NCBI GenBank assembly: GCA_003313425.1 | Contig: NHZP01000093.1 | Coordinates: 27,680 to 91,679, forward strand | Reading direction: 5' to 3' | Source of the DNA: Pseudopyrenochaeta lycopersici | Taxonomy: Eukaryota; Ascomycota; Dothideomycetes; Pleosporales; Pseudopyrenochaetaceae | Length of the DNA stretch: 64,000 nucleotides | Shown here: piece after piece, positions 1-64,000 of the stretch | Numbering within the stretch: position 1 is the stretch's first letter | Layout: each line of letters opens with the position of its first letter | Notes under the pieces: model-generated | What the model was told of the DNA's origin: nothing | The model's input: only the letters and a program-made list of their open reading frames with translations | Database searches by the model: none | Position numbers and translations under genes: made by a program

Positions 1-427
1 TAGCCTATAATATAAAATTTTATAGCCTAGATAGTCTCTAAGGAGCCTAGTAAATACTAGGTTTAGTACTTTATTAAATATTATAATATTAAGCTTATCT
101 TATACTAAGTAACCCCCCTTAATTATAACTACTTTAAAGCTAACTCTGCCTTTAACTATAGCCTCTATTTTAAGCTACTTAAGCGTAAGATTAAGTAGTA
201 CTTAATTAACTCCTAATATATCTATAATATAGATAAGAAAGTCTTTCTTATTAGGATACTAGGTAAGTTAAAGCGTATATTCTTAAGGAGTAACTATAAG
301 TAAAGAAAGATAAAGTATATTATCTAAGATAGTAATTATAAGTAGATTACTATAATAGCCTATTTCTATACTAATAGTAGTGCTCTTACGCCTACTCTTA
401 TCTATTAAGCTACTTTAAGTAATATAT
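1..427 (+). pseudogene. pogo/Fot1-type transposase, left part, RIP-degraded
   Basis: This is the central part of a DDE transposase of the fungal pogo/Fot1 family; its beginning lies outside the window. Reading through TAA and TAG gives a fragment like VYNIDKKVFLIRILGKLKR, which matches the family pattern N-M-D-E-K-G-F around the first catalytic aspartate (codon at 232-234). The frame runs up to the LTR at 428 and resumes at 24957 when the inserted element and one copy of ATAT are removed. The stops are those expected from CAA, CAG or TGG after RIP. The gene is dead, and the host element is older than everything nested in it. Confidence 0.7.
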
Positions 428-755
428 TGTGCCGATGCACTTGGTAACGTAGTTACCGAGGGCATCTTAGCTAGGATTAGGTAGGCTTGGCTGGGAAATC
501 CAGGTATAAAGGTAGATAGATAGGACCTCCTTAGGAGGCATTGAATCTACTAAGTACTACCTACGCTGTACTGTTAAGTCTTGCTTTACCAGTGTCTTAA
601 TCATTCAATTTATTGTTGCCTATCCACCTTTGTCTACCTCGTTACTCGTCCCCGCACCTTACTATCTTGGCTAACACGAGATGCTTAGTTGCTTTCAGTG
701 TGCTTAAGGCTACTATTAAAAGGGAGAAGTTAGCTAAGGCCTCTGTTCCTGCACA
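428..755 (+). repeat. 5' LTR of outer gypsy element
   Basis: A direct repeat of 24625-24952, starting TGTGCCGATGCAC and ending CTGTTCCTGCACA. The two copies align over their whole length; the differences I saw are transitions. Confidence 0.88.
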
Positions 756-3700
756 AATTGGCAAAGCCTAAGGGGCTAAATTTTATTAACTTCTTAGTGC
801 AACCTTAAGATCCCCTAAGCTGCTGCTATTAGAAAATAATAGAAAGGGGTAAAAACGACCCTAAGACTAATCTAGATAGGTAATTTTTAAGCTTTAAGTA
901 AGGCTTACTTATAACCTTTTATTTAAGATACGCATAATAGTATGTATAAAAAGGATATATAGTTAGTTATTAGTTATCAGCTAGTTATTAGAAAATTAAG
1001 TAAGCAAGAAATTAGTTCTTAGACAGGAACTAACGAAGGATTAAAGCTGTTAAGTTTAAGTTTAAGGTATTAAGTATTAAGGAGAAAAACGCTGAGTCCT
1101 ATAGATAATTAATTAAATAAAACACAAAACACCTAGTAAACTAAGAATCTAAGTTTAAATGTTAACTAGCAAGTTAACCTATAAGGAATTTCTATCTAAA
1201 CTTAGTTACTACAGAGAAACTCTATAAATAGCTATTGAGATATCGGACAAGGAGGAGCACTCGCTAGCTACCCTTACGCCTGCGCCTAAGCGAGCTAGCA
1301 ATAACAAGACAAAAGATATTGAGACCTTGAGTTAAATAAGAAAAGAACAGACAATAGACATGCTAACTGCCCTAAACATAAGCAGGAGAAACGTGTTGCT
1401 GCCTATAAGGCACGGCACTGGCCTAGTGTTTAACGGAACTAACGCGACTAAGTTCCTTAAGAGCTATAATTACCGCGCGGAAAACAGAGGTCTTAATTAA
1501 GAGGAGAGACTTTGCGTACTTCCTAACTTCTGCGACAATAAATATAGTAGCTTTATTAAAAGATCTCTTAAGTTTAAAGGGAGAGATTAGGAAGGCCTTT
1601 AAGAGCTTATTAAGGAATACTAGAAAGATAAAGATAAAAGTGCTAAAATAGGAATACGTAGGTACCTTAAGGATTATATTACTTAATTAGCGCTACAGTT
1701 CCCTAGCTTACTTAGCTATTACGCTAACTTTCTTATTTATGCAGAAGCCTATATTAAGCTAGGAAACATATCTAAGAAAGAAAAAGGCTACCTATTCTAC
1801 TAAGGCCTGCCTACTAAGGATAGAGAAGACGTACTTATTAGGATGCCTAACAGCCTAGAAGGAAGGCGTTTAGAAACCTACTATATAGAAAGTATCTATA
1901 AGTTTATAAGGAAGATATACTAGTAAAAGGAGGAATTAAAGGAGGTAGCCGCTGCGGAATAATAACTGCTTAGTTAACATAACACTATCCTGCGCAAAAA
2001 CTCCTCCTTAGCTTTAGAAGAGGCAAGAAAGGTAGTTAAAAAGAAGAAAGGGCCTTAACTACCTAAGGTTAACGACAAAGTAATAGATCTTATATAAGCC
2101 TTTAAAGACGTTAGAATTAACGTTACTAAGTTAACTAAGGTTATAAACTAAAATAAGGCTATTACGAAAGCCCTCCAGTCTCCTGCAAATTACGTATACT
2201 TCCTTAATTATATAGTATAATAATAAGCACTATCGCAACTACGCTAACAGATGTATTATAATTAAAATAATAGAAGTTATGTAACTAATATACCTCTAAA
2301 CGTTAATTAGAGACAAGGCTCTACGTGGGTACAAGGGCGAGAACGACGCCTCACATGCAATATGTATGGCTTAGCAGCTTATCTAGTTCGAGATTGCGAT
2401 ACATACCGCGAACTTATCTTGTTAGGCTAGGTATCTACTTTCTTTATAAAGGAAGATAACCGCAGGATCTATTATTTTAGACTATTATATAAAAAGCTTA
2501 GAGAAATTACTAGGTCTATTCTGCTAAGCTTTTAGCTTAACTAGCTAAAAAAGAAGGTTACAGAATTCTTTAAAGTACCTAAGGATGTGCTAGACTAGCC
2601 AGCTTTAGTAGTAAGACTAGACATGTTTAGAGGAACAGACTCACGCGCAGGAGTAAAGAACCTAGGGCGAAGTTAATAATAAGAGAACCTAGCAGCTAAC
2701 AGTGTTACAGAAATCCTTAGCGCAGGAACTAAGATAGATATAGAAGATAAGTTTCGCAACTTCTAGGAAAATTGTATGCTTAACTAGTAACATTACAGCT
2801 TAGTTATAAGCCTTAATTACGTAGACAGTAATAATATTATTATAGGAGCGTTTCCTAAGGACCTCCTAGAAACTGCGGAAGTCTGTGCAGCTAGTTAAAA
2901 AGTAACACTAAGTAAAGATAAAACTCTAGAATAAGTTCGCTAAGGCGAGGTATAAAAGCCTGCGCAGCTATAAAAGATTTTAGCTAGATAACTACTAGGA
3001 AACTAAAATAAAGAGCTAAGCTAATTTATAGAGAAAGGGCTAACTGCTTTAGCTACGCCTACTTTAAGATAAAGATACAAGGGCGATGAGATTATGCACG
3101 ATATAGGACCCGCAGGCGTGCCTGTCATAACGCCGCATAGAGGAGTAACAGTCACTGCTAAGCCGCTACCCTATTAGATACTAGATTACCTTAAGCTACC
3201 TGTTAATTACGCGTATTAAGGTAAAGAAAAGAAGGTTTAATTCTAAGAGACTTATAATAAAGAATAAAGCCTAGAAATCTACTAACTATCTAGGATAGCA
3301 TTAGCTATCTTAAAGTAAGAAGTACGAGGATTAACTATAGGAGACTTACTTAGGCAGAATGATATTAAAGGCTAGGTTAGAAAGCTCCTTTAGGAAGAAG
3401 AAGGAACTAAGAAATGTCCTGTAGAAGTAAATATAATAGTTTTAGTAAGCTAGCTAATTAGGAGCTGCCCTAGGTGCGCTAAGCTTAACCTAGGAAGCCC
3501 TGTGATTAGCTAGAACTATCTAAACCTTAATAAACGCGAGGAACCTAAACCCTAGGTATTAAAATATAACGTGATTGCAACTGTATATAACGCGCAGCAG
3601 TAATATATTATTAATAGTAAATCTGACACCTAGATTAATAGGGATAAGGTTACAGCAAAGAGGGCAGCTACGCAGGAAAGGCTTAGAGGAATAAGACTAA

Positions 3701-5207
3701 TATATTGCGACCTTCCTGTTTATTAGGTATCGTTCAACGGGAACACTGTAAAATGCCTTATTAACACAGGTTCGCAAATAAACCTCTTAAGATTAAGTGC
3801 GGCACGAGCCTTAAGTATTGTCTATAAGGCTATAGAGTAACGCCCTAGGCAGATAAATAAGATTATAAGTGTAACGGGAGATACTAATGCCTTTATTAGC
3901 ACGGCTTAGGACGTCCTAGTTAAAGTAAGGGAGGTTATTATAAGGACGCACTTCTAAATAATAGCTAATCTAACGAGGTTAGCTATCTTTAGTAATCCCT
4001 AGTGTTCTACAGTAAGGTTAGCTATCTAGTATAACGTGTATAGTTGGGTTACGTGTTAAATAATCTCTGAGGATAGAACAAGGAACGCAGTCTTCCTAGC
4101 ATTAGATCTAACGCCCTTTCACCCAAGTATAGTAGTAGTAGATTCTAATAACTCAGAAAACTAGATGCGAGCGCACAGATAGGGGAAGTGCGTTCGCATA
4201 CTAACACTGACACCCCAGAAAATAAGGATATTAGCGATATCGCTCGAGCTAAGTATTACTAGGAAGTCTATCTTATTAACGATAAGTTAGATTTTAGAGA
4301 CTTTTCGCACTTGTTTACTATACGAGATAGAAGCAAGTTATAAGCACGAAAGGGCTATACTGCGTTATAACTTATCTTGTTAAACGCGACAGCTAGTCTA
4401 GAAGTAAACCTTAAAAGTATTATGTGCGAACTAAACCGCTAAACTTAGAGCCAGCGAAGACGGTAGTTGTAAGTTAATATAATATATAAGAAGGTAGTAG
4501 ATAAAGTAAGGCTAATTAATAAGCCGCGCCCCCTAGAACTAATAGAATTTAGAAGGGAAGACTAGCTAGAAATCGCAGTTAAGAACTAGTTGCTTCGCTT
4601 AAGCCTAAAGGGACCTAGCCTAGGACCTTCTAATTATCTCTTTAAACAATAATACGCAGATTTTCTATAAGAGTCTCACCTCACTTCTGAACGAATAAAT
4701 TAACTAAAGCTTAGATCCCTGCGGGCCTAAGAAAAGCAGTTAATACTAGATATGTTAATAAATTAAGAAGTAGCAATAGCCTTTACCTTTACTGAATTAG
4801 GAAGGATTAGCGAAGATGTGTGCCCACTATATAAGATAAAGACGATACCTTATAAAGTATAGCAGGTTAAGTCTTTTCCTATACTAAGAGAGATTAAGGA
4901 AGAGGTAGTAGCAATATTTTAAGAAAGAATTAACTAAGGAACCCTTAAATAGTGTAATAGTTAGTATAGGAACCCGTGGTTCCTAGTTACTAAGAAAGAT
5001 AAGAAGTACTAGCTTATTAACAACGCGGTTTATATAAATAAGGTTTTAATACGGGATGCGAATCTCCTACTAACAGCTAACGAATTCTCAGAATAATTTA
5101 CTAGATGTAAGATCCTCTCTCTTATAGATCTGTTTTTAGGATATAATTAGATTACACTTTACCCTAACAGCAGAGACATAACTGTATTCTAGACGCTAAT
5201 TAGGTTA

Positions 5208-5330
5208 TGTTGGTGGGCAGCAGGCAGGAGGAACTAGGTTGATTCCTATCAAATGAGACACAAGGGAACTATATACCCTGTGGATGCTTATATAACAGAG
5301 CACGTGAGGAGCTAACCGTGTTGGCTAACA
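5208..5330 (-). repeat. copia 3' LTR (123 bp)
   Basis: Nearly identical to 10531-10653 and 43596-43718. It lies beside the polypurine tract, so it is the 3' LTR of the minus-strand element. Confidence 0.92.
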
Positions 5331-5463
5331 CACCCCCCCAGCTTGAGTGAATGAAGAGCAACGAAAGCTGTAAATGAAGGTCCTTAAGCATCTGCCTCTA
5401 CTGTAGTTGGTAGTACCACCCCCCCAGGTCCTGCAGACTGAGAGCAGTACTCTCTGATTCCTC

Positions 5464-8400
5464 TTAAATCCTTGATAGGTCACTTAGTCCTAGCTGGCGT
5501 ACGAAGTCAGCGTGCTTCTGTTAACTAAGGATCTTTGTAAGGCTGTCAGCTGGCATCTCTGTAGTAGCCTTCTAGTCTACCTGCAGTCTGCCTTCTGCTA
5601 CCTCCTGACGTAACCAATGATGATGTACGTCCACATGCTTCAGCTTCGTCTGAAGCTTGTTAACTGCCTTTGTTACAATTAAGACAGTCTGCTGGTTATT
5701 ACACTACAGTGCTAGTGTAAACTTAGGGTTAAATTAAATAGCTTAAAAGAAGCGTTGCTACTATTCTATCTCTAATCCTGCAAGGGATAGAGATAGTAGC
5801 TTAGCCTTAGTAGTCGATTTTGTGACTAATCGTTAGACTGTTGCCTTCCAGTCGATAGGCAGTCTATATAGTTTAAAGATGTAGCCTTAAGAGCTTCAGC
5901 GAGTTTTAGGCTTATCTGCGAAGGCCGCATCTGATGCACCATAAAAGAGAGGTTCTTAGCCTAGCTCCTACTAAGCTGGTGATATAATGCTAGTTATGCT
6001 GTGCTGGATGTCCCCTGACGCTCGAATAGCTAGGTGCTTTATGCCTATTAGGTATCTCCACACATAGTTGGCAGCGTGCAGGTGCTTTTGCCCTGGATTC
6101 TGTAGGTGGCGTGTAAGGATTAAGTGCGCTCTCGCGACGTCTGGTCGCGTTGAGGTTAAGATATACGCTAGTAATCTAACTAGCTGCTAATACCTTTGTG
6201 TTTAAGCAGCACTTAAATCCTCTGTTAAAGGTAGGAGGACGTTGTCCCTTAGTAGCACATCTGGGTATCTTATATTTCCCTTAAGATTAAATTTCGCTGC
6301 GATCTTATTAATAAATAAGTCCTGTGCTAGGTAGATTAATTAAGTAAGCTTCTCGCGGATTACACAGATGCTAAAGAACTACTTCAGCTCGCCTAGCTTA
6401 CGGATCTCGTACGTTCTAAGCATCTGTTGCTTAAACGTCTAGTAGTAGCTTATATTAAGCGGATGGACGAGGACGACGATATCGTCTACATAGAAAAAGA
6501 CGATCAGACAGTTGTTCGTGTATAGGCACGGTGCTCCTAGCACAGGCCTCAACCTAAGCTTCTTTAAGGTTAATAAGAGCTCCTAGTACTACAGCAGTAG
6601 TGCTTCCTTAAGGCTATAGAGCGCTCGCTAAAGCTTAAGAAGCTCGCTAAACTTATCTGTGAACCCTTTAGGCGTACAATAGTATATCTTACGTAGTAGT
6701 TAAGCGTTAAGAAAGGCGTTTAGGGCGTTAAACTGAAACATCTTTAGGTTAAATACTGCTGCTAGTGCTATAAGAGATCGAAAGATCTTAATAGCTAACG
6801 TTGCAGTATACGTCTCACCCTATGCCTCTTGCAGGTCTCCTCGTACGTATATACGCGCCTTAAACTTATATAAGTACCTGTCTTTGTTAAACTTGTATAA
6901 GAACACCTATATTAGGGGTAGAACCTCAGCATCTGCTGTTGTTGCAGTAACCTCTATACGCTTAAAGTAATCTTTTAACTAGCAGCTGTTAAGCTCTGCT
7001 TGTTCTGCCTCTCTAAACTTAGCACTGAATGGATAATCCTTCACTTCCTTCTATCGCTTTGGCGGCTCTGGCAGTTAGTCACGATGTAGCCTTGACCTAG
7101 GCATCTCACCTGCGAGCTTCAAAGGAGCTGTTAGATTCAATGCTACTGCGAATGCTCTGTAGTATGTAGCTAGGGCCTAGTTAGCTAGCCTCCTAGCTCT
7201 CTTCCCTTCTACAATGTTGCTGCTACTTCTGACAGCAGGATCAGCTATCTTTGGTGCATTATTCTGCTGACGATCTGGTACATAGTTGTCTGTATTACTC
7301 CATCCTCTAGGCCACTTAGATAGTAGCTTTCGTGGTCGGCCTCGCCTGCCTGTTGCAGCTGGCCTAAGTGGTCCATCTGGCCTACTTGGTCCATCTGGTC
7401 TACTTGGTCCATCTGGTCTACTTGTGACTGTAGACGTGTCATCCTCATGATGTGTCTGCAGCTTATCAAGCAGCTGTTCTTGAACCTGTTCCTCAGTGCC
7501 TTAATCTTCAGCACTAACTTGTTCTACTAGCTCTGTAGCTTAGTCTAGTTCTCTATTATCGCCTGCCTCCTATTAAGGTAGTGCAGTACTACAATCTAAT
7601 AGTTCTAGTGTTAGTAGAAAGCCCCAGTCTTTATAGAACTCTGCTACTGTGTTGTTTTCAGCTATCTCTGTAGAACGAGCTGTCTTATCGTTAAGCTGAT
7701 GCCTCTGGTTCTGTAGTATCTCTTAATTAGCCTCTATCTCCTGTACCTAAGGTATGTTAAGATAGTTAATATCTTCTTGTATAATAGCTTCTCTCTTAGC
7801 TTTCTTGTAGTTGTTAAAAAGGCTATTCTTCTAAAATATCACGTCTCTTATACGTATTATCTGGCTCTTCTTTAGCAGCTAGATGCGGAAGATATTCGTT
7901 AAGTTGTACCTTATAAGGTATCCTATAAATGTACGAGACTTAAGCTTATCTACTTTCTTTAGCTTCTTATTTAGGATATAGGCTTTGCAGCCTATCTGTA
8001 AGAAGTAGGTAACTAAAGGCTGCCTGCCATAGACTAGCTTATATGGCGTCTTCCATGCGATTGACTTAGTAGGCGTGACATTAACAATTCGAGCTGCTGT
8101 AACTACTAGCTTATTTAACAGCGACTTTAGCAGTCCTGCCTTAATTCGAAGTAATCTTACTCTTATTATAATTACGTTCCCTGCTTGCTCTGCAGCTCTT
8201 AGCTGTTTAGGCGTGTTAGGAGCTTAAAGCTTAACCTTAAGGCTAGCCTGCCTTACGATCTTATAGAGCTGTAAGCCGTACCCGTAATTACTGTTAACCT
8301 TAAGGATAACAACAGTATGTCCATACTAGCGTTTAATCTTGTTTATTAGCGCTCGCAACGCTGCTATTACGACAGGTAGTGTTTTATTAGTAAGAGTTGT

Positions 8401-10314
8401 CGCCTCATGCTACCTTAAGAACTCGCATACAGCATGCAGGAGGTAACGATCTCTGTTATAGCACGTTTCTCCTGTTAGGATTAGCTGTACGAGATTAACT
8501 ACAATCCTATAGAAAGGCCTTGTAGCTCGATTGTCTGATTAACGCCTGCTGACCTGAGCTGTCGACTTTGACTTAATGTAGGTCTCGCATTCTCGCAGCT
8601 GCGGTGCTCGAGCTCCTTGCTTAAGGTTGATTCCTCGTACGTTCGCATTTAAGTGATTAATTGCCTCCTTGCTCGCGTGTGCAAACATCTCATGAGCTTT
8701 AACATAAGATGCTGCAATTGGACGTCGATCTTCCCGTGAGACCTTGTACGCTCCTTGAAGAGCTGTTGCGAAGCTACTTAGTGCTAGACGATCGTTCTTG
8801 TTAGCATCAACGATCTAGTGTCCTTCTCTATACCTGAGTAGGCATGTGACGTTTGACGGATGCTGCTTGTATATGACATCTCGTCCTGAGTTGAACTGAA
8901 TGCCTATCTCTCAGCATCTTGAGAGGCTTACAACGTTTGTAAAGAAGCCTTCTATAAGGGCTATATTAGTTAGCTTAATCTGACTTATTCTAGACGGTTG
9001 ATTAACTTTAAACACAACCTCTCCCTAGGCCTATATTGCTAGAATTGAGTCTCCTGTAAGTACTGTTTCCTAGGCTGTAGCCTGCCTTGTCTCTCGCCAG
9101 CTAAACCTCCTTGAATTGTATATATGGATGTTTGAGCCTGGGTTAAGGATCTATTGATTAATGATCGTTGGCAGCGTTTTTAGTTGCACCTAAGTGACGG
9201 AGAAGGAGCTGTAGGTCGCAAAACTGCCCCCCTAGCTCTCTTTTCTACTGTTAAGGCTTATTAGCTTATCCACGCCCTTAATTTTCTTGCCGTAACAAGC
9301 GAGGAGCTTGTTAATCCTTTTAACCTGCTCTAGGTTCTTTAAGGCCTTAGCTATCCTATCCTGTACAGCTTTAATAGGTTAAAAGCTCTCTGGTCTCTTT
9401 AGATAATCTAGAAACAGGTACCAGCACTCCCTATACTAATGCATACCTCTGTAGAGACATTCTGGCTTATAAGCTGATTTTAATAATCTCTGCTCCTTCT
9501 AGTCCTTCTAGTTCTTCTAGTCTGTTCTGTTTAAAACACTAAGTATTGCAAACGTGCTAAGTAACGTTGCACTAGGCCTAATTTATTAATAATAGACCCT
9601 AAACTAAGCTATATAGTCTGCTAGAGGTTAAATCTTATTTATCTTATCTAAGGTCTCCTTTTTAATAAGGTTATAGTGCGACGACGCGGCCTATTCAGGG
9701 GTAATTATCCTAATAGATATTAGGAAATCCTCTTAAGCTTAATAACCTATTGTTTCAGGGAGACCTGCCTCCCCGCCTTAGTTAGTAATATAAATCTAGT
9801 CGTTAAGCTATTACTTAAGATCTTAACTCTAAGGACTGTCCTGCAGAGCTTAATATTTAACAGTTAGCTCTCTGCTTTGTAAGGCAGCTGTTAGCGTAAA
9901 CTACTTCTTAAGAGTAACTAGTTAATTATACGCCTTATCTTTTCTACTAATAAGGTAAAGGTGTTAAGCAGTAATCGTACAGCTGATGTTAAGAAGAAGC
10001 TTACTATCCTTCTGCTTAAGTTTTATATACTCTGCTCTTTTGTATCTCTAGTCTTAAAGGAGATTACTGTATAATGCCTTTTTAGCTGCGTCTAGCTAGC
10101 TAATCTCTGTCGCTCCTGGCCGTATATCGCTAGGTAACAGTCTAGTTAGTTCTCTAAGCTTTAGTAGCTTATCCTTTAGTTTTAAGATGTTGTGGTACTT
10201 CTAAATGCCATCTACGACAGCTTTCTCTCGTCGTAGCTAGAACTACAACTCCTAGTTGGCTGGTTTATCTAGTAAAACAGTCACTTGTGTGACTCCTGCG
10301 TCGTTGTACGACAT
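5464..10314 (-). pseudogene. copia gag-pol polyprotein, RIP-degraded
   Basis: The frame starts at an ATG at 10314 (MSYNDAG) and ends at a TAA at 5464-5466. The interval is 4851 nt, exactly 1617 codons, so no net frameshift has occurred, although TAA and TAG codons are scattered through it. The RT motif FFYVDD is readable near 6490-6507. An RNase H end with KHVDVHHHWLRQEVAEG and MPADSLTK is near 5560-5640, both diagnostic for Ty1/copia. A low-complexity stretch of VDQMDQ repeats (7360-7420) lies between integrase and RT. It encoded capsid, protease, integrase, RT and RNase H in copia order. It is not functional as it stands. Confidence 0.82.
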
Positions 10315-10519
10315 CGTAATCTCAGTAATCAATCACTAAACTAATCTCTATGCGGAGAGCAACAGTTCTAGTTAAATAGCAACACTTGTTAACTATATAG
10401 GTCTTTAACGCTGACCTAGCTGTCAATAGACATAACGGGTAAAGGTAAACGTAGTTATTATCAGTTACACGTCTAAAGCTATATTCGTGCAGAGTTGCGT
10501 AGCTTAGGAGGTGCAAACC

Positions 10520-10530
10520 GGGCTCATAAC
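10520..10530 (-). other. Primer-binding site matching initiator tRNA-Met anticodon arm
   Basis: The + strand GGGCTCATAAC directly beside the 5' LTR equals the anticodon stem-loop of eukaryotic initiator tRNA-Met. The element RNA would therefore pair with an internal tRNA segment. Half-tRNA priming is known for Drosophila copia and yeast Ty5; use here is inferred from the 11-nt match. Confidence 0.65.
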
Positions 10531-10653
10531 TGTTGGTGGGCAGCAGGCAGGAGGAACTAGGTTAATTCCTATCAAATGAGACACAAGAGAACTATATACC
10601 CTGTGGATGCTTATATAACAGAGCACGTGAGGAGCTAACCGTGTTGGCTAACA
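10531..10653 (-). repeat. copia 5' LTR (123 bp)
   Basis: It differs from the other LTR by two G-to-A changes on the + strand. The target-site duplication GGTTA follows it directly. Confidence 0.92.
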
Positions 10654-13600
10654 GGTTATTAAGATCATGCACGATAGTTTAAGGAGCTACGAACTTAGTT
10701 AGTGCTTTTTAGTAGATAATAATAATAATCCTAATTAGATATTAGCCTTATACTGCGCTATTCCTAGATAATATCACGTGTAGTAGCTTAAAATTAACGT
10801 ACAATAATAAAGAAGCATTGCTAGGAGTTTGAAGATATGTACTAGAACATATCTGACAGCTAGATAAAGTACTTACTAATATTAAAAGAGCTGGGGCTAC
10901 AGTCTTAGGGACAAAGTATTACTAGGGAATAGACAGGCTAGGTGTCGTCAGATATAAAGTAGGTGCTAAAGGAAGGCATCCAGATTACTAGAAAGTGGCT
11001 AAGATTCGAGATTAGCCTAAATGCAGGAACGTGAAAGAAGTGCAGATATTCCTTAGAATATATATCTATTATCATATCTAGGTACTAAGTTTTACTATTT
11101 AAGTAAAACTGTTGTTTACTCTCTTATAAAATAAAACAGAATAGGCATAGGAATCGCTATAATAAGAAGTAATGCAGGATCTAAAAAATAAAATGACTAA
11201 TGCTCCTGTATTAGCTAGCCTAGATTATAAATATAGACGGAGATTCTACCTTAGGGTTAATAGGAGTAAAGAAGGTGCAGGAGCTATACTTAAGCAGGAA
11301 GGTAAGGATAGGAAGCGTTATCCTTGTTAGTTTAAAAGTATAATGTGGTCACGAGCTAAAAGTTAGTAGTATTTAACTAAGCTTAAATGTAGGGCGGTGC
11401 TTTAGGCGCTGAAGAAATTCAAAACTTAGCTATATAAGCAGAACTTTATAATTAAGACGGACGCGCAGACGTTAATCGCGCAGTTAAACTAATTATTAGC
11501 TAAGACGCTAGGATTTGTTATAAATAGATAGATAGCCGCGATTCTTATGTAGGAATTTAATATTAAGCACGTGCCTAGCAAAAAGTATGTAGTAGCTAAC
11601 GTATTATCGCGGTACCTAAAACCTAACAGATAGGAACTACTAGATTAGACAGAGGATAATTTAGAGGAATACGTTAAACACCTAATTAGCGTGATAGATA
11701 AGGCGCTACCTATTTAAGGATAGGCCTTAAAGAATAAATACTTAAATACTTTAGAGGAAATTGCCTAATTCCTTCTATTACTAAAACTTCTACTTAATCT
11801 TATAAGGAAGGAACTTTAAGTATAGAAAAAGAAAGCTATAAACTTCTTTGTTAGAGATAGCTATCTATTTAGAAAAATGTTACAAAACATTGTAGTCTAC
11901 AAGGTAGTTAATAACCCTAACTTACGAGCAGTAGCTATAAGCGACATCTATAAAGTTATTAGATATTAAGGCGTTACAGGCGTGTATAGTATAATAGCAC
12001 AAAGGTATTAGTAGAAAAGCATGTACGGCGACGTTAAGCTTTAAATATCAGCCTGTAAAGAATACTAACTAAGATCTTCTAAGCGTATAGTAGATATGCT
12101 TACTAACACCTATAGTTACGCGCTGTAGGAATTAATTGTAATTAACGTGGTATACATGCCAGAGTAAAACAGAAAGAGATTTCTAGTCCTTGCTAGGGAA
12201 TACCTATCTAGATAGGTTAAAGGTCGCGCAATCCCTAATAATAAGTCCTTAACTATTATAAAGTTTATCTATAAAGAAATTATATGCAGATAGAGTATAA
12301 TAAGGAAATTAATAGTAGATAGAGGACCTAATTTTGCTAAAGTCGTCGTAGCCCTTACTAAGATATATAAGATTAGGCGCGTCTAATTATTAGCTTATAA
12401 CCCTTAAGTAATAGGCAAAGTTAAAGGCGGTCACAAACTAATTATAAATGCGCTTACTAAGTTACTAGGATTATAGGTTACGAATCTCCTAGCTGTGTTG
12501 TTAGCGGATAGGATATTAATCTAGGAATAAACTAGGTATTTAGCCTTCTAACTTATTACTAGACAAAACCTAGTCCTACTAATTAAGCTGGCCTTACTAA
12601 CCTAGTAGACACTTCTCTTCCGCCAAATCTATAATAAAGAATATCTTCTTGCAGTATAAGTAATGCAGATTAACCTTAGAGACTAGCTTATTAAAGAGGC
12701 AGTCGTAAAAACTAAGCGAATGCGTGCAGTAAAAAAGGAATACTAGGACGATTATAAAGAAATTAAATAATAAGAGATAAAGGATAGAGACTTAGTCCTG
12801 CTATAGGATTTAATACGTAAAATTAATATATCTAGGTTAAGAAAACTAACTATAAGATAGTTAGGTCTATATTAAATCTTAGAAGTATTTAAAGATTAAG
12901 GTACCTACAGACTTAAAGACCTTAACAGATTAAGGTTCGCCCACACTACGCTAGATTATCGTTTGAAGCTATTTATCTAGAGAGACCTATCAAATATAGC
13001 TGCTAAAGACTAAGGAAGAATAAAATTATAGGAACTATTATTATAGGAAGAGGTACACCTCTTTTAAGAGCTACTAGCTCAGTTTAACCAGTCTTAAGAT
13101 AAACTAGGTAATAACAAGCCTAAAGTAGAGGGAGGTCGCCTGCGAAACTTTAAATCTAGAAAATTAGTTAATTAAGACCTAGTTATAATATTAGATGCAG
13201 TAACCTACCTAAACTACATATTAGTCTAAGTTATACTAAGGAGGTTAATAATAATAGAGAAAGAGGCGTATTCTAAAGAATTTATAGATTCTGAATCTAA
13301 CACAACGTCCAAAGATAAACTATTATAGGCTAAGGGACGGCTAAAAGTCTCTAAGTAAGGGAAGGGAAGGTAATATAAGTAAGTAAAATTACCTTATATA
13401 TTTACGATACAATAGGAAACAAACAGGCGGTAAGCTGTTATAGATATGAATTTTAGATACCTAGCGTAGGTGTTAGCTAATTAGGACCTGCCCTAGGTGC
13501 AACTAGCGTAACCCAGGAAACCTTGTAATTAGCTAACGCGCTAATTTTATATTTGCGCCCACTAATAACGAAATAAACAGTTAAAAAGTAACAAAAATTA

Positions 13601-13839
13601 CCTGTCGCAACTAGTATAGGTAAAGGTAAGGTTAAGAAATAATATACAGCAACGAAAGGATAAAAACCCCGCCTGCGAAGCTTATTACTTCCCTTTTTTA
13701 ATAATTAATATCTTACTAGCAGCTAACTATTAACCCTTGCTAAACGCTACTATATTTTATAAACTAGTTTAACTAAGCAAACAATTATAAGCAGTTCTAG
13801 GAGGGACCTACTAGGCACCCTACCTCAACAATCTGTTAT

Positions 13840-14070
13840 TGTAACGAAGTATCGTGAATCTGAATCTTGGTGTTGCAGCATGGTTGCGCTAGACCCTTTC
13901 GAGGGCTAGCGCGCACCGCGACGGACCTGCTCAAAACCTGCGCTGGCTGCGCGGAGCGGGGACGACAAGTATTATTCTCTCCCATAGCTGAGTGACAGCA
14001 ATACAGAACCATCCCTTCACTATTATCTGTGGTGTGAAGCAAGTACTATTGCCTGAAACCATACGTTACA
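13840..14070. repeat. Solo LTR or LTR-like insertion, 231 bp, not RIP-degraded
   Basis: This GC-rich block starts TGTAACG and ends CGTTACA (a 7-bp inverted repeat with TG...CA ends). It is flanked by GTTAT at 13835-13839 and 14071-14075. Its removal with one GTTAT restores the frame of the accessory ORF. The 5-bp duplication and TG/CA ends fit a solo LTR; a small MITE is the alternative. It lacks RIP signatures, so it inserted after the host element was mutated or was too short to be a target. Confidence 0.7.
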
Positions 14071-14516
14071 GTTATACTAAAACTCCTACTACCGCCTCAG
14101 ACTCTAGGCTTATTAGATAAGTTAGCAACTTACTTAAATATATCTAACCAGCCTTAATTAACGCAGCAAATCACGCGTGTGCCTGATCGCAGCATTAACT
14201 TCTAGAATTACGGACAATACGTCGTACCTTAAAAGGGCAGGACTACGTTTAAAGACTTCTACAAGGAACTAGTTAAGCAACCATCGCACGTTCAGAAACA
14301 TATAGTAACTAAGTAGATAATCTCTTGCAGCTTATACGTTGATAAACTGCTTAACCTAGTTAGTGCGGCTGCTCAGGCATTTAAGAATAACGCGGCCCTT
14401 ATAGCTAAATTTAGAGGTGTGCACTAGTTTAACGCCCAGTTTCCTATAGTTAAAGATATTAAGGACTATTAAGCTAAGCAAGGCAACGAGTTGCGATCAG
14501 CTATAAGCTACCTTAA

Positions 14517-14905
14517 TGTTACGATCCTGCTAGAACCCTGTCCCAGTGGCTCCAACTGGACTTCACAGGTATTGGACCAACAACCGAAGTCACGTGACGT
14601 GCTTAGTTGATCAGTCTGATCAGCGACACTGAGCACACCGAGCACACTAAGCAACATGCATAACTTCTATGTATATAGATCACCGCAATAAACCCTTATA
14701 GCTTATTGTGTTCAACTTAATATTATACTCTACAGTATAGTGATAGTAATACTAATTGTTCTTAACCCTTAGTACTCTTTACAGAAGCACCCTCTTACTG
14801 TCTTAGTATTAACCCCCCTTCTATCTAGTCCCTCACTCTATCCCGGAGAACTAACCTTGCAGTCTTATTAGTTATCCTTACTAATAGCCTTTAAGATTCG
14901 TCACA
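14517..14905 (+). repeat. Chromovirus 5' LTR (389 bp)
   Basis: Direct repeat of 21165-21553, bounded by TGTTACG and CGTCACA, with CTTAA to its left. Confidence 0.93.
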
Positions 14906-14937
14906 CTTTGAACACCCTTAAGATAAGTGACACTAAG

Positions 14938-17157
14938 ATGGAAACCACCAACTATCATGCTATAAGGCCAGGTAACGCTGTCGCCAAACTAGACCTCTTC
15001 TATGGAGATCAGTTCAAGCTTAAGGACTGGCTACTCCAGTTCGACCTGTTCTTCAAGTTTAACGCAACCACTATAGACGACGACGACTAAGCAGTACTCA
15101 TGTCGAGCTACATAAGAGGCGAAGCTGCCAAATAGGTGAAACCCTACCTAGTCGAGTACATGAGCGACAAAGAGAAGCCTTAAGAACTTATCGTCATATT
15201 CAAAAATACAGAAAGGTTTAAAGTATGTATGCGCTAAGCGTTCGGGCTCCCAAACGTAGCAACTATTACAGAGCGTAAGATCCAAAACATGCGACAAACC
15301 AGGTCTGCAGCTGACTACACTAACGAATTTCTAGGTTACGCCAGACAGACTAGTTGGAATGATAACACCTTGAAAACTATATATAAGCAAGGCCTGAAAG
15401 CGGACGTCCAGACTAAGCTCATGCGTACAGGCACGAAAATTATGACACTAGACGACCTAATTAATAAAACTATCTGACTAGATGTAGAGCTCTATAAGCT
15501 CTGTATGTAACTTAGAGGACAACTACTAGGATAAATAAAAGAAGACAAGAAACCCCAGAAGGATTATCGTAATAAGCCAAATAATAGTCGCCCACGATAT
15601 CAGTATTAACTACGGGGAGTGCCTAGACAGTACCTGTTAGGGGGCCCCAAGGTAATGCATTTAGATAACTTTAATAAGGAAAAGTTAGGTAAGGGCGGGA
15701 AGAAAAAAGAAATAACCTGTTTTAACTGTAATAAGAAAGGCTATATAGCTAAAGACTGCAGGAGTAAGAATAAGGTAACCCCCTAGATTAATATAATGAT
15801 AGTGAAGGAAGAACACAGCAACAACAAAATATAGGAAGTCGTCGCAACCTAAGAGGAAGAAGCTTAAGACACGGAGTTGTTATAGCTACCTCTCCTAGAA
15901 CCTACTAAGAAAGGGATTCTGGGAACCTAGTATAGTAATAAGGAAGAAGAGAGTAGTAGCTCCCTGTCTTTAGTCTACGAAGATGCTGAGGAAAACCTTA
16001 ATAATACTATAGTACTCTTAACTAAAGATTAGAAAAAGGAAAGCTTCTAGAAATAACATTGACTAGGAACCCTAAGGCTACTGACGCCTATAGAGGCGGA
16101 AAAAGATATTGTAGAACTTAACCGCTAACTATACGCGCAGCACATGTATAAAGCATAATATATTAACGCGTTAACCCTAGAAGAATAGGAAGCAGCTATA
16201 AAATAAGGAATAAGCATAATTATTCTAGCTAAACAAGCGATGCAGGACATGTTGCGGGAATATTACCGTTACCCTAAATACTATACGAAGGTAATATAAG
16301 AATAGGCGGAAAAAGCTAAAGAAGCATGGCAACCCGCAAGCGTTAGGGACGCACCATAGAAACTTCGATGAGCTAGACAAACATAGGCACCAGAACCCCT
16401 AGTAGTTAAGACCCCTAAATATATACTACGACGCTAAATAATACTACTACTAATACGGGAAGACGCTTTCTATGTACTAAACACTAAGAACCTAGTATAA
16501 TAAGGGTATCTTTAAGTTAACTTACACAGCGAAATTGTGCTTATAGACAGTAAGAAGTAAGACATTTATACGCAGCTCGAACAATAAATGTATTAGGAGG
16601 ACAATAAAGAGAATGTTAACCCTCTCTAGCATCTTACAGAAGAAGAAGCCTAAGAAATGTATAAGTACGCCGAGGCGGCTTAAACCCTATATACTATGCG
16701 TAAAGGACTGCAGAAACTAGTACTAGACTACTTAATAGATCCACATAATAAGCAACACAGTGTCGTCTACTAGTCTTTCTGTACTACCGACCTGTGCGCG
16801 ATCCATTATTTAAGTAAAACGGAACAGGGATACTTCCCTTACTCGTTTTACTAATACAAATACTAATAGTATAATTATCTTAAAGTTAAATGCGACAACT
16901 ACCTATAGGATAAGAGGACTATCCTCTACTTCCTAGGAAATAACAACCCTGCGGCTACTATAGCGATGCAGCTAGTCTTTAATAGAGAATGTAATTAGTA
17001 ATAATAGCAAACGTGCCTTAACTTAGATTACCTTAAGCATAAAGACATTAAGACACTGAACAGGTATCAGGAGGAGCCTTTTTTAGGGTCACGCCCGCTA
17101 ATAGGCAAAAACCGCGAACCCTATGCGCAACAGGCACACAAGGACTCCTCAAGCTAA
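14938..17157 (+). pseudogene. Chromovirus gag, RIP-degraded
   Basis: The likely start is the ATG at 14938 (METTNYHAIRPGN), 32 nt after the LTR. The frame is 740 codons long, with RIP-type stops from about 15088 on. A retrotransposon gag domain is readable at 15289-15477. A CCHC zinc knuckle, CFNCNKKGYIAKDC, lies at 15718-15759; this packages RNA. A long acidic and Gln-rich tail follows to a TAA at 17155-17157. It overlaps pol, which lies in the -1 frame (see 17079-17085). The length is at the high end for a fungal chromovirus gag. Confidence 0.72.
17079..17085 (+). promoter_or_regulatory. Putative -1 ribosomal frameshift heptamer T TTT TTA
   Basis: In the gag frame the codons are CCT TTT TTA GGG, so T-TTT-TTA stands in the X-XXY-YYZ phase of a canonical slippery site. 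After a -1 shift, reading AGG GTC ACG continues without interruption into the protease. Gag stops 70 nt downstream. I did not identify a downstream stem-loop or pseudoknot with confidence. Confidence 0.6.
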
Positions 17158-20100
17158 ATATCAAGCTTAACAGAAGCTAGATAAAGGCACTAGTGGATTC
17201 CGGAGCACAACAGAGCTATATTTCTGCGCGAGCGATAGAACAAGCTAGCCTTATCCTATCATTGAAATTAGTACTATATCCATTAACAGTCGCCGATAGA
17301 CAACCAATGCTATCAGAGTCCGTAATCACACACGAAGTACAGAGCGTGCAACTCATCATCTAGAACCATAGGGAAACAATTAACCTAGACGTCTTTAGAC
17401 TATTACAACACAATATAATACTAGGACTCCTATAGTTAAGGGAACATAGTCTAGATATAGACTAGAAAAAGAAAAAGTTCTTATTTAAATGCTGTAGAAC
17501 GGACGCAACTACAAGCAAGCCTACGCTGCAGCTAAGTGCCCGGGTAGATAAGAAGATGACGATTAGAATCCTTACTTTAAATAAGGACAGCCTCAAGACA
17601 TAAGGGTCCGACTCAGCAGGTACTAATAAGAGGCCCTTGGACCAACAAGCTAGAGTTAAGGAGCAAAGCGTAACTCTAGTAATCCCTAACAAGTATAAAG
17701 AATACGAGTTACTCTTTTAGGAAGAGATAACTATAAAAGCATTACCTAAATATTAACCCTAGGATCACGAGATTATCCTACAGGAAGGAAAGCAACTAAC
17801 TTTTAGCCTAATTTACGGTTTATTAGAAAAAGAACTTGAAACCCTACGCGAATATATTAAGACAAACTTAAAAAAGGGATTTATTAGGGAATCACAATCG
17901 CTAGCAAGATACCCTATACTATTTATACTAAAAAAAAATAGGAAGCTAAGATTATGCGTTAACTACTAGAAACTTAACAATATTATAGTAAAGAATTAAT
18001 ACCCCTTACTAAACATAGCAGAACTACGGGATTAACTAGCCTTTATAAAAGTCTTTACAGCATTAGACTTAAGAGGAGCGTACAACCTTATTTATATAAA
18101 GGAAGGTGAAGAATAGAAGACCGCGTTTAGAACACGCTACGGCTACTACGAGTATACAGTAATACCTTTTAGTCTTACTAATGTACTAGCGATATACTAG
18201 GCACTTATTAATAATGTGTTAAGGGAATACCTAGACGTATTTGTTATCGCATACCTTAATAACATCCTTGTGTACTCTAATAATCTACAGGAACACATTA
18301 AGCACGTTAAAATAGTTCTCGCCTGCTTAGGAAGATTTAGTTTACTACTTAAACCTAAGAAATGCGAGTTCTATAAAGAAGAAGTTGAATTCCTAGGATA
18401 CATAGTAGGTGCACACAGAGTAAAGATAAGTAAAGAAAAAATAAGAGTAGTAAAAGAATAGCCCGAACCTAAAACAGTTAAAGACATACAGTTATTTATA
18501 GGATTTGTTAACTTTAACTAACAATTTATTAAGGATTTTTCTAAGAAATCCATCCTACTTACCAAGCTTACAAGAAAAGATACTAAATAGGAATAGGGAA
18601 ACGAATAAAGAAAAGCATTTTAGATGCTTAAGGAAGCCTGCATCACACTACTAGTGCTAATTGTATTCTGAACAGGAGAACCCCTATAGTTTGAAATAGA
18701 TGCCTTAGACCTTGCACTAGGTGCAACGGCGAAACAAGAACGCGATGGAAAATAGCACCTAATCGCGTACTACTTAAGAAAATTCATAGACGCTGAGGAA
18801 CGCTACGACGTGCATAACAAAGAACTCATGGCAGTCGTTGACGCCCTTAACTACTAGCGAATCTACGCAGAAAGTTGCTTAGATCTTACGATATTCACGG
18901 ATCACAAGAACTTAGTTTATTTTACTACCACTAAGACCTTGAACTGTAGACAGGTTAGATAAGCTGAAATGCTAGGACAATACAAGTTCAAGATCGTGTA
19001 TACGCTAGGAAAGGATAACGGCAGAGCTGATGCTCTTAGCCGCAGACTAGACATCGCAGGGACAAAAGTAATAGTTAACGATGCTATCCTTTGAGTAAAC
19101 TAGGATAGAAGCTTAGGACCTAATAAGTTATTAAATAATACTATGATAATTACGTCCGAAGTACCTGAAGAATTGCAAGAAGTAATTATCTAACAACACC
19201 ATAATAACCTAGTATATGGTCATCCCGGAATTAAAAGAATGATAGAACTTATACAGCGACACTACAGCTTTAAGAACATGAAAGCTAAGGTTGAACAGTT
19301 TATTAAAAAATGCGCGGACTGTTAAAAAAACAAACACAGCACTTACGCACTATACAGAGAAATGCAAGCTATAGAGCTACCTAACGAACCTTAGGCAGAC
19401 ATTTCTATAGACTTTGTAACAGGGTTACTACTGTCTAAAGATCCCGCGACAGGAATCAAGTATAACGCTATCCTTAACATAGTCTGTAGATTTACAAAAG
19501 CAGCAGAAATGATACTGTTTAGAAACGACTATAACACAGAACAACTGGCGTTTGTTATCTTAGATAGACTGATATAATATTATGGCATACCTAAGTCTAT
19601 TATAAGTGATAGAGATAAGCTCTTTATATCCAACTTCTGGTCCACCCTGATGGCTGCAATAGGGACAAAGAGAAAGTTATCAACAGCCTATCACCTATAA
19701 ACAGACGGACAGACAGAAAGGACGAACAGAACGATAAAGACCTACCTAAGAATTTACAGCAATTAACAACAAAACAATTAGGTCTCATTGTTACTAATAG
19801 CACAACTGGCCTATAATAACAAATTGTCAGAATTAACTAGAAAGACACTGTTCTTTGCTAACTACAGGAGACACCCTAATCTCTTTATAAAATCGTACCC
19901 TAGTAGAAAAACTAAAGCCGCTATAAAAATAGCAGAAGAAATAAAGAAAATACATAAATAACTCTAAGAGAACCTCGAGAAAGTATAACGCAACAGTATT
20001 TCTTACTAAAATAAGAAAAGAAAAATAGCACCTCAGCTAAAGAAGGGGGATAAAGCATACTTGCTCACAAAAAATCTACGTAACAAACGACTAAGTAAGG

Positions 20101-20759
20101 GACTTAATTATGTTAAAGTCGGACTATTTTTAGTCAAAGAACGAAACGGACCTATAAACTATACACTTAAGCTACCACCAGATGCAAAGATCCACCCCCG
20201 CTTCCATATCTCTAAGTTAGAACCAGCTAACCCTGCTACATCATTACAAAAAATATTCCAGTACGAACCCGAGGAAGAAAACAAGTTTAAAGTTAAGAAA
20301 ATCTAGGGGTACTAACAGAATAGGAGAGTCAATAACCCAGAACCAAGCTTCAGCTACCTAGTCAAGTAGAAAGGGTACCTAAGCGTAGAGAGTACGTGGG
20401 AACCACCAGAAAATCTAAGAAACTGTCGAGAAAAAATTAGAGAATACTAGGAAAGAGAGGAAAGGAAAAAGAAAAAGCAAACAAACCTTAAGAGATGTTA
20501 AGAGCCAGAGGAAACCAACGGGCCCGCTACTAGTGGCCCATCGCCAACTAGGACCTCCCAATACTCAAGAGGGAAGCCTTCAAACGCACCCCAAGTACTA
20601 GGCGATAAACTAAACCCAAGGGCATCAGAAGCGTTTTCAGGCAACAAGGCCTCCGCCGCTTCTTACTCCTTAATATCTTATTCTTCTACGGCTATTACTT
20701 CCTCCGCGCGCCAATTAATTAAATCTATTTATTATTGTAACTGCTCTTCGCGAGCCTGA
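17085..20759 (+). pseudogene. Chromovirus pol (PR-RT-RH-IN-chromodomain), RIP-degraded
   Basis: The pol frame, entered by -1 shift, is 1225 codons to a TGA at 20757-20759 and carries scattered TAA/TAG. Protease shows ALVDSGAQQSYISA (17190). RT shows TALDLRGAYNLI and the catalytic box as YLNN instead of YLDD (about 18250-18265), a G-to-A double loss. RNase H has FTDHKNL (18895). Integrase has a GHPGI...H...C..C zinc segment (19215-19325) and a DDE core with SDRDKLF and LSTAYH. The C-terminus has a chromodomain, SYLVK..KGY...ESTWEPPENL (20352-20420), which targets integration to marked chromatin. The pol tail overlaps the antisense ORF by 262 bp. Confidence 0.82.
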
Positions 20760-21079
20760 GCAACGCGCAGCTCCTCTAGAGCTTTTTCATACGCCTTTAT
20801 CACAACCTCTTATACATCCCTAGATTCTTTTATCTGCTCCCAAAGCTTTGTCTTCTGATCCACTAATTATTTAAATTCAGACTCTGTGACTTGCACGTTA
20901 TAACGTTGTCCTTAACGCAGACACTCGCTACATTTCCTAGAACAAACATAGACCTTACACACCTGATTATACTTCGCGCACGTTGCGCACTTTTAAACTA
21001 TAGCTTCCCCAAAGAAGTTGATAAAATTACAGAGACGTTAGCGACGAATAGTGCTGGACACTTGCGGATGTTTAGGCAT
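20498..21079 (-). pseudogene. Antisense Cys-rich/coiled-coil accessory ORF of the chromovirus
   Basis: On the - strand, an ATG at 21079 (MPKHPQVSSTIRR) opens a frame of exactly 194 codons to a TAA at 20498-20500. The internal stops are all TAA or TAG, most readily explained by CAA/CAG to TAA/TAG. The frame contains KCATCAKYNQVCKVYVC followed by KCSEC, a zinc-binding-like Cys cluster, then a charged helix (LWEQIKESRDV, KALEELRVAQAREEQ) likely to be a coiled coil. It ends tail-to-tail with pol. I recall similar hypothetical proteins in dothideomycete proteomes but cannot verify this. Function is unknown; a DNA- or RNA-binding accessory protein is possible. Confidence 0.65.
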
Positions 21080-21164
21080 GGCGAGACATAATGCGGCAAG
21101 AAGTAGGAAACGCCCGCGTTATATAATAAGCACTGAGGACAGCGCTAGGACAGGAGGGGGATGG

Positions 21165-21553
21165 TGTTACGATCCTGCTAGAACCCTGTCCTAGTGGCTC
21201 CAACTGGACTTCACAGGTATTGGACCAACAACCGAAGTCACGTGACGTGCTCAGTTGATCAGTCTGATCAGCGACACTGAGCACACCGAGCACACTAAGC
21301 AACATGCATAACTTCTATGTATATAGATTACCGCAATGAACCCTTATGGCTTATTATGTTTAACTTAATATTATACTCTACAGTATAGTGATAGCAATAC
21401 CAATTATTCTCAACCCTTAGTACTCTTTACAGAAGCACCCTCTTACTATCTTAGTATTAACCCCCCTTCTATCTAGTCCCTTACTCTATCCCGGAGAACC
21501 AACCTTGCAGTCTCATTAGTTATCCTCACCGATAGCCTTTAAGATTCGTCACA
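21165..21553 (+). repeat. Chromovirus 3' LTR (389 bp)
   Basis: Partner of 14517-14905. It follows the polypurine tract and is followed by CTTAA. Confidence 0.93.
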
Positions 21554-24500
21554 CTTAAGAGCTTACATAAGCCTCTTTTTAATCAGGTTATTAGCGTATA
21601 CATAAGTTCAGTCATATACAGCTATTCAGGCGTCACTAACCTCGTATTCCTCCTATAATAAGTTAAGATTACAGACCTTGCGCCGTACCTTAATATAGAA
21701 CTTATCCTACAACTCTAAGATCTAAAAAGGCGTTAAGATAAGTTCGTAAACGTAACTAATATTAGTAATATAAAAGTAACCTTATAAATAATTCCTACCT
21801 ACGTAACTTAATTATAGGATAATAAGAACTTAAGGGCGTTAGCTACTAAGAACGGGGTTTAAAAAGGTAACACGGACGTTTATACTCGTACGCGTAAGAA
21901 TAATAATAAGCACCTATTCTAGAAAGGAGTACTAAAATAGTTTAGGAAGCTTAAATACTTAAGTAAGACGCGCACTAATATAGTCACGAAGGACGACTAA
22001 TAGCTTATTAAATAAGGACTCTAGATATATACGTGCGGGCTTATTATCCCTTAGATTCGCGCTATTAAAGTCGCGAGATTAAGCAGGCGATTAAGTTAGT
22101 CCTCTTATTAAGGCAGTCTAGGAGTATAGTTACCTATTAAGTATTAGCGACTCTAAAGTAGGTCGCGATCTATAGGGAGCTATTAATATTTACAGCACGC
22201 GTCTATTAATAAGATTATCTAGTCCCTTTAACTTACTTCTTATCTAGAGGCGGAACTAATCTAATTAAATAATATTAGGGTAACCTTAAGAAAAGATGTT
22301 GTATATCTAGGTAACTAATTACGATTAATACTGTTGGCCCTAAGACTAATTAGCTTAAGGCAAACTCGCGCAGCTACTTAATTTAGAGACAGCTAAGCAG
22401 GGACGCTTAAAGCGCTTAACGTGAACCTAGATATCCTAGAAAGTATTAAAGGATAAGAAGATTCTATTATTCTAGCTTTCGCTTTATATACTTCTTACAA
22501 GTATAAGAATAAGGAATCTGTTATAGCTAAGATACTTTTGTAAATAAAGCTGTACAGGAAGGTTAAGATCTAGAAGTAGTTTAAGCTCCTAGAGGAATAG
22601 TACTGTAAAACTATTAACTATAGTTAACTGTTAGATAAGCGAGGTAACTGTGTACCTAATCCTAATTATATCTGTTACTTTTACTCTACTTATATCGCGT
22701 CTTACGTAGGGGTGTTCTATTACGGTATAAACTACTATTAGATCTAGGAAGTCTTACTTATCCTGTACCTCTGCAAAGATAAGATTAGAGAATATTAAGC
22801 TAACTTAGTTATACAAGTCCTTTTTATAAAGTTGCGCTAAGGTAGCCGCACCTATAAGGATCTTAAGAGCTACTAATATAGGCCTGTTTAGACTGCACCT
22901 AATATTAACTAAGAAGTATTTATAGGGACGATAAAGCTTTAACCTTTAATTAATAAATTTAAATAAACAGGGAGCATTATCTGCGACGTCTTTAGCTAGA
23001 TCTAGAAGGATAAGGAACTAGTTAAAATTATTAATAAAAGCTTTAAGATATACGACTACTATACTCGCTCGATTGGCGGCAAAGATAACCTCAGTTAGGG
23101 ACGTACGATGTATTACTTGTTACCGCAGCAGCTAGTCCGCAGAGACCTTGAATATTACCTAATCTATGCGGCTATTTAAAGGGAGCCTTACCTTATCTCG
23201 TACCTATACTACGCTAAATATGCAAAACTAGGTAATAAGACTTATTTCCGCTACGTTAATCTTAACATTACTTAGGCAGTTTACTCTAGACGCGGGGTAG
23301 ACATAATTTAAGGCAGTGTCTCTTTTAATAATAAGGACGAATATAACTGCACTAAGATGTTACTAGGCTTCTATAATATTATTAATAGTTACTAAGAATA
23401 GCGCGAGAACTTAGGTTAAGATAATGGCACAGGGCTAATCGAATTATAGAGTAATGCCACACACTTCCTACAGGAACTAAGGGAGAAGTAGCCTAATATA
23501 TAATAGACGAAGCAGCTATATAAACGAGGTAAGGTAAGGATTTTAGATCCACGCCTGCCTTATAGCTTAACTGGACTATCTACTATTAAACGACGAACTG
23601 TGCTGCCCTAGTACGTAAAAGTTAATAATAACATAGAAACTATAGAGGTTCCTAAGATAGGCAGCTACTAATTAATTATAACTACTTATTAGCACCTTAC
23701 TAAGGCCTTATACACGCCCTCTAGTTACCTAAACAAATATAGAGGTATTAAATAGCCTTTCCTAGGAGCTACGTAACCTATTTATAGTTATCCTATCTTA
23801 CGAGTAGTAGGTGGCCTCGTTAGGTAGGATAACCCTGTTGTTTAAGATACTATGCACGATATCTTTAACCTAGATATAAGTACCTACAAAGATATTATAG
23901 CAGAAATCTAAGCTAGCTGAAAAGAGACTGTAAGGATAGTAAAACGTTACTAAGAGATTATTAAGATGTACAAAGAAGCTGCGTATTAATTAGACAGTAA
24001 TATTCCTTCTTAGTCCTACTTCTTTAATAAAGGAAAGTGCCTAGCTTAGATAAGTGAATAGTACGTTTATAATAGAGAAGTTAATAAGGATACAGCCTTA
24101 TTGCAACTCCTTAACGAATTGAGCTAGGAGGAACGAGCTTGGCCTAATGCGCTTAACCGACAAACAGCGTCTCTAAGCACCTGTCGCCCTTATAGTAGAA
24201 CCTTGTTAGCAGGTTTACTATTGAGCTTGTTGAGTTCTCTAGTAAGCATGTCGCCGCCAACTCCTTACCTTACTAGGCTTCTTGTCACCTACGATAAGCT
24301 TTATGAGGACCTACTACTAACGACTAGGCCTGCTAGGAAGTTAACTCGGCAGCTAGGAAGGAGCGAGGGAAGTAAGGGGACTTGACGCAGCTAGCGGATT
24401 TAGAGCTAAAAGGTTAAGCGAATCTAAGAGACAGAGGATAAGGAGTAAGAGATATAAGGAGATAAGGTGTAGGTTGGGGGACAGTCTGAGATCTCTTTCC

Positions 24501-24624
24501 TTTGTAGTTATTTATATTCTATCTTAGGTTAAGTTAACCTTTTTCCTTTATTATTTTCTTTTATTTTACCTCTTATAATAGGATGCTGAGCTTTATAGGG
24601 CAAAGCTCTTAAGTAGGGGAGGTA

Positions 24625-24952
24625 TGTGCTGATGCACTTAGTAACGTAGTTACTAAGGGCATCTTAGCTAGGATTAGGTAGGCTTGGCTAGGAAATCTAG
24701 GTATAAAGGTAGATAGATAGGACCTCCTTGGGAGGCATCAAATCCACTAAGTACTACCCACGCTGTACTGTCAAGTCCTGCTTCACCAGAGTCTTGATTA
24801 TTCAATTCATCGTTGCCTATCCACCTTTGTTTACCTCGTTACTCGTCCCCGCACCTCACCATCTCGGCCAACACGAGATACTTAGTTGCTTTCAGTGTGC
24901 TTAAGGCTACTATCAAAAGGGAGAAGTTGGCTGAGGCCTCTGTTCCTGCACA
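24625..24952 (+). repeat. 3' LTR of outer gypsy element
   Basis: The partner of the LTR at 428-755. It is preceded by a purine-rich tract and followed by ATAT, the right copy of the target-site duplication. Confidence 0.88.
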
Positions 24953-24956
24953 ATAT

Positions 24957-26158
24957 AAGACTTATAGTTATAAGATTTTAAGCTTTAAAACTATAAAGCT
25001 TTCTTTACCTTATTATTAAGTAGATAGATAAACAATATAATAAGCCTATCTTAGCTTAAGGAGGTATTTAATTATAAGATAAAAATAAAGGCTTATTAAG
25101 CCTATTAATTATTTATCTTTAATAGCTATAGATCTTACCTAATAATAAATTTTATAGACTACTATAATTAAAATAAAATTCTTCTAGCTATCTATCCTCT
25201 TTATTTAATATATACCTTATAGCCTCTTAATATAAGCGTGTTTAGGCCTCTTACTACTACCTACTATACTAAGCTATCTTAGTTTATAGCTTAAGCTTAA
25301 GGGCTAACCTATATTACTAAAAGAGATTTCTTTTACCTCTTCTATTAAGCTTAGAGCTTATCTATAAAAGAAATAATAATCTATAAAGCTTTTATAATAA
25401 TAGGTATTAAGCTTTTTAATTCTAATATTATCTTCTACTACTTTACTATAGTACTAACCTTAAGAGATAGACTCTCCTTACGCGATAGCTCCTCCTTACT
25501 ACTAAGCGTAAGTAATTAGAGGAAGATAGAGTACCTCCTTAAGCAGGCTGTAGATAATATATATAATAATTACTTAAAAAAGCTTAACTAAATAATCTAT
25601 AATATCTTAGCTTAAAATTAGCTACTTTAATATAAAAATACTTAGCTTAAAGAGGCCTTTAGTAATAAGAAGAAGTATAAGAAGTAAGGTAAAGCCTTAA
25701 TCTTTAAGAAACCTTAAGAATACTATAGTAGAGCTTAGTTCTAGTTACCTACTAAGGTCTAGGCAGCTTAAGCTTAAAAAGAGAGAAAAGAGTATAAAGA
25801 GGAGGAGCTATAATACTAAAAAAGTAAAGAAATTAAGCTTTATAATTAGTAAAAGTAGCTTAAAGTTTTATAGCTTAAAGAGAGGGTAAGGATAAGGCTA
25901 GTAGCTAGAGAGACAAGAGAGGTAGAGAGAGCTTAGAAAGCTGTATCTTATAAAGAGTAAATGGAGGCTTATAAGCTTTAAAAATAACTCTAAAGTAATA
26001 TAAAATTATCTAGATTAGGTAAGAGGTAAAGCCTTAAGCCTGCTAAGGCTTAAAAATCTGTTATAGTAGACGAGGAGCCTGTTATTACTTAAGAAGCTCT
26101 GCATACTTAATCTTAATAAGGTCGGCCAATCAGGCCGCTACAAAGGCTTATTGTGTAA
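24957..26158 (+). pseudogene. pogo/Fot1-type transposase, right part, RIP-degraded
   Basis: This continues the frame of 1-427. The DGHGSH signature with the second catalytic Asp is degraded to FNSYRSYL near 25118. Further on the frame reads TLQPLNISVFRPL then TYITKRDFF, the usual C-terminal landmarks of the family. The tail is a long charged helix rich in Gln, Lys and Glu. The frame ends at TAA 26156-26158, after a stretch with little RIP. The terminal inverted repeat was not identified. Confidence 0.72.
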
Positions 26159-26628
26159 TCTAATGCTGCGCAATTACTCTATATACCTAGTAAAGCTCAC
26201 TAACAAAAATTCTCGTGATAATAGCTATTGTTGGTGGCTCTATAGCCTCAAAAAGTTAACTGTGTACTTGGGCTTTGGCGTTCCTTAGGTGGTGGCGTTC
26301 CTCAGGTGGGGCGGCACGTTAAACGCTGACGATCGGACCTTGCAAACCCCGATCTGTCTCCGTTTTCGCTATAGCGCCGAGGCACCTGAACCACAATATT
26401 CTGTATCGCCCCACTCCACCGCTTCCTGAGCCGCTGCCTTTGTCTGCTTTGTTATGCGCTTGAGTTGTATGTTCTATTTCATCGGTGCAATTGTTGACCC
26501 GATTCCATTCGCACCAATTTGCGCCATACGAGCTTTGTCTGTTACCGTCCACAGAGCGACGATACATAACGTCCACACCCTCACTCCTTTCCAGTAGCAA
26601 CAAATCAAATCTTGTCAAAATATTCACT
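26159..26628. other. Non-coding; pogo 3' flank and 5' region of the NmrA-like remnant
   Basis: Composition changes from AT-rich to balanced here, so the transposon end probably lies in this stretch. No gene is recognisable. The upstream extension of the NmrA frame (from about 26485) has no matching ATG. Confidence 0.4.
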
Positions 26629-27702
26629 ATGTCTACCAAGAAGCCCACTCTCGTCGTCTTAGGTGCCATTGGTAACCAAGGAGGATCAGTTCTTTCGCAC
26701 TTTCTTTCGCTTACGCCGTCTCCATATGCACTTCGCGGTGTCACTCGGGATGTGGCCTCTTCGAAAGCCGTTTCGTTGTCAGCACGTGGAGTAGAGATGG
26801 TAGCAGGCAACTATGACGAGCCTGCCTCACTTGACGCTGCATTCAAAGGTGCATCTGTCATCTTCAGCGTGACGGACTACTGGCTCCTCTACGGAACCCT
26901 CATGGAGCGACAGCAGCCTTCTACAAACGGTTAAAGCACAATGCTTGTTGCTAAAGAGCAGGAAACCTAACAGAACAAGAACATCATTGATGCTGCTGCC
27001 AAAGTCAAGACCCTGGAAATATTTGTCTTTTCTAGCTTGCCCAACACAGAGAAACTCAGTGGAGGAAAATACTCACACGTACACCAATTTGATGGCAAAG
27101 CTATTGCTGAAGAGTATGGCAAAGCAACCTATCCGGAGCTCTGGGAGAAGACGGGTGTGTTCTATGCGGGTTTCTTCCTGGAGAATTATCTTAAATCTGA
27201 TGCGAGTGCATATCGTCCGAAGCTGGTATGTAAGCAATGCAAGCCCTATGTCTGAAAAGAAACGATACTAACTTGTGAGTAGGATAAAGCAAAGAACACG
27301 CTGTCTTTGGGAGCCGTTGGCACAATATCTCTCCCCATGTTCTCTGCGAAGGCTAATACTGGGTCCGTCATTCACGCCCTCATCCGTGCGGCAGCTGGCA
27401 AAAGAGTTATTGCTAGTAATACATGGCTCACTTTTCAGGACTTTGCTAAGATACTTGCTAATGTGCTGGACAAAGGCATTGACTTCTCTGATGAACAGCT
27501 GAGCTTCAACATAAGTGATCCTGAGCTCGGGCTGAACTTTGCGGATATGATGGGGTGGTATATTGAGTTTGGTTACGATGGTGGGAAGGTGGACAAGAGC
27601 GTGATACAGCCTAAGGATATTGGTGCGATGGAAGTTCACCTGGTGTCTGTGGAGGAGTGGTGCCGAACGCAGGACTCGGAAACAATCCTTGAGGTTGTTT
27701 AA
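26629..27702 (+). pseudogene. NmrA-like family NAD(P)-binding protein, broken
   Basis: From the ATG at 26629 the protein begins MSTKKPTLVVLGAIGNQGG, a Rossmann nucleotide-binding loop of the NmrA/HSCARG atypical short-chain dehydrogenases; these sense NADP or act as regulators. Middle and C-terminal parts (VFSSLPNTEKLSGGKYSHV; FAGFFLENY-like) fit the family. A 57-nt intron (27226-27282, GTATGT, branch CTAAC, TAG) joins exon 2 in frame. The gene is broken. About 26898 the original frame moves by one base (NPHGATAAFYKRL is in another frame), returns near 26940, and a TAA follows at about 26971. It may be a relic of the gene content before transposon expansion. Confidence 0.72.
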
Positions 27703-27839
27703 ATAGACCGAGTTTAGGACAGTCTAGAATCGCATACAACTCTTGCGTTAACTTATACATAGCCAACGTTACTATGTAGCTAATTAGGGCCTAATTGAAT
27801 TGCAAATTGATTGGTAGATAGTAAATTTCCAGTCACGTG

Positions 27840-28265
27840 AGCTGATGCCAGGTCACTACCTAGTTATTTAACTATCTATTTTAATGTAATCTCTCAGCCT
27901 ATTTAGTATAGAATTAACACGCTTATTAATAAAGCCTTAAATTACCTTCTCTTAGCCCTTAAGAGTAAGCTTACGTATATCTCTTTATTTTAGTATATAA
28001 ATTTCTTAACTTACTACTTAGGTAGTTACTAGTAGTTTTTTATAGGAGTTAAGTTATGGCTAAAGTAATAGTTAAAGTAGCTCTTAAGCTTATTCTAATC
28101 TTTCTATATCTATTATTTATTATTTTTACTTAGTTTATAGCTTAAGTTATTATTCTCCTTAAGTATAAAGTTATCTCTTTATTTAAGCTAAGGGTTAATA
28201 ATAGGCTAAAAGATCTAATCTATATAGGCGCGCTATATTATTTTACTATTACTATTACTAGAGAT
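27840..28265 (-). pseudogene. RIP-degraded Tc1/mariner-like transposase, C-terminal remnant
   Basis: AT-rich RIP sequence. On the - strand, read through stops, it gives a basic helical segment ending like VNSIPNRLRDYIK, resembling the end of Tc1-type transposases. The matching N-terminal part is at 35495-36190, on the far side of the hAT insertion. The boundary with the NmrA remnant is unclear. Confidence 0.4.
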
Positions 28266-28282
28266 TAGGGTGGCAAATGGGT
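28266..28282 (+). repeat. hAT left terminal inverted repeat
   Basis: TAGGGTGGCAAATGGGT, the exact complement of 35478-35494, beginning right after CTAGAGAT. Confidence 0.92.
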
Positions 28283-28610
28283 TACGGGTACCCGCTATGG
28301 GTATAGGTTGGGTATAGGGTTACAGATGAGTGGGTTGGGGTTAGGGTTGGGTCGCACGGACCATGGGTATAGGTTGGGGTTGGGTCGCACGGACTCTAGG
28401 TTGGGTTAAGGCTGAGGTTATAGACGTATGGGTTTAGGTTTGGTTATAGGTACCCACTAGGGTTATCTTATAAAACAGATAAATTACTACACCTAGAAAA
28501 GAAACTAAACTATTTTAGAACTATATTATAAATATAGGCCTAGAACCTTAAGGAGCACTCTGCTGCATTTACTAAATTTATATGAGAGAAAACTAGTTTT
28601 ATTACAGCTA

Positions 28611-31226
28611 TTAATTACGGTAACGTGAAGGAGGCCGCACTATTCGACGCTTCCGTAGTAGCAGTTGCAAGTCCTCTTCCTCCTCTTTATCTGCGCTACT
28701 AATATTTATAAAACCCTCCTCAACGCTATCTAGATTATCTATCTAGGCTGGAAGCTCAAATAGATTATCTACCTCATTATAATCTCCTCTATCCTCCTCT
28801 ACCCGCTGCTCTCCTTCCTAAAGGATAGCATGTTTAAAGAAAAGAATTAACTAGATTTTCTAAGCGCCTAGGCGGTGCCTTCAGTTACTAATTACGTCCT
28901 TAGCAGTATTAAAAACACGCTTAACACTAACTGTAGTAATCTAGATTAGTAAAATATCTCTTATAACCTAGGCAAGCTTAGGATAGGTAGCCTTATTTAC
29001 TTTCTACTAATCTAGGACATTAAAAGAATTACCTGCTATAACATAAGGGGTGCTAAGGTAGGATTCTCCCTCTTAGCGAGTTTGCCCTTTCTCCTCTTCT
29101 ACCTCCTTAGGGTCTACATCCTGACTCTCGTTAGATGCTAACCCTGTACGTAAGAGGCTACTCGATTACAAATAAACTAGGGATAGAGGTTTCTAGAACC
29201 ACTCTGTACTTTATAAACGTTAAGGATAAGTTAATAAGAACAGAGTAGAGCTACTAGTTTCTTAACTATCGTATTGATTAAGATATTTAAGAAATTGTTA
29301 GCAGTAGTTATGTTTATCCTAAGCATCCCACGTATCGTCCTAGAGCTGCCGTTAGATTATTTACTGTAATAAATAGCTGTAATAATAGTACCTTATACGC
29401 TGTAAGCTTCTGTAATAGATCTAGGATAGTAGCGCAATTAAAGAGGTATCCGCGCTCTACCTCTGTCTTAGAGTAATATTTGCTTAGTTTTAATCAACCC
29501 TTTTTAGCTGCTGCCTTTACTACTGCTGGCCACTCTTTATTGTCTCTATTTTCTAAATCTTCACCTAGCTCTTCTGTCATCTAGTCTAGGAAATCAAAAA
29601 GCCAGTTATACATAAGCTAAATATACTAAATTTGAGGCTTCTAGTTTTAGCTTAGCGAATTAGTTACGTCCTTAAATCTCTTAAGCATATCACAAATAAG
29701 CTTAAGGTAGTGCCATTTAGTTGAAGATAGCTAGAGTTGCTTAAGATCACGGAAATCTACGTCAGCATGATCGCTATTACTTATAACCCTCGCAGGTGCT
29801 TTCAGATTAATTTCCTGCTTAAGCTATTCATTAATATATGCTTAGAGCGTAACCGCACGCTTGCATATATTAAAGGTTAAGTTCTATTAAGTCTTTACAT
29901 CCTGTATAACTAAAAGTTGTTCTTTTAGCGGTAGAAGACTATGTGTATTAATAAACCGCTTGTAGCGTTAGGGTAATTAATTAATAGCTTTGTAGATTAT
30001 TCGGAGCTATCTGTAGCTTAGTTTGTAATAAATAGCTGTAATAATAGCTAACTTACTTTGCGAAGAGAGTTTAGGACCAACATTTCAGTGTATATTTCTT
30101 TTATATAGCGCTGTTGTAGATTTTCCTCAACCTTAAGCTTAGTAGGAGCTGTTAGTTTAAGGTGCTAGATAGTATCCTAAACAACAAGATTAATAATATA
30201 AGCTAGGCATAGAATTGTATTTTCTGTGGCATTCTAAATAATATCCTCTTCTTGTAATTTTGTTTGGATAGTACAAGCTAACGTGCCGTTATTACTAGCA
30301 TTATCGCAGGTAATAGCTAAAAGTCGCTATTTAGTATTTATATTATTTAGAAGCTGTAATACTTCTACTGCAATAGACGCGCCTGTATAGCTCCTGCAGA
30401 TAGGGATAAAATTAAGTAGTTTCTTACGAAGTTGCTAGTCGTTCGTAATATAGTATCCCTTTACTACGAGAAAGCTAAGGTGATTTCCTACAGACTAGGC
30501 GTCTAAGGCGATTAAAATTTTTATATTTTCTCTAAGGTCGTCTAGGAGAGAAGCCCTAGCTACCTTAACTTAAGCCTAGAAGATTAACTAGAATTTATAA
30601 CAGGTAATTATTATAGGATTAGGCTGAAGGAACTAGAGAAAGCGTTAAAAGGACGACCGCTCTACTATTTAGAAAGACTAGTTACAATCTATTACTACCC
30701 GTACGAGTTCTCTCTTAAAAGTAATTACAGAGTATAGTAGAACTAATTACTCTGTATTACTATTTAAAGGTCGCGAAAAACAAGTTATAAGTAAAGGTGA
30801 CTAAGTATAAACTGGAACTTAAGTCTCCTTATAAAGCTAAGATTTTTAGTGATTTAAAAGGTGCTTAGTGCTAATCGCATTAACTACTAGATATTAAAGT
30901 ATATATCCGCAGTTAAAACAGAACATATATAGTCAACCATCAATAATTTGTGCAGCCTCGCCAAATTGACTCCAGATTAGGCTATAACGTAAAGATGAGC
31001 CCTATAGTAGTTTCTTTGATAATAGGTCTAGCGCCCAGGCAGTTGTATCCTACCACGTTTTCCACTTTAAAACAATCTCTTGTTGTATCTTATCCTGCTC
31101 ATCTTCTATTATTAGATATTTAAGTAAGATAAGGGTAGTTCGATTCCCTTTAATAATCTAAGGAGCAGCAAGTTTGAATTAGTTAAGGACGTGTAGAAAC
31201 TGGAGAGGTTGAGTAGTAAGTGCCAT
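28611..31226 (-). pseudogene. hAT transposase (BED finger, RNase H-like core, dimerisation domain), RIP-degraded
   Basis: The ATG at 31226 (MALTTQPLQF) and a TAA at 28611-28613 enclose 872 codons with no net frameshift but many TAA/TAG. In order it shows a degraded BED-type zinc finger (CFNCGYI...TKHLLNH), a catalytic-core segment LIALDAQSVGNHLSFLVVKGYY (about 30450-30530), the hallmark ITCDNASNNGTL with CLAYIINLVV (about 30180-30310), and a C-terminal dimerisation region with YPKLAQVIRDILLIQ and TVSVKRVFNTAKDVIS. The His of CLAHIINL is Tyr, a RIP change. It would have cut and pasted this element. Confidence 0.82.
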
Positions 31227-31479
31227 AATAGGAATATAGCTGTAATAACATATTGTAATAAATATAAAGTAGTTGCTAGGCAGAGTATAGGACCTAGGAT
31301 ACTCTAATAGAGTGTACAAGTAATAATATTTTAATACAGCTTAGGAATTCGTTCATTTTAATATAATTATTTATATTCTTTGCTCTGTTTATATTCTTCT
31401 CCTATTAAATATAAAGGCTAGAGGCTAAGGGATAGAGATACTAAGAGATTATTAGCCGTGATAATTGCTACTGCCTAAA

Positions 31480-32720
31480 CTAGACTAATGCATGCCCCTA
31501 ACTAGTCTAGTATCATTCCTCCTCAACTTCTGGATCAGAGAAGCCCTAGAAATCTGTCTTATTAGACTAATTACTGCCAGGTTCCTCGCTACTAGTCTCG
31601 TACTTATTTTCTCCTTTATTATATATAGCGTTAATCTCAGAGTTATAGTTAACCTCTACCTCACATTTATTACTATTATCGCCTATAACATATAGCATAC
31701 TACTCTTGAGCAAGATATCTTCCCCACTAGACACAGTATTAAAGATAGGCGTAGGCTCACGTTGTCTAGTATAATTAGCACACAACCGCTATAAAACAAT
31801 ATAATAAAACTTACTACTACTCGTTATTAGCTACTACTGCTAACTCTTCTGTAGTAAGTCCTTTTACAAACTCTTACTATTCAGCTTTAGCCTCTTTGCT
31901 CTTAAAGGTATTGCTATTAAGCCTTACTAAGCTATCTTAATAGGTTTTACGTATAATCTTTTCTAGGACACTACTAATTCTAAAAACTCGCGTAATTCCA
32001 CAGCCTAGCTACTATATACTTAAAGAGCGTTAAGTAGTAGTAGAGATCTTCTCTAAGGCTCTTTAGTGCTCTTAAAGAGAAGCTTTATAATTTAGCTTCT
32101 CCTATTTTAAGTGTACTTAACTAAGCTAAGATTCTAGCTATTCACCTAAAGACTGTAAGTAAGGATATGTAATAAATAACTATTATAACTTACTACTCTT
32201 CTAATCCTTAAAGCGCTAGTTATAAAGTTTCTCTATCTCTTTATTAAGATATTGTTTCTTTATACCTTTAGGCAGAGATGTATATTCAGCCTTCTTCTCT
32301 AGCCTCTTCTTAAGCGCGCTTTTAGCAAAATAATCTAAAGTATTAGCGCTTTTAATAGCTTTAGTCTCTATATCGCGAAGGGCAGCTTAATCTCTCTACT
32401 AAATCGCGCGGGTATTATTACTTAGTTCGCCTTTAAATAGTACTAATAGATTAGTAGGGCGACCTTTATAGGAACCAATCTAGCCACGCATAGAGATAAC
32501 ATAGTTAACCTCCTGCTCTTCAGAAGCAAACCCCTATTTTAATTAGTATATATATACTGTAATAATAGACTAGGATAAATACTGCTGTAAGCTTCTCCTA
32601 TTCATCGCTATCAAATCTAACTAGTACATTATGCTAAATATTTAGAAGTAGACCCTTAGGGCTATCTAGATAGTTAGTGTCTTTAATTAGCTCCTGTTTA
32701 ATAGGTGTAGAAGCTATTAC
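31480..32720 (-). pseudogene. Second hAT-internal ORF, unrecognised
   Basis: Read on the - strand through TAA/TAG, this stretch gives a basic, charged N-terminal half (TLDYFAKSALKKRLEKKAEY, then LPKGIKKQYLNKEIEKLYNQ) and an acidic C-terminal half (GENKYETSSEEPGSN; PEVEEEQYQTS). An HMG-like or other DNA-binding helix bundle is possible, but I do not recognise the family. It lies between the transposase and the H3-like gene, inside the hAT ends. Coordinates are approximate. Confidence 0.35.
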
Positions 32721-33375
32721 GCAGGAATTATAATAAATGTACGTAATAATTAAGTAGTAAGTAGTTTAGTATCTAATAACAGAGATATAGAAGCGATAAA
32801 GGAAGCCTTTAAGTTATTATATAGTAAGGTAAAGGTAAGAGTAAACAGCAGGCTACACAGGTAGCCTATGCGCTGCGCCAGCGAGTAGAATAGGTGCCTA
32901 CCTACGTACAACCTCTAAAAAAAGTCAGATTACTATAAAAATAGGATCAATTAAAAGCTTGTATTAAGTTCTACAGTCCTATAGTTTATTACAAAAGTTT
33001 ATTGCAGCGTTGCTGCGCTATACGCTAGGAGAGCCTGTTTGCTAGCTACATTAACTTGCTCTCACCTTCACCTTCACCTTTACTAAAGGTAACATATCAG
33101 TCCAATAAGCTCGATTTCTGCTTTCTTCCTCTACCTATCTACACCAAATTTCTACCTCTATAATCAGCTGCGCTCTATCAAATTTACTACTCTCTATTAA
33201 GTCGAATATAATAGCTAGAACCAGACCTCCTCCTAAGCGTCCAACGACTAGCAGCAAGGCTCCCAAGAAGACTGTAACTGGCGGCAGTATGCCTGCAAAG
33301 GATCTAGCTAGTAAATCTACGCAAAAGACAATAACTACTTCTAATATAGTTAAGAAAAAGCGTCGCTAGAAGCTA

Positions 33376-34724
33376 CAGTGACCCCGCAAAAGTTTCCGCC
33401 GCACTAGCGTGACGCGTTCCCTCACAACATCTCCTTCTCAGCTTTCAAGTATCATAACTATGCCACCACAACGCTGAATTTTACAAGAAATAGACAAAAA
33501 TACGCGCAGAGGCCCTAATTTAACAGTCCAGCTGCGGGATCAAATTACTAGGATACTGCATAGTAGTTCTACTGTTGCTTAAGTTACTGACGCGTATAGC
33601 TGGAGTAAACGCGCTATACGCGACCTTAGGAAGAAATATCACCAAACAGGCATAACTGCAGATAAACCTCGCAGCGGCTAACTACCTATACTATCGCTTT
33701 ATTAAAAGAAGATTATCTATCGCAAAGCACGCGCGCAACTAAAAGTTAAGTATAAAGAGCAGCTAAAGTAGCAGTAGTTATAAATCCAGATAGCACCTCT
33801 TTAAAGCTACCCAGCTCTAGTACACTATCCTGATACCTTAAAAGATAAAGCCTTACTAAATCTCCTTATAAAAAGCGTCCTAAGCTCCATCGTAGGGATG
33901 CGTTAAGGCGCCTTAAGTTCTGTAAGGAGTAATCTTAATTCCTATAGCATCTGCGCACCCTTAAGTTCTCTAATAAATGCTTAGTTTAGAAAGGCTTAGG
34001 GCAAAACTAAGAGTTAGTTTCTTAAAATTCATAAGAGAAATAGAAGATAATAATGCTCTAAACCTATTACTGCGGTAAAAAGGTGTCATAAATAGTGTAG
34101 AGTTTAGTATAGTTAGATAAACGTAGGTGCGCCTAGAGAAGTCCTCTAGTTATAATAGAGCGTGATTTTAATGCTCTAAAGTATAGGTACTCTGCTAAAA
34201 GTTATATTAAGGCCTTAACTAAAGGAATTCTGCCATCTTAGTGTTGTTGTTAGCTTTTTATGCAAGATAACGCGTGCATACATACAGCTGCAGCAACGCG
34301 TGAGTTCCTGCGCAAGCACCACATCACCACTATTAAATAGCCAGCATACTTACCTAATCTTAACCTAATTAAGCACCTCTAGTAGTACCTAAAGAAGCGC
34401 ATATATAAATTCTATCTATAGTATAACAATTACAGCTAAGCTATAGAAGAGTGGGATGGCTTTTGCAGTGCATTAAAAGAGTGCTGGCGGCGCATCCTAG
34501 CGAAGCTGATCAAGGGCCTTATCTTAAGTATGCAATAACGAATTGCTGCATATAAAAAGGCGCGAGGATAGCAAACGAAATATTAATCATCTATGCAACT
34601 TATAACCCAAAGAAAAATGAATTATATAATATTTTGGCTGAGATACATGGTGTTGAAGTTTGGGGAACATGTGTCTGAGAGGGTGGCTCGTGCGTGCGCG
34701 GCGGAAACTTTTGCGGGGTCACTG
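33376..34724 (+). mobile_element. Tc1/mariner element inserted in the H3-like gene
   Basis: The element is 1349 bp. Its inverted repeats (CAGTGACCCCGCAAAAGTTT at the left, the complement at the right) are near-identical for 25 or more bp and flanked by TA at 33374-33375 and 34725-34726. A related truncated copy is at 39655-40629. Coding is RIP-degraded, but the termini are well kept. Confidence 0.9.
33460..34586 (+). pseudogene. Tc1/mariner transposase, RIP-degraded
   Basis: It starts MPPQR at 33460, followed at once by TGA and ILQEIDKNTRRGPNL. A helix-turn-helix-like part (WSKRAIRDLRKKYHQTG) follows. The DDE region near 34270 reads DNACIHTAAATREFLRKHHI, then YLPNLNLIKHLQQYLKKRI, where the family has SPDLNPIEHLW; the catalytic Asp and Glu have become Asn and Lys by G-to-A. 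The interval is not a multiple of three, so at least one indel is present. Confidence 0.72.
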
Positions 34725-35477
34725 TAGGTAGTAAGTTATTATAGTTTCTTATTATAGTTATAAGCTAATTATTTACAGCAGTAGCAATTTAAGAGATTAA
34801 AAGATACTAAAAGTCTACTAATCTACTTATTTACAAGCTTCTGTTCTCCCGCCTCGTCCGTAAAATAGCCTAAGAGTTCTAGCAAGGACTGCGCTTCTAG
34901 AGTAGTGCAATTAAGGCTCTCTAAGAGTTAGTTAAGTTGTTTCTAGTTAGTTATTTTAAAGGTAACTATCGCCTTAATATTTTTATTATATATATACTAA
35001 TTTTTAGTAGACTGTATAATAAATGCAATCTATGCAAAGAGAGTTACTATTCAGCATAAGGATTCTGCGTTAGCAAGGCGATACTATAATAGGTTTCTAC
35101 TAGATTTCTTCTAATAGGTATTGGTTTTCTCTAGGTAGTAGTCTTCTTTAGGCAGTAGATTTGTCTAGCAGTAGCTTTCTCTAAGTAGTTATAATGTATA
35201 AATTATAATTTGCGACAGTTCCTAAATAACACGGTAACCCTTAAACTGTAATAATTAGCTGTAGTAAATACCTAACCCTAATTAGTTAGTAGTAACCCTA
35301 ATATAAAAAACGTGATTACTCAGACCTAAGCTAACCTCACCCTAATAACCCTAGCCCTAACCTCAACCCATTCACAGTAACCTCAACCTATACCTATCAC
35401 TAGCGTATAAAGATTGGGTATAGAGCTGGGTTGGGTACGGGTCTTATGTAATCAAACCCAACCCAACCCCAACCTAT

Positions 35478-35494
35478 ACCCATTTGCCACCCTA
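35478..35494 (-). repeat. hAT right terminal inverted repeat
   Basis: ACCCATTTGCCACCCTA, followed by the second CTAGAGAT. Confidence 0.92.
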
Positions 35495-36190
35495 CTAGAG
35501 ATATTATAGAAAGTAAGATTTAACTTAAAGTTAAAGCTAATAGCTGCCTAAGTATATCTATTCTTATAGTTACGCTTATAATTATCTTTTTTATCTTACT
35601 ACTAGATATAGTTACTATAGTAGCGCTTACTTAGCTTATGTATAATATATATACTACTATAAGGACTAGTAGCTTAATATATCTTATTAGAAAACCTAAT
35701 ATAGTGCTAGTTACTTATATTAGGATAGCGCTAAAGTATAGTAGATACCTATAAGTTTTTAGCCTAAACTATACTATTAACCTATCTCTTCTAGTATATA
35801 ATATATTTAGAGTAGCTTATAGTATCACCTATCGCGCGCGAGATAGTACGCGCTAAGACTCCTTTAATACTAGCCTAAAAGCATAGCTTAAGCTATAAGA
35901 GCTTCCTTAATTTAAATCCCTCCTCTTAGATAATTCTGTCTATCTCCTTAAGCTGCTTATTTAAGATAACTAAGGGCCTACTACAGCGCTCGCCTGCCTT
36001 ACTTCTATAATACCTTCTATTAGCACTATCTAGTAATATTATAGCCTAGCCTTAGATACTCTATAAAAGTAGAAGACGTCTGCTTTTAAGTAAGGGATAC
36101 CGCGCGCCTTTATGTACTTAATCGCCCCTTGAGCCTGGGCTCTTTTTGGCGTATTATAAAGATTACGGTTATCCTAGTCTGCTATAAGAA
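35495..36190 (-). pseudogene. RIP-degraded Tc1/mariner-like transposase, N-terminal remnant
   Basis: On the - strand, starting from about 36165, reading through stops gives AIKYIKARGIPYLKADVF then YRVSKAR, resembling the N-terminal helix-turn-helix of a Tc1-like family. AT-rich RIP sequence extends to the hAT end. It pairs with 27840-28265. No inverted repeat was identified. Confidence 0.42.
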
Positions 36191-36752
36191 AAATAAGCTA
36201 AAATAAATAAATATAGCATTAGTGGCGCGGCTGCAAGGTTAAGTTGCAGAGCGCTCAATTTCATGTTTTGGTGGGGCACGGACTCGCGGTTTGGGCTTTT
36301 TTGTCACCCACGTGCCGTGCTTGGTTGAAAGAATCCCAGTTCCATAATCGCTCAGCGCACGAAAAAGTCGCCCGATGACTTCACCCGTTCCCGCCTAACA
36401 CCTCCCAAAATTTAGCCCGTGTTGGTAAGGAGTTATGTGAGGTTGAAGTTGACACATCGATCTTCGGGGGAACAAATCTCTAAAACAGTTGGATCCCAGA
36501 TCATGTGGTGTGACGACCAATCACAAACGGTGATGTGATGTGACCGCTCATCACTGTTTGTGATGAGCTACTGTCAAACACACTCTTTCCTATAAGACCT
36601 ATATGTAGGTCTCTGGCTCATGGATAGAAGTAATCATCACACTTGTTCTTCCAGCTCAGAGCTTCAACTAAAAGGGGGGGACAAATCACGCCAGCCTGAG
36701 ATCTCCTCAAACCATACCAGATCTTGGCGGTATATACCATACCAATACCAAC
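36191..36752. other. Non-coding, 3' flank of the rhodopsin-domain gene
   Basis: Balanced composition returns at about 36230. No gene is seen. It contains an imperfect hairpin at 36519-36564 (ATCACAAACGGTGATG against CATCACTGTTTGTGAT, 15 of 16 paired), which may be a small foldback element or a terminator-like structure. Confidence 0.4.
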
Positions 36753-38121
36753 TCATACCAGACCATTCCTGCGGGCCGCAGGAATGGGAGTGTTATTCTG
36801 CCTGGCTACATAAAAGAACTCCACGTCGGATTGAGCTTGCGTCATCGAGTTGATTGCCTCGTTGGCTTCCTGGTCTTGTCGAGCGGGTCTGCGGATATCT
36901 TTAATGAGGAGGCGAAGGGCTGGAATAGAAGCGGCCATGAGTGTGACGGCAACCTCAATAGGACCCCAATACATGACGGGAGTAGAGTTGTCTTCCAGCC
37001 CAGTTAGCCAGAAATCAGGAGCAGTGCTGCATTCAATATTAATTTTGTTTTTCAATACGAAAATTTGGTGATCAATACGCTTCTAAATCGTCAAGAATAG
37101 GCCAAAAAGAGAGTATTGGTTTTTTCAATATCGTAATTTTGGGCGTATTGAGTATTGAACGCAGCACTGATCAGGAAGATCGATGATCCTATGTAGATGA
37201 GAACTTACAAGTGCTTGGCGAAGCCAACAGATGTAATTGAACCGATTTTGTGATGGACGCGGCAGAGGCACTAATCAAGTCAGCTTAGTTCATCTAACAG
37301 ACAGTTATACAGGCTGATGCCCAAGGTCGCACTTACAAAACGCCCATACTCATGGCTATCGCGACGCCCCATTTTTCCCTCCCTAACAGCCGCATACCGA
37401 ATATGATTTTCCATGCCAGGAATACCAAAGCAAGGTCGACTAGAGCGGCCCAAGCTAGTATAGGCTTAGCGAGTATTTAACTTCACACTTTACGCAGGAA
37501 GGGAAGCTTACCCCCTGAAAAGATGTGATACGCCATCGCAATATTTCGGTCCCAGCATTTCCCCTTTACTGCAATATCCCATAAGGCTTGGACAGGGATG
37601 CATTGTATGTATTGGATGATGATACTGAACCCGAGGAAGACGTTTGTTGTTATAATTAAACCCCATACTACCCACCTCATCCATTCGGTCGTGATCCGTA
37701 ATAGAGTGACGGCGAAAGAGGTTTTACTACCCATGATGGCCAAGAACAGGAACGGGAGATCGCCTGCACTTACCGTCGCGGAGCGTGCGATGTTCTCAGG
37801 GCCAATGTCCCAGTCGCGAGCTCCAAACTTTAGTTCAACAACACGATAGGTCTCGATACTGATAAAGAGGACCAGGGACACCTGGGCTAGTTAGCTTTAC
37901 CTTGCTACATCTTCAGACAGTAAACGACTCACCCATGATGCCAATGCAATGTAGTCATCCAGCCACAACCTACACTTCGTCCTTTTCTTGCAATACACGC
38001 GAAGGGCAAGGAATATAGCAGGAAAGGCCACCGAAGACCAAAACACTGCGAGGAGAGCTGGCCCCCGACTATTATGAGGTAGGTCCTCACCGCCGGAGTC
38101 TTGGATGTTGTTGGCTGACAT
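36753..38121 (-). CDS. Fungal rhodopsin-domain integral membrane protein (PTH11/SAT3-like type), 325 aa
   Basis: Five exons can be built: 38121-37933, 37881-37512, 37454-37337, 37270-37209 and 36991-36753. They total 978 nt, 325 codons plus TGA, with no internal stop. Introns 1-4 use GTGAGT, GTAAGC, GTAAGT and GTAAGT and end in AG. The protein starts MSANNIQDSGGED, has a helix PALLAVFWSSVAFPAIFLAL, the RVYCK...LWLDDYIALASW motif of the fungal rhodopsin/Pth11-like domain, further hydrophobic helices, and WGPIEVAVTLMAASIPALR near the end. Members are seven-helix plasma membrane proteins; some take part in host sensing, but the role here is unknown. Intron 4 holds a MITE (37022-37169). A 21-nt perfect palindrome (36765-36785) encodes part of the C-terminus. 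Confidence 0.78.
37022..37169. mobile_element. hAT-type MITE inside intron 4 of the rhodopsin-domain gene
   Basis: 148 bp with inverted ends CAGTGCTGCATTCAATA and CAGTGCTGCGTTCAATA (complement), flanked by ATCAGGAG (37014-37021) and ATCAGGAA (37170-37177). This is an 8-bp duplication with one mismatch. Without it, intron 4 would be about 61 nt, the usual fungal length. It has no coding capacity. Confidence 0.8.
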
Positions 38122-39654
38122 TCTGTGCAACTGAAAATGACGAGAAGCGTGTGAAGAATTCAAAGACTGACGCCTAACCGCGTCTCCACGCCGCTGAAAT
38201 ACCCTTCGAGCCATCCTGCTGGGCCCCAAATCTCCTGCTGGCCCCAGTCTTCAAGATGTGTGCCACAATCACCCGCTGGTTTCTTAAGTCGGTATCCCAC
38301 GCCACCATGCACGTCTGGCGCCCAGGGTGCCGAAGGCCTGGACGGAACTTGACGGCTGAATAAGACAAACAGATCGTCCCGGCCTTTTCTAGTAGGTACT
38401 AGTCAGCATGCGGAAAGTAGGGGGTCATGCGAATCGGTGACCCCAGAGGGACGAATGAGAGAAAGCTCCAAGCGGGGCGGACGACATCCTGGACATCCTC
38501 TCAACTATTCTGTCTCCTAATCCGCCCTCCAAGTTGCAAACAATAGCGCCTCAGCTGAAGCGCCATCATCTCCCACCAGGGATCGATTTACAGCTTTCAG
38601 GAGGATGAGACCCTTAACTCCCGACACCGTGGACCCTTCATGTCCACAGTCACTGGCGGATCTACAGCCTATGTGACCGGGTCAAGTTCTCATTCGTCTC
38701 GTTTGCTCGATAATGGCTGTCAGTCTCGATCAGATTTGCTTTTACCAGCACCCCGGCGCCTGCAACCTGGGACCCCAGTTTCCACTCCTAAGCGCGGAAC
38801 CATACCCGGACTGCCGTAGCGGGGTCTTTGACTTCTAGCCTGGCACCACGTGGACCAGTTGCGGACGTTCTATAAGTCCCAGACGACGAAACTGATGAAC
38901 GACGATGCTAGTCCAAGAGTGTTATATAGGTTTTGCATGAGATAGTTATGCTTCGAGCTATTCCTCAATCAAGTGGTGCTGACGACAAAGTCTTGTTCGC
39001 TCGTCGCCACTCAGCATCGGCATCGGCACCACTTCGCACCACTCAGCGCCACTCACCACCACTCACCACCACTCAGCATCATATTCATCATACCAACGTC
39101 ATCGGTCTAATTCTCAGTAACCATATCCTTCATCACTAAGGTAAGTAGTATCTCACAGCATTAGGCTATGTAACTCGCGGCAACAAAGTACGTGCAGCGT
39201 ATGTGAAACAACGCTCAAGAGTATCTATAGAGGATCCCAGTTAAGAGAGGACGGAATCAGCTAACTCTCTTTGTGCTAGCAGCATCGTGTCAGGAAGTGT
39301 TATTTGGTGCACATCAATCTTAGTGCCAGCAAGTTGCTGTTCAACATCACGCACAGGCTGTTCGTACTCCTAGTGTTCCTTCTTCTCTTTTATGTCGCCG
39401 GTGCTGCCTCGTACTGTTAATCTCTAAGTTTAAATGTATGTAGTCCTGATACTTAGTAGCATTCTCAAGGCGGCGCTTTATCTCTTTCCTTCTATTAAGC
39501 AGCGAACGTATAATAGGATAATTGTTAACTAAAGAAGATTCTTCTAAGGTAAGTCGTTGTGGTCGTCGGACAATCGATCGAACGGCTTATGGTACATGCA
39601 GCCCGCATAAGCGCATCCCCTTAAATAATAAGACGGCAATTGGGCGGCCGGTTT
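38122..39654. other. Intergenic region, no gene recognised
   Basis: It contains the upstream region of the rhodopsin-domain gene and a short CACCACTCA-type repeat at 39003-39085. Short open frames here have no recognisable content. From about 39140 the sequence becomes AT-richer and partly RIP-like. Confidence 0.4.
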
Positions 39655-40629
39655 AGCACGCCTGGCTGAAGCAGCAGTAGTTGTGAATCTAGATGGTACC
39701 TCAACGAAGCCACCTTGCTCCCGCACATGGTACAAATATCTCAAAGGACAGGGCCTCAATAAATCTCCTTGTAAAAAGCGTCCTAAGCTTAACCGCGCGC
39801 ATGCGTTGAGGCGCCTTGAGTTCTGCAAGGAGTACTCGCACTTCCTGTGGCATCGGCGCACGCTCAAGTTCTCCGATAAGTGCTCAGTTCAGAAAGGCTC
39901 AGGGCAAAACAAAGAGTGGGCTTTTCGATATCCATGGGAGAAATAGAAGCCAATAATGCTGCAAACTAGCAGCACTAGGAAGAAGCCAGCACAAATGGTG
40001 TAGGCGTCAATATGGTTGGGATGAACGCGGGCGCGCACGGAGGAGCCCACTAGTCATAAGGGAGCGCGATTTCAATGCTCCAAAAGGTGGCTACTCCGCC
40101 CAAAGTTACATCCAAGCCTTAACAAAGGGCCTTCTACCTTATTAGCGTCGTACAGAGCTATTTATGCAGGATAACGCGCGCATCCATACAGCTGCAGTGA
40201 CGCGTGAGTTCCTCCGTGAGCACCACATCACTACCATTAACTAGCTAGCGTACTCACCTAACCTCAACCTAATTATTCACCTCTAGTAGTATCTTAAGAA
40301 GCGCATATATAAATTCTATCTACAGTATAATAATTACAGCAACGCTAAAGAAGATTGTGATAGCTTTTACAGTGCATTAACAGAGTGTTAGAGTCCTATA
40401 CTAGCGAAGCTTATCTGCAGCCTTATCTAGAGTATGCTACGACAAATTACTGCATGTAAAAAAGCGCGAGAATAGTAAACAAAATATTAACTACATGCGC
40501 AACTCCTACTTTAAAAATAATTTAATTATATTATATATTAGCTAAGATACATAGTGTTGAAGTTTTGTGTACATGTGCTTATGCGGATAGCTCGTGCGCT
40601 AGCGGGAAGAAACTTTGTTCGAGTGACTG
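39655..40629 (+). mobile_element. Tc1/mariner element, 5'-truncated copy with broken transposase
   Basis: From about 39655 the sequence follows the Tc1 element at 33376-34724: CKKRPKLNRAHALRRLEFCK, then KFSDKCSVQKGSGQNKEWAF, and DNARIHTAAVTREFLREHHI, ending in a right terminus CGAGTGACTG at 40629. The left inverted repeat and N-terminal DNA-binding part are missing. It carries TAG and TAA stops, yet its first half is less mutated than the copy in the hAT. It stops 21 bp before the pogo element. Confidence 0.75.
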
Positions 40630-40964
40630 CATTCTACTAACGTACCGGTACATAGCAAGCGAGCGGGCCATGTAAGCGAGCGGGCTACCCCACCAACTTT
40701 GCGCACCTCTATAAGCGTCCTACTCAACCATAAAATCAATTGCTATTTAGATATCTAGATGCTAGCTTCAGCAGCACCTATAGTATCTTTTTTACATGTG
40801 CGCGAGTTATGTCCAGTCTCTCTGCATCTTTTACAGCGTGCTGGAGTCTTGCGGCTAGGCCCTAGTTGCCCTCTACTTTGGCGCAGTTTACGCTCTATTT
40901 ACTGCTCAACCTCTTACTGAGCAAGTAAATCTTCTCCAGCTCCCTTTATTAAGACCCCTCCTTT

Positions 40965-42548
40965 CTAAATCCGCCTTCTCTTGCGCTTCTTCTGCTGAGT
41001 TGCTGCCTCATTAGCTTGCTTAAGGCTAGCAATCCTATCCTCTATTAGCTCAGCTTTATGTATCCCTACTATAGCCCCCTTCTTAAACTGACTAAACGCC
41101 TTAATAATTGAGGCTGGTGATGAGCTGTTATGCTGTCGAAGGCGATCGCTAATCAGAGTAGATTGAGCCTCAAGCTCACGTACGTTCCTTGGTGTTTGAG
41201 GCTCCCAGAGAGCTCCTAGCTGAGCTCCTAACTGAGCTCCTAACTGAGCTCCTAACTGAGCTCCTAACTGAGCTCCTAGCTGAGCTCCTTGCTGAGCTGC
41301 GAGTTGAGCTCCTTGCTGAGCTGCGAGTTGAGCTCCTTGCTGAGCTGCGAGTTGAGCTGCTGGTGATGGCGTACGCAGTTGAACATCTAGCTTTGACAAG
41401 ACAACGTCTGGCTGGAGGGTGACAAGGCCTACCCCTCGAAATGCTGAGCGTATATTTGCTGAAGTGAAAGCTTGATCAAAGGCTGCTTTAAAGGCAGGCA
41501 GAAATTCAAGCTTAGTAATGTGGTTGATGTGGGCCTTGATTAAGCTCTCTATCTGGCGGCTGTACGCCTTCTTGAGAGGAGAGAAGCAGCCAACGTCAAG
41601 AGGCTGCAGCAGATGAAATGAGTGTGGTGGCATGCAGAGGGTATAGATGTTGCTCTCTCTGCAGATCTCTTGAAATTCAAGAGAGTGATGGCTCTCATGG
41701 CCATCAAGGATAAGCAGCCGACGCGCGCCTACTACCCTTGTCTTTGTGTGAGCATCAAAGTGCTTTAGCCACGCTACTCTAAGCTGATTAGTTATCTAGC
41801 CATTATTACTAACTAAAATAGCCTAGTCGCGTGGAATAGCATCCTCCTAGTACCAGGCAGACAGGTAATACTGGCCAGCAAAGATTAGGAAGGGTGGGAC
41901 TGTCCAGCCAGCTGCATTAATGCCTTAAATCAACGTTACCTACTCGCGGCTGCCTGGCTGGATAGCCTTTGGCCGACCCCTCCTCTCTGACCTATTCATG
42001 ACTAGCTAAGTCGTGATCTTACCCATCCTAAAGCCAGCTTCGTTAAAATTATATGTATCCTCATCTGCAATGCTGTACTTTGCCTTTGTCTCCTCTACTA
42101 GCTTGAACTAGTAGCTTATTAGCTAAGAGTCTTCATATAGAGCTCTCTGCCTATTGTACTCTCGGGTAAAACGTGTCGTAAGACTGTCTGTACGCTTAAC
42201 AAAGTTATATGGCCACTTCTGCCTAACCCTACCTTAACTGCGCGCTGCTAGCAGCTTATTAGCTATATCACCTATAGCTGCGTACGTAGGCGGAAATCTA
42301 CGCTGATCTAGATTAAGTATATAATTAACTATTACCTCCTCTTCTAGCTAGGTAAGCTTCTTTAAGTTAGGCTAGCAATCGCGTCGGGTAAGCATGCTAG
42401 CGCGGCGGCGCTGAAGCGTGGTTCGAGGGACTTTAAACGTCTGTGCAGCGACTCGCTCAGTCTGAATTTGATCTTGATTAAGAGCTAAGATTGCGAGATT
42501 AACGTTAGCCTCGCGAGGAGCTAGTTGAGGTTGAATTGGTAGAGACAT
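40965..42548 (-). pseudogene. pogo transposase with N-terminal HTH and DDE domain, several nonsense codons
   Basis: The ATG at 42548 (MSLPIQPQLAPREANVN) and the stop at 40965 are in one frame of 528 codons. Internal TAG/TAA codons occur in the first two thirds; the last 222 codons (to 41633) are open. It shows a helix-turn-helix DNA-binding region (ERVAAQTFKVPRTTLQRRR), the first DDE site as FNEAGF (normally DEAGF, Asp changed to Asn), [17 protein letters not shown] with the second Asp, and [20 protein letters not shown]. An expanded repeat follows (41211-41368), and the end is a basic KKRKRRRI tail. It is probably inactive. Confidence 0.8.
41211..41368 (-). repeat. In-frame tandem repeat (AQLG / AQLAAQQG) in pogo transposase
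   Basis: On the + strand GAGCTCCTAACTGA-type 12-bp units (encoding GAQL) sit beside 24-bp units encoding AQLAAQQG. The reading frame stays open throughout, so expansion occurred in multiples of three. Confidence 0.88.
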
Positions 42549-42626
42549 AATTGATTGAAGTTGATGCGTTGCGCAAAGTTGGTAGGGTGGCCCGCTCGCT
42601 TACATGGCCCGCTCGCTTGCTATGTA

Positions 42627-43595
42627 CGTTAGCTTATTATAATATGCACCTCTTTTACTAGATCATAGCAAGATTAAGGCTAGAATAAGATCTTGCCTAA
42701 AGAATCAGTTAGGCCTCAGCTCTAGCATAGAAGATAGACTATTAGATTCAAGGACAGGTCCTGTTCCTAGGTATAGGTCTTTATTAGCCTCAGCAGCGTG
42801 TTGTTATAGCGCGATTACTTCTAGATCTAGATAATCTAGTAGTCTAATGTTCTTTGTAGACTTTAGCGGCAGTCGTAACGCTTTAAGATCGCTTGCGCTT
42901 AGGAGGAGGTGGAATATTTAGCACAATACAAACGGAAACAGGAGGTTTTGTCGAGTGGACAACGTCTTGCAGGCAGCTTGATATGCTAGTGTTTTCAGCT
43001 GTTATCAATACTAGTACCGAGGATAACAGTCTAACGCGCTGTCGTAGGTTAATTACTAGAGGCAGAGTTCAGCATCTTATAGTAATACCTTATGCTTTCT
43101 GCAAATATTAAGGCGGCAATAGTCATAGGCTCGGTCCCTCTTCCAGTTCCAGCTGAAGTGGAAGACCTCAGCGTAGCGCGTACTCGTATGTCGTGGGCTC
43201 ACGTTGTCTAATAGCTCATGACTGCCTAGCTCGTTCTAGCCCGTTCTAGCCCGTTCTTTTCCAACACCATGAGTTCCCTTTTGTGGTACTCTTTCTTTCG
43301 AGCGCCCTGGCAGCCACCAGGCGGTAGACGCGTTCATACCAAGCAGGCAGCCTCTTCTGAGGTAGAGCGTTTTTGATTGGGCCGGATTGAGGTATTTTAA
43401 ACCCTTTTAATTTTTTAGGTGCCATAGAGGGCAACTGTGGAGGAGCTTGGGGTCGACTTGTTTGCAAAAGTGGTAAAGTTAAGGTGAGGTCTGAGATTGG
43501 GATTGAACACGCGTTTCACTTAATAACGAGATCTTGAAAGCGCAAGCAATATAGTTTTGAACCCCCCTGGCTTGGCATGATTTATCATGTGTCTA
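42627..43595. other. Intergenic, one weak minus-strand ORF (43246-43467)
   Basis: No family is recognised. A basic 73-residue frame on the - strand at 43246-43467 (MAPKKLKGFKIPQSGPIKN within it) is open but unsupported. The left part is RIP-like. Confidence 0.3.
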
Positions 43596-43718
43596 TGTTG
43601 GCGGGCAGCAGGCAGGAGGAACTAGGTTGATTCCTATCAAATGAGACACAAGGGAACTATATACCCTGTGGATGCTTATATAACAGAGCACGTGAGGAGC
43701 TAACCGTGTTGGCTAACA
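43596..43718 (-). repeat. Solo copia LTR (123 bp)
   Basis: Same LTR as the copia at 5208-10653 and almost identical to it, bounded by TGTTGG and GCTAACA. It is flanked by GTCTA at 43591-43595 and 43719-43723, so it arose by recombination between the LTRs of a separate insertion. Confidence 0.93.
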
Positions 43719-43723
43719 GTCTA

Positions 43724-44684
43724 AGTACGTTAGCATATTCTTGGCTTAGGGCCCAACTGCCACGCCTGGTGTGCCTGGCTAGCCATGAGTTCCATTTTGG
43801 TTCCCGCTGGAGGAGACCGTGCTCAAAACGCATTAGCGCCACCGTCCCCAGACCTAGCAGCGCGGCAGCTTTCGCGCCGACAGAAATAAAGGGATACCTT
43901 TGTTAATACATATCGATTAGCAATCGTGGGGGCATTCACAAAGTTATTGAAGCTACAGTCTTATCATACTGCTAATGTCCCTCACTGCGTACCGAAAGGC
44001 TGCTGAGCTGTCTTCTAAGGGGAAGCAGATAGCTGCCGACCTATCGGCGTAAGCTAAGGGTACTGCCTCCGACATATCTGGAACCGCCTCTGAAAACATT
44101 AAGAAGCTGCCGCAGATAGGCACGAACGCTATCAACGAGACTCCAGGAATTGTGAGTTCGGCCCTCGGCGATGCAAAGGGACACATTAGCACTCCTAGGG
44201 AACTAACCTCTTTGCATTATCGCTACTGTGCATGCAGTATATCTTATCGAAAAACTAGCGTTATTGTCCGGCCTTTAATCGCAAGTCGCTAAAAGCGGCC
44301 TCGTTTTAGTCCCCGCGTTCGGTTCCGAGTGCCCGGTTCCAGCTCCATCTCATCTGATCGTGTTAACTCGGGACCTCTTTGCGACCCCTGCCAGTAAGGC
44401 GACATCTAATGCCAATTTCAACGTCCTTCTCCACTAGCACGTATTTCTGACCGCACCTTTGTATCCTGTGAGGTAGATAAAGGACGTCTTCTTTGCGTTG
44501 AATACGGCTCCACTGGTGCGTTCCTACTCTCCAGCTTCAGCACGATCTCAGTCTGAATGATACGCGTGTTTTTCTCTGCAGACGGGCCTATGCAAAAAGT
44601 TCGTCTAAGTCTAGTATTCTACCTAGTAGCTAACGTCATACCATGACAGCTGAGGCGCGACATCTTCAGTAAGGCATTAGAAAG
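43724..44684. other. Intergenic, possible gene fragment on + strand (about 43990-44200)
   Basis: The + strand at about 43990-44200 reads AYRKAAELSSKGKQIAADLS, a TAA, then KGTASDISGTASENIKKLP and INETPGIVSSALGDAKGH. It is an amphipathic, repetitive stretch similar in style to LEA-like or apolipoprotein-like helices. It has one nonsense codon and no clear ends. The rest has no recognisable gene. Confidence 0.3.
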
Positions 44685-45929
44685 CTAAAGAGCATTGCAA
44701 TATATCTTTGTAGGTACAGAAATCACCTCGGAGTCCACCCCATTGTCGAACTCGTCTACTTTTGAACATTCACTGTTTGCTTGACCCTCCCGACTGCTTG
44801 CGTCTCGGTCTAGTACCATACTTCCAGTGCTCTGGTTACGATGGATTGTCGTCAATTCCGTGGTGCTCAACGCGTCAGGCTCAACCCGCTGTAAGCGTTG
44901 CGATCCCCCGATTGTGGAGATGTTGGTAGTGACACGACTCGTGCGCGATGTTTCAGTCAAGGATGACCCAAGCAACCGGGGTACTATCCTGGCAAGAAGC
45001 GGGTTGATGGAGGGTGCAGTGACGCAAATGAGACTGATATGCATTTCGATAGTACTCCAGATTATAATCTCAGACTGATGCCAGAGTAATGTAGCGGGAT
45101 CGGACGTGAGTAGAGGCACTATTTTGACTAGGCGAAAAATGCGGGCCACTACTGCCAGCCAACCGAGGGAGATAAGTACTAAGAGGGCAATCCTTTGAAA
45201 CTTGTGCAATTGTAGTGTCAGAACTCCAGTAAAGGCTACCACAATGATGATGACATTCGTGAGCAGATTGGATATGCCGTTGGTTATGATGACGGAAACG
45301 AGATCGATGCACTTGTTTCTTCGCTCAGCGATTTCGTTCCAATAGGCTGATACTGGACGACATTGAAAGGTCGCTACGAAGAAAAGGGGTATCAGAGTAA
45401 GGAAAAGGACGAGGAGGACAATATCCATGATGTATCTCGATATTTTATTCCGGTAGAAGATTCGCCGGTACGTGATACAGAGGCTGATTTTCAGAATGGG
45501 AAGCATGGCGATGAAGAATAGCAACGAGATATAGCCATCTAACTCTAGGGGACCTCGATCCTTGCGATCCACAGAGACGTCGTGTTGGCCAAGCCCAAGG
45601 CTCACTTCGTGATACGTAGTAATACATGTTGCTAGAGATAGGAGCTGGCTTTTGTCAGGATTAAGGCTGCATGAAAATTTGGAATTTAACGCACCCATGC
45701 GACCAACAAGACAAGATCGTCAGCATCACACCTTCGAATGAGCCACACTTTGGAGTATACACGGCAGAAGAAAAAGAATGTAGACAGGCACTGCAAGACA
45801 GCAGTTATGGCAATGAGCTGCGGTTGCCGGGTCTCGTGGGAATAGCTTGGAGGTAGCTATTATATGTCAGTCAATTTATTCATAACCCAAGTGAACTAGA
45901 ATTTGACGTACCGTAGCAAATTTGGCCAT
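44685..45929 (-). CDS. Fungal rhodopsin-domain integral membrane protein, 379 aa
   Basis: Three exons: 45929-45912 (MAKFAT), 45856-45695 and 45644-44685. They total 1140 nt, 379 codons plus stop. Introns are 55 nt (GTACGT, branch TGAC, TAG) and 50 nt (GTGCGT, CAG). Exon 2 reads RQPQLIAITAVLQCLSTFFF then FCRVYSKVWLIRRCDADDLV, the RxY...DD landmark of the fungal rhodopsin/Pth11-like domain. Exon 3 continues through further helices with ISLLFFIAMLPILKISLCITYRR-like segments, FQCRPVSAYWN and SEIIIWSTIEMHISLICVTAPS, and a hydrophilic C-terminal tail of about 100 residues, likely cytoplasmic. The role is unknown. It is a different paralogue from 36753-38121, in the same orientation. The tiny first exon is the least certain part. 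Confidence 0.78.
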
Positions 45930-47619
45930 TTTGGATCATAGAAGGTGTATATTGGCGTCCTGATGAGATGGTGTGAGCTCCAGCGGCCGAAGGACGCCGC
46001 GTTATTGATCTTGGTGAGACAGAACAACTGGTTGGAACAACAGCTAGATGGAACCCATGGTTAGAAGAGAGATCGCTCCCTGGACGGATATACAGTTAAC
46101 TGCTCGCAGCATTTAGGTAAGTGTGCCTCCTCAAGTGTACGGTTCCTTCCACAGGTGTAGGTTTTGACATATTGTGTGTCAAGCCAGACATTCCGGGACT
46201 ACTTCCGCTCGCCTCGGCCATCACACTTCCCTGCGTACATCTCGTCGGTACAAACAATTAATTGGCGTGCACAATCTGGTGGACATGGTCAGCCAACCGG
46301 GGAAAGGGACACGCCCCCCGAAAAGCGAACTAATTCCAGAAGCCATAAACGGCGGTCTAGTTTAATGCGGAACATACAAGGGGGAAGCATAAGCGGGCCA
46401 TACACGTCCGTGCATTTCTCATACAAATTCTGTCAGTTTCTATGGGAAAATGCACGGACGTGTATGACCCGCTCATGCTTCCCCTTTGTAATTTTTCCTC
46501 ACACATCTGCTACGGCGTCTTAGACCTCCTCTTTAGCGATGCTCTATAATTCTGCATGCATGTTAAAAACGCATTTTCTGACGCCATCTCTGTTAGGCTT
46601 ATGCTAGTGTCCTAGCTAGTGCTTTATTTCGGGGATTGGGACGAGTTACGGGAAGATCCGGCTCTGCTTCCTTTTAGGAAACCGAGAGCAGTTTAACATG
46701 CGCCACAAGCCAATTCCTAACACATTCGCCTCAGGTTTCAGGCAAGCGGCATCCAGGCGGGATGGAACTTAATTGCGGGGAGGATTATCCTGACCATCCA
46801 TGTCGTGCATACCGAAGCAAAAAGCATTTACTTAAACTAGCATTAAGAATTAGCTAATGGGATCCGACCTGATAGCCTGTACTGAGGATCGTTAATGAAC
46901 CTTTAAACCTAACTTATGCAGGAAAGTGCTCAAATTGCGCTGCGTGCTTGGTTCAATGCCTCCGACAGCGCAGATACGGGGCATCGTAGAGACTGCACGG
47001 AAGTACGATTATGGATCGGGTGTTTTCGAGGACGAATGGAACTCTGAGGTCTAAGCATCTACTCCTTAAACTTGCACGCAACACGTCTAAGCACCGGTAG
47101 ACGCTCGACATTCATAATGTGTAAGTCCTTGTCGTCCTCGTAGACAGTCATGCACTTAAGGATGTAGGAAAACGGCCTGGATCGAACCCGCGTCGCTCGC
47201 GCGCTCCACTCTCCCCGGCCGCGTCGTTAACTACGTTGTCGCGCTCAACCCGAGTCCGGCTACCAAGCAAGCCTAGCGGTCCCTCTGATTACTTCCAGGT
47301 GCATCTATAAAGTCCTAGAACCACACAACGCGGGCGCGTCACAATCCCATTGCCATCAATATTGAGACCAAAGGCCCTATGAAGTCATAGACAGACGGCA
47401 AACCTCAGATCGCGATATGGACGGATGCGTGGTTGAAACGCCTCGCCCTAATCCGTGGCAATAGCAGTGGGCAATAGCCCGCTCTTCCGCTCCTGGTCGC
47501 CTAGGGCTATAATTGGCACCTACTAATAGTGTAGGCCGTTGTAGCGTGGTGTAGGCTGTAGAGGATCGGTGCCACTCGGTAACGAAATGAGGCTACAGAA
47601 TAATGTCCAAGACCCTTTT
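45930..47619. other. Intergenic, no gene recognised apart from a MITE
   Basis: It contains the promoter side of the rhodopsin-domain gene and a foldback MITE (46377-46488). Short frames at 46164-46523 run through the MITE and are not credible. 46490-47500 has balanced composition without recognisable coding. Confidence 0.4.
46377..46488. mobile_element. Foldback MITE with TA duplication
   Basis: 112 bp, ends CAAGGGGGAAGC and GCTTCCCCTTTG, flanked by TA at 46375-46376 and 46489-46490. The arms are about 42 nt each (both contain ATACACGTCCGTGCATTT or its complement), leaving a loop of about 26 nt. It is likely mobilised by a Tc1 or pogo transposase. Confidence 0.82.
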
Positions 47620-48384
47620 TTAATCGTAATACCTTCCTTCCATACTCTCTATAATCTCGCATTTTTCGTCTATAGTAAAGGCTCGAACGAAATCCCGTGA
47701 AGATATGCCTCCTCCAGGGACGAGCCGTTGTGGAAACTCTTCCGCAATTCTGATAACACACACTCCGCCGCTGCTACGTCGAGTAGGCCATGCCACGAAG
47801 TAGGTGCTATTACGTTCAGGGTGGAACTAGTACTCCATCCGGTGCGGATACCAGCTCTAGCCCGGATATACTGGTGGGAGCGACCACCATGCTGCTCCCA
47901 AGCCCTCCAGCCGATCACAAAACTGGTCTTCTTTGACTAGGTGATAAGGTGAGGGTCGGTCCGTGTTGTTGAAGCGACTGATCTTGAGATAATCGAGATC
48001 CACAGGTGCGACATGCTGGATCCAGACGCCGCCGCCACTAGGCCAGCATGCCACTCTCGCCGTGCCATCGCCCAGAAGCTCAGAACGTTTCGTTGGCTCA
48101 CCAGTAGGGTTATAATCAGCGGTCTTGAAGCAGGCGATTGTCCGGTCCCAGGGCTCGCAGAACTTGAGTCGGTTTCGGCAGGAAGTATAACCTGAGATAG
48201 AGTTTAAAGACACAAGAGATACGCTGCCATTGCGTAAGCTTGTGGCTGTATCTTTAAATTCTATCCACCAGAACGCAGATTCAGGGTAGAAATTGAAGAA
48301 TATCCAAGCAACGAGCGGTATAAGCAAAATAACTGCGAGAGAACTGCAGCTAGTATGACGGTTTAATCCAGAAGTCCGTTTCAC
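47620..48384 (-). CDS. Signal-anchored protein of unknown function, 239 aa
   Basis: Exon 1 is 48384-47872 and exon 2 is 47826-47620. Together they make 720 nt, 239 codons plus TAA, joined by a 45-nt intron (GTATAT...CTAG, 47827-47871). The N-terminus MKRTSGLNRHTSC is followed by one hydrophobic helix (SLAVILLIPLVAWIFFNF), so the protein is secreted or a type II membrane protein. The rest has six or more Cys (SCRNRLKFCEPW, TIACF, ARVACW) and many Trp. I do not recognise a family. The intron lacks a clear branch site, so the C-terminal exon is less sure. Without splicing the frame ends at 47857. Confidence 0.5.
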
Positions 48385-50286
48385 ACAGAAATTTTGTTCC
48401 TAATAGGCTGTACCCTGCACGAAGGCACAGGTTTCTACATCCGGCGACTTCTTCTCCATAGTAAGCGCGAATAGGTATTACTTTAGAGATAATCTGGGAT
48501 GGGTGACAGAACGATTAGGTACAGATCGAGATATATGAAGGTCGCAAAGTAGATGAATTCAGGCTTACACCAGCCTAATGGGTATTTACGAATTTCATAA
48601 GGTTCCAATGGCGACGTCAAAAATAGATCGTTAGAGTCGAGGGCGTTGGAGGTGCTAAGCTACGTAGATACCTGGTGTGACTTAAAGCGTGCATGACCTC
48701 TCTAGTAGCATTGGCTTGTTTGCAATAAACTTTGCGCAAAAAGACTAAACAAACGGGCAGCAAATAATACGGCTATGGGCTTGCCAAGTTCTTTTGGGCA
48801 TGACTGCGCCTCCACGAGAGGGTCAGAGAAAGCGGAGCGGAGAAGATGCGAGCAAACCAGCTGTTAAAGGGCGCAAGATCACACTCCAGGAACGCGCGGA
48901 AGCGCCTAGAAAAGCGATTCAAAAGCAGAAGCAGGCTTCAAATGATCGGCCTTTGGCAGCAAATTCATCTAAAGAGGTTCGTGGACCAGATCGCAGTAGA
49001 TCACACAAGGATGGGCAGGTTTTAAGAGTGTCAAGGACCGGGCGCAAAATTTCTCCTCCACGGCGATTTTTAGACTAAATAAGTAAACAGATTCTCTAAG
49101 TACTATTTTTATACGGCTAAAAAGTTCTATATAAATTAGTTACCAGCGTTTCGCTTGTCCGTGCCCATTTTAAAATCCGGCGTTTGATTTTTGATGGGTG
49201 GTCAAAATAACTCAGGGATACAAAGTCTGGCTCGCCCGTGGGGTACGTTATATAGTAACTTAGGCTAGTTTAGGCTAACTGTTTTGCACTATGTCCGTGC
49301 TCCGTAATTTGGCTTATTTCTTTTCCTCTCTTTCCCGTGCCTTTTGCGCCTTTGCCTTTGCTTTCTCCTCCTTCTCTCGCGCCTGCTGGATCCTCCTTCC
49401 TCCGCGATAGACTTTTGTAGTGGGCTTTCAATCTCCAACTCGTCTGCTTACTGTGCGGCGCATAGCCTCGCCATGGATGTCTGCTAATTTCGTCCTTCCA
49501 AGGTCGTCATGCAGCTACACATGATCCTAACTCTAAAATAATTCCAACGTCCCTACATTTGTGGTGCAGACATTACACCAGCAACTCATCGTCTTCTGAT
49601 TTAAGAATTCGATGGGTGGCAAGTCTCTTAAGTCTCAGCTGGCGGGCATTGCCACCGCCGATGGCGTACGGCTGGCTGCGCTCTCACTAAAACCCATGAT
49701 CCGGATTGGTTGGAAGCGGCATAATCCGTTAATCACCAGCCCCAAGCTGAATGAGATCGCTCAATCATTCATGAGACTTCAGGTTCCTTGCTCACTTATT
49801 CTTAGCCTGCGAAGAATTGAACTGTCAAGGAATTTCGGTTCCACATACAGGTCCTGTAGAGTAAGATAGCCTTTAAAGCCCTTGCTCATGCGATTTCTAT
49901 TACATATCCGGGCTGTAAATAGCGTTGCTTACCCTATATTTGATATCAGGACAGCTACCTGCCTTGACTATATCTCTACAGCACGACTCTAGGAGGCAGG
50001 CCTTATGAACACCCAGAACTATGCGGTCTCCCCCTTTTTTCTCTTGCCCCGTGCGTTCGCTAATCTTACGAAACAGAAGGAGAACACCTAGAAGAATGCG
50101 TCCGCCCCCTTTATTCTGCAACTAAACCTTTCTTAGCTAGTTCTCTAACCTAGATTAGCTAGTACCTACGCGTAACGCGTTAGAGCATAAATCGCGTTCC
50201 TAGACGCGTAACTACGCGTTCTATATAATAGAATAAATAAGAGTAAAAGCGAGAGGGAACAAAAGAGAGAAAAAGAAAGAGTATCT
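48385..50286. other. Intergenic, transposon-like fragments and unsupported small ORFs
   Basis: 48800-49078 (+) is an open basic frame (MTAPPREGQRKRSGEDASKP) with no recognised family. 49320-49410 on the - strand reads YRGGRRIQQAREKEEKAKAK, similar to the charged C-terminal helix of pogo transposases. 49612-49869 is an open frame without support. From 50130 the sequence is short RIP-like AT-rich DNA. Confidence 0.35.
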
Positions 50287-50792
50287 ATGATGTTTACCTT
50301 TCTCCCATCCTACAGCGTCCTTGTCTGCCGCCAGCATACCTGCGCTGTCTACGGCCTAGATCAGCACCTAGAGCGCCAGCATAGTATACCTGCAACGCAG
50401 CGGAGAGAGCTGCTCGCAGCCTACTAAGGCCTTAACTTAAACCCGCCAGCGGAGGTCCTTCTCCCTCAACTAAACAGCCCGCCTATCGCGGAGCTAGGTT
50501 CCCCACAGGACGCATTTCTCTGCTGTAATTACGTTGCTAGCAGTAGTAGCAGCAGTAGTAGTAGTAGCACTACTACTAGTAAGCGCTGCGGCTTTCTAAG
50601 CATAAGCCGTAAGTGTATACAGAAACATATAAACGAGCAGCACGGTATAAAGCTTACACGATGGTCCTCTGCCTCTGCGACCTCGTACCAGGAGCACGCT
50701 ACGCAGCTATGGAGGCCAGTTAAGGTGCAGACTTTTTTCCGCGAACGGCGCTACGTCCGGTACTTTGTAGTACAGGCAGAGGTACAGGAGTA

Positions 50793-50925
50793 GGCACAGG
50801 AGCAGGCACAGGAGCAGGCACAGGAGCAGGCACAGGAGCAGGCACAGGAGCAGGCACAGGAGCAGGCACAGGAGCAGGCACAGGAGCAGGCACAGGAGCA
50901 GGCACAGGAGCAGGCACAGGAGCAG
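50793..50925 (+). repeat. 12-bp tandem repeat (GGCACAGGAGCA) in TLH pseudogene
   Basis: About eleven near-perfect units encode an AQEQ repeat in the TLH frame. The first unit has a CAG-to-TAG change. Confidence 0.9.
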
Positions 50926-53111
50926 ACGCAGGATCAGCATTCGGGGCAGCAACAACAGCAGAGAAAGCGGCTAGACCCTAAGGAGAGGCTCACTAGCTTG
51001 TTAGCTGAGTGGGAAACTATTGAGCGTCAGGATAACAAGGCAATCAGCCAAATCGCTGAAGAGGCCTTAGCCTACGACCGCACTGGCTGGTTAAAACGGA
51101 CGCAATGGGAGCAGCACCTTAAAGCCTACCCAGACTGGAAGCAGCTCGCCTACGCTGTGCGACCGCCAGGCGACGACGAGCCAGTATTACAATGTACAGT
51201 ACGCCGCGTTGAAGAGGTAGTTGAGCAGGCTGTCGAGGGGCTCAGCTCGCTATCAATTGAGACGTTGCGCTGGCTACGTAGTGCAACACCACAGCAGTCT
51301 GATTGTCGCCCTCTAGGTCGTATGCAGAAGATAGAAAGCCAACGTCGCGCAGCACGGCTCTGGGCACGACTTATTTGCTACTGCCTGCGGTTAATTGCTG
51401 CCGGAGAGAAAGAGAAGGAGGAGGAAGACGCAGAGGACGGATTCCAGCATATCGTCCGCCTATTCCCCTGGCACGGAGGGCAGAAGCAGGAAGCAGTGAA
51501 GCTCTGGAGACTACTGACTGCTGCCGACGGAAGTAGTCACGTAGCTGAACAGCAGAAGGCTATCCTAAGCCTGTCTAAGGCACTGTTCTGCCAGGAGGTA
51601 TACTGTCAGCCGTTTCATAGCGGTATAATCCACTTCCTCGCCGCGCTAGCTATTAACCCAGATACGAACTGACTACGCGACGCCTCGCAGTTCTCAACGC
51701 TTCTTAGCTCAATCGTCTACTGCGTCCGCGTCCTAGCAGCTGAAGCTTTCCTCCCATCTACCCAGCGCGCAGAGCAGGGTGCTGCTAAGACAGCTGCTCT
51801 ACTACATCAGCGAGCGCGCTATCTTGTCGATGGCTCGCATAGCCCGATGAGCATTATGATTAGTCTACTTGCCTACGCTAAGCATATCTCTCTACGTACC
51901 CTAGGCCGTATTGCAGGCAGTATGTGGTGGTCTCCTAACCGCCAGACGTTCTTCCTTAAAGGCCGGCCTATTAAGCTAGAGCGCTTTCGCGCTATGGCAC
52001 AAGGACTAGTAGCGAAGGCAGAGCAGATCCTTTGGGGGGAACTGCTCTGGGTAGAGGAGCAGGCACAGCGACGCTCTACTAACCTAGCAGCTATCCAAGA
52101 CAATATGACAACAGCACAGCGAGCAGGCTGCTTCTTAACACTAGCTCAGCTTAAAGAGGGCAGGGACTGGGTTCTCGCGCGGCTCGCGAGCGTGCCAGCT
52201 GCGCAGCGACTATATACATTAAGAGGGGAGCAGGAAGGCGAGGAGGGCAATTAAGGCAGCTAAGTCTACCAAGCTAAGGCGTCTATACTGTGGCATAAGC
52301 AACAGGTGCAGCGATATCTCCAGCGCGTGGGACGCTTCCTTGAGCTACTCTGTCTCGCGGTCTATATCACAGGCGGGCAGCCAGCGCGCGGGCCTGAGTT
52401 GCTGTCAGTTCGGTGGCGTAATGGGGTGCTCCAGGATCGCAACCTCTACGTGATTGATGGGCAGGTTACGCTAGTCACCCGCTACCACAAGACGCAGGCG
52501 TAGTGGGATCGACCTAAGGTAGTTCCGCGCTTCCTGCCAGAGGCGGTAGGGCAGTTGATCGCAGCGTACCTGCTCTACGTACGGCCTCTGCGGGCGATGC
52601 TGCTAGCTAGCTAAGGTAAAGTAGCTTTAGCATCGATGAACGACTACCTCTGGGCAGACAAGGATAAGCTCTGGGATATAGATAGGCTTACGCGTGCGTT
52701 AGCGGTCGAGTTAGTAGAGCTTCTAGGCACGCGGCTGACGATCCAGGAGTACCGGCACGTAGCTGTAGGTATTGGGCGCGAGGTAGTAGGACAGCGGTTT
52801 GCAGCAGGCTATTGTTAGGAGAAAAAGAGTCGCGGTAGTCACTGGGCGTTTGCGCCTGAGGTAGACGGTGGCAGTGACGGCGAGGAGGACGGAGAGGATC
52901 CGCTTGAGCTATAGAGCGGGCGTTTTACGACGACAGGACTAGTAGCCTATGCTGTACAGGCTGATATAGTACAGGGGCTAAGTGTTTGTTCAATTGACGT
53001 CTTCCGCACGTTAAGCTATAGCTGGCACGCCTTCCTTGGCTTCCTTCTACATACAGAGGCGAGTAGAAAGAGGAAGTAGGAGCAGAGCAGCCTAAGCGAT
53101 AGAGACGAGCC

Positions 53112-53290
53112 GCAGAAGAGGCAGCAGACGCAGCAGTTCCAGCAGACGCAGCAGTTCCAGCAGACGCAGCAGTTCCAGCAGACGCAGCAGTTCCAGCAGA
53201 CGCAGCAGATGCAGCAGTTCCAGCAATTCCAGCAATTCCAGCAGTTTGAGCAGTTTCAGCAGTTTCAGCAGTTCCAGCAGTGGCAACGGT
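53112..53290 (+). repeat. Gln-rich 18-bp tandem repeat at the helicase deletion junction
   Basis: Units of CAGCAGTTCCAGCAGACG grade into CAGCAATTC and CAGTTTGAG types. The repeat replaces the expected Walker A region and carries the change from one reading frame to another. Confidence 0.85.
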
Positions 53291-53969
53291 GGCAACTGAG
53301 GCAGAATTAAAGGCAGTAGTTAATAAGTCGCATGTTGTTATTACAGCAGACTCGTGGCGGACAAAGCTGCACAGGCTAAAGGATCTTCGGCTGCTACCGT
53401 GCCAGCAGGTACTACTTACAGCTACGTTGCCGCCGTCGCAGGAGAGGCAGCTACAGGAGGTAATGTTAATGCGCGGAGCAACAATTATCCGCGCAGAGAC
53501 AACGCAGCGACGTAGGACGCAGTACACAGTAGTTCGCTGCAGGCGTAAGGTAGAGCTACAGGAGACGGCTGTAGAGCTCGCGCGCAGGCTGATAGACGAG
53601 GCAAGGTTACTTAGTAGCGCGCAGGTAGCAGAGGTGGCAGTAGGACGAGAGGTAGCAAGAGCGAAAGGGGTCGTGTACTGTCGCAGTAAGGCGCTGTGTG
53701 AGCAGCTAGCAAGGCGGCTAGGCTGCGTAGCGTACCACGCAGGCATGCCCGAGCGCGCAGAGGTGCTAGAGAGGTGGAGGCAGTCAGGAGGGCTAATCAC
53801 ATGCACGTCAGCGCTTAGAGTAGGAGTAGATATTGCGCAGGTGCTCTTCACGCTGCATGTAGAGAGGCCGTGGGGGATAGTTGATTTCGTGCAGGAGAGC
53901 GGGCGAGCGCGAGGGGCAGGCAAGGCAGTGATTCTAGTCGTGCAAGGACAGCAGTGGCAGAAGGCTGAG

Positions 53970-54200
53970 GTAGAGGCAGAGGCAGAGGCAGAGGCAGAGG
54001 CAGAGGCAGAGGCAGAGGCAGAGGCAGAGGCAGAGGCAGAGGCAGAGGCAGAGGCAGAGGCAGAGGCAGAGGCAGAGGCAGAGGCAGAGGCAGAGGCAGA
54101 GGCAGAGGCAGAGGCAGAGGCAGAGGCAGAGGCAGAGGCAGAGGCTGAGGCTGAGGCAGAGGCTGAGGCTGAGGCTGAGGCAGAGGCAGAGGCTGAGGAG
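53970..54200 (+). repeat. GAGGCA hexanucleotide array (about 38 units) encoding Glu-Ala
   Basis: A near-perfect GAGGCA array with some GAGGCT units near the end, in frame after helicase motif VI. The opposite strand reads as long Ser-Ala or Leu-Cys frames, which are artefacts. Confidence 0.93.
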
Positions 54201-54619
54201 CAGCAACCGATGAACGATAGCGAGGTGATGGACGCGTTTATCAGCACAGTAGGCTGTCGAAGAGCAGTAATGAGTTAGTATATGGACGGCAGGCGATTAT
54301 CTTGCAGACAGCTACAGGCAAGAGCAGATACAGGAGTAGGCGGCGCAGCAGACAGGGCAGCAGAAGGCGTAGAGATAGCGTTCTGCGATAACTGTGAGGA
54401 GCAGGAGTATAGAGGGCAGAAACAGTAGCAGGACGAGGAGCAGGTACAGGCGAGGCAGGAGCAGGTAGTACGGGCGAAGCTCAATGAGCTATCGCAGACA
54501 ACGTGTCCATACTGCTAGGGTATGTTGCATAAAGTATTCAGGAGGGAGGAGGGCAAGGTAGCAGTACAGCAGGAGGAAGAGGAGGAGGAGTATAAGGCAG
54601 GGCAGCAAGAGGAGGAAGA

Positions 54620-54790
54620 GGCGGAGCAACAGACAGAGCAGCAAGCTGAGCGGCAGGCCGAGCAGCAGACTGAGCTGCAGACTGAGCAGCAGGCCGAGCA
54701 GGCCGAGCAGCAAGCTAAGCAGCAGGCCGAGCAGCAGGCCAAGCAGCAGGCCAAGCAGCAGGCCGAGCAGCAGGCCGAGCAGGAGCTCAA
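54620..54790 (+). repeat. Gln/Glu-rich 12-bp tandem repeat in TLH pseudogene C-terminus
   Basis: Units like GAGCAGCAGGCC and AAGCAGCAGGCC encode (E/K)QQA. The frame matches the upstream helicase frame. Confidence 0.88.
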
Positions 54791-55229
54791 GCAGAGAGAG
54801 TGCAAGGCGGCAGTACATAGTCTGTGGCAGTGTCTGCGGCTTAGGCAGGAGGGGTTACAGGATATAGAGGAGCTGCGGAGCAGGGTAAGGTATAAAAAGG
54901 AGGTTCAAACGTGCTAGAAGTGTGGGATAATAGAGTATCTCTGCGGCAGAACGCAGAGTAGTAAGCAGAGCAGTAAGCAGAGCAGTAAGTAGAGTAGTAG
55001 GCAGGCAGATTGCGCATAGCCGAACGTAGCGATAGCAGTGCTATATAGGCTACAAGTAGCAGTAGAGGCAAAAGCAAAGCTAGAGGTAGGTAGAGGAATT
55101 TAAGATAGTAGGCTTTGGGAGGTAGGATATCGTGGGCAGGTAGATAGTAAGGAGGAGCTAGGTAGATAGATAGGAGAGGTATATCAAGATAGGCGGATTT
55201 TTAAGCATATTACTAGTAAATAAGTAGCT

Positions 55230-57180
55230 AGTATTATATATAGTATCTTAGAAGAGGAAAGAAAGAAATAGATATAATTTATATAGTATTTATAAAAGAA
55301 TAGTTAACTAGTTTAAATAAGAAAAAAGAAGAAGAAAGTAAAGTAATTTAATATAAGATATTAGAAAGAGAGTAAATAATAGATAGCTGTATTTAATAAG
55401 AAAAAGAAGAAAGAGAGTAAAGTAATTTAATATAAGATATTAGAAAGAAAGTTAAGAATAGCTAGCTACTTTAAATAATATATAGAATAGCTATAATTAG
55501 GTTAATTTTTAGAAAAATTAAGTTTATATATAAGTTTTAGTAGAAAATACTATATAAATAATAACAGTAAGAAGCTATAGTATATAAAACTATTCTAGAA
55601 ATATAGTAGTATAACTTTTATAGTAGTACAACTTTTCTAGTAGTATAATAAAAAGTTATTAAAATATAATAGTTAAAAGATAAAAAGAAACGAAGAAGAA
55701 AAGTATTAGACTTAATAATTAATAATAGTATAGTAAAGAATAGTTTTTAAAGTAAAGTAAATAAAATAGTAGTAAAGAAGAATATAGTAAGTAAAGTTAT
55801 AGTAAGTAAAGTAGAAGTAAGTAAAGTAGAAGATAAAATAGTAGTATATAAGATAGTAGGAAGTAAGATAGTAGAAAATAAGATAGTAAGTTAAATTATA
55901 GCTAAAGTAGTAGTAAGTAAAAGAGTAGATAATATAGTAGTAGGTAATATAGTAGATAAAGTAGTAGATAGGAAAGTAGTAGGTAAAGTTGTTAATAAGT
56001 AAGTAGGTAAAATAAAAGTAGATAAAGTAGTAGTAAAAGAAGTAAAAGTAAATAATAGGTTAGGAGTATTAATAGGAAAAAAGAAGAGAAAAGTAAAATA
56101 ATTAAAATATAGTATAAGGACAAGTAAATAATAAGTAATTATAATTAAAAGAAAGAGGTTAAAAAGAGTAAAGTAATAAAAGATAAGTTAAAAAGTGCAA
56201 AGTAATAAAATAGAGGTTAAAGAAGAATAGATAGTAAGTAAGTAGTGTTACTTAGAAAAAAAAAAGATAGTATAATAATATAAAAGAGTATAGTATATAG
56301 AGTTATTATAAGTAATAGAGTAGATAGTATAGTAGAAGTAATATTATAAAAGTTTAGAATTTAATAAGAATAAAATAGTAGGAATAGTTTTAAAGTTAAT
56401 AAGAATAATAAAAGTAAGTAGTAAGTAGTTAAAGACTAAGTAGTAAATAGTATTATAAAAAAAATAAATGTAAAGTAATATAATATAGTAGAGAAGAATA
56501 GTAAGTTATAAGTAATAGAGTAGGTAGTATAGTAGAAGTAGTAAAATTAAGATTTAGCATTTTAAGAAAATAGGACAGTAGAAATAGTTTTAAATTTATT
56601 AAGAAATATTATTTAAAGTTAGTATAAGTAGATAGTAGTACGTAGAAAGTAGTTTTATGTTATTAAGGTTAAAAAAAGGAAAGTAATAGAATATAGTATA
56701 AGAGTAGAAAGATAGTAGGTATATAGTTTATAGTTTTAGTTAGTTAAAAAAGAGATTAGTAATTTAATATAGTATAGAAGGAGATAGATAGTAGAGTTTT
56801 CGTAGGTAGTTTTATAGAGTTAAGAGTTAAGAAAACAAAGTAATAGTATAAAAGTAATAGTATAGAAGTAATAGTATAAAAGTAATAGTATAGAAGTAGA
56901 TAAATAGTAAGGTTTTCGTAAGTAGTATTATAGAGAAAAGAAAAAGAAGAGTAAAGTAATTATATAAAGTATTAAGGGAGATAAATAGTAGAGATTTGGT
57001 ATCTAGTTTTATAGGAGTAAGAAAGAAGAGAGTAAAGTAATATAATATAGTATAGAGAGAGAAAGATAGTAGGGATTCGCTAACCGGTTTTATAGAGGTA
57101 AGAAAGAGGAGAGTGAAGCGATAGGATATAGTATAGAGGGCGAAAGATAGTAGGGATTTGCTAACCGCTTCTAACAGCAA
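55230..57180. repeat. Degenerate purine-rich minisatellite, RIP-like
   Basis: C is very scarce on the + strand, and the surviving C is mostly followed by T, so CA has been lost as TA. Toward the right end a unit of about 81 bp is clear (starts at about 56936, 57017 and 57098, containing AGTAAAGTAAT...ATAGTAGGGATT). The unit becomes less recognisable to the left. No gene is seen. Confidence 0.7.
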
Positions 57181-57188
57181 AGACCGAA

Positions 57189-57280
57189 GGGATTAAGGTC
57201 GTTTTTGGGGTTAATCCCCTGAAAAACCCTAGCAGTTGGGGCCTTAATCCCTAAGGTCGATAATATCAATGGGATTAAGG
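57189..57280. promoter_or_regulatory. Inverted and direct GGGATTAAGG motifs upstream of the intact helicase gene
   Basis: GGGATTAAGG occurs at 57189-57198 and 57271-57280, with its complement CCTTAATCCC at 57242-57251. The first two can pair as a hairpin around GGGGTTAATCCCC. It lies 370-460 bp before the ATG, on the edge of the minisatellite. A TATA-like TATAGAGTATATAT is at 57617-57630. A regulatory role is inference. Confidence 0.4.
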
Positions 57281-57650
57281 TCTGAACTTGCGTGGATTGC
57301 GCTGCAACTTCACAGTCTAATGCATCTAACTCCGTTGCGTTGATTGAACCAACTTTCATGACGATTGGACAAGTATGTCGTGAGATATTTAATGAAAAGT
57401 GTAATGGTTTTCGTGGTTGTTAGGGTAGGCCGTGCGCGTTTGAGTTGAGTAACAATGCCAAGATTAGGGTTTCGAGACACCATACAAAGTGCCCGGGGGA
57501 GAGTCCGACAGCGTGATAGACAAGGCATCACAAAAAGAAAGTTCATTGAAGTACAGTAATTTCCGTTAGAACGACCGCGAGGATTGCAACCATATAAGGA
57601 AGAGAAAGGGCAATTTTATAGAGTATATATTGTCTATGTAGATTAATACA

Positions 57651-60600
57651 ATGGAGCAGTTTACCAGCATTTTTGAGTATTTGCCAGCACAGCGCATCGC
57701 CGTATGCAAGAGCCACCAACAGGGTGTTATTAAATCCCAGTTGAAGACCCATTTAGACACCAAGCATCAGGAATATGTTCGCAGGACACGTTGGGAAATC
57801 GTCGAGGTAGTACAGGCAGAGGCATCATTGCAACAATGGGCCATGACCCAAGACGAGGTTGTTTACCCCAGCCCAGAGTCCAGCCCGTTGCCCCATTTGC
57901 CGGTGTACCACGACGGATTGCGTTGCCAGCAGTGCCCGTACGTTAATCGTAGCATCAAACGTATCCAAGAGCATTGTCGACAAGAGCATGGTTGGAAGGG
58001 GGACAGTCGGCCGAAGCCAGGGCGTCCGTCAGGCACGCGAACCATGTGGGCAACCGTGTCATGCCAAAAGTTCCAAAACACCAGTAAGATGGGCCGATTG
58101 TTTGAGGTCAGCGCAGCCACAGAGGCCCAGCACACAGGCGACGCGGACGTGGACGTAAGCCGGGCGATTGAGGAGTCGTTGGTCCAGGCCACAGCCCAGT
58201 TAGAGGAGTTGGAAGAGAAGAAGAATTCCACCATCCAAGCCAACGACGACCGGTACGATTTTAGCAAGTGGTTGGATCGAGCGGGTTGGGCCCGACATTT
58301 GAAAGGGTTGAAGCGTGATTGGTTGTTAACAATGGCGACAAAGCCCACGACCAAGGAGCGCGCATTGTACGAGGTATGTTGGGCAGCACGCATGGTCATG
58401 TGGCGGGCACAGCAGGCGTCCAAGGCAAGTGTGGTCGGGTTACCAGCCATGATGTACATCAATCGGCGAGAGTTTGGTGGCAAGGGCAACGAGAAGCCGT
58501 TCAATGCGCAGCAAACAGGAAAAACAATGGTCAGGTACAGCAATTGGTGGTTGGAGATTATTTCATACATTTGGCGGACCCACGAGTTGCCCGTTGTCAG
58601 CAGCCGCAACGACGACGTGGAGGTGGAAGGAAAGAGACCGCCGTATCACATCAGTGGCAGGCAGGATATGTGGTTGCAAAAGATCAAGATGATCGTAGGG
58701 CGGGACCAGGAGGAGGATTGGTTTGAGGAGATGGAGTCGGACGGCGAGGGCGACGAGGAGAGGTTGGACGAGACGCAGGAGGAGGAATTAGAGGGCCATG
58801 TGTTGCAGTTCATGTTAGCATTGTTGGACCATTTTTTGGGCGACAGTGAGTACACGAGCGCGTTGATCAGTGGTATGGCCGTGTTGGGGATCAGCGCCGA
58901 GGACGGTTGGTTGAGCCCGTTGGTATACACGCCCAAGCAGGCCGCCATCGTCAACACATCACGCATGTTGGTGTTGTACAAGTCGACCCAGTTGCGGCAG
59001 CAAGAAGTAGGCAAGTTAATGGCCGAGGGTTGGGGAGCAGAAGATGCAAAAGCCATGGCACCAAGCCATTTCCATTTGGTGCAGGAGATGGCCCAGCGGT
59101 TTATGACGTTGACCGATTACAATGGCAAGCCAACGCCCATTGATTATATACAGCGGTTGAAGGCATTTGGATTCCACATCCGGTACAACACGAACGCAGA
59201 GGGAGTGGTCGATTGGAACGGCGATACGTTGTTGTACCGTAACATCCGGTTCAGCATGCCGCAAATGCGGTCGATGATCCACGGCACAATGGCCAGCACA
59301 CGACAACAGATTGTAAGGGATTTAATGTTGTTGCAGATAGACGACGAGGGCGCGATAGCCAAAGACACAACGGCGTTGCCAGTCATCGATTGGGCAAGGT
59401 TGGTCGACAATGCAGCCGAGCAGCGGGTTGGGTGGAGTTTCATGGAAGACCCGCGCAACAAAAATGCCACAAGCGTAGATGATCCCAAGCAGTGGTTAGC
59501 GCAGCGGGTACAGAAGGAAAAGGCCATACAAAATAGTTTTATCGACGTTGAGGTGACACGGGCGGCGTTACCCAGAGGTGGAAGCGTGGTGTGGTTACGG
59601 GACCGCATACAGGCATACGGGCAAGCCATGAAAGAAGCCCGACACAAGTTGGCAGCGTTAGTCCATATGACAGGAGGTGCACCAGCGCGGGCGACGGAGT
59701 TGGTGACGGTCAAATACAAAAATAGCGCGAATGGTGACAGTCGAGGAATTTTTATCGAAGATGGGTTGGTAGTGTTTGTTACCAAATATCACAAGAATAT
59801 CGGACAGTCAGGCAACGGTAAAGTAATCCACCGATATTTACCACGCGAAGTAGGCGAATTAGTCGTTTATTATTTGTGGTTCGCCAGCCCGTTTTGGCAC
59901 CAGATCGAGGGGGCGGTTCGTGGCAAGGCGGTAGACACGAGCGCATATATGTGGGAGCCCCAGCCGGAGCAGGGTTGGCAGAAACCCGAGAGGAAAAGAA
60001 GACGCGGTGCCGAGAGCGTCCAGTGCCGCAGCAAGAGCGCAAAGAGAGACAGCAGATGCCGCAGCGTCGGTCGAGCGAGCCAGGATTCGTGGGAAGAGGG
60101 GGCCGAGTCGGGTGACGATACAGAGCAACCAGACGACCAGCAGCGCCCCATAGAGTTGTGGAACACCAACCGGGTCAAGCACGCGATGCAGAAAGCATCG
60201 TTGCCGCATATGGGTGTCAAGTTAAATGTGCAGGCGTGGAGACATGGCACCAAGGCGATGTACCGTCGATACATTCACAACCGGGCCGCGGTCAAGGCAT
60301 TTTTAGACGCCGACGAGGACAGTGACGGTTCAGAAAACGAAGATGAGTTTTTCGACATCCAGACAGGTCACGGCAGCCGCATGGCCGGCGGCATATACGG
60401 ACGACCCGTCACGGAGGCCATGTTCAGCGTCGAGGCGAAGAGGGTCGGGTTACGTTTGGCCAGCATGGAGTGGCATGCGTTTTTGCAGATTCCGTCCACC
60501 ATGTCGATGAAACCGCGGAAAGGCACGCAGGCAGCAGCAGCCCGTAAAGAAGCAGTAGAGGAAGAATACCGTCGGTGGAAGATGATGCGGTTGGTGGACG

Positions 60601-62414
60601 TAGACGCCGAGTTGAAGAATTTGTTGGGGGACCAGGCCGAATTCCGCAGCGTCCAAAGGCCAGCCATCCAAGCGATTATGCAGCACAAGAGCCCAGTAGT
60701 AGCCATCATGGGCACAGGGGCCGGCAAGAGCGTGTTGTTCATGTTGCCAGCGTCGGTGTCCACCGGGGTGACGATCGTGATTGTTCCGTTGGTTGCATTG
60801 CGGTTCGACATGAAAGAGCGGTGCGAGCAGTTGGGCATTGTCAGTGCAGAATGGAACAGTCGACGGCCGCACGAGTCCGCGCAAGTCATGTTTGTAACGC
60901 CCGAGGCAGCGGTGGGCGAGATGTTTGGCGATTACATCACCCGACAGCGGTTGATAGGACGTTTGGATCGGATTGTGGTGGACGAGTGTCATGCCGTATT
61001 AGATTCGTTGGACGGTTTCCGTAGCCGGATGTTGAAGTTGAGAAGTTTGGTTCGAGTGGAGACACAGATGGTGTATTTAACGGCGACATTGCGGCCCAGC
61101 GAAGAGCAGCAGTTCATCGACGTGATGGGATTACCGTCCAAGAGGCAGTGCCAGTGGTTCCGCGGACAGACGACGCGTAAGAACATCCGATATCGAGTAC
61201 ATGCGTACGACACAGCCGACGAGCAGCAAGCAGTCCAGCATTTGGTGGAGGATTTGAAGAATAAGTACCCGTTGCCCGGCCAGGTTGTTGTGTATTGCGG
61301 TTTAGTGAAGCGAACAAAAGACATGGCCAAGAAGTTAGGGGCCGTTTGTTACCATCGGGAAGTTGGCAGTATCGAAGAGAAGAAGGAGATTGTCAAACAA
61401 TTAACCAGTGGACAACAGCAGGTGTTCACAGCGACCAACGCGTTAGGGTTAGGGATCGATGCGCCGACGATCCGCGCGGTAGTTCACATAGGCACAATCC
61501 GCAAGATGCGGCATTACGCACAAGAAAGTGGCCGGGCAGGGCGTGATGGTAAGCCGAGTGAGGCAATCATCATGCGAGGGTATCGGAAAACACGACAAGG
61601 GAGGGTGTATGGTAAGTTTGGCAAGGACGTGGAGGCAGAGATGCAGGATTTGATTGCGGGAGAGGGGTGTATGCGGAAGGTGATTGACCAGGCGATGGAT
61701 GGGGCGGATGGAGTGGATGGGGTGGACACGCGGTGGGAGTGCGAGGAGGATGAGGAGCGGTGTCAACGTTGCGCGAGGCCAGGGGTAGGGAGGGCGCAGG
61801 AAGAGGAGTGGGTGACAGCAGAAAAGATGGAGTTTGAGCAGCAGGGCAGGGGGCGGAAATGGTTGGCGGAGCAAGAGATGGAGCGGCAGTGCAGAGAAGC
61901 AGCAGAGGTGGAGGCATTGGTGGAGTTGATGGAGGAGTGGCGGGTAGGGTGTCAGTTGTGCCGGGCGTGGGGGGAAGATGGAAGGGGACATGAGTTGGAG
62001 GATTGCGTTCACGAGCAGGCGGAGAACGCGCGAGAAGGGTGCGAGAGGTTCCAGAAGGATTGGATTTATGTTAAGTTTTCATGTTGTTATGATTGTAAAT
62101 TGCCGCAGGCGTTATGCAGGAGTTTTGAGATGGATATCATGGATGGGGGGTACAGAAAAAAGGCAGGGAGAAGATGTCAGTACGAGGGCGTGTTGATGAA
62201 GACATTGGTAGTGGCGTTAATGCGGGAGGTGTTTAAGGTTCCGGAGTTTTTTCACGGGGCGATAAAAGAGGATGGGGTTGCGGGGGGGTTGGGGTTTGAG
62301 GAGGACGAGGAGGACGAGGAGGACGAGGACGAGGTTGTTGGGGGGACATTCCGGGCGATCGTGCAATGGGGAGCGGGAGGAAGCGATGGGGAGGGATTGA
62401 AGGGAACAAGTTGA
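57651..62414 (+). CDS. Telomere-linked RecQ-type DNA helicase (TLH), intact, 1587 aa
   Basis: One uninterrupted frame without introns. Residues 19-39 (CKSHQQ...HLDTKH) and 92-113 (CQQC...HCRQEH) form zinc-finger-like segments. Residues 650-920 form a conserved central domain (see finding on R680, H865, H907, Y916). Helicase: Walker A GTGAGKS 1021-1027, DECH 1111-1114, TAT 1144-1146, and motif VI QESGRAGRDG from 1291, all typical of ATP-dependent 3'-5' RecQ helicases. A Cys-rich zinc region follows, with an acidic tail near the end. Such genes lie next to telomeres in many fungi and are expressed when telomeres are disturbed. Codon use is unusual: Leu is TTG/TTA only and no codon or codon junction contains CT. 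It is the intact relative of 50287-55226 but clearly diverged. Confidence 0.92.
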   Translation: MEQFTSIFEYLPAQRIAVCKSHQQGVIKSQLKTHLDTKHQEYVRRTRWEIVEVVQAEASLQQWAMTQDEVVYPSPESSPLPHLPVYHDGLRCQQCPYVNRSIKRIQEHCRQEHGWKGDSRPKPGRPSGTRTMWATVSCQKFQNTSKMGRLFEVSAATEAQHTGDADVDVSRAIEESLVQATAQLEELEEKKNSTIQANDDRYDFSKWLDRAGWARHLKGLKRDWLLTMATKPTTKERALYEVCWAARMVMWRAQQASKASVVGLPAMMYINRREFGGKGNEKPFNAQQTGKTMVRYSNWWLEIISYIWRTHELPVVSSRNDDVEVEGKRPPYHISGRQDMWLQKIKMIVGRDQEEDWFEEMESDGEGDEERLDETQEEELEGHVLQFMLALLDHFLGDSEYTSALISGMAVLGISAEDGWLSPLVYTPKQAAIVNTSRMLVLYKSTQLRQQEVGKLMAEGWGAEDAKAMAPSHFHLVQEMAQRFMTLTDYNGKPTPIDYIQRLKAFGFHIRYNTNAEGVVDWNGDTLLYRNIRFSMPQMRSMIHGTMASTRQQIVRDLMLLQIDDEGAIAKDTTALPVIDWARLVDNAAEQRVGWSFMEDPRNKNATSVDDPKQWLAQRVQKEKAIQNSFIDVEVTRAALPRGGSVVWLRDRIQAYGQAMKEARHKLAALVHMTGGAPARATELVTVKYKNSANGDSRGIFIEDGLVVFVTKYHKNIGQSGNGKVIHRYLPREVGELVVYYLWFASPFWHQIEGAVRGKAVDTSAYMWEPQPEQGWQKPERKRRRGAESVQCRSKSAKRDSRCRSVGRASQDSWEEGAESGDDTEQPDDQQRPIELWNTNRVKHAMQKASLPHMGVKLNVQAWRHGTKAMYRRYIHNRAAVKAFLDADEDSDGSENEDEFFDIQTGHGSRMAGGIYGRPVTEAMFSVEAKRVGLRLASMEWHAFLQIPSTMSMKPRKGTQAAAARKEAVEEEYRRWKMMRLVDVDAELKNLLGDQAEFRSVQRPAIQAIMQHKSPVVAIMGTGAGKSVLFMLPASVSTGVTIVIVPLVALRFDMKERCEQLGIVSAEWNSRRPHESAQVMFVTPEAAVGEMFGDYITRQRLIGRLDRIVVDECHAVLDSLDGFRSRMLKLRSLVRVETQMVYLTATLRPSEEQQFIDVMGLPSKRQCQWFRGQTTRKNIRYRVHAYDTADEQQAVQHLVEDLKNKYPLPGQVVVYCGLVKRTKDMAKKLGAVCYHREVGSIEEKKEIVKQLTSGQQQVFTATNALGLGIDAPTIRAVVHIGTIRKMRHYAQESGRAGRDGKPSEAIIMRGYRKTRQGRVYGKFGKDVEAEMQDLIAGEGCMRKVIDQAMDGADGVDGVDTRWECEEDEERCQRCARPGVGRAQEEEWVTAEKMEFEQQGRGRKWLAEQEMERQCREAAEVEALVELMEEWRVGCQLCRAWGEDGRGHELEDCVHEQAENAREGCERFQKDWIYVKFSCCYDCKLPQALCRSFEMDIMDGGYRKKAGRRCQYEGVLMKTLVVALMREVFKVPEFFHGAIKEDGVAGGLGFEEDEEDEEDEDEVVGGTFRAIVQWGAGGSDGEGLKGTS

Positions 62415-64000
62415 GTTGGATTATTGGGAGGATTGTTGGGTGTTTGAAGGGTTAGGGTCACGTGAGTGGCATGAGACCCCAGTGGGATCCGGAGTGACAT
62501 TTTCAAAACAGTACAGTATAACGTAATAGAGGCAGTAGCAGTACAGGGTTTGTAAGGGTTAAGGAGTGTTTTTGATAGTTATTTGATAAGAGTTGGGGTT
62601 AATGCCCGTACAATAATCCCAGGGAAGACGTAAACACCCGTACAAGAATTTGCAGGGAGTAGAGGGAAGCCCGTACAAGGATTTAGGGGAGAAGGTAGAT
62701 GTTCGTACAAGGATTGCAGAGAGAAGTGGGATGCCCGTATAAGAATTTACAGGAGAAGTTGGACGTCCGTACAAGGATTGTATGGAGTAGTTAAATAAGG
62801 GAGGGGAGAGAGATTTGAAGAGTTGAATGAAGGAGGGAAAGAGATTTAAAGGAGAGGAGGGGAATGCCCGTATAAGAATCCAGGGGAGAGGTAACCCGTC
62901 CGGTGCAGAACGCGGAGCGTAACAGAGGGATGGGGGTTTGGGCCCGTAAGGTGTCATAAGAAGAAAGGAGGGGAAAGAGGGAGAGAAGGGTACCCGAACC
63001 GAAGGGCAGAGGAAACCCGTAGGGTGTAATAGAAGGGGAGGCGTAAAAGGTAGGGTAAGTTCCGGCCCCAGCAGGGGCGGAAGTTACGGGCAACAAAGCG
63101 ATATAAAAACAGGGTAAGTAAGGTAGGGTGGAGAGGGCAGCAAGGATGGAGGGCAAGAAAGGGTTGCAGAAGCAAGGTAAGAAGGTAGAGAGTGGCGGAC
63201 AGTAGGTAGACGTTAGTGCAGGTAGGAGGAGTTCCGGCGCCGTCAGGACGGAATTTGGAGTAGTAAGGAATAGTAAAGTTCCGTTCGGGCCGGAACCGAA
63301 ATCAGAAGGTAGCCCCGACCCGTTCAGTAGTATGTTGTAGCCGTAGAGAAGAGGCCCGTAGAGAAGACGAACAAGGCAGGTAGCCAGTTAGTGTAAGAGG
63401 AAAGGAGAAGAAGAGGGGAAACCGTCCGGTGTAGGAAAATGAAGGGTTAGGCGGTGAGCCCGTCCGTGCAGGAAAAGAAGCCGAACACAGCGGGTTGGTA
63501 AGGATATAAAAGTAGAAAGGAAGAGTTTGGATTATATTAGTAAAAGAAGGTTTAGGTTTTAAAGTAAGGCAGATTAGGAAAAAGTATAATGTTTTAATAA
63601 AGTAGATTGCAGGGGAAGAAGGCGAAGAAATGAGGATTAGGGTTTTAGAGGTAAAGAGAAGGTTAGAGTGGTAGGAAAGAGGTAAAGGGGAATGTTAAAA
63701 GCGAAAAAAAGGGAGAAGAGAGTTGTAGAGAAGAGAAAAGGGCGGTGAGAGTTGGGAGGACAGGTAAAGATGAAGTTAAAAAAGTTGTGAAAGGGAGGTA
63801 AGTAGAGAAAACAGGAGAAGGTAGAGAGAGTAGAGAAAGTAGAGTAGGAGAAAAGAGAAGAAGAGAAAGAAGAGAGAAGAGAAGATAAGATAAAAAGTAA
63901 AATAGAAGAAGGAAAGGGTAAAGTGGTAAAACGAGTTAGTTTGGTAAGAAAAGAAGAAAGGCAAAAAGGGTAAGAGTAAGTAGAAGAAAAGAGTAGTTTA
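62415..64000. repeat. Subtelomere-like degenerate repeats, no gene
   Basis: A G-rich, C-poor + strand. Degenerate units of about 40-50 bp with CCCGTACAAG(A/G)ATT recur at 62605-62880. Further on, CCCGTCCGGTGCAG and CCGTCCGGTGTAGG variants (62896, 63422, 63461) and CCGGCCCCAGCAGGGGCGG hairpin-like blocks occur. After 63540 C almost disappears. The open frames on the - strand are low-complexity and not credible. No TTAGGG array is present, so the chromosome end is not in the window. Confidence 0.6.

Follow-up and report, generated by a model that had tools for sequence, protein, structure and literature searches.

Results

A CT-free helicase gene at a contig end

The window, which is the whole 64,000-nucleotide stretch of Pseudopyrenochaeta lycopersici DNA analysed here, stops on its right at the end of the contig (C93, of which it spans 27680-91679). 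Its terminal part contains the following features, all on the + strand except the left border, which has no strand.

57003..57353, left border: ordinary DNA outside the CT-free domain; 17 CT; short inverted GGGATTAAGG / CCTTAATCCC motifs
57354..57633 (+), 5' flank: 280 bp, 0 CT against 10.4 expected; includes a 33-base piece recurrent in the genome
57634..57635 (+), final CT of the window and the sole CT from 57354 to the contig end, just 5' of the ATG
57635-64000 (+), CT-free unit of helicase gene and 3' flank: 6,366 bp, by dinucleotide count
57651..62414 (+), telomere-linked helicase gene: 1,587 codons, 0 CT; OrsD, YR/TopIB-like middle, DEAD and Helicase_C
59331-60560 (+; residues 561-970), probable tyrosine-recombinase/TopIB-like region between OrsD and helicase, by its motif set
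59613..60401 (+; residues about 655-917), probable catalytic region of the same kind: R680, K715, R864, H907, Y916
62415..63500 (+), 3' flank: 0 CT at 13% C and 18% T; repeated CCCGTACAAG-type units
63501..64000 (+), beginning of a purine-rich tail: 1.8% C; in the C10 copy this tail reaches TTAGGG

Between 57635 and 64000 the dinucleotide count gave 0 CT and 734 AG on the + strand, where 210 CT are expected from the base composition and 209.9 from the local composition. The first-pass annotation, made from the letters alone, had described this absence, had called it strand-specific because AG is abundant, and had extended it to the non-coding flank; the counts agree on all three points, + strand AG not being depleted and the 3' flank obeying the same rule. 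The 33-base piece of the 5' flank was found at 22 genomic places, 19 of them identical and three with one difference that makes a CT. These three (C28:10831, C56:294630 and C170:3308) have CT where the 19 others have TT, and the copies there are all truncated at residue 1445.

The coding sequence accommodates the loss completely, as the same annotation had stated. Random synonymous versions of the gene at matched GC3 contained 190 ± 10 CT (1,000 draws; minimum 151), against none in the real gene. Leucine is encoded by TTA and TTG only (27 and 76 times), TCT, CCT, ACT and GCT are each used 0 times, and within the fourteen tabulated Y-ending codon families all 70 codons preceding a T end in T. 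By class, CT therefore occupies 0 of 103 CTR, 0 of 84 NCT and 0 of 70 NNC-before-T positions.

The gene family and its place at chromosome ends

Pfam domains were found at residues 7-114 (OrsD, also known as DUF3505; 8.7e-23), 1000-1151 (DEAD; 1.7e-17) and 1208-1300 (Helicase_C; 6.5e-12). With RecQ-like helicase domains, an OrsD/DUF3505 N-terminus and multiple copies at ends in constant orientation, the gene is by its sequence a telomere-linked helicase (TLH: OrsD plus RecQ-like helicase). Among the best 120 of 189 homologues from a protein search, the named genera included Parastagonospora, Paraphaeosphaeria, Pyrenophora, Bipolaris and Alternaria. A search of the genome gave 34 matches, which resolve into about 21 close copies; 15 are complete or almost complete, with 97-100% protein identity. 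When 385 genomes from the same class as G001 were searched, G001 alone gave a match.

All eight copies with a checkable position (C93, C10 left, C10 right, C23, C28, C83, C106 and C156) point to the nearer contig end, some of these ends not being telomeres, and the copy at C10 right (L035) reaches TTAGGG; the chromosome-end link proposed at first pass is thus upheld. Given this orientation, the CT-free strand is the TTAGGG strand wherever telomere repeats are visible. Downstream of the C10 right copy, CT is absent for 5,280 bases, up to a short TTAGGG array, and beyond the array CT is normal. Positions 1450-5270 of L035 consist on this strand of 0.4% C, 40% G, 45% A and 15% T. This C-poor tail is also nearly devoid of AT (obs/exp 0.10), and its T stands mainly after G or T, as in TTAGGG, which suggests descent from degenerate telomere repeats. 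The unrelated DNA behind the short array (L035:5265-7296), whose start is repeated (CCTTTCACTAGAAAGTTGTCAAGTGG, twice), is possibly a telomere-inserted element.

The DNA of the close copies was examined for the window, the C156 gene, part of C28, the end and downstream region of C10 right, two RIPped copies and a C62 fragment, out of about 21. Every unRIPped copy read in this way carries CT-free TLH DNA: the window, the C156 gene (L121; 0 CT, five substitutions relative to the window gene), 3.8 kb of C28 (L016), the end of C10 right with 5 kb downstream, and the 0.7-kb C62 fragment (L027). The truncated copy in L016 lacks AG, and hence CT on the gene strand, throughout the part that begins just after 6228 and reaches the end of the stretch; the 6 kb separating this copy from the telomere has ordinary CT counts.

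Apart from RIP the close copies are nearly identical. Over the last ~1.8 kb of the contig (62190-64000), the window and the C10 copy differ mostly by one-base homopolymer lengths, and one such difference near ~62367 shifts the C-terminal frame of the window gene relative to L035. Open frames measured stop to stop comprise 1604 aa in nine other close copies, 1607 in one, and 1590 in the window, C83 and C156; this shorter frame may be genuine or may reflect an error.

A recombinase-like region between OrsD and helicase

Residues R680, K715, R864, H907 and Y916 are invariant in 20 of 20 aligned sequences, and the histidine of HxxR is not kept in the consensus. We take this R-K-R-H-Y set to be the catalytic set of the tyrosine recombinase (YR) family. 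In a structural second look, YR/TopIB structures filled the top 21 rows, and the Foldseek fold search with this region returned no match at E<=0.001; Pfam returned nothing for it even at E<=5. Scans of viral contigs gave 5 RecQ-type relatives only, none with the YR-like region. On this motif evidence the TLH probably carries a tyrosine-recombinase/topoisomerase-IB-like region with a putative strand-cleaving function, which suggests that fungal TLHs are a fusion of a recombinase-like region to a helicase.

RIP and the dead copies

Two RIPped copies, L033 and L034, show 465 and 154 substitutions relative to the intact gene; C>T and G>A changes, chiefly at CpA/TpG and CpG, make up 458 and 152 of these. 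They were compared with 57001-62600 of the window, where CTs occur only at the 5' border and at 57634. L033 has 117 CTs and L034 has 53; 102 and 52 of these arose from CC, and 15 and 1 were already in the reference. The gene CTs of both copies were thus produced from CC by RIP, and the genes from which the dead copies descend contained no CT. CpT itself was spared (0 of 15 hit in L033), and the CTs made by RIP persist in both copies. C>T change on both strands with CpA preference, as expected of a RIP product, was found only in L033 and L034; the window unit combines 0 CT with 734 AG and a CpA obs/exp of 1.39. RIP is accordingly rejected as the cause of the CT loss, and the first-pass annotation was right to discount it. 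An assembly or basecall artefact is very unlikely in view of the agreeing copies on other contigs and of the second source (L041) described below.

A further subtelomeric repeat family, in which a purine-rich, RIP-altered zone comes after AGGCAG-type repeats, is present in the window at 53000-57170 and in L012, L014, L015, L022 and L026. Its purine-rich zone has about 1-2% C on the G strand and adjoins TTAGGG at C17 and C62. The C-poor zone at 50-57 kb and its relatives were considered as a second CT-purged family and rejected as purine-rich, RIP-altered DNA: of the 14 bins into which window 50001-57000 was divided, 12 had a local CT obs/exp of at least 1, as did 6 of the 9 bins scored in L026 from 5001 onward; L012 and L014 lay outside this scoring.

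Paralogues and a graded second case

Two diverged paralogues have ordinary CT contents. L032 is 48% identical with an intact 1,671-codon frame (CT obs/exp 1.01), and L122 is about 35% identical (1.23). A second case of depletion was found in a single contig, L041 (JAPYPR010000039.1), which contains the 3' part of a CT-normal TLH, a 100-N gap and then a 36%-identical TLH, L041B. The 300 bp following the gap, upstream of L041B, still have 7 CT (obs/exp 0.54). Within L041B, CT numbered 19 against 100.8 expected at 2541-4900, 2 against 77.7 at 4901-7217 and 1 against 47.6 in the 3' flank; obs/exp thus drops from 0.19 to 0.03 along the gene, and C itself falls to 0 at the contig end. In both L041B and the window TLH the CT loss begins near the 5' end of the gene. 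L032, although CT-normal, is a nearer relative of the window family than L041B, so the loss arose more than once or was reversed.

L041 belongs to a bacterial metagenome-assembled genome (MAG) filed as Erythrobacter, in which several TLH contigs occur (L041, L126-L129), one of them terminating in a TTAGGG array. The presence of such contigs in a prokaryote MAG indicates that it is probably contaminated with fungal DNA, and L041, judged by its sequence, is presumably a fungal contaminant. In the four other TLH contigs, L126-L129, CT obs/exp of coding 500-bp bins lies between 0.63 and 1.68. The L127 gene ends about 1.5 kb from the terminal TTAGGG array with gene bins of 0.63-1.00; its C-poor spacer gives 0.29-0.74 (300-bp bins, few counts), and the final 85 bp contain no CT. 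Being close to a telomere is therefore not enough for the loss, the L127 gene being about CT-normal. A general chromosome-end effect was rejected because L127 and the first 6 kb of L016, L024, L028 and L030 have near-normal CT among the counts listed. The mutator process offered at first pass is likewise disfavoured, if it acted location-wide at ends, by telomere-adjacent L127 and by the ordinary CT beside the truncated L016 copy.

Loss at silent and harmful sites

Residual CTs of L041B allow the sites of loss to be compared. In its coding sequence 18 of 21 stand where C>T is silent. For the 5' half of the gene, the use of CT instead of its synonymous alternative was compared with that in three CT-normal TLHs (L041A, L126a and L032). 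The resulting relative odds were 0.06-0.12 for CTR:TTR, 0.05-0.11 for NCT:NCC (one residual NCT) and 0.04-0.07 for NNC before T. In the window protein, derived residues were scored in columns with at least 80% agreement among the other 11 aligned homologues; only 2 of the 33 derived residues are of the C>T type. The loss is thus about equal where C>T is silent or harmful, and C>T scars in the protein are few. A plain CpT>TpT mutator predicts CT surviving at harmful sites together with scars; neither was seen, and a uniform selection- or conversion-like force fits better, though not decisively.

Discussion

The observations point to an undescribed force that clears one two-letter word off one strand. 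Our preferred reading, to which we give a probability of roughly 40%, is a copying unit of chromosome ends from whose sense strand a selection-like force purges 5'-CT-3'. The unit would comprise the TLH 5' flank, the gene, the 3' flank and the purine-rich tail up to the telomere repeats, and the purged sense strand would be the G-rich telomere strand with the 3' end. We infer that CT is harmful whenever this strand is unpaired, through displacement, through resection or as RNA, in which state it may act as a signal for cleavage, for nicking or for becoming a repair recipient. CT-free copies would then survive or serve as donors during end-to-end recopying. A force of this kind would grow toward the end and be indifferent to codon meaning, and near-identical close copies are expected of ends that recopy each other. 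The cutter could be the YR/TopIB-like region of the unit, and any end-processing or RNA-cutting enzyme would do; to our knowledge, no cutter for one-strand CT is known. In a more specific version, which we consider distinctly unlikely, the end is selfish: the TLH helicase-recombinase would nick the exposed G strand at 5'-CT, CT-bearing ends would be broken down and rebuilt on CT-free templates, and in this way the unit would spread while staying free of its own target. If so, the absence of one dinucleotide would be a self-immunity.

A less probable competitor is a strand-specific CpT>TpT mutator, in which deamination of the displaced or resected G strand turns CT into TT and nonfunctional copies are discarded, leaving genes free of the target. 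No dinucleotide in the gene is more enriched than TT (obs/exp 1.67, against 1.06 in a CT-normal paralogue), C content itself drops toward the telomere, and the dependence on the 3' neighbour recalls chemistry of the RIP type, which has the same dependence. Against this, the residual CTs of L041B at silent sites, the about equal loss of NCT codons, where C>T is harmful, and the two protein scars have been given above; moreover, CC is also enriched in the 3' flank (2.65, to which repeats contribute), RIP-made CTs remain in the two dead copies, and T makes up only 15% of the C-free tail of L035, although 27% of that of L041. Mutational load could also remove NCT, and so mimic selection, if mutation were frequent and the population large. 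The first-pass suggestion that C turns into T at CpT along a resected 3' end is for these reasons not established: neither CT retained at harmful sites nor V/I/F scars are seen, a pattern that load could imitate. We prefer a selection-like force, in the form of cleavage avoidance or of biased conversion, to a simple CpT deaminator.

Avoidance at the level of RNA is unlikely. CU would be barred from the sense transcript, perhaps from TERRA-like read-through, as CU is bound or cut or as CT branch points engage the spliceosome. This agrees with the identity of CT-free and sense strand, with a domain that begins near the 5' end of the gene in both cases and, at C10, reaches the telomere repeats; however, the 280 bp before 57634 are also CT-free and are probably in part untranscribed. 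Branch-point avoidance in particular is unsupported, as the residual CTs show no clear avoidance of the CTNA form (3 of 22 against 20 of 93). Quite improbable, too, is a founder accident, by which one CT-poor ancestor was merely amplified: the copies are nearly identical, but 0 of about 210 CTs would require a directed process in that ancestor, and the distant L041B is also depleted while the closer L032 is not. That AG is barred from antisense RNA, hence the lack of antisense splice acceptors proposed at first pass, is hardly credible, for although zero sense CT is by definition zero antisense AG, CTC and CTT (antisense GAG and AAG) are missing from 57635-64000 equally with CTA and CTG (TAG and CAG), and we know of no antisense transcript of the TLH unit. 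Of the first-pass interpretation as a whole, strand-specificity, coding accommodation, the flank, the exclusion of RIP and the chromosome-end link are supported; the CpT change on a resected end is not established, and the antisense-acceptor avoidance fits poorly.

The recurrence in a distant lineage should expose a process that works on a single strand at some chromosome ends, be it a new cutter, a mutator or a conversion bias. Dead copies, diverged paralogues and the graded case allow the rival explanations to be separated by ordinary sequencing, and a recombinase-like region fused to a helicase bears on how chromosome ends get recopied.

Comparison with known systems

A limited search of the literature on strand asymmetry, CT dinucleotides and TLH/RecQ at subtelomeres, at the level of titles and abstract openings, returned no one-strand dinucleotide void. 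TLH regions are described at chromosome ends of F. oxysporum in passages of PMC12857005, and telomere-associated families with helicase plus DUF3505 in constant orientation at those of Colletotrichum higginsianum in passages of PMC5576322. Like the fungal TLHs of these passages, the present family consists of RecQ-like helicases with DUF3505 that occur in many subtelomeric copies, face the telomere in the same way and have telomere repeats nearby; it differs in the one-strand dinucleotide void and the recombinase-like domain, both unmentioned there. Nor do those passages (PMC5576322, PMC12857005) describe one strand losing a dinucleotide completely, in coding as well as non-coding DNA, while the protein stays intact.

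With RIP the void shares C>T in a 3'-neighbour context, and RIP is present in dead TLH copies here; RIP, however, acts mainly on CpA and CpG and on both strands, whereas the void is one-stranded, confined to CpT and found in intact genes. Strand-asymmetric loss of cytosine also occurs in displaced purine-rich strands, as in mammalian switch regions and AID or APOBEC footprints. In those cases the context is set by the 5' neighbour, the loss is partial and coding sequence is not emptied, in contrast to the complete void in coding DNA here. Target-site avoidance, known for restriction sites in phages and for ACA-free RNA in relation to MazF, is similar in that a short word is missing irrespective of coding; here the missing word is a non-palindromic dinucleotide, cleared from one strand.
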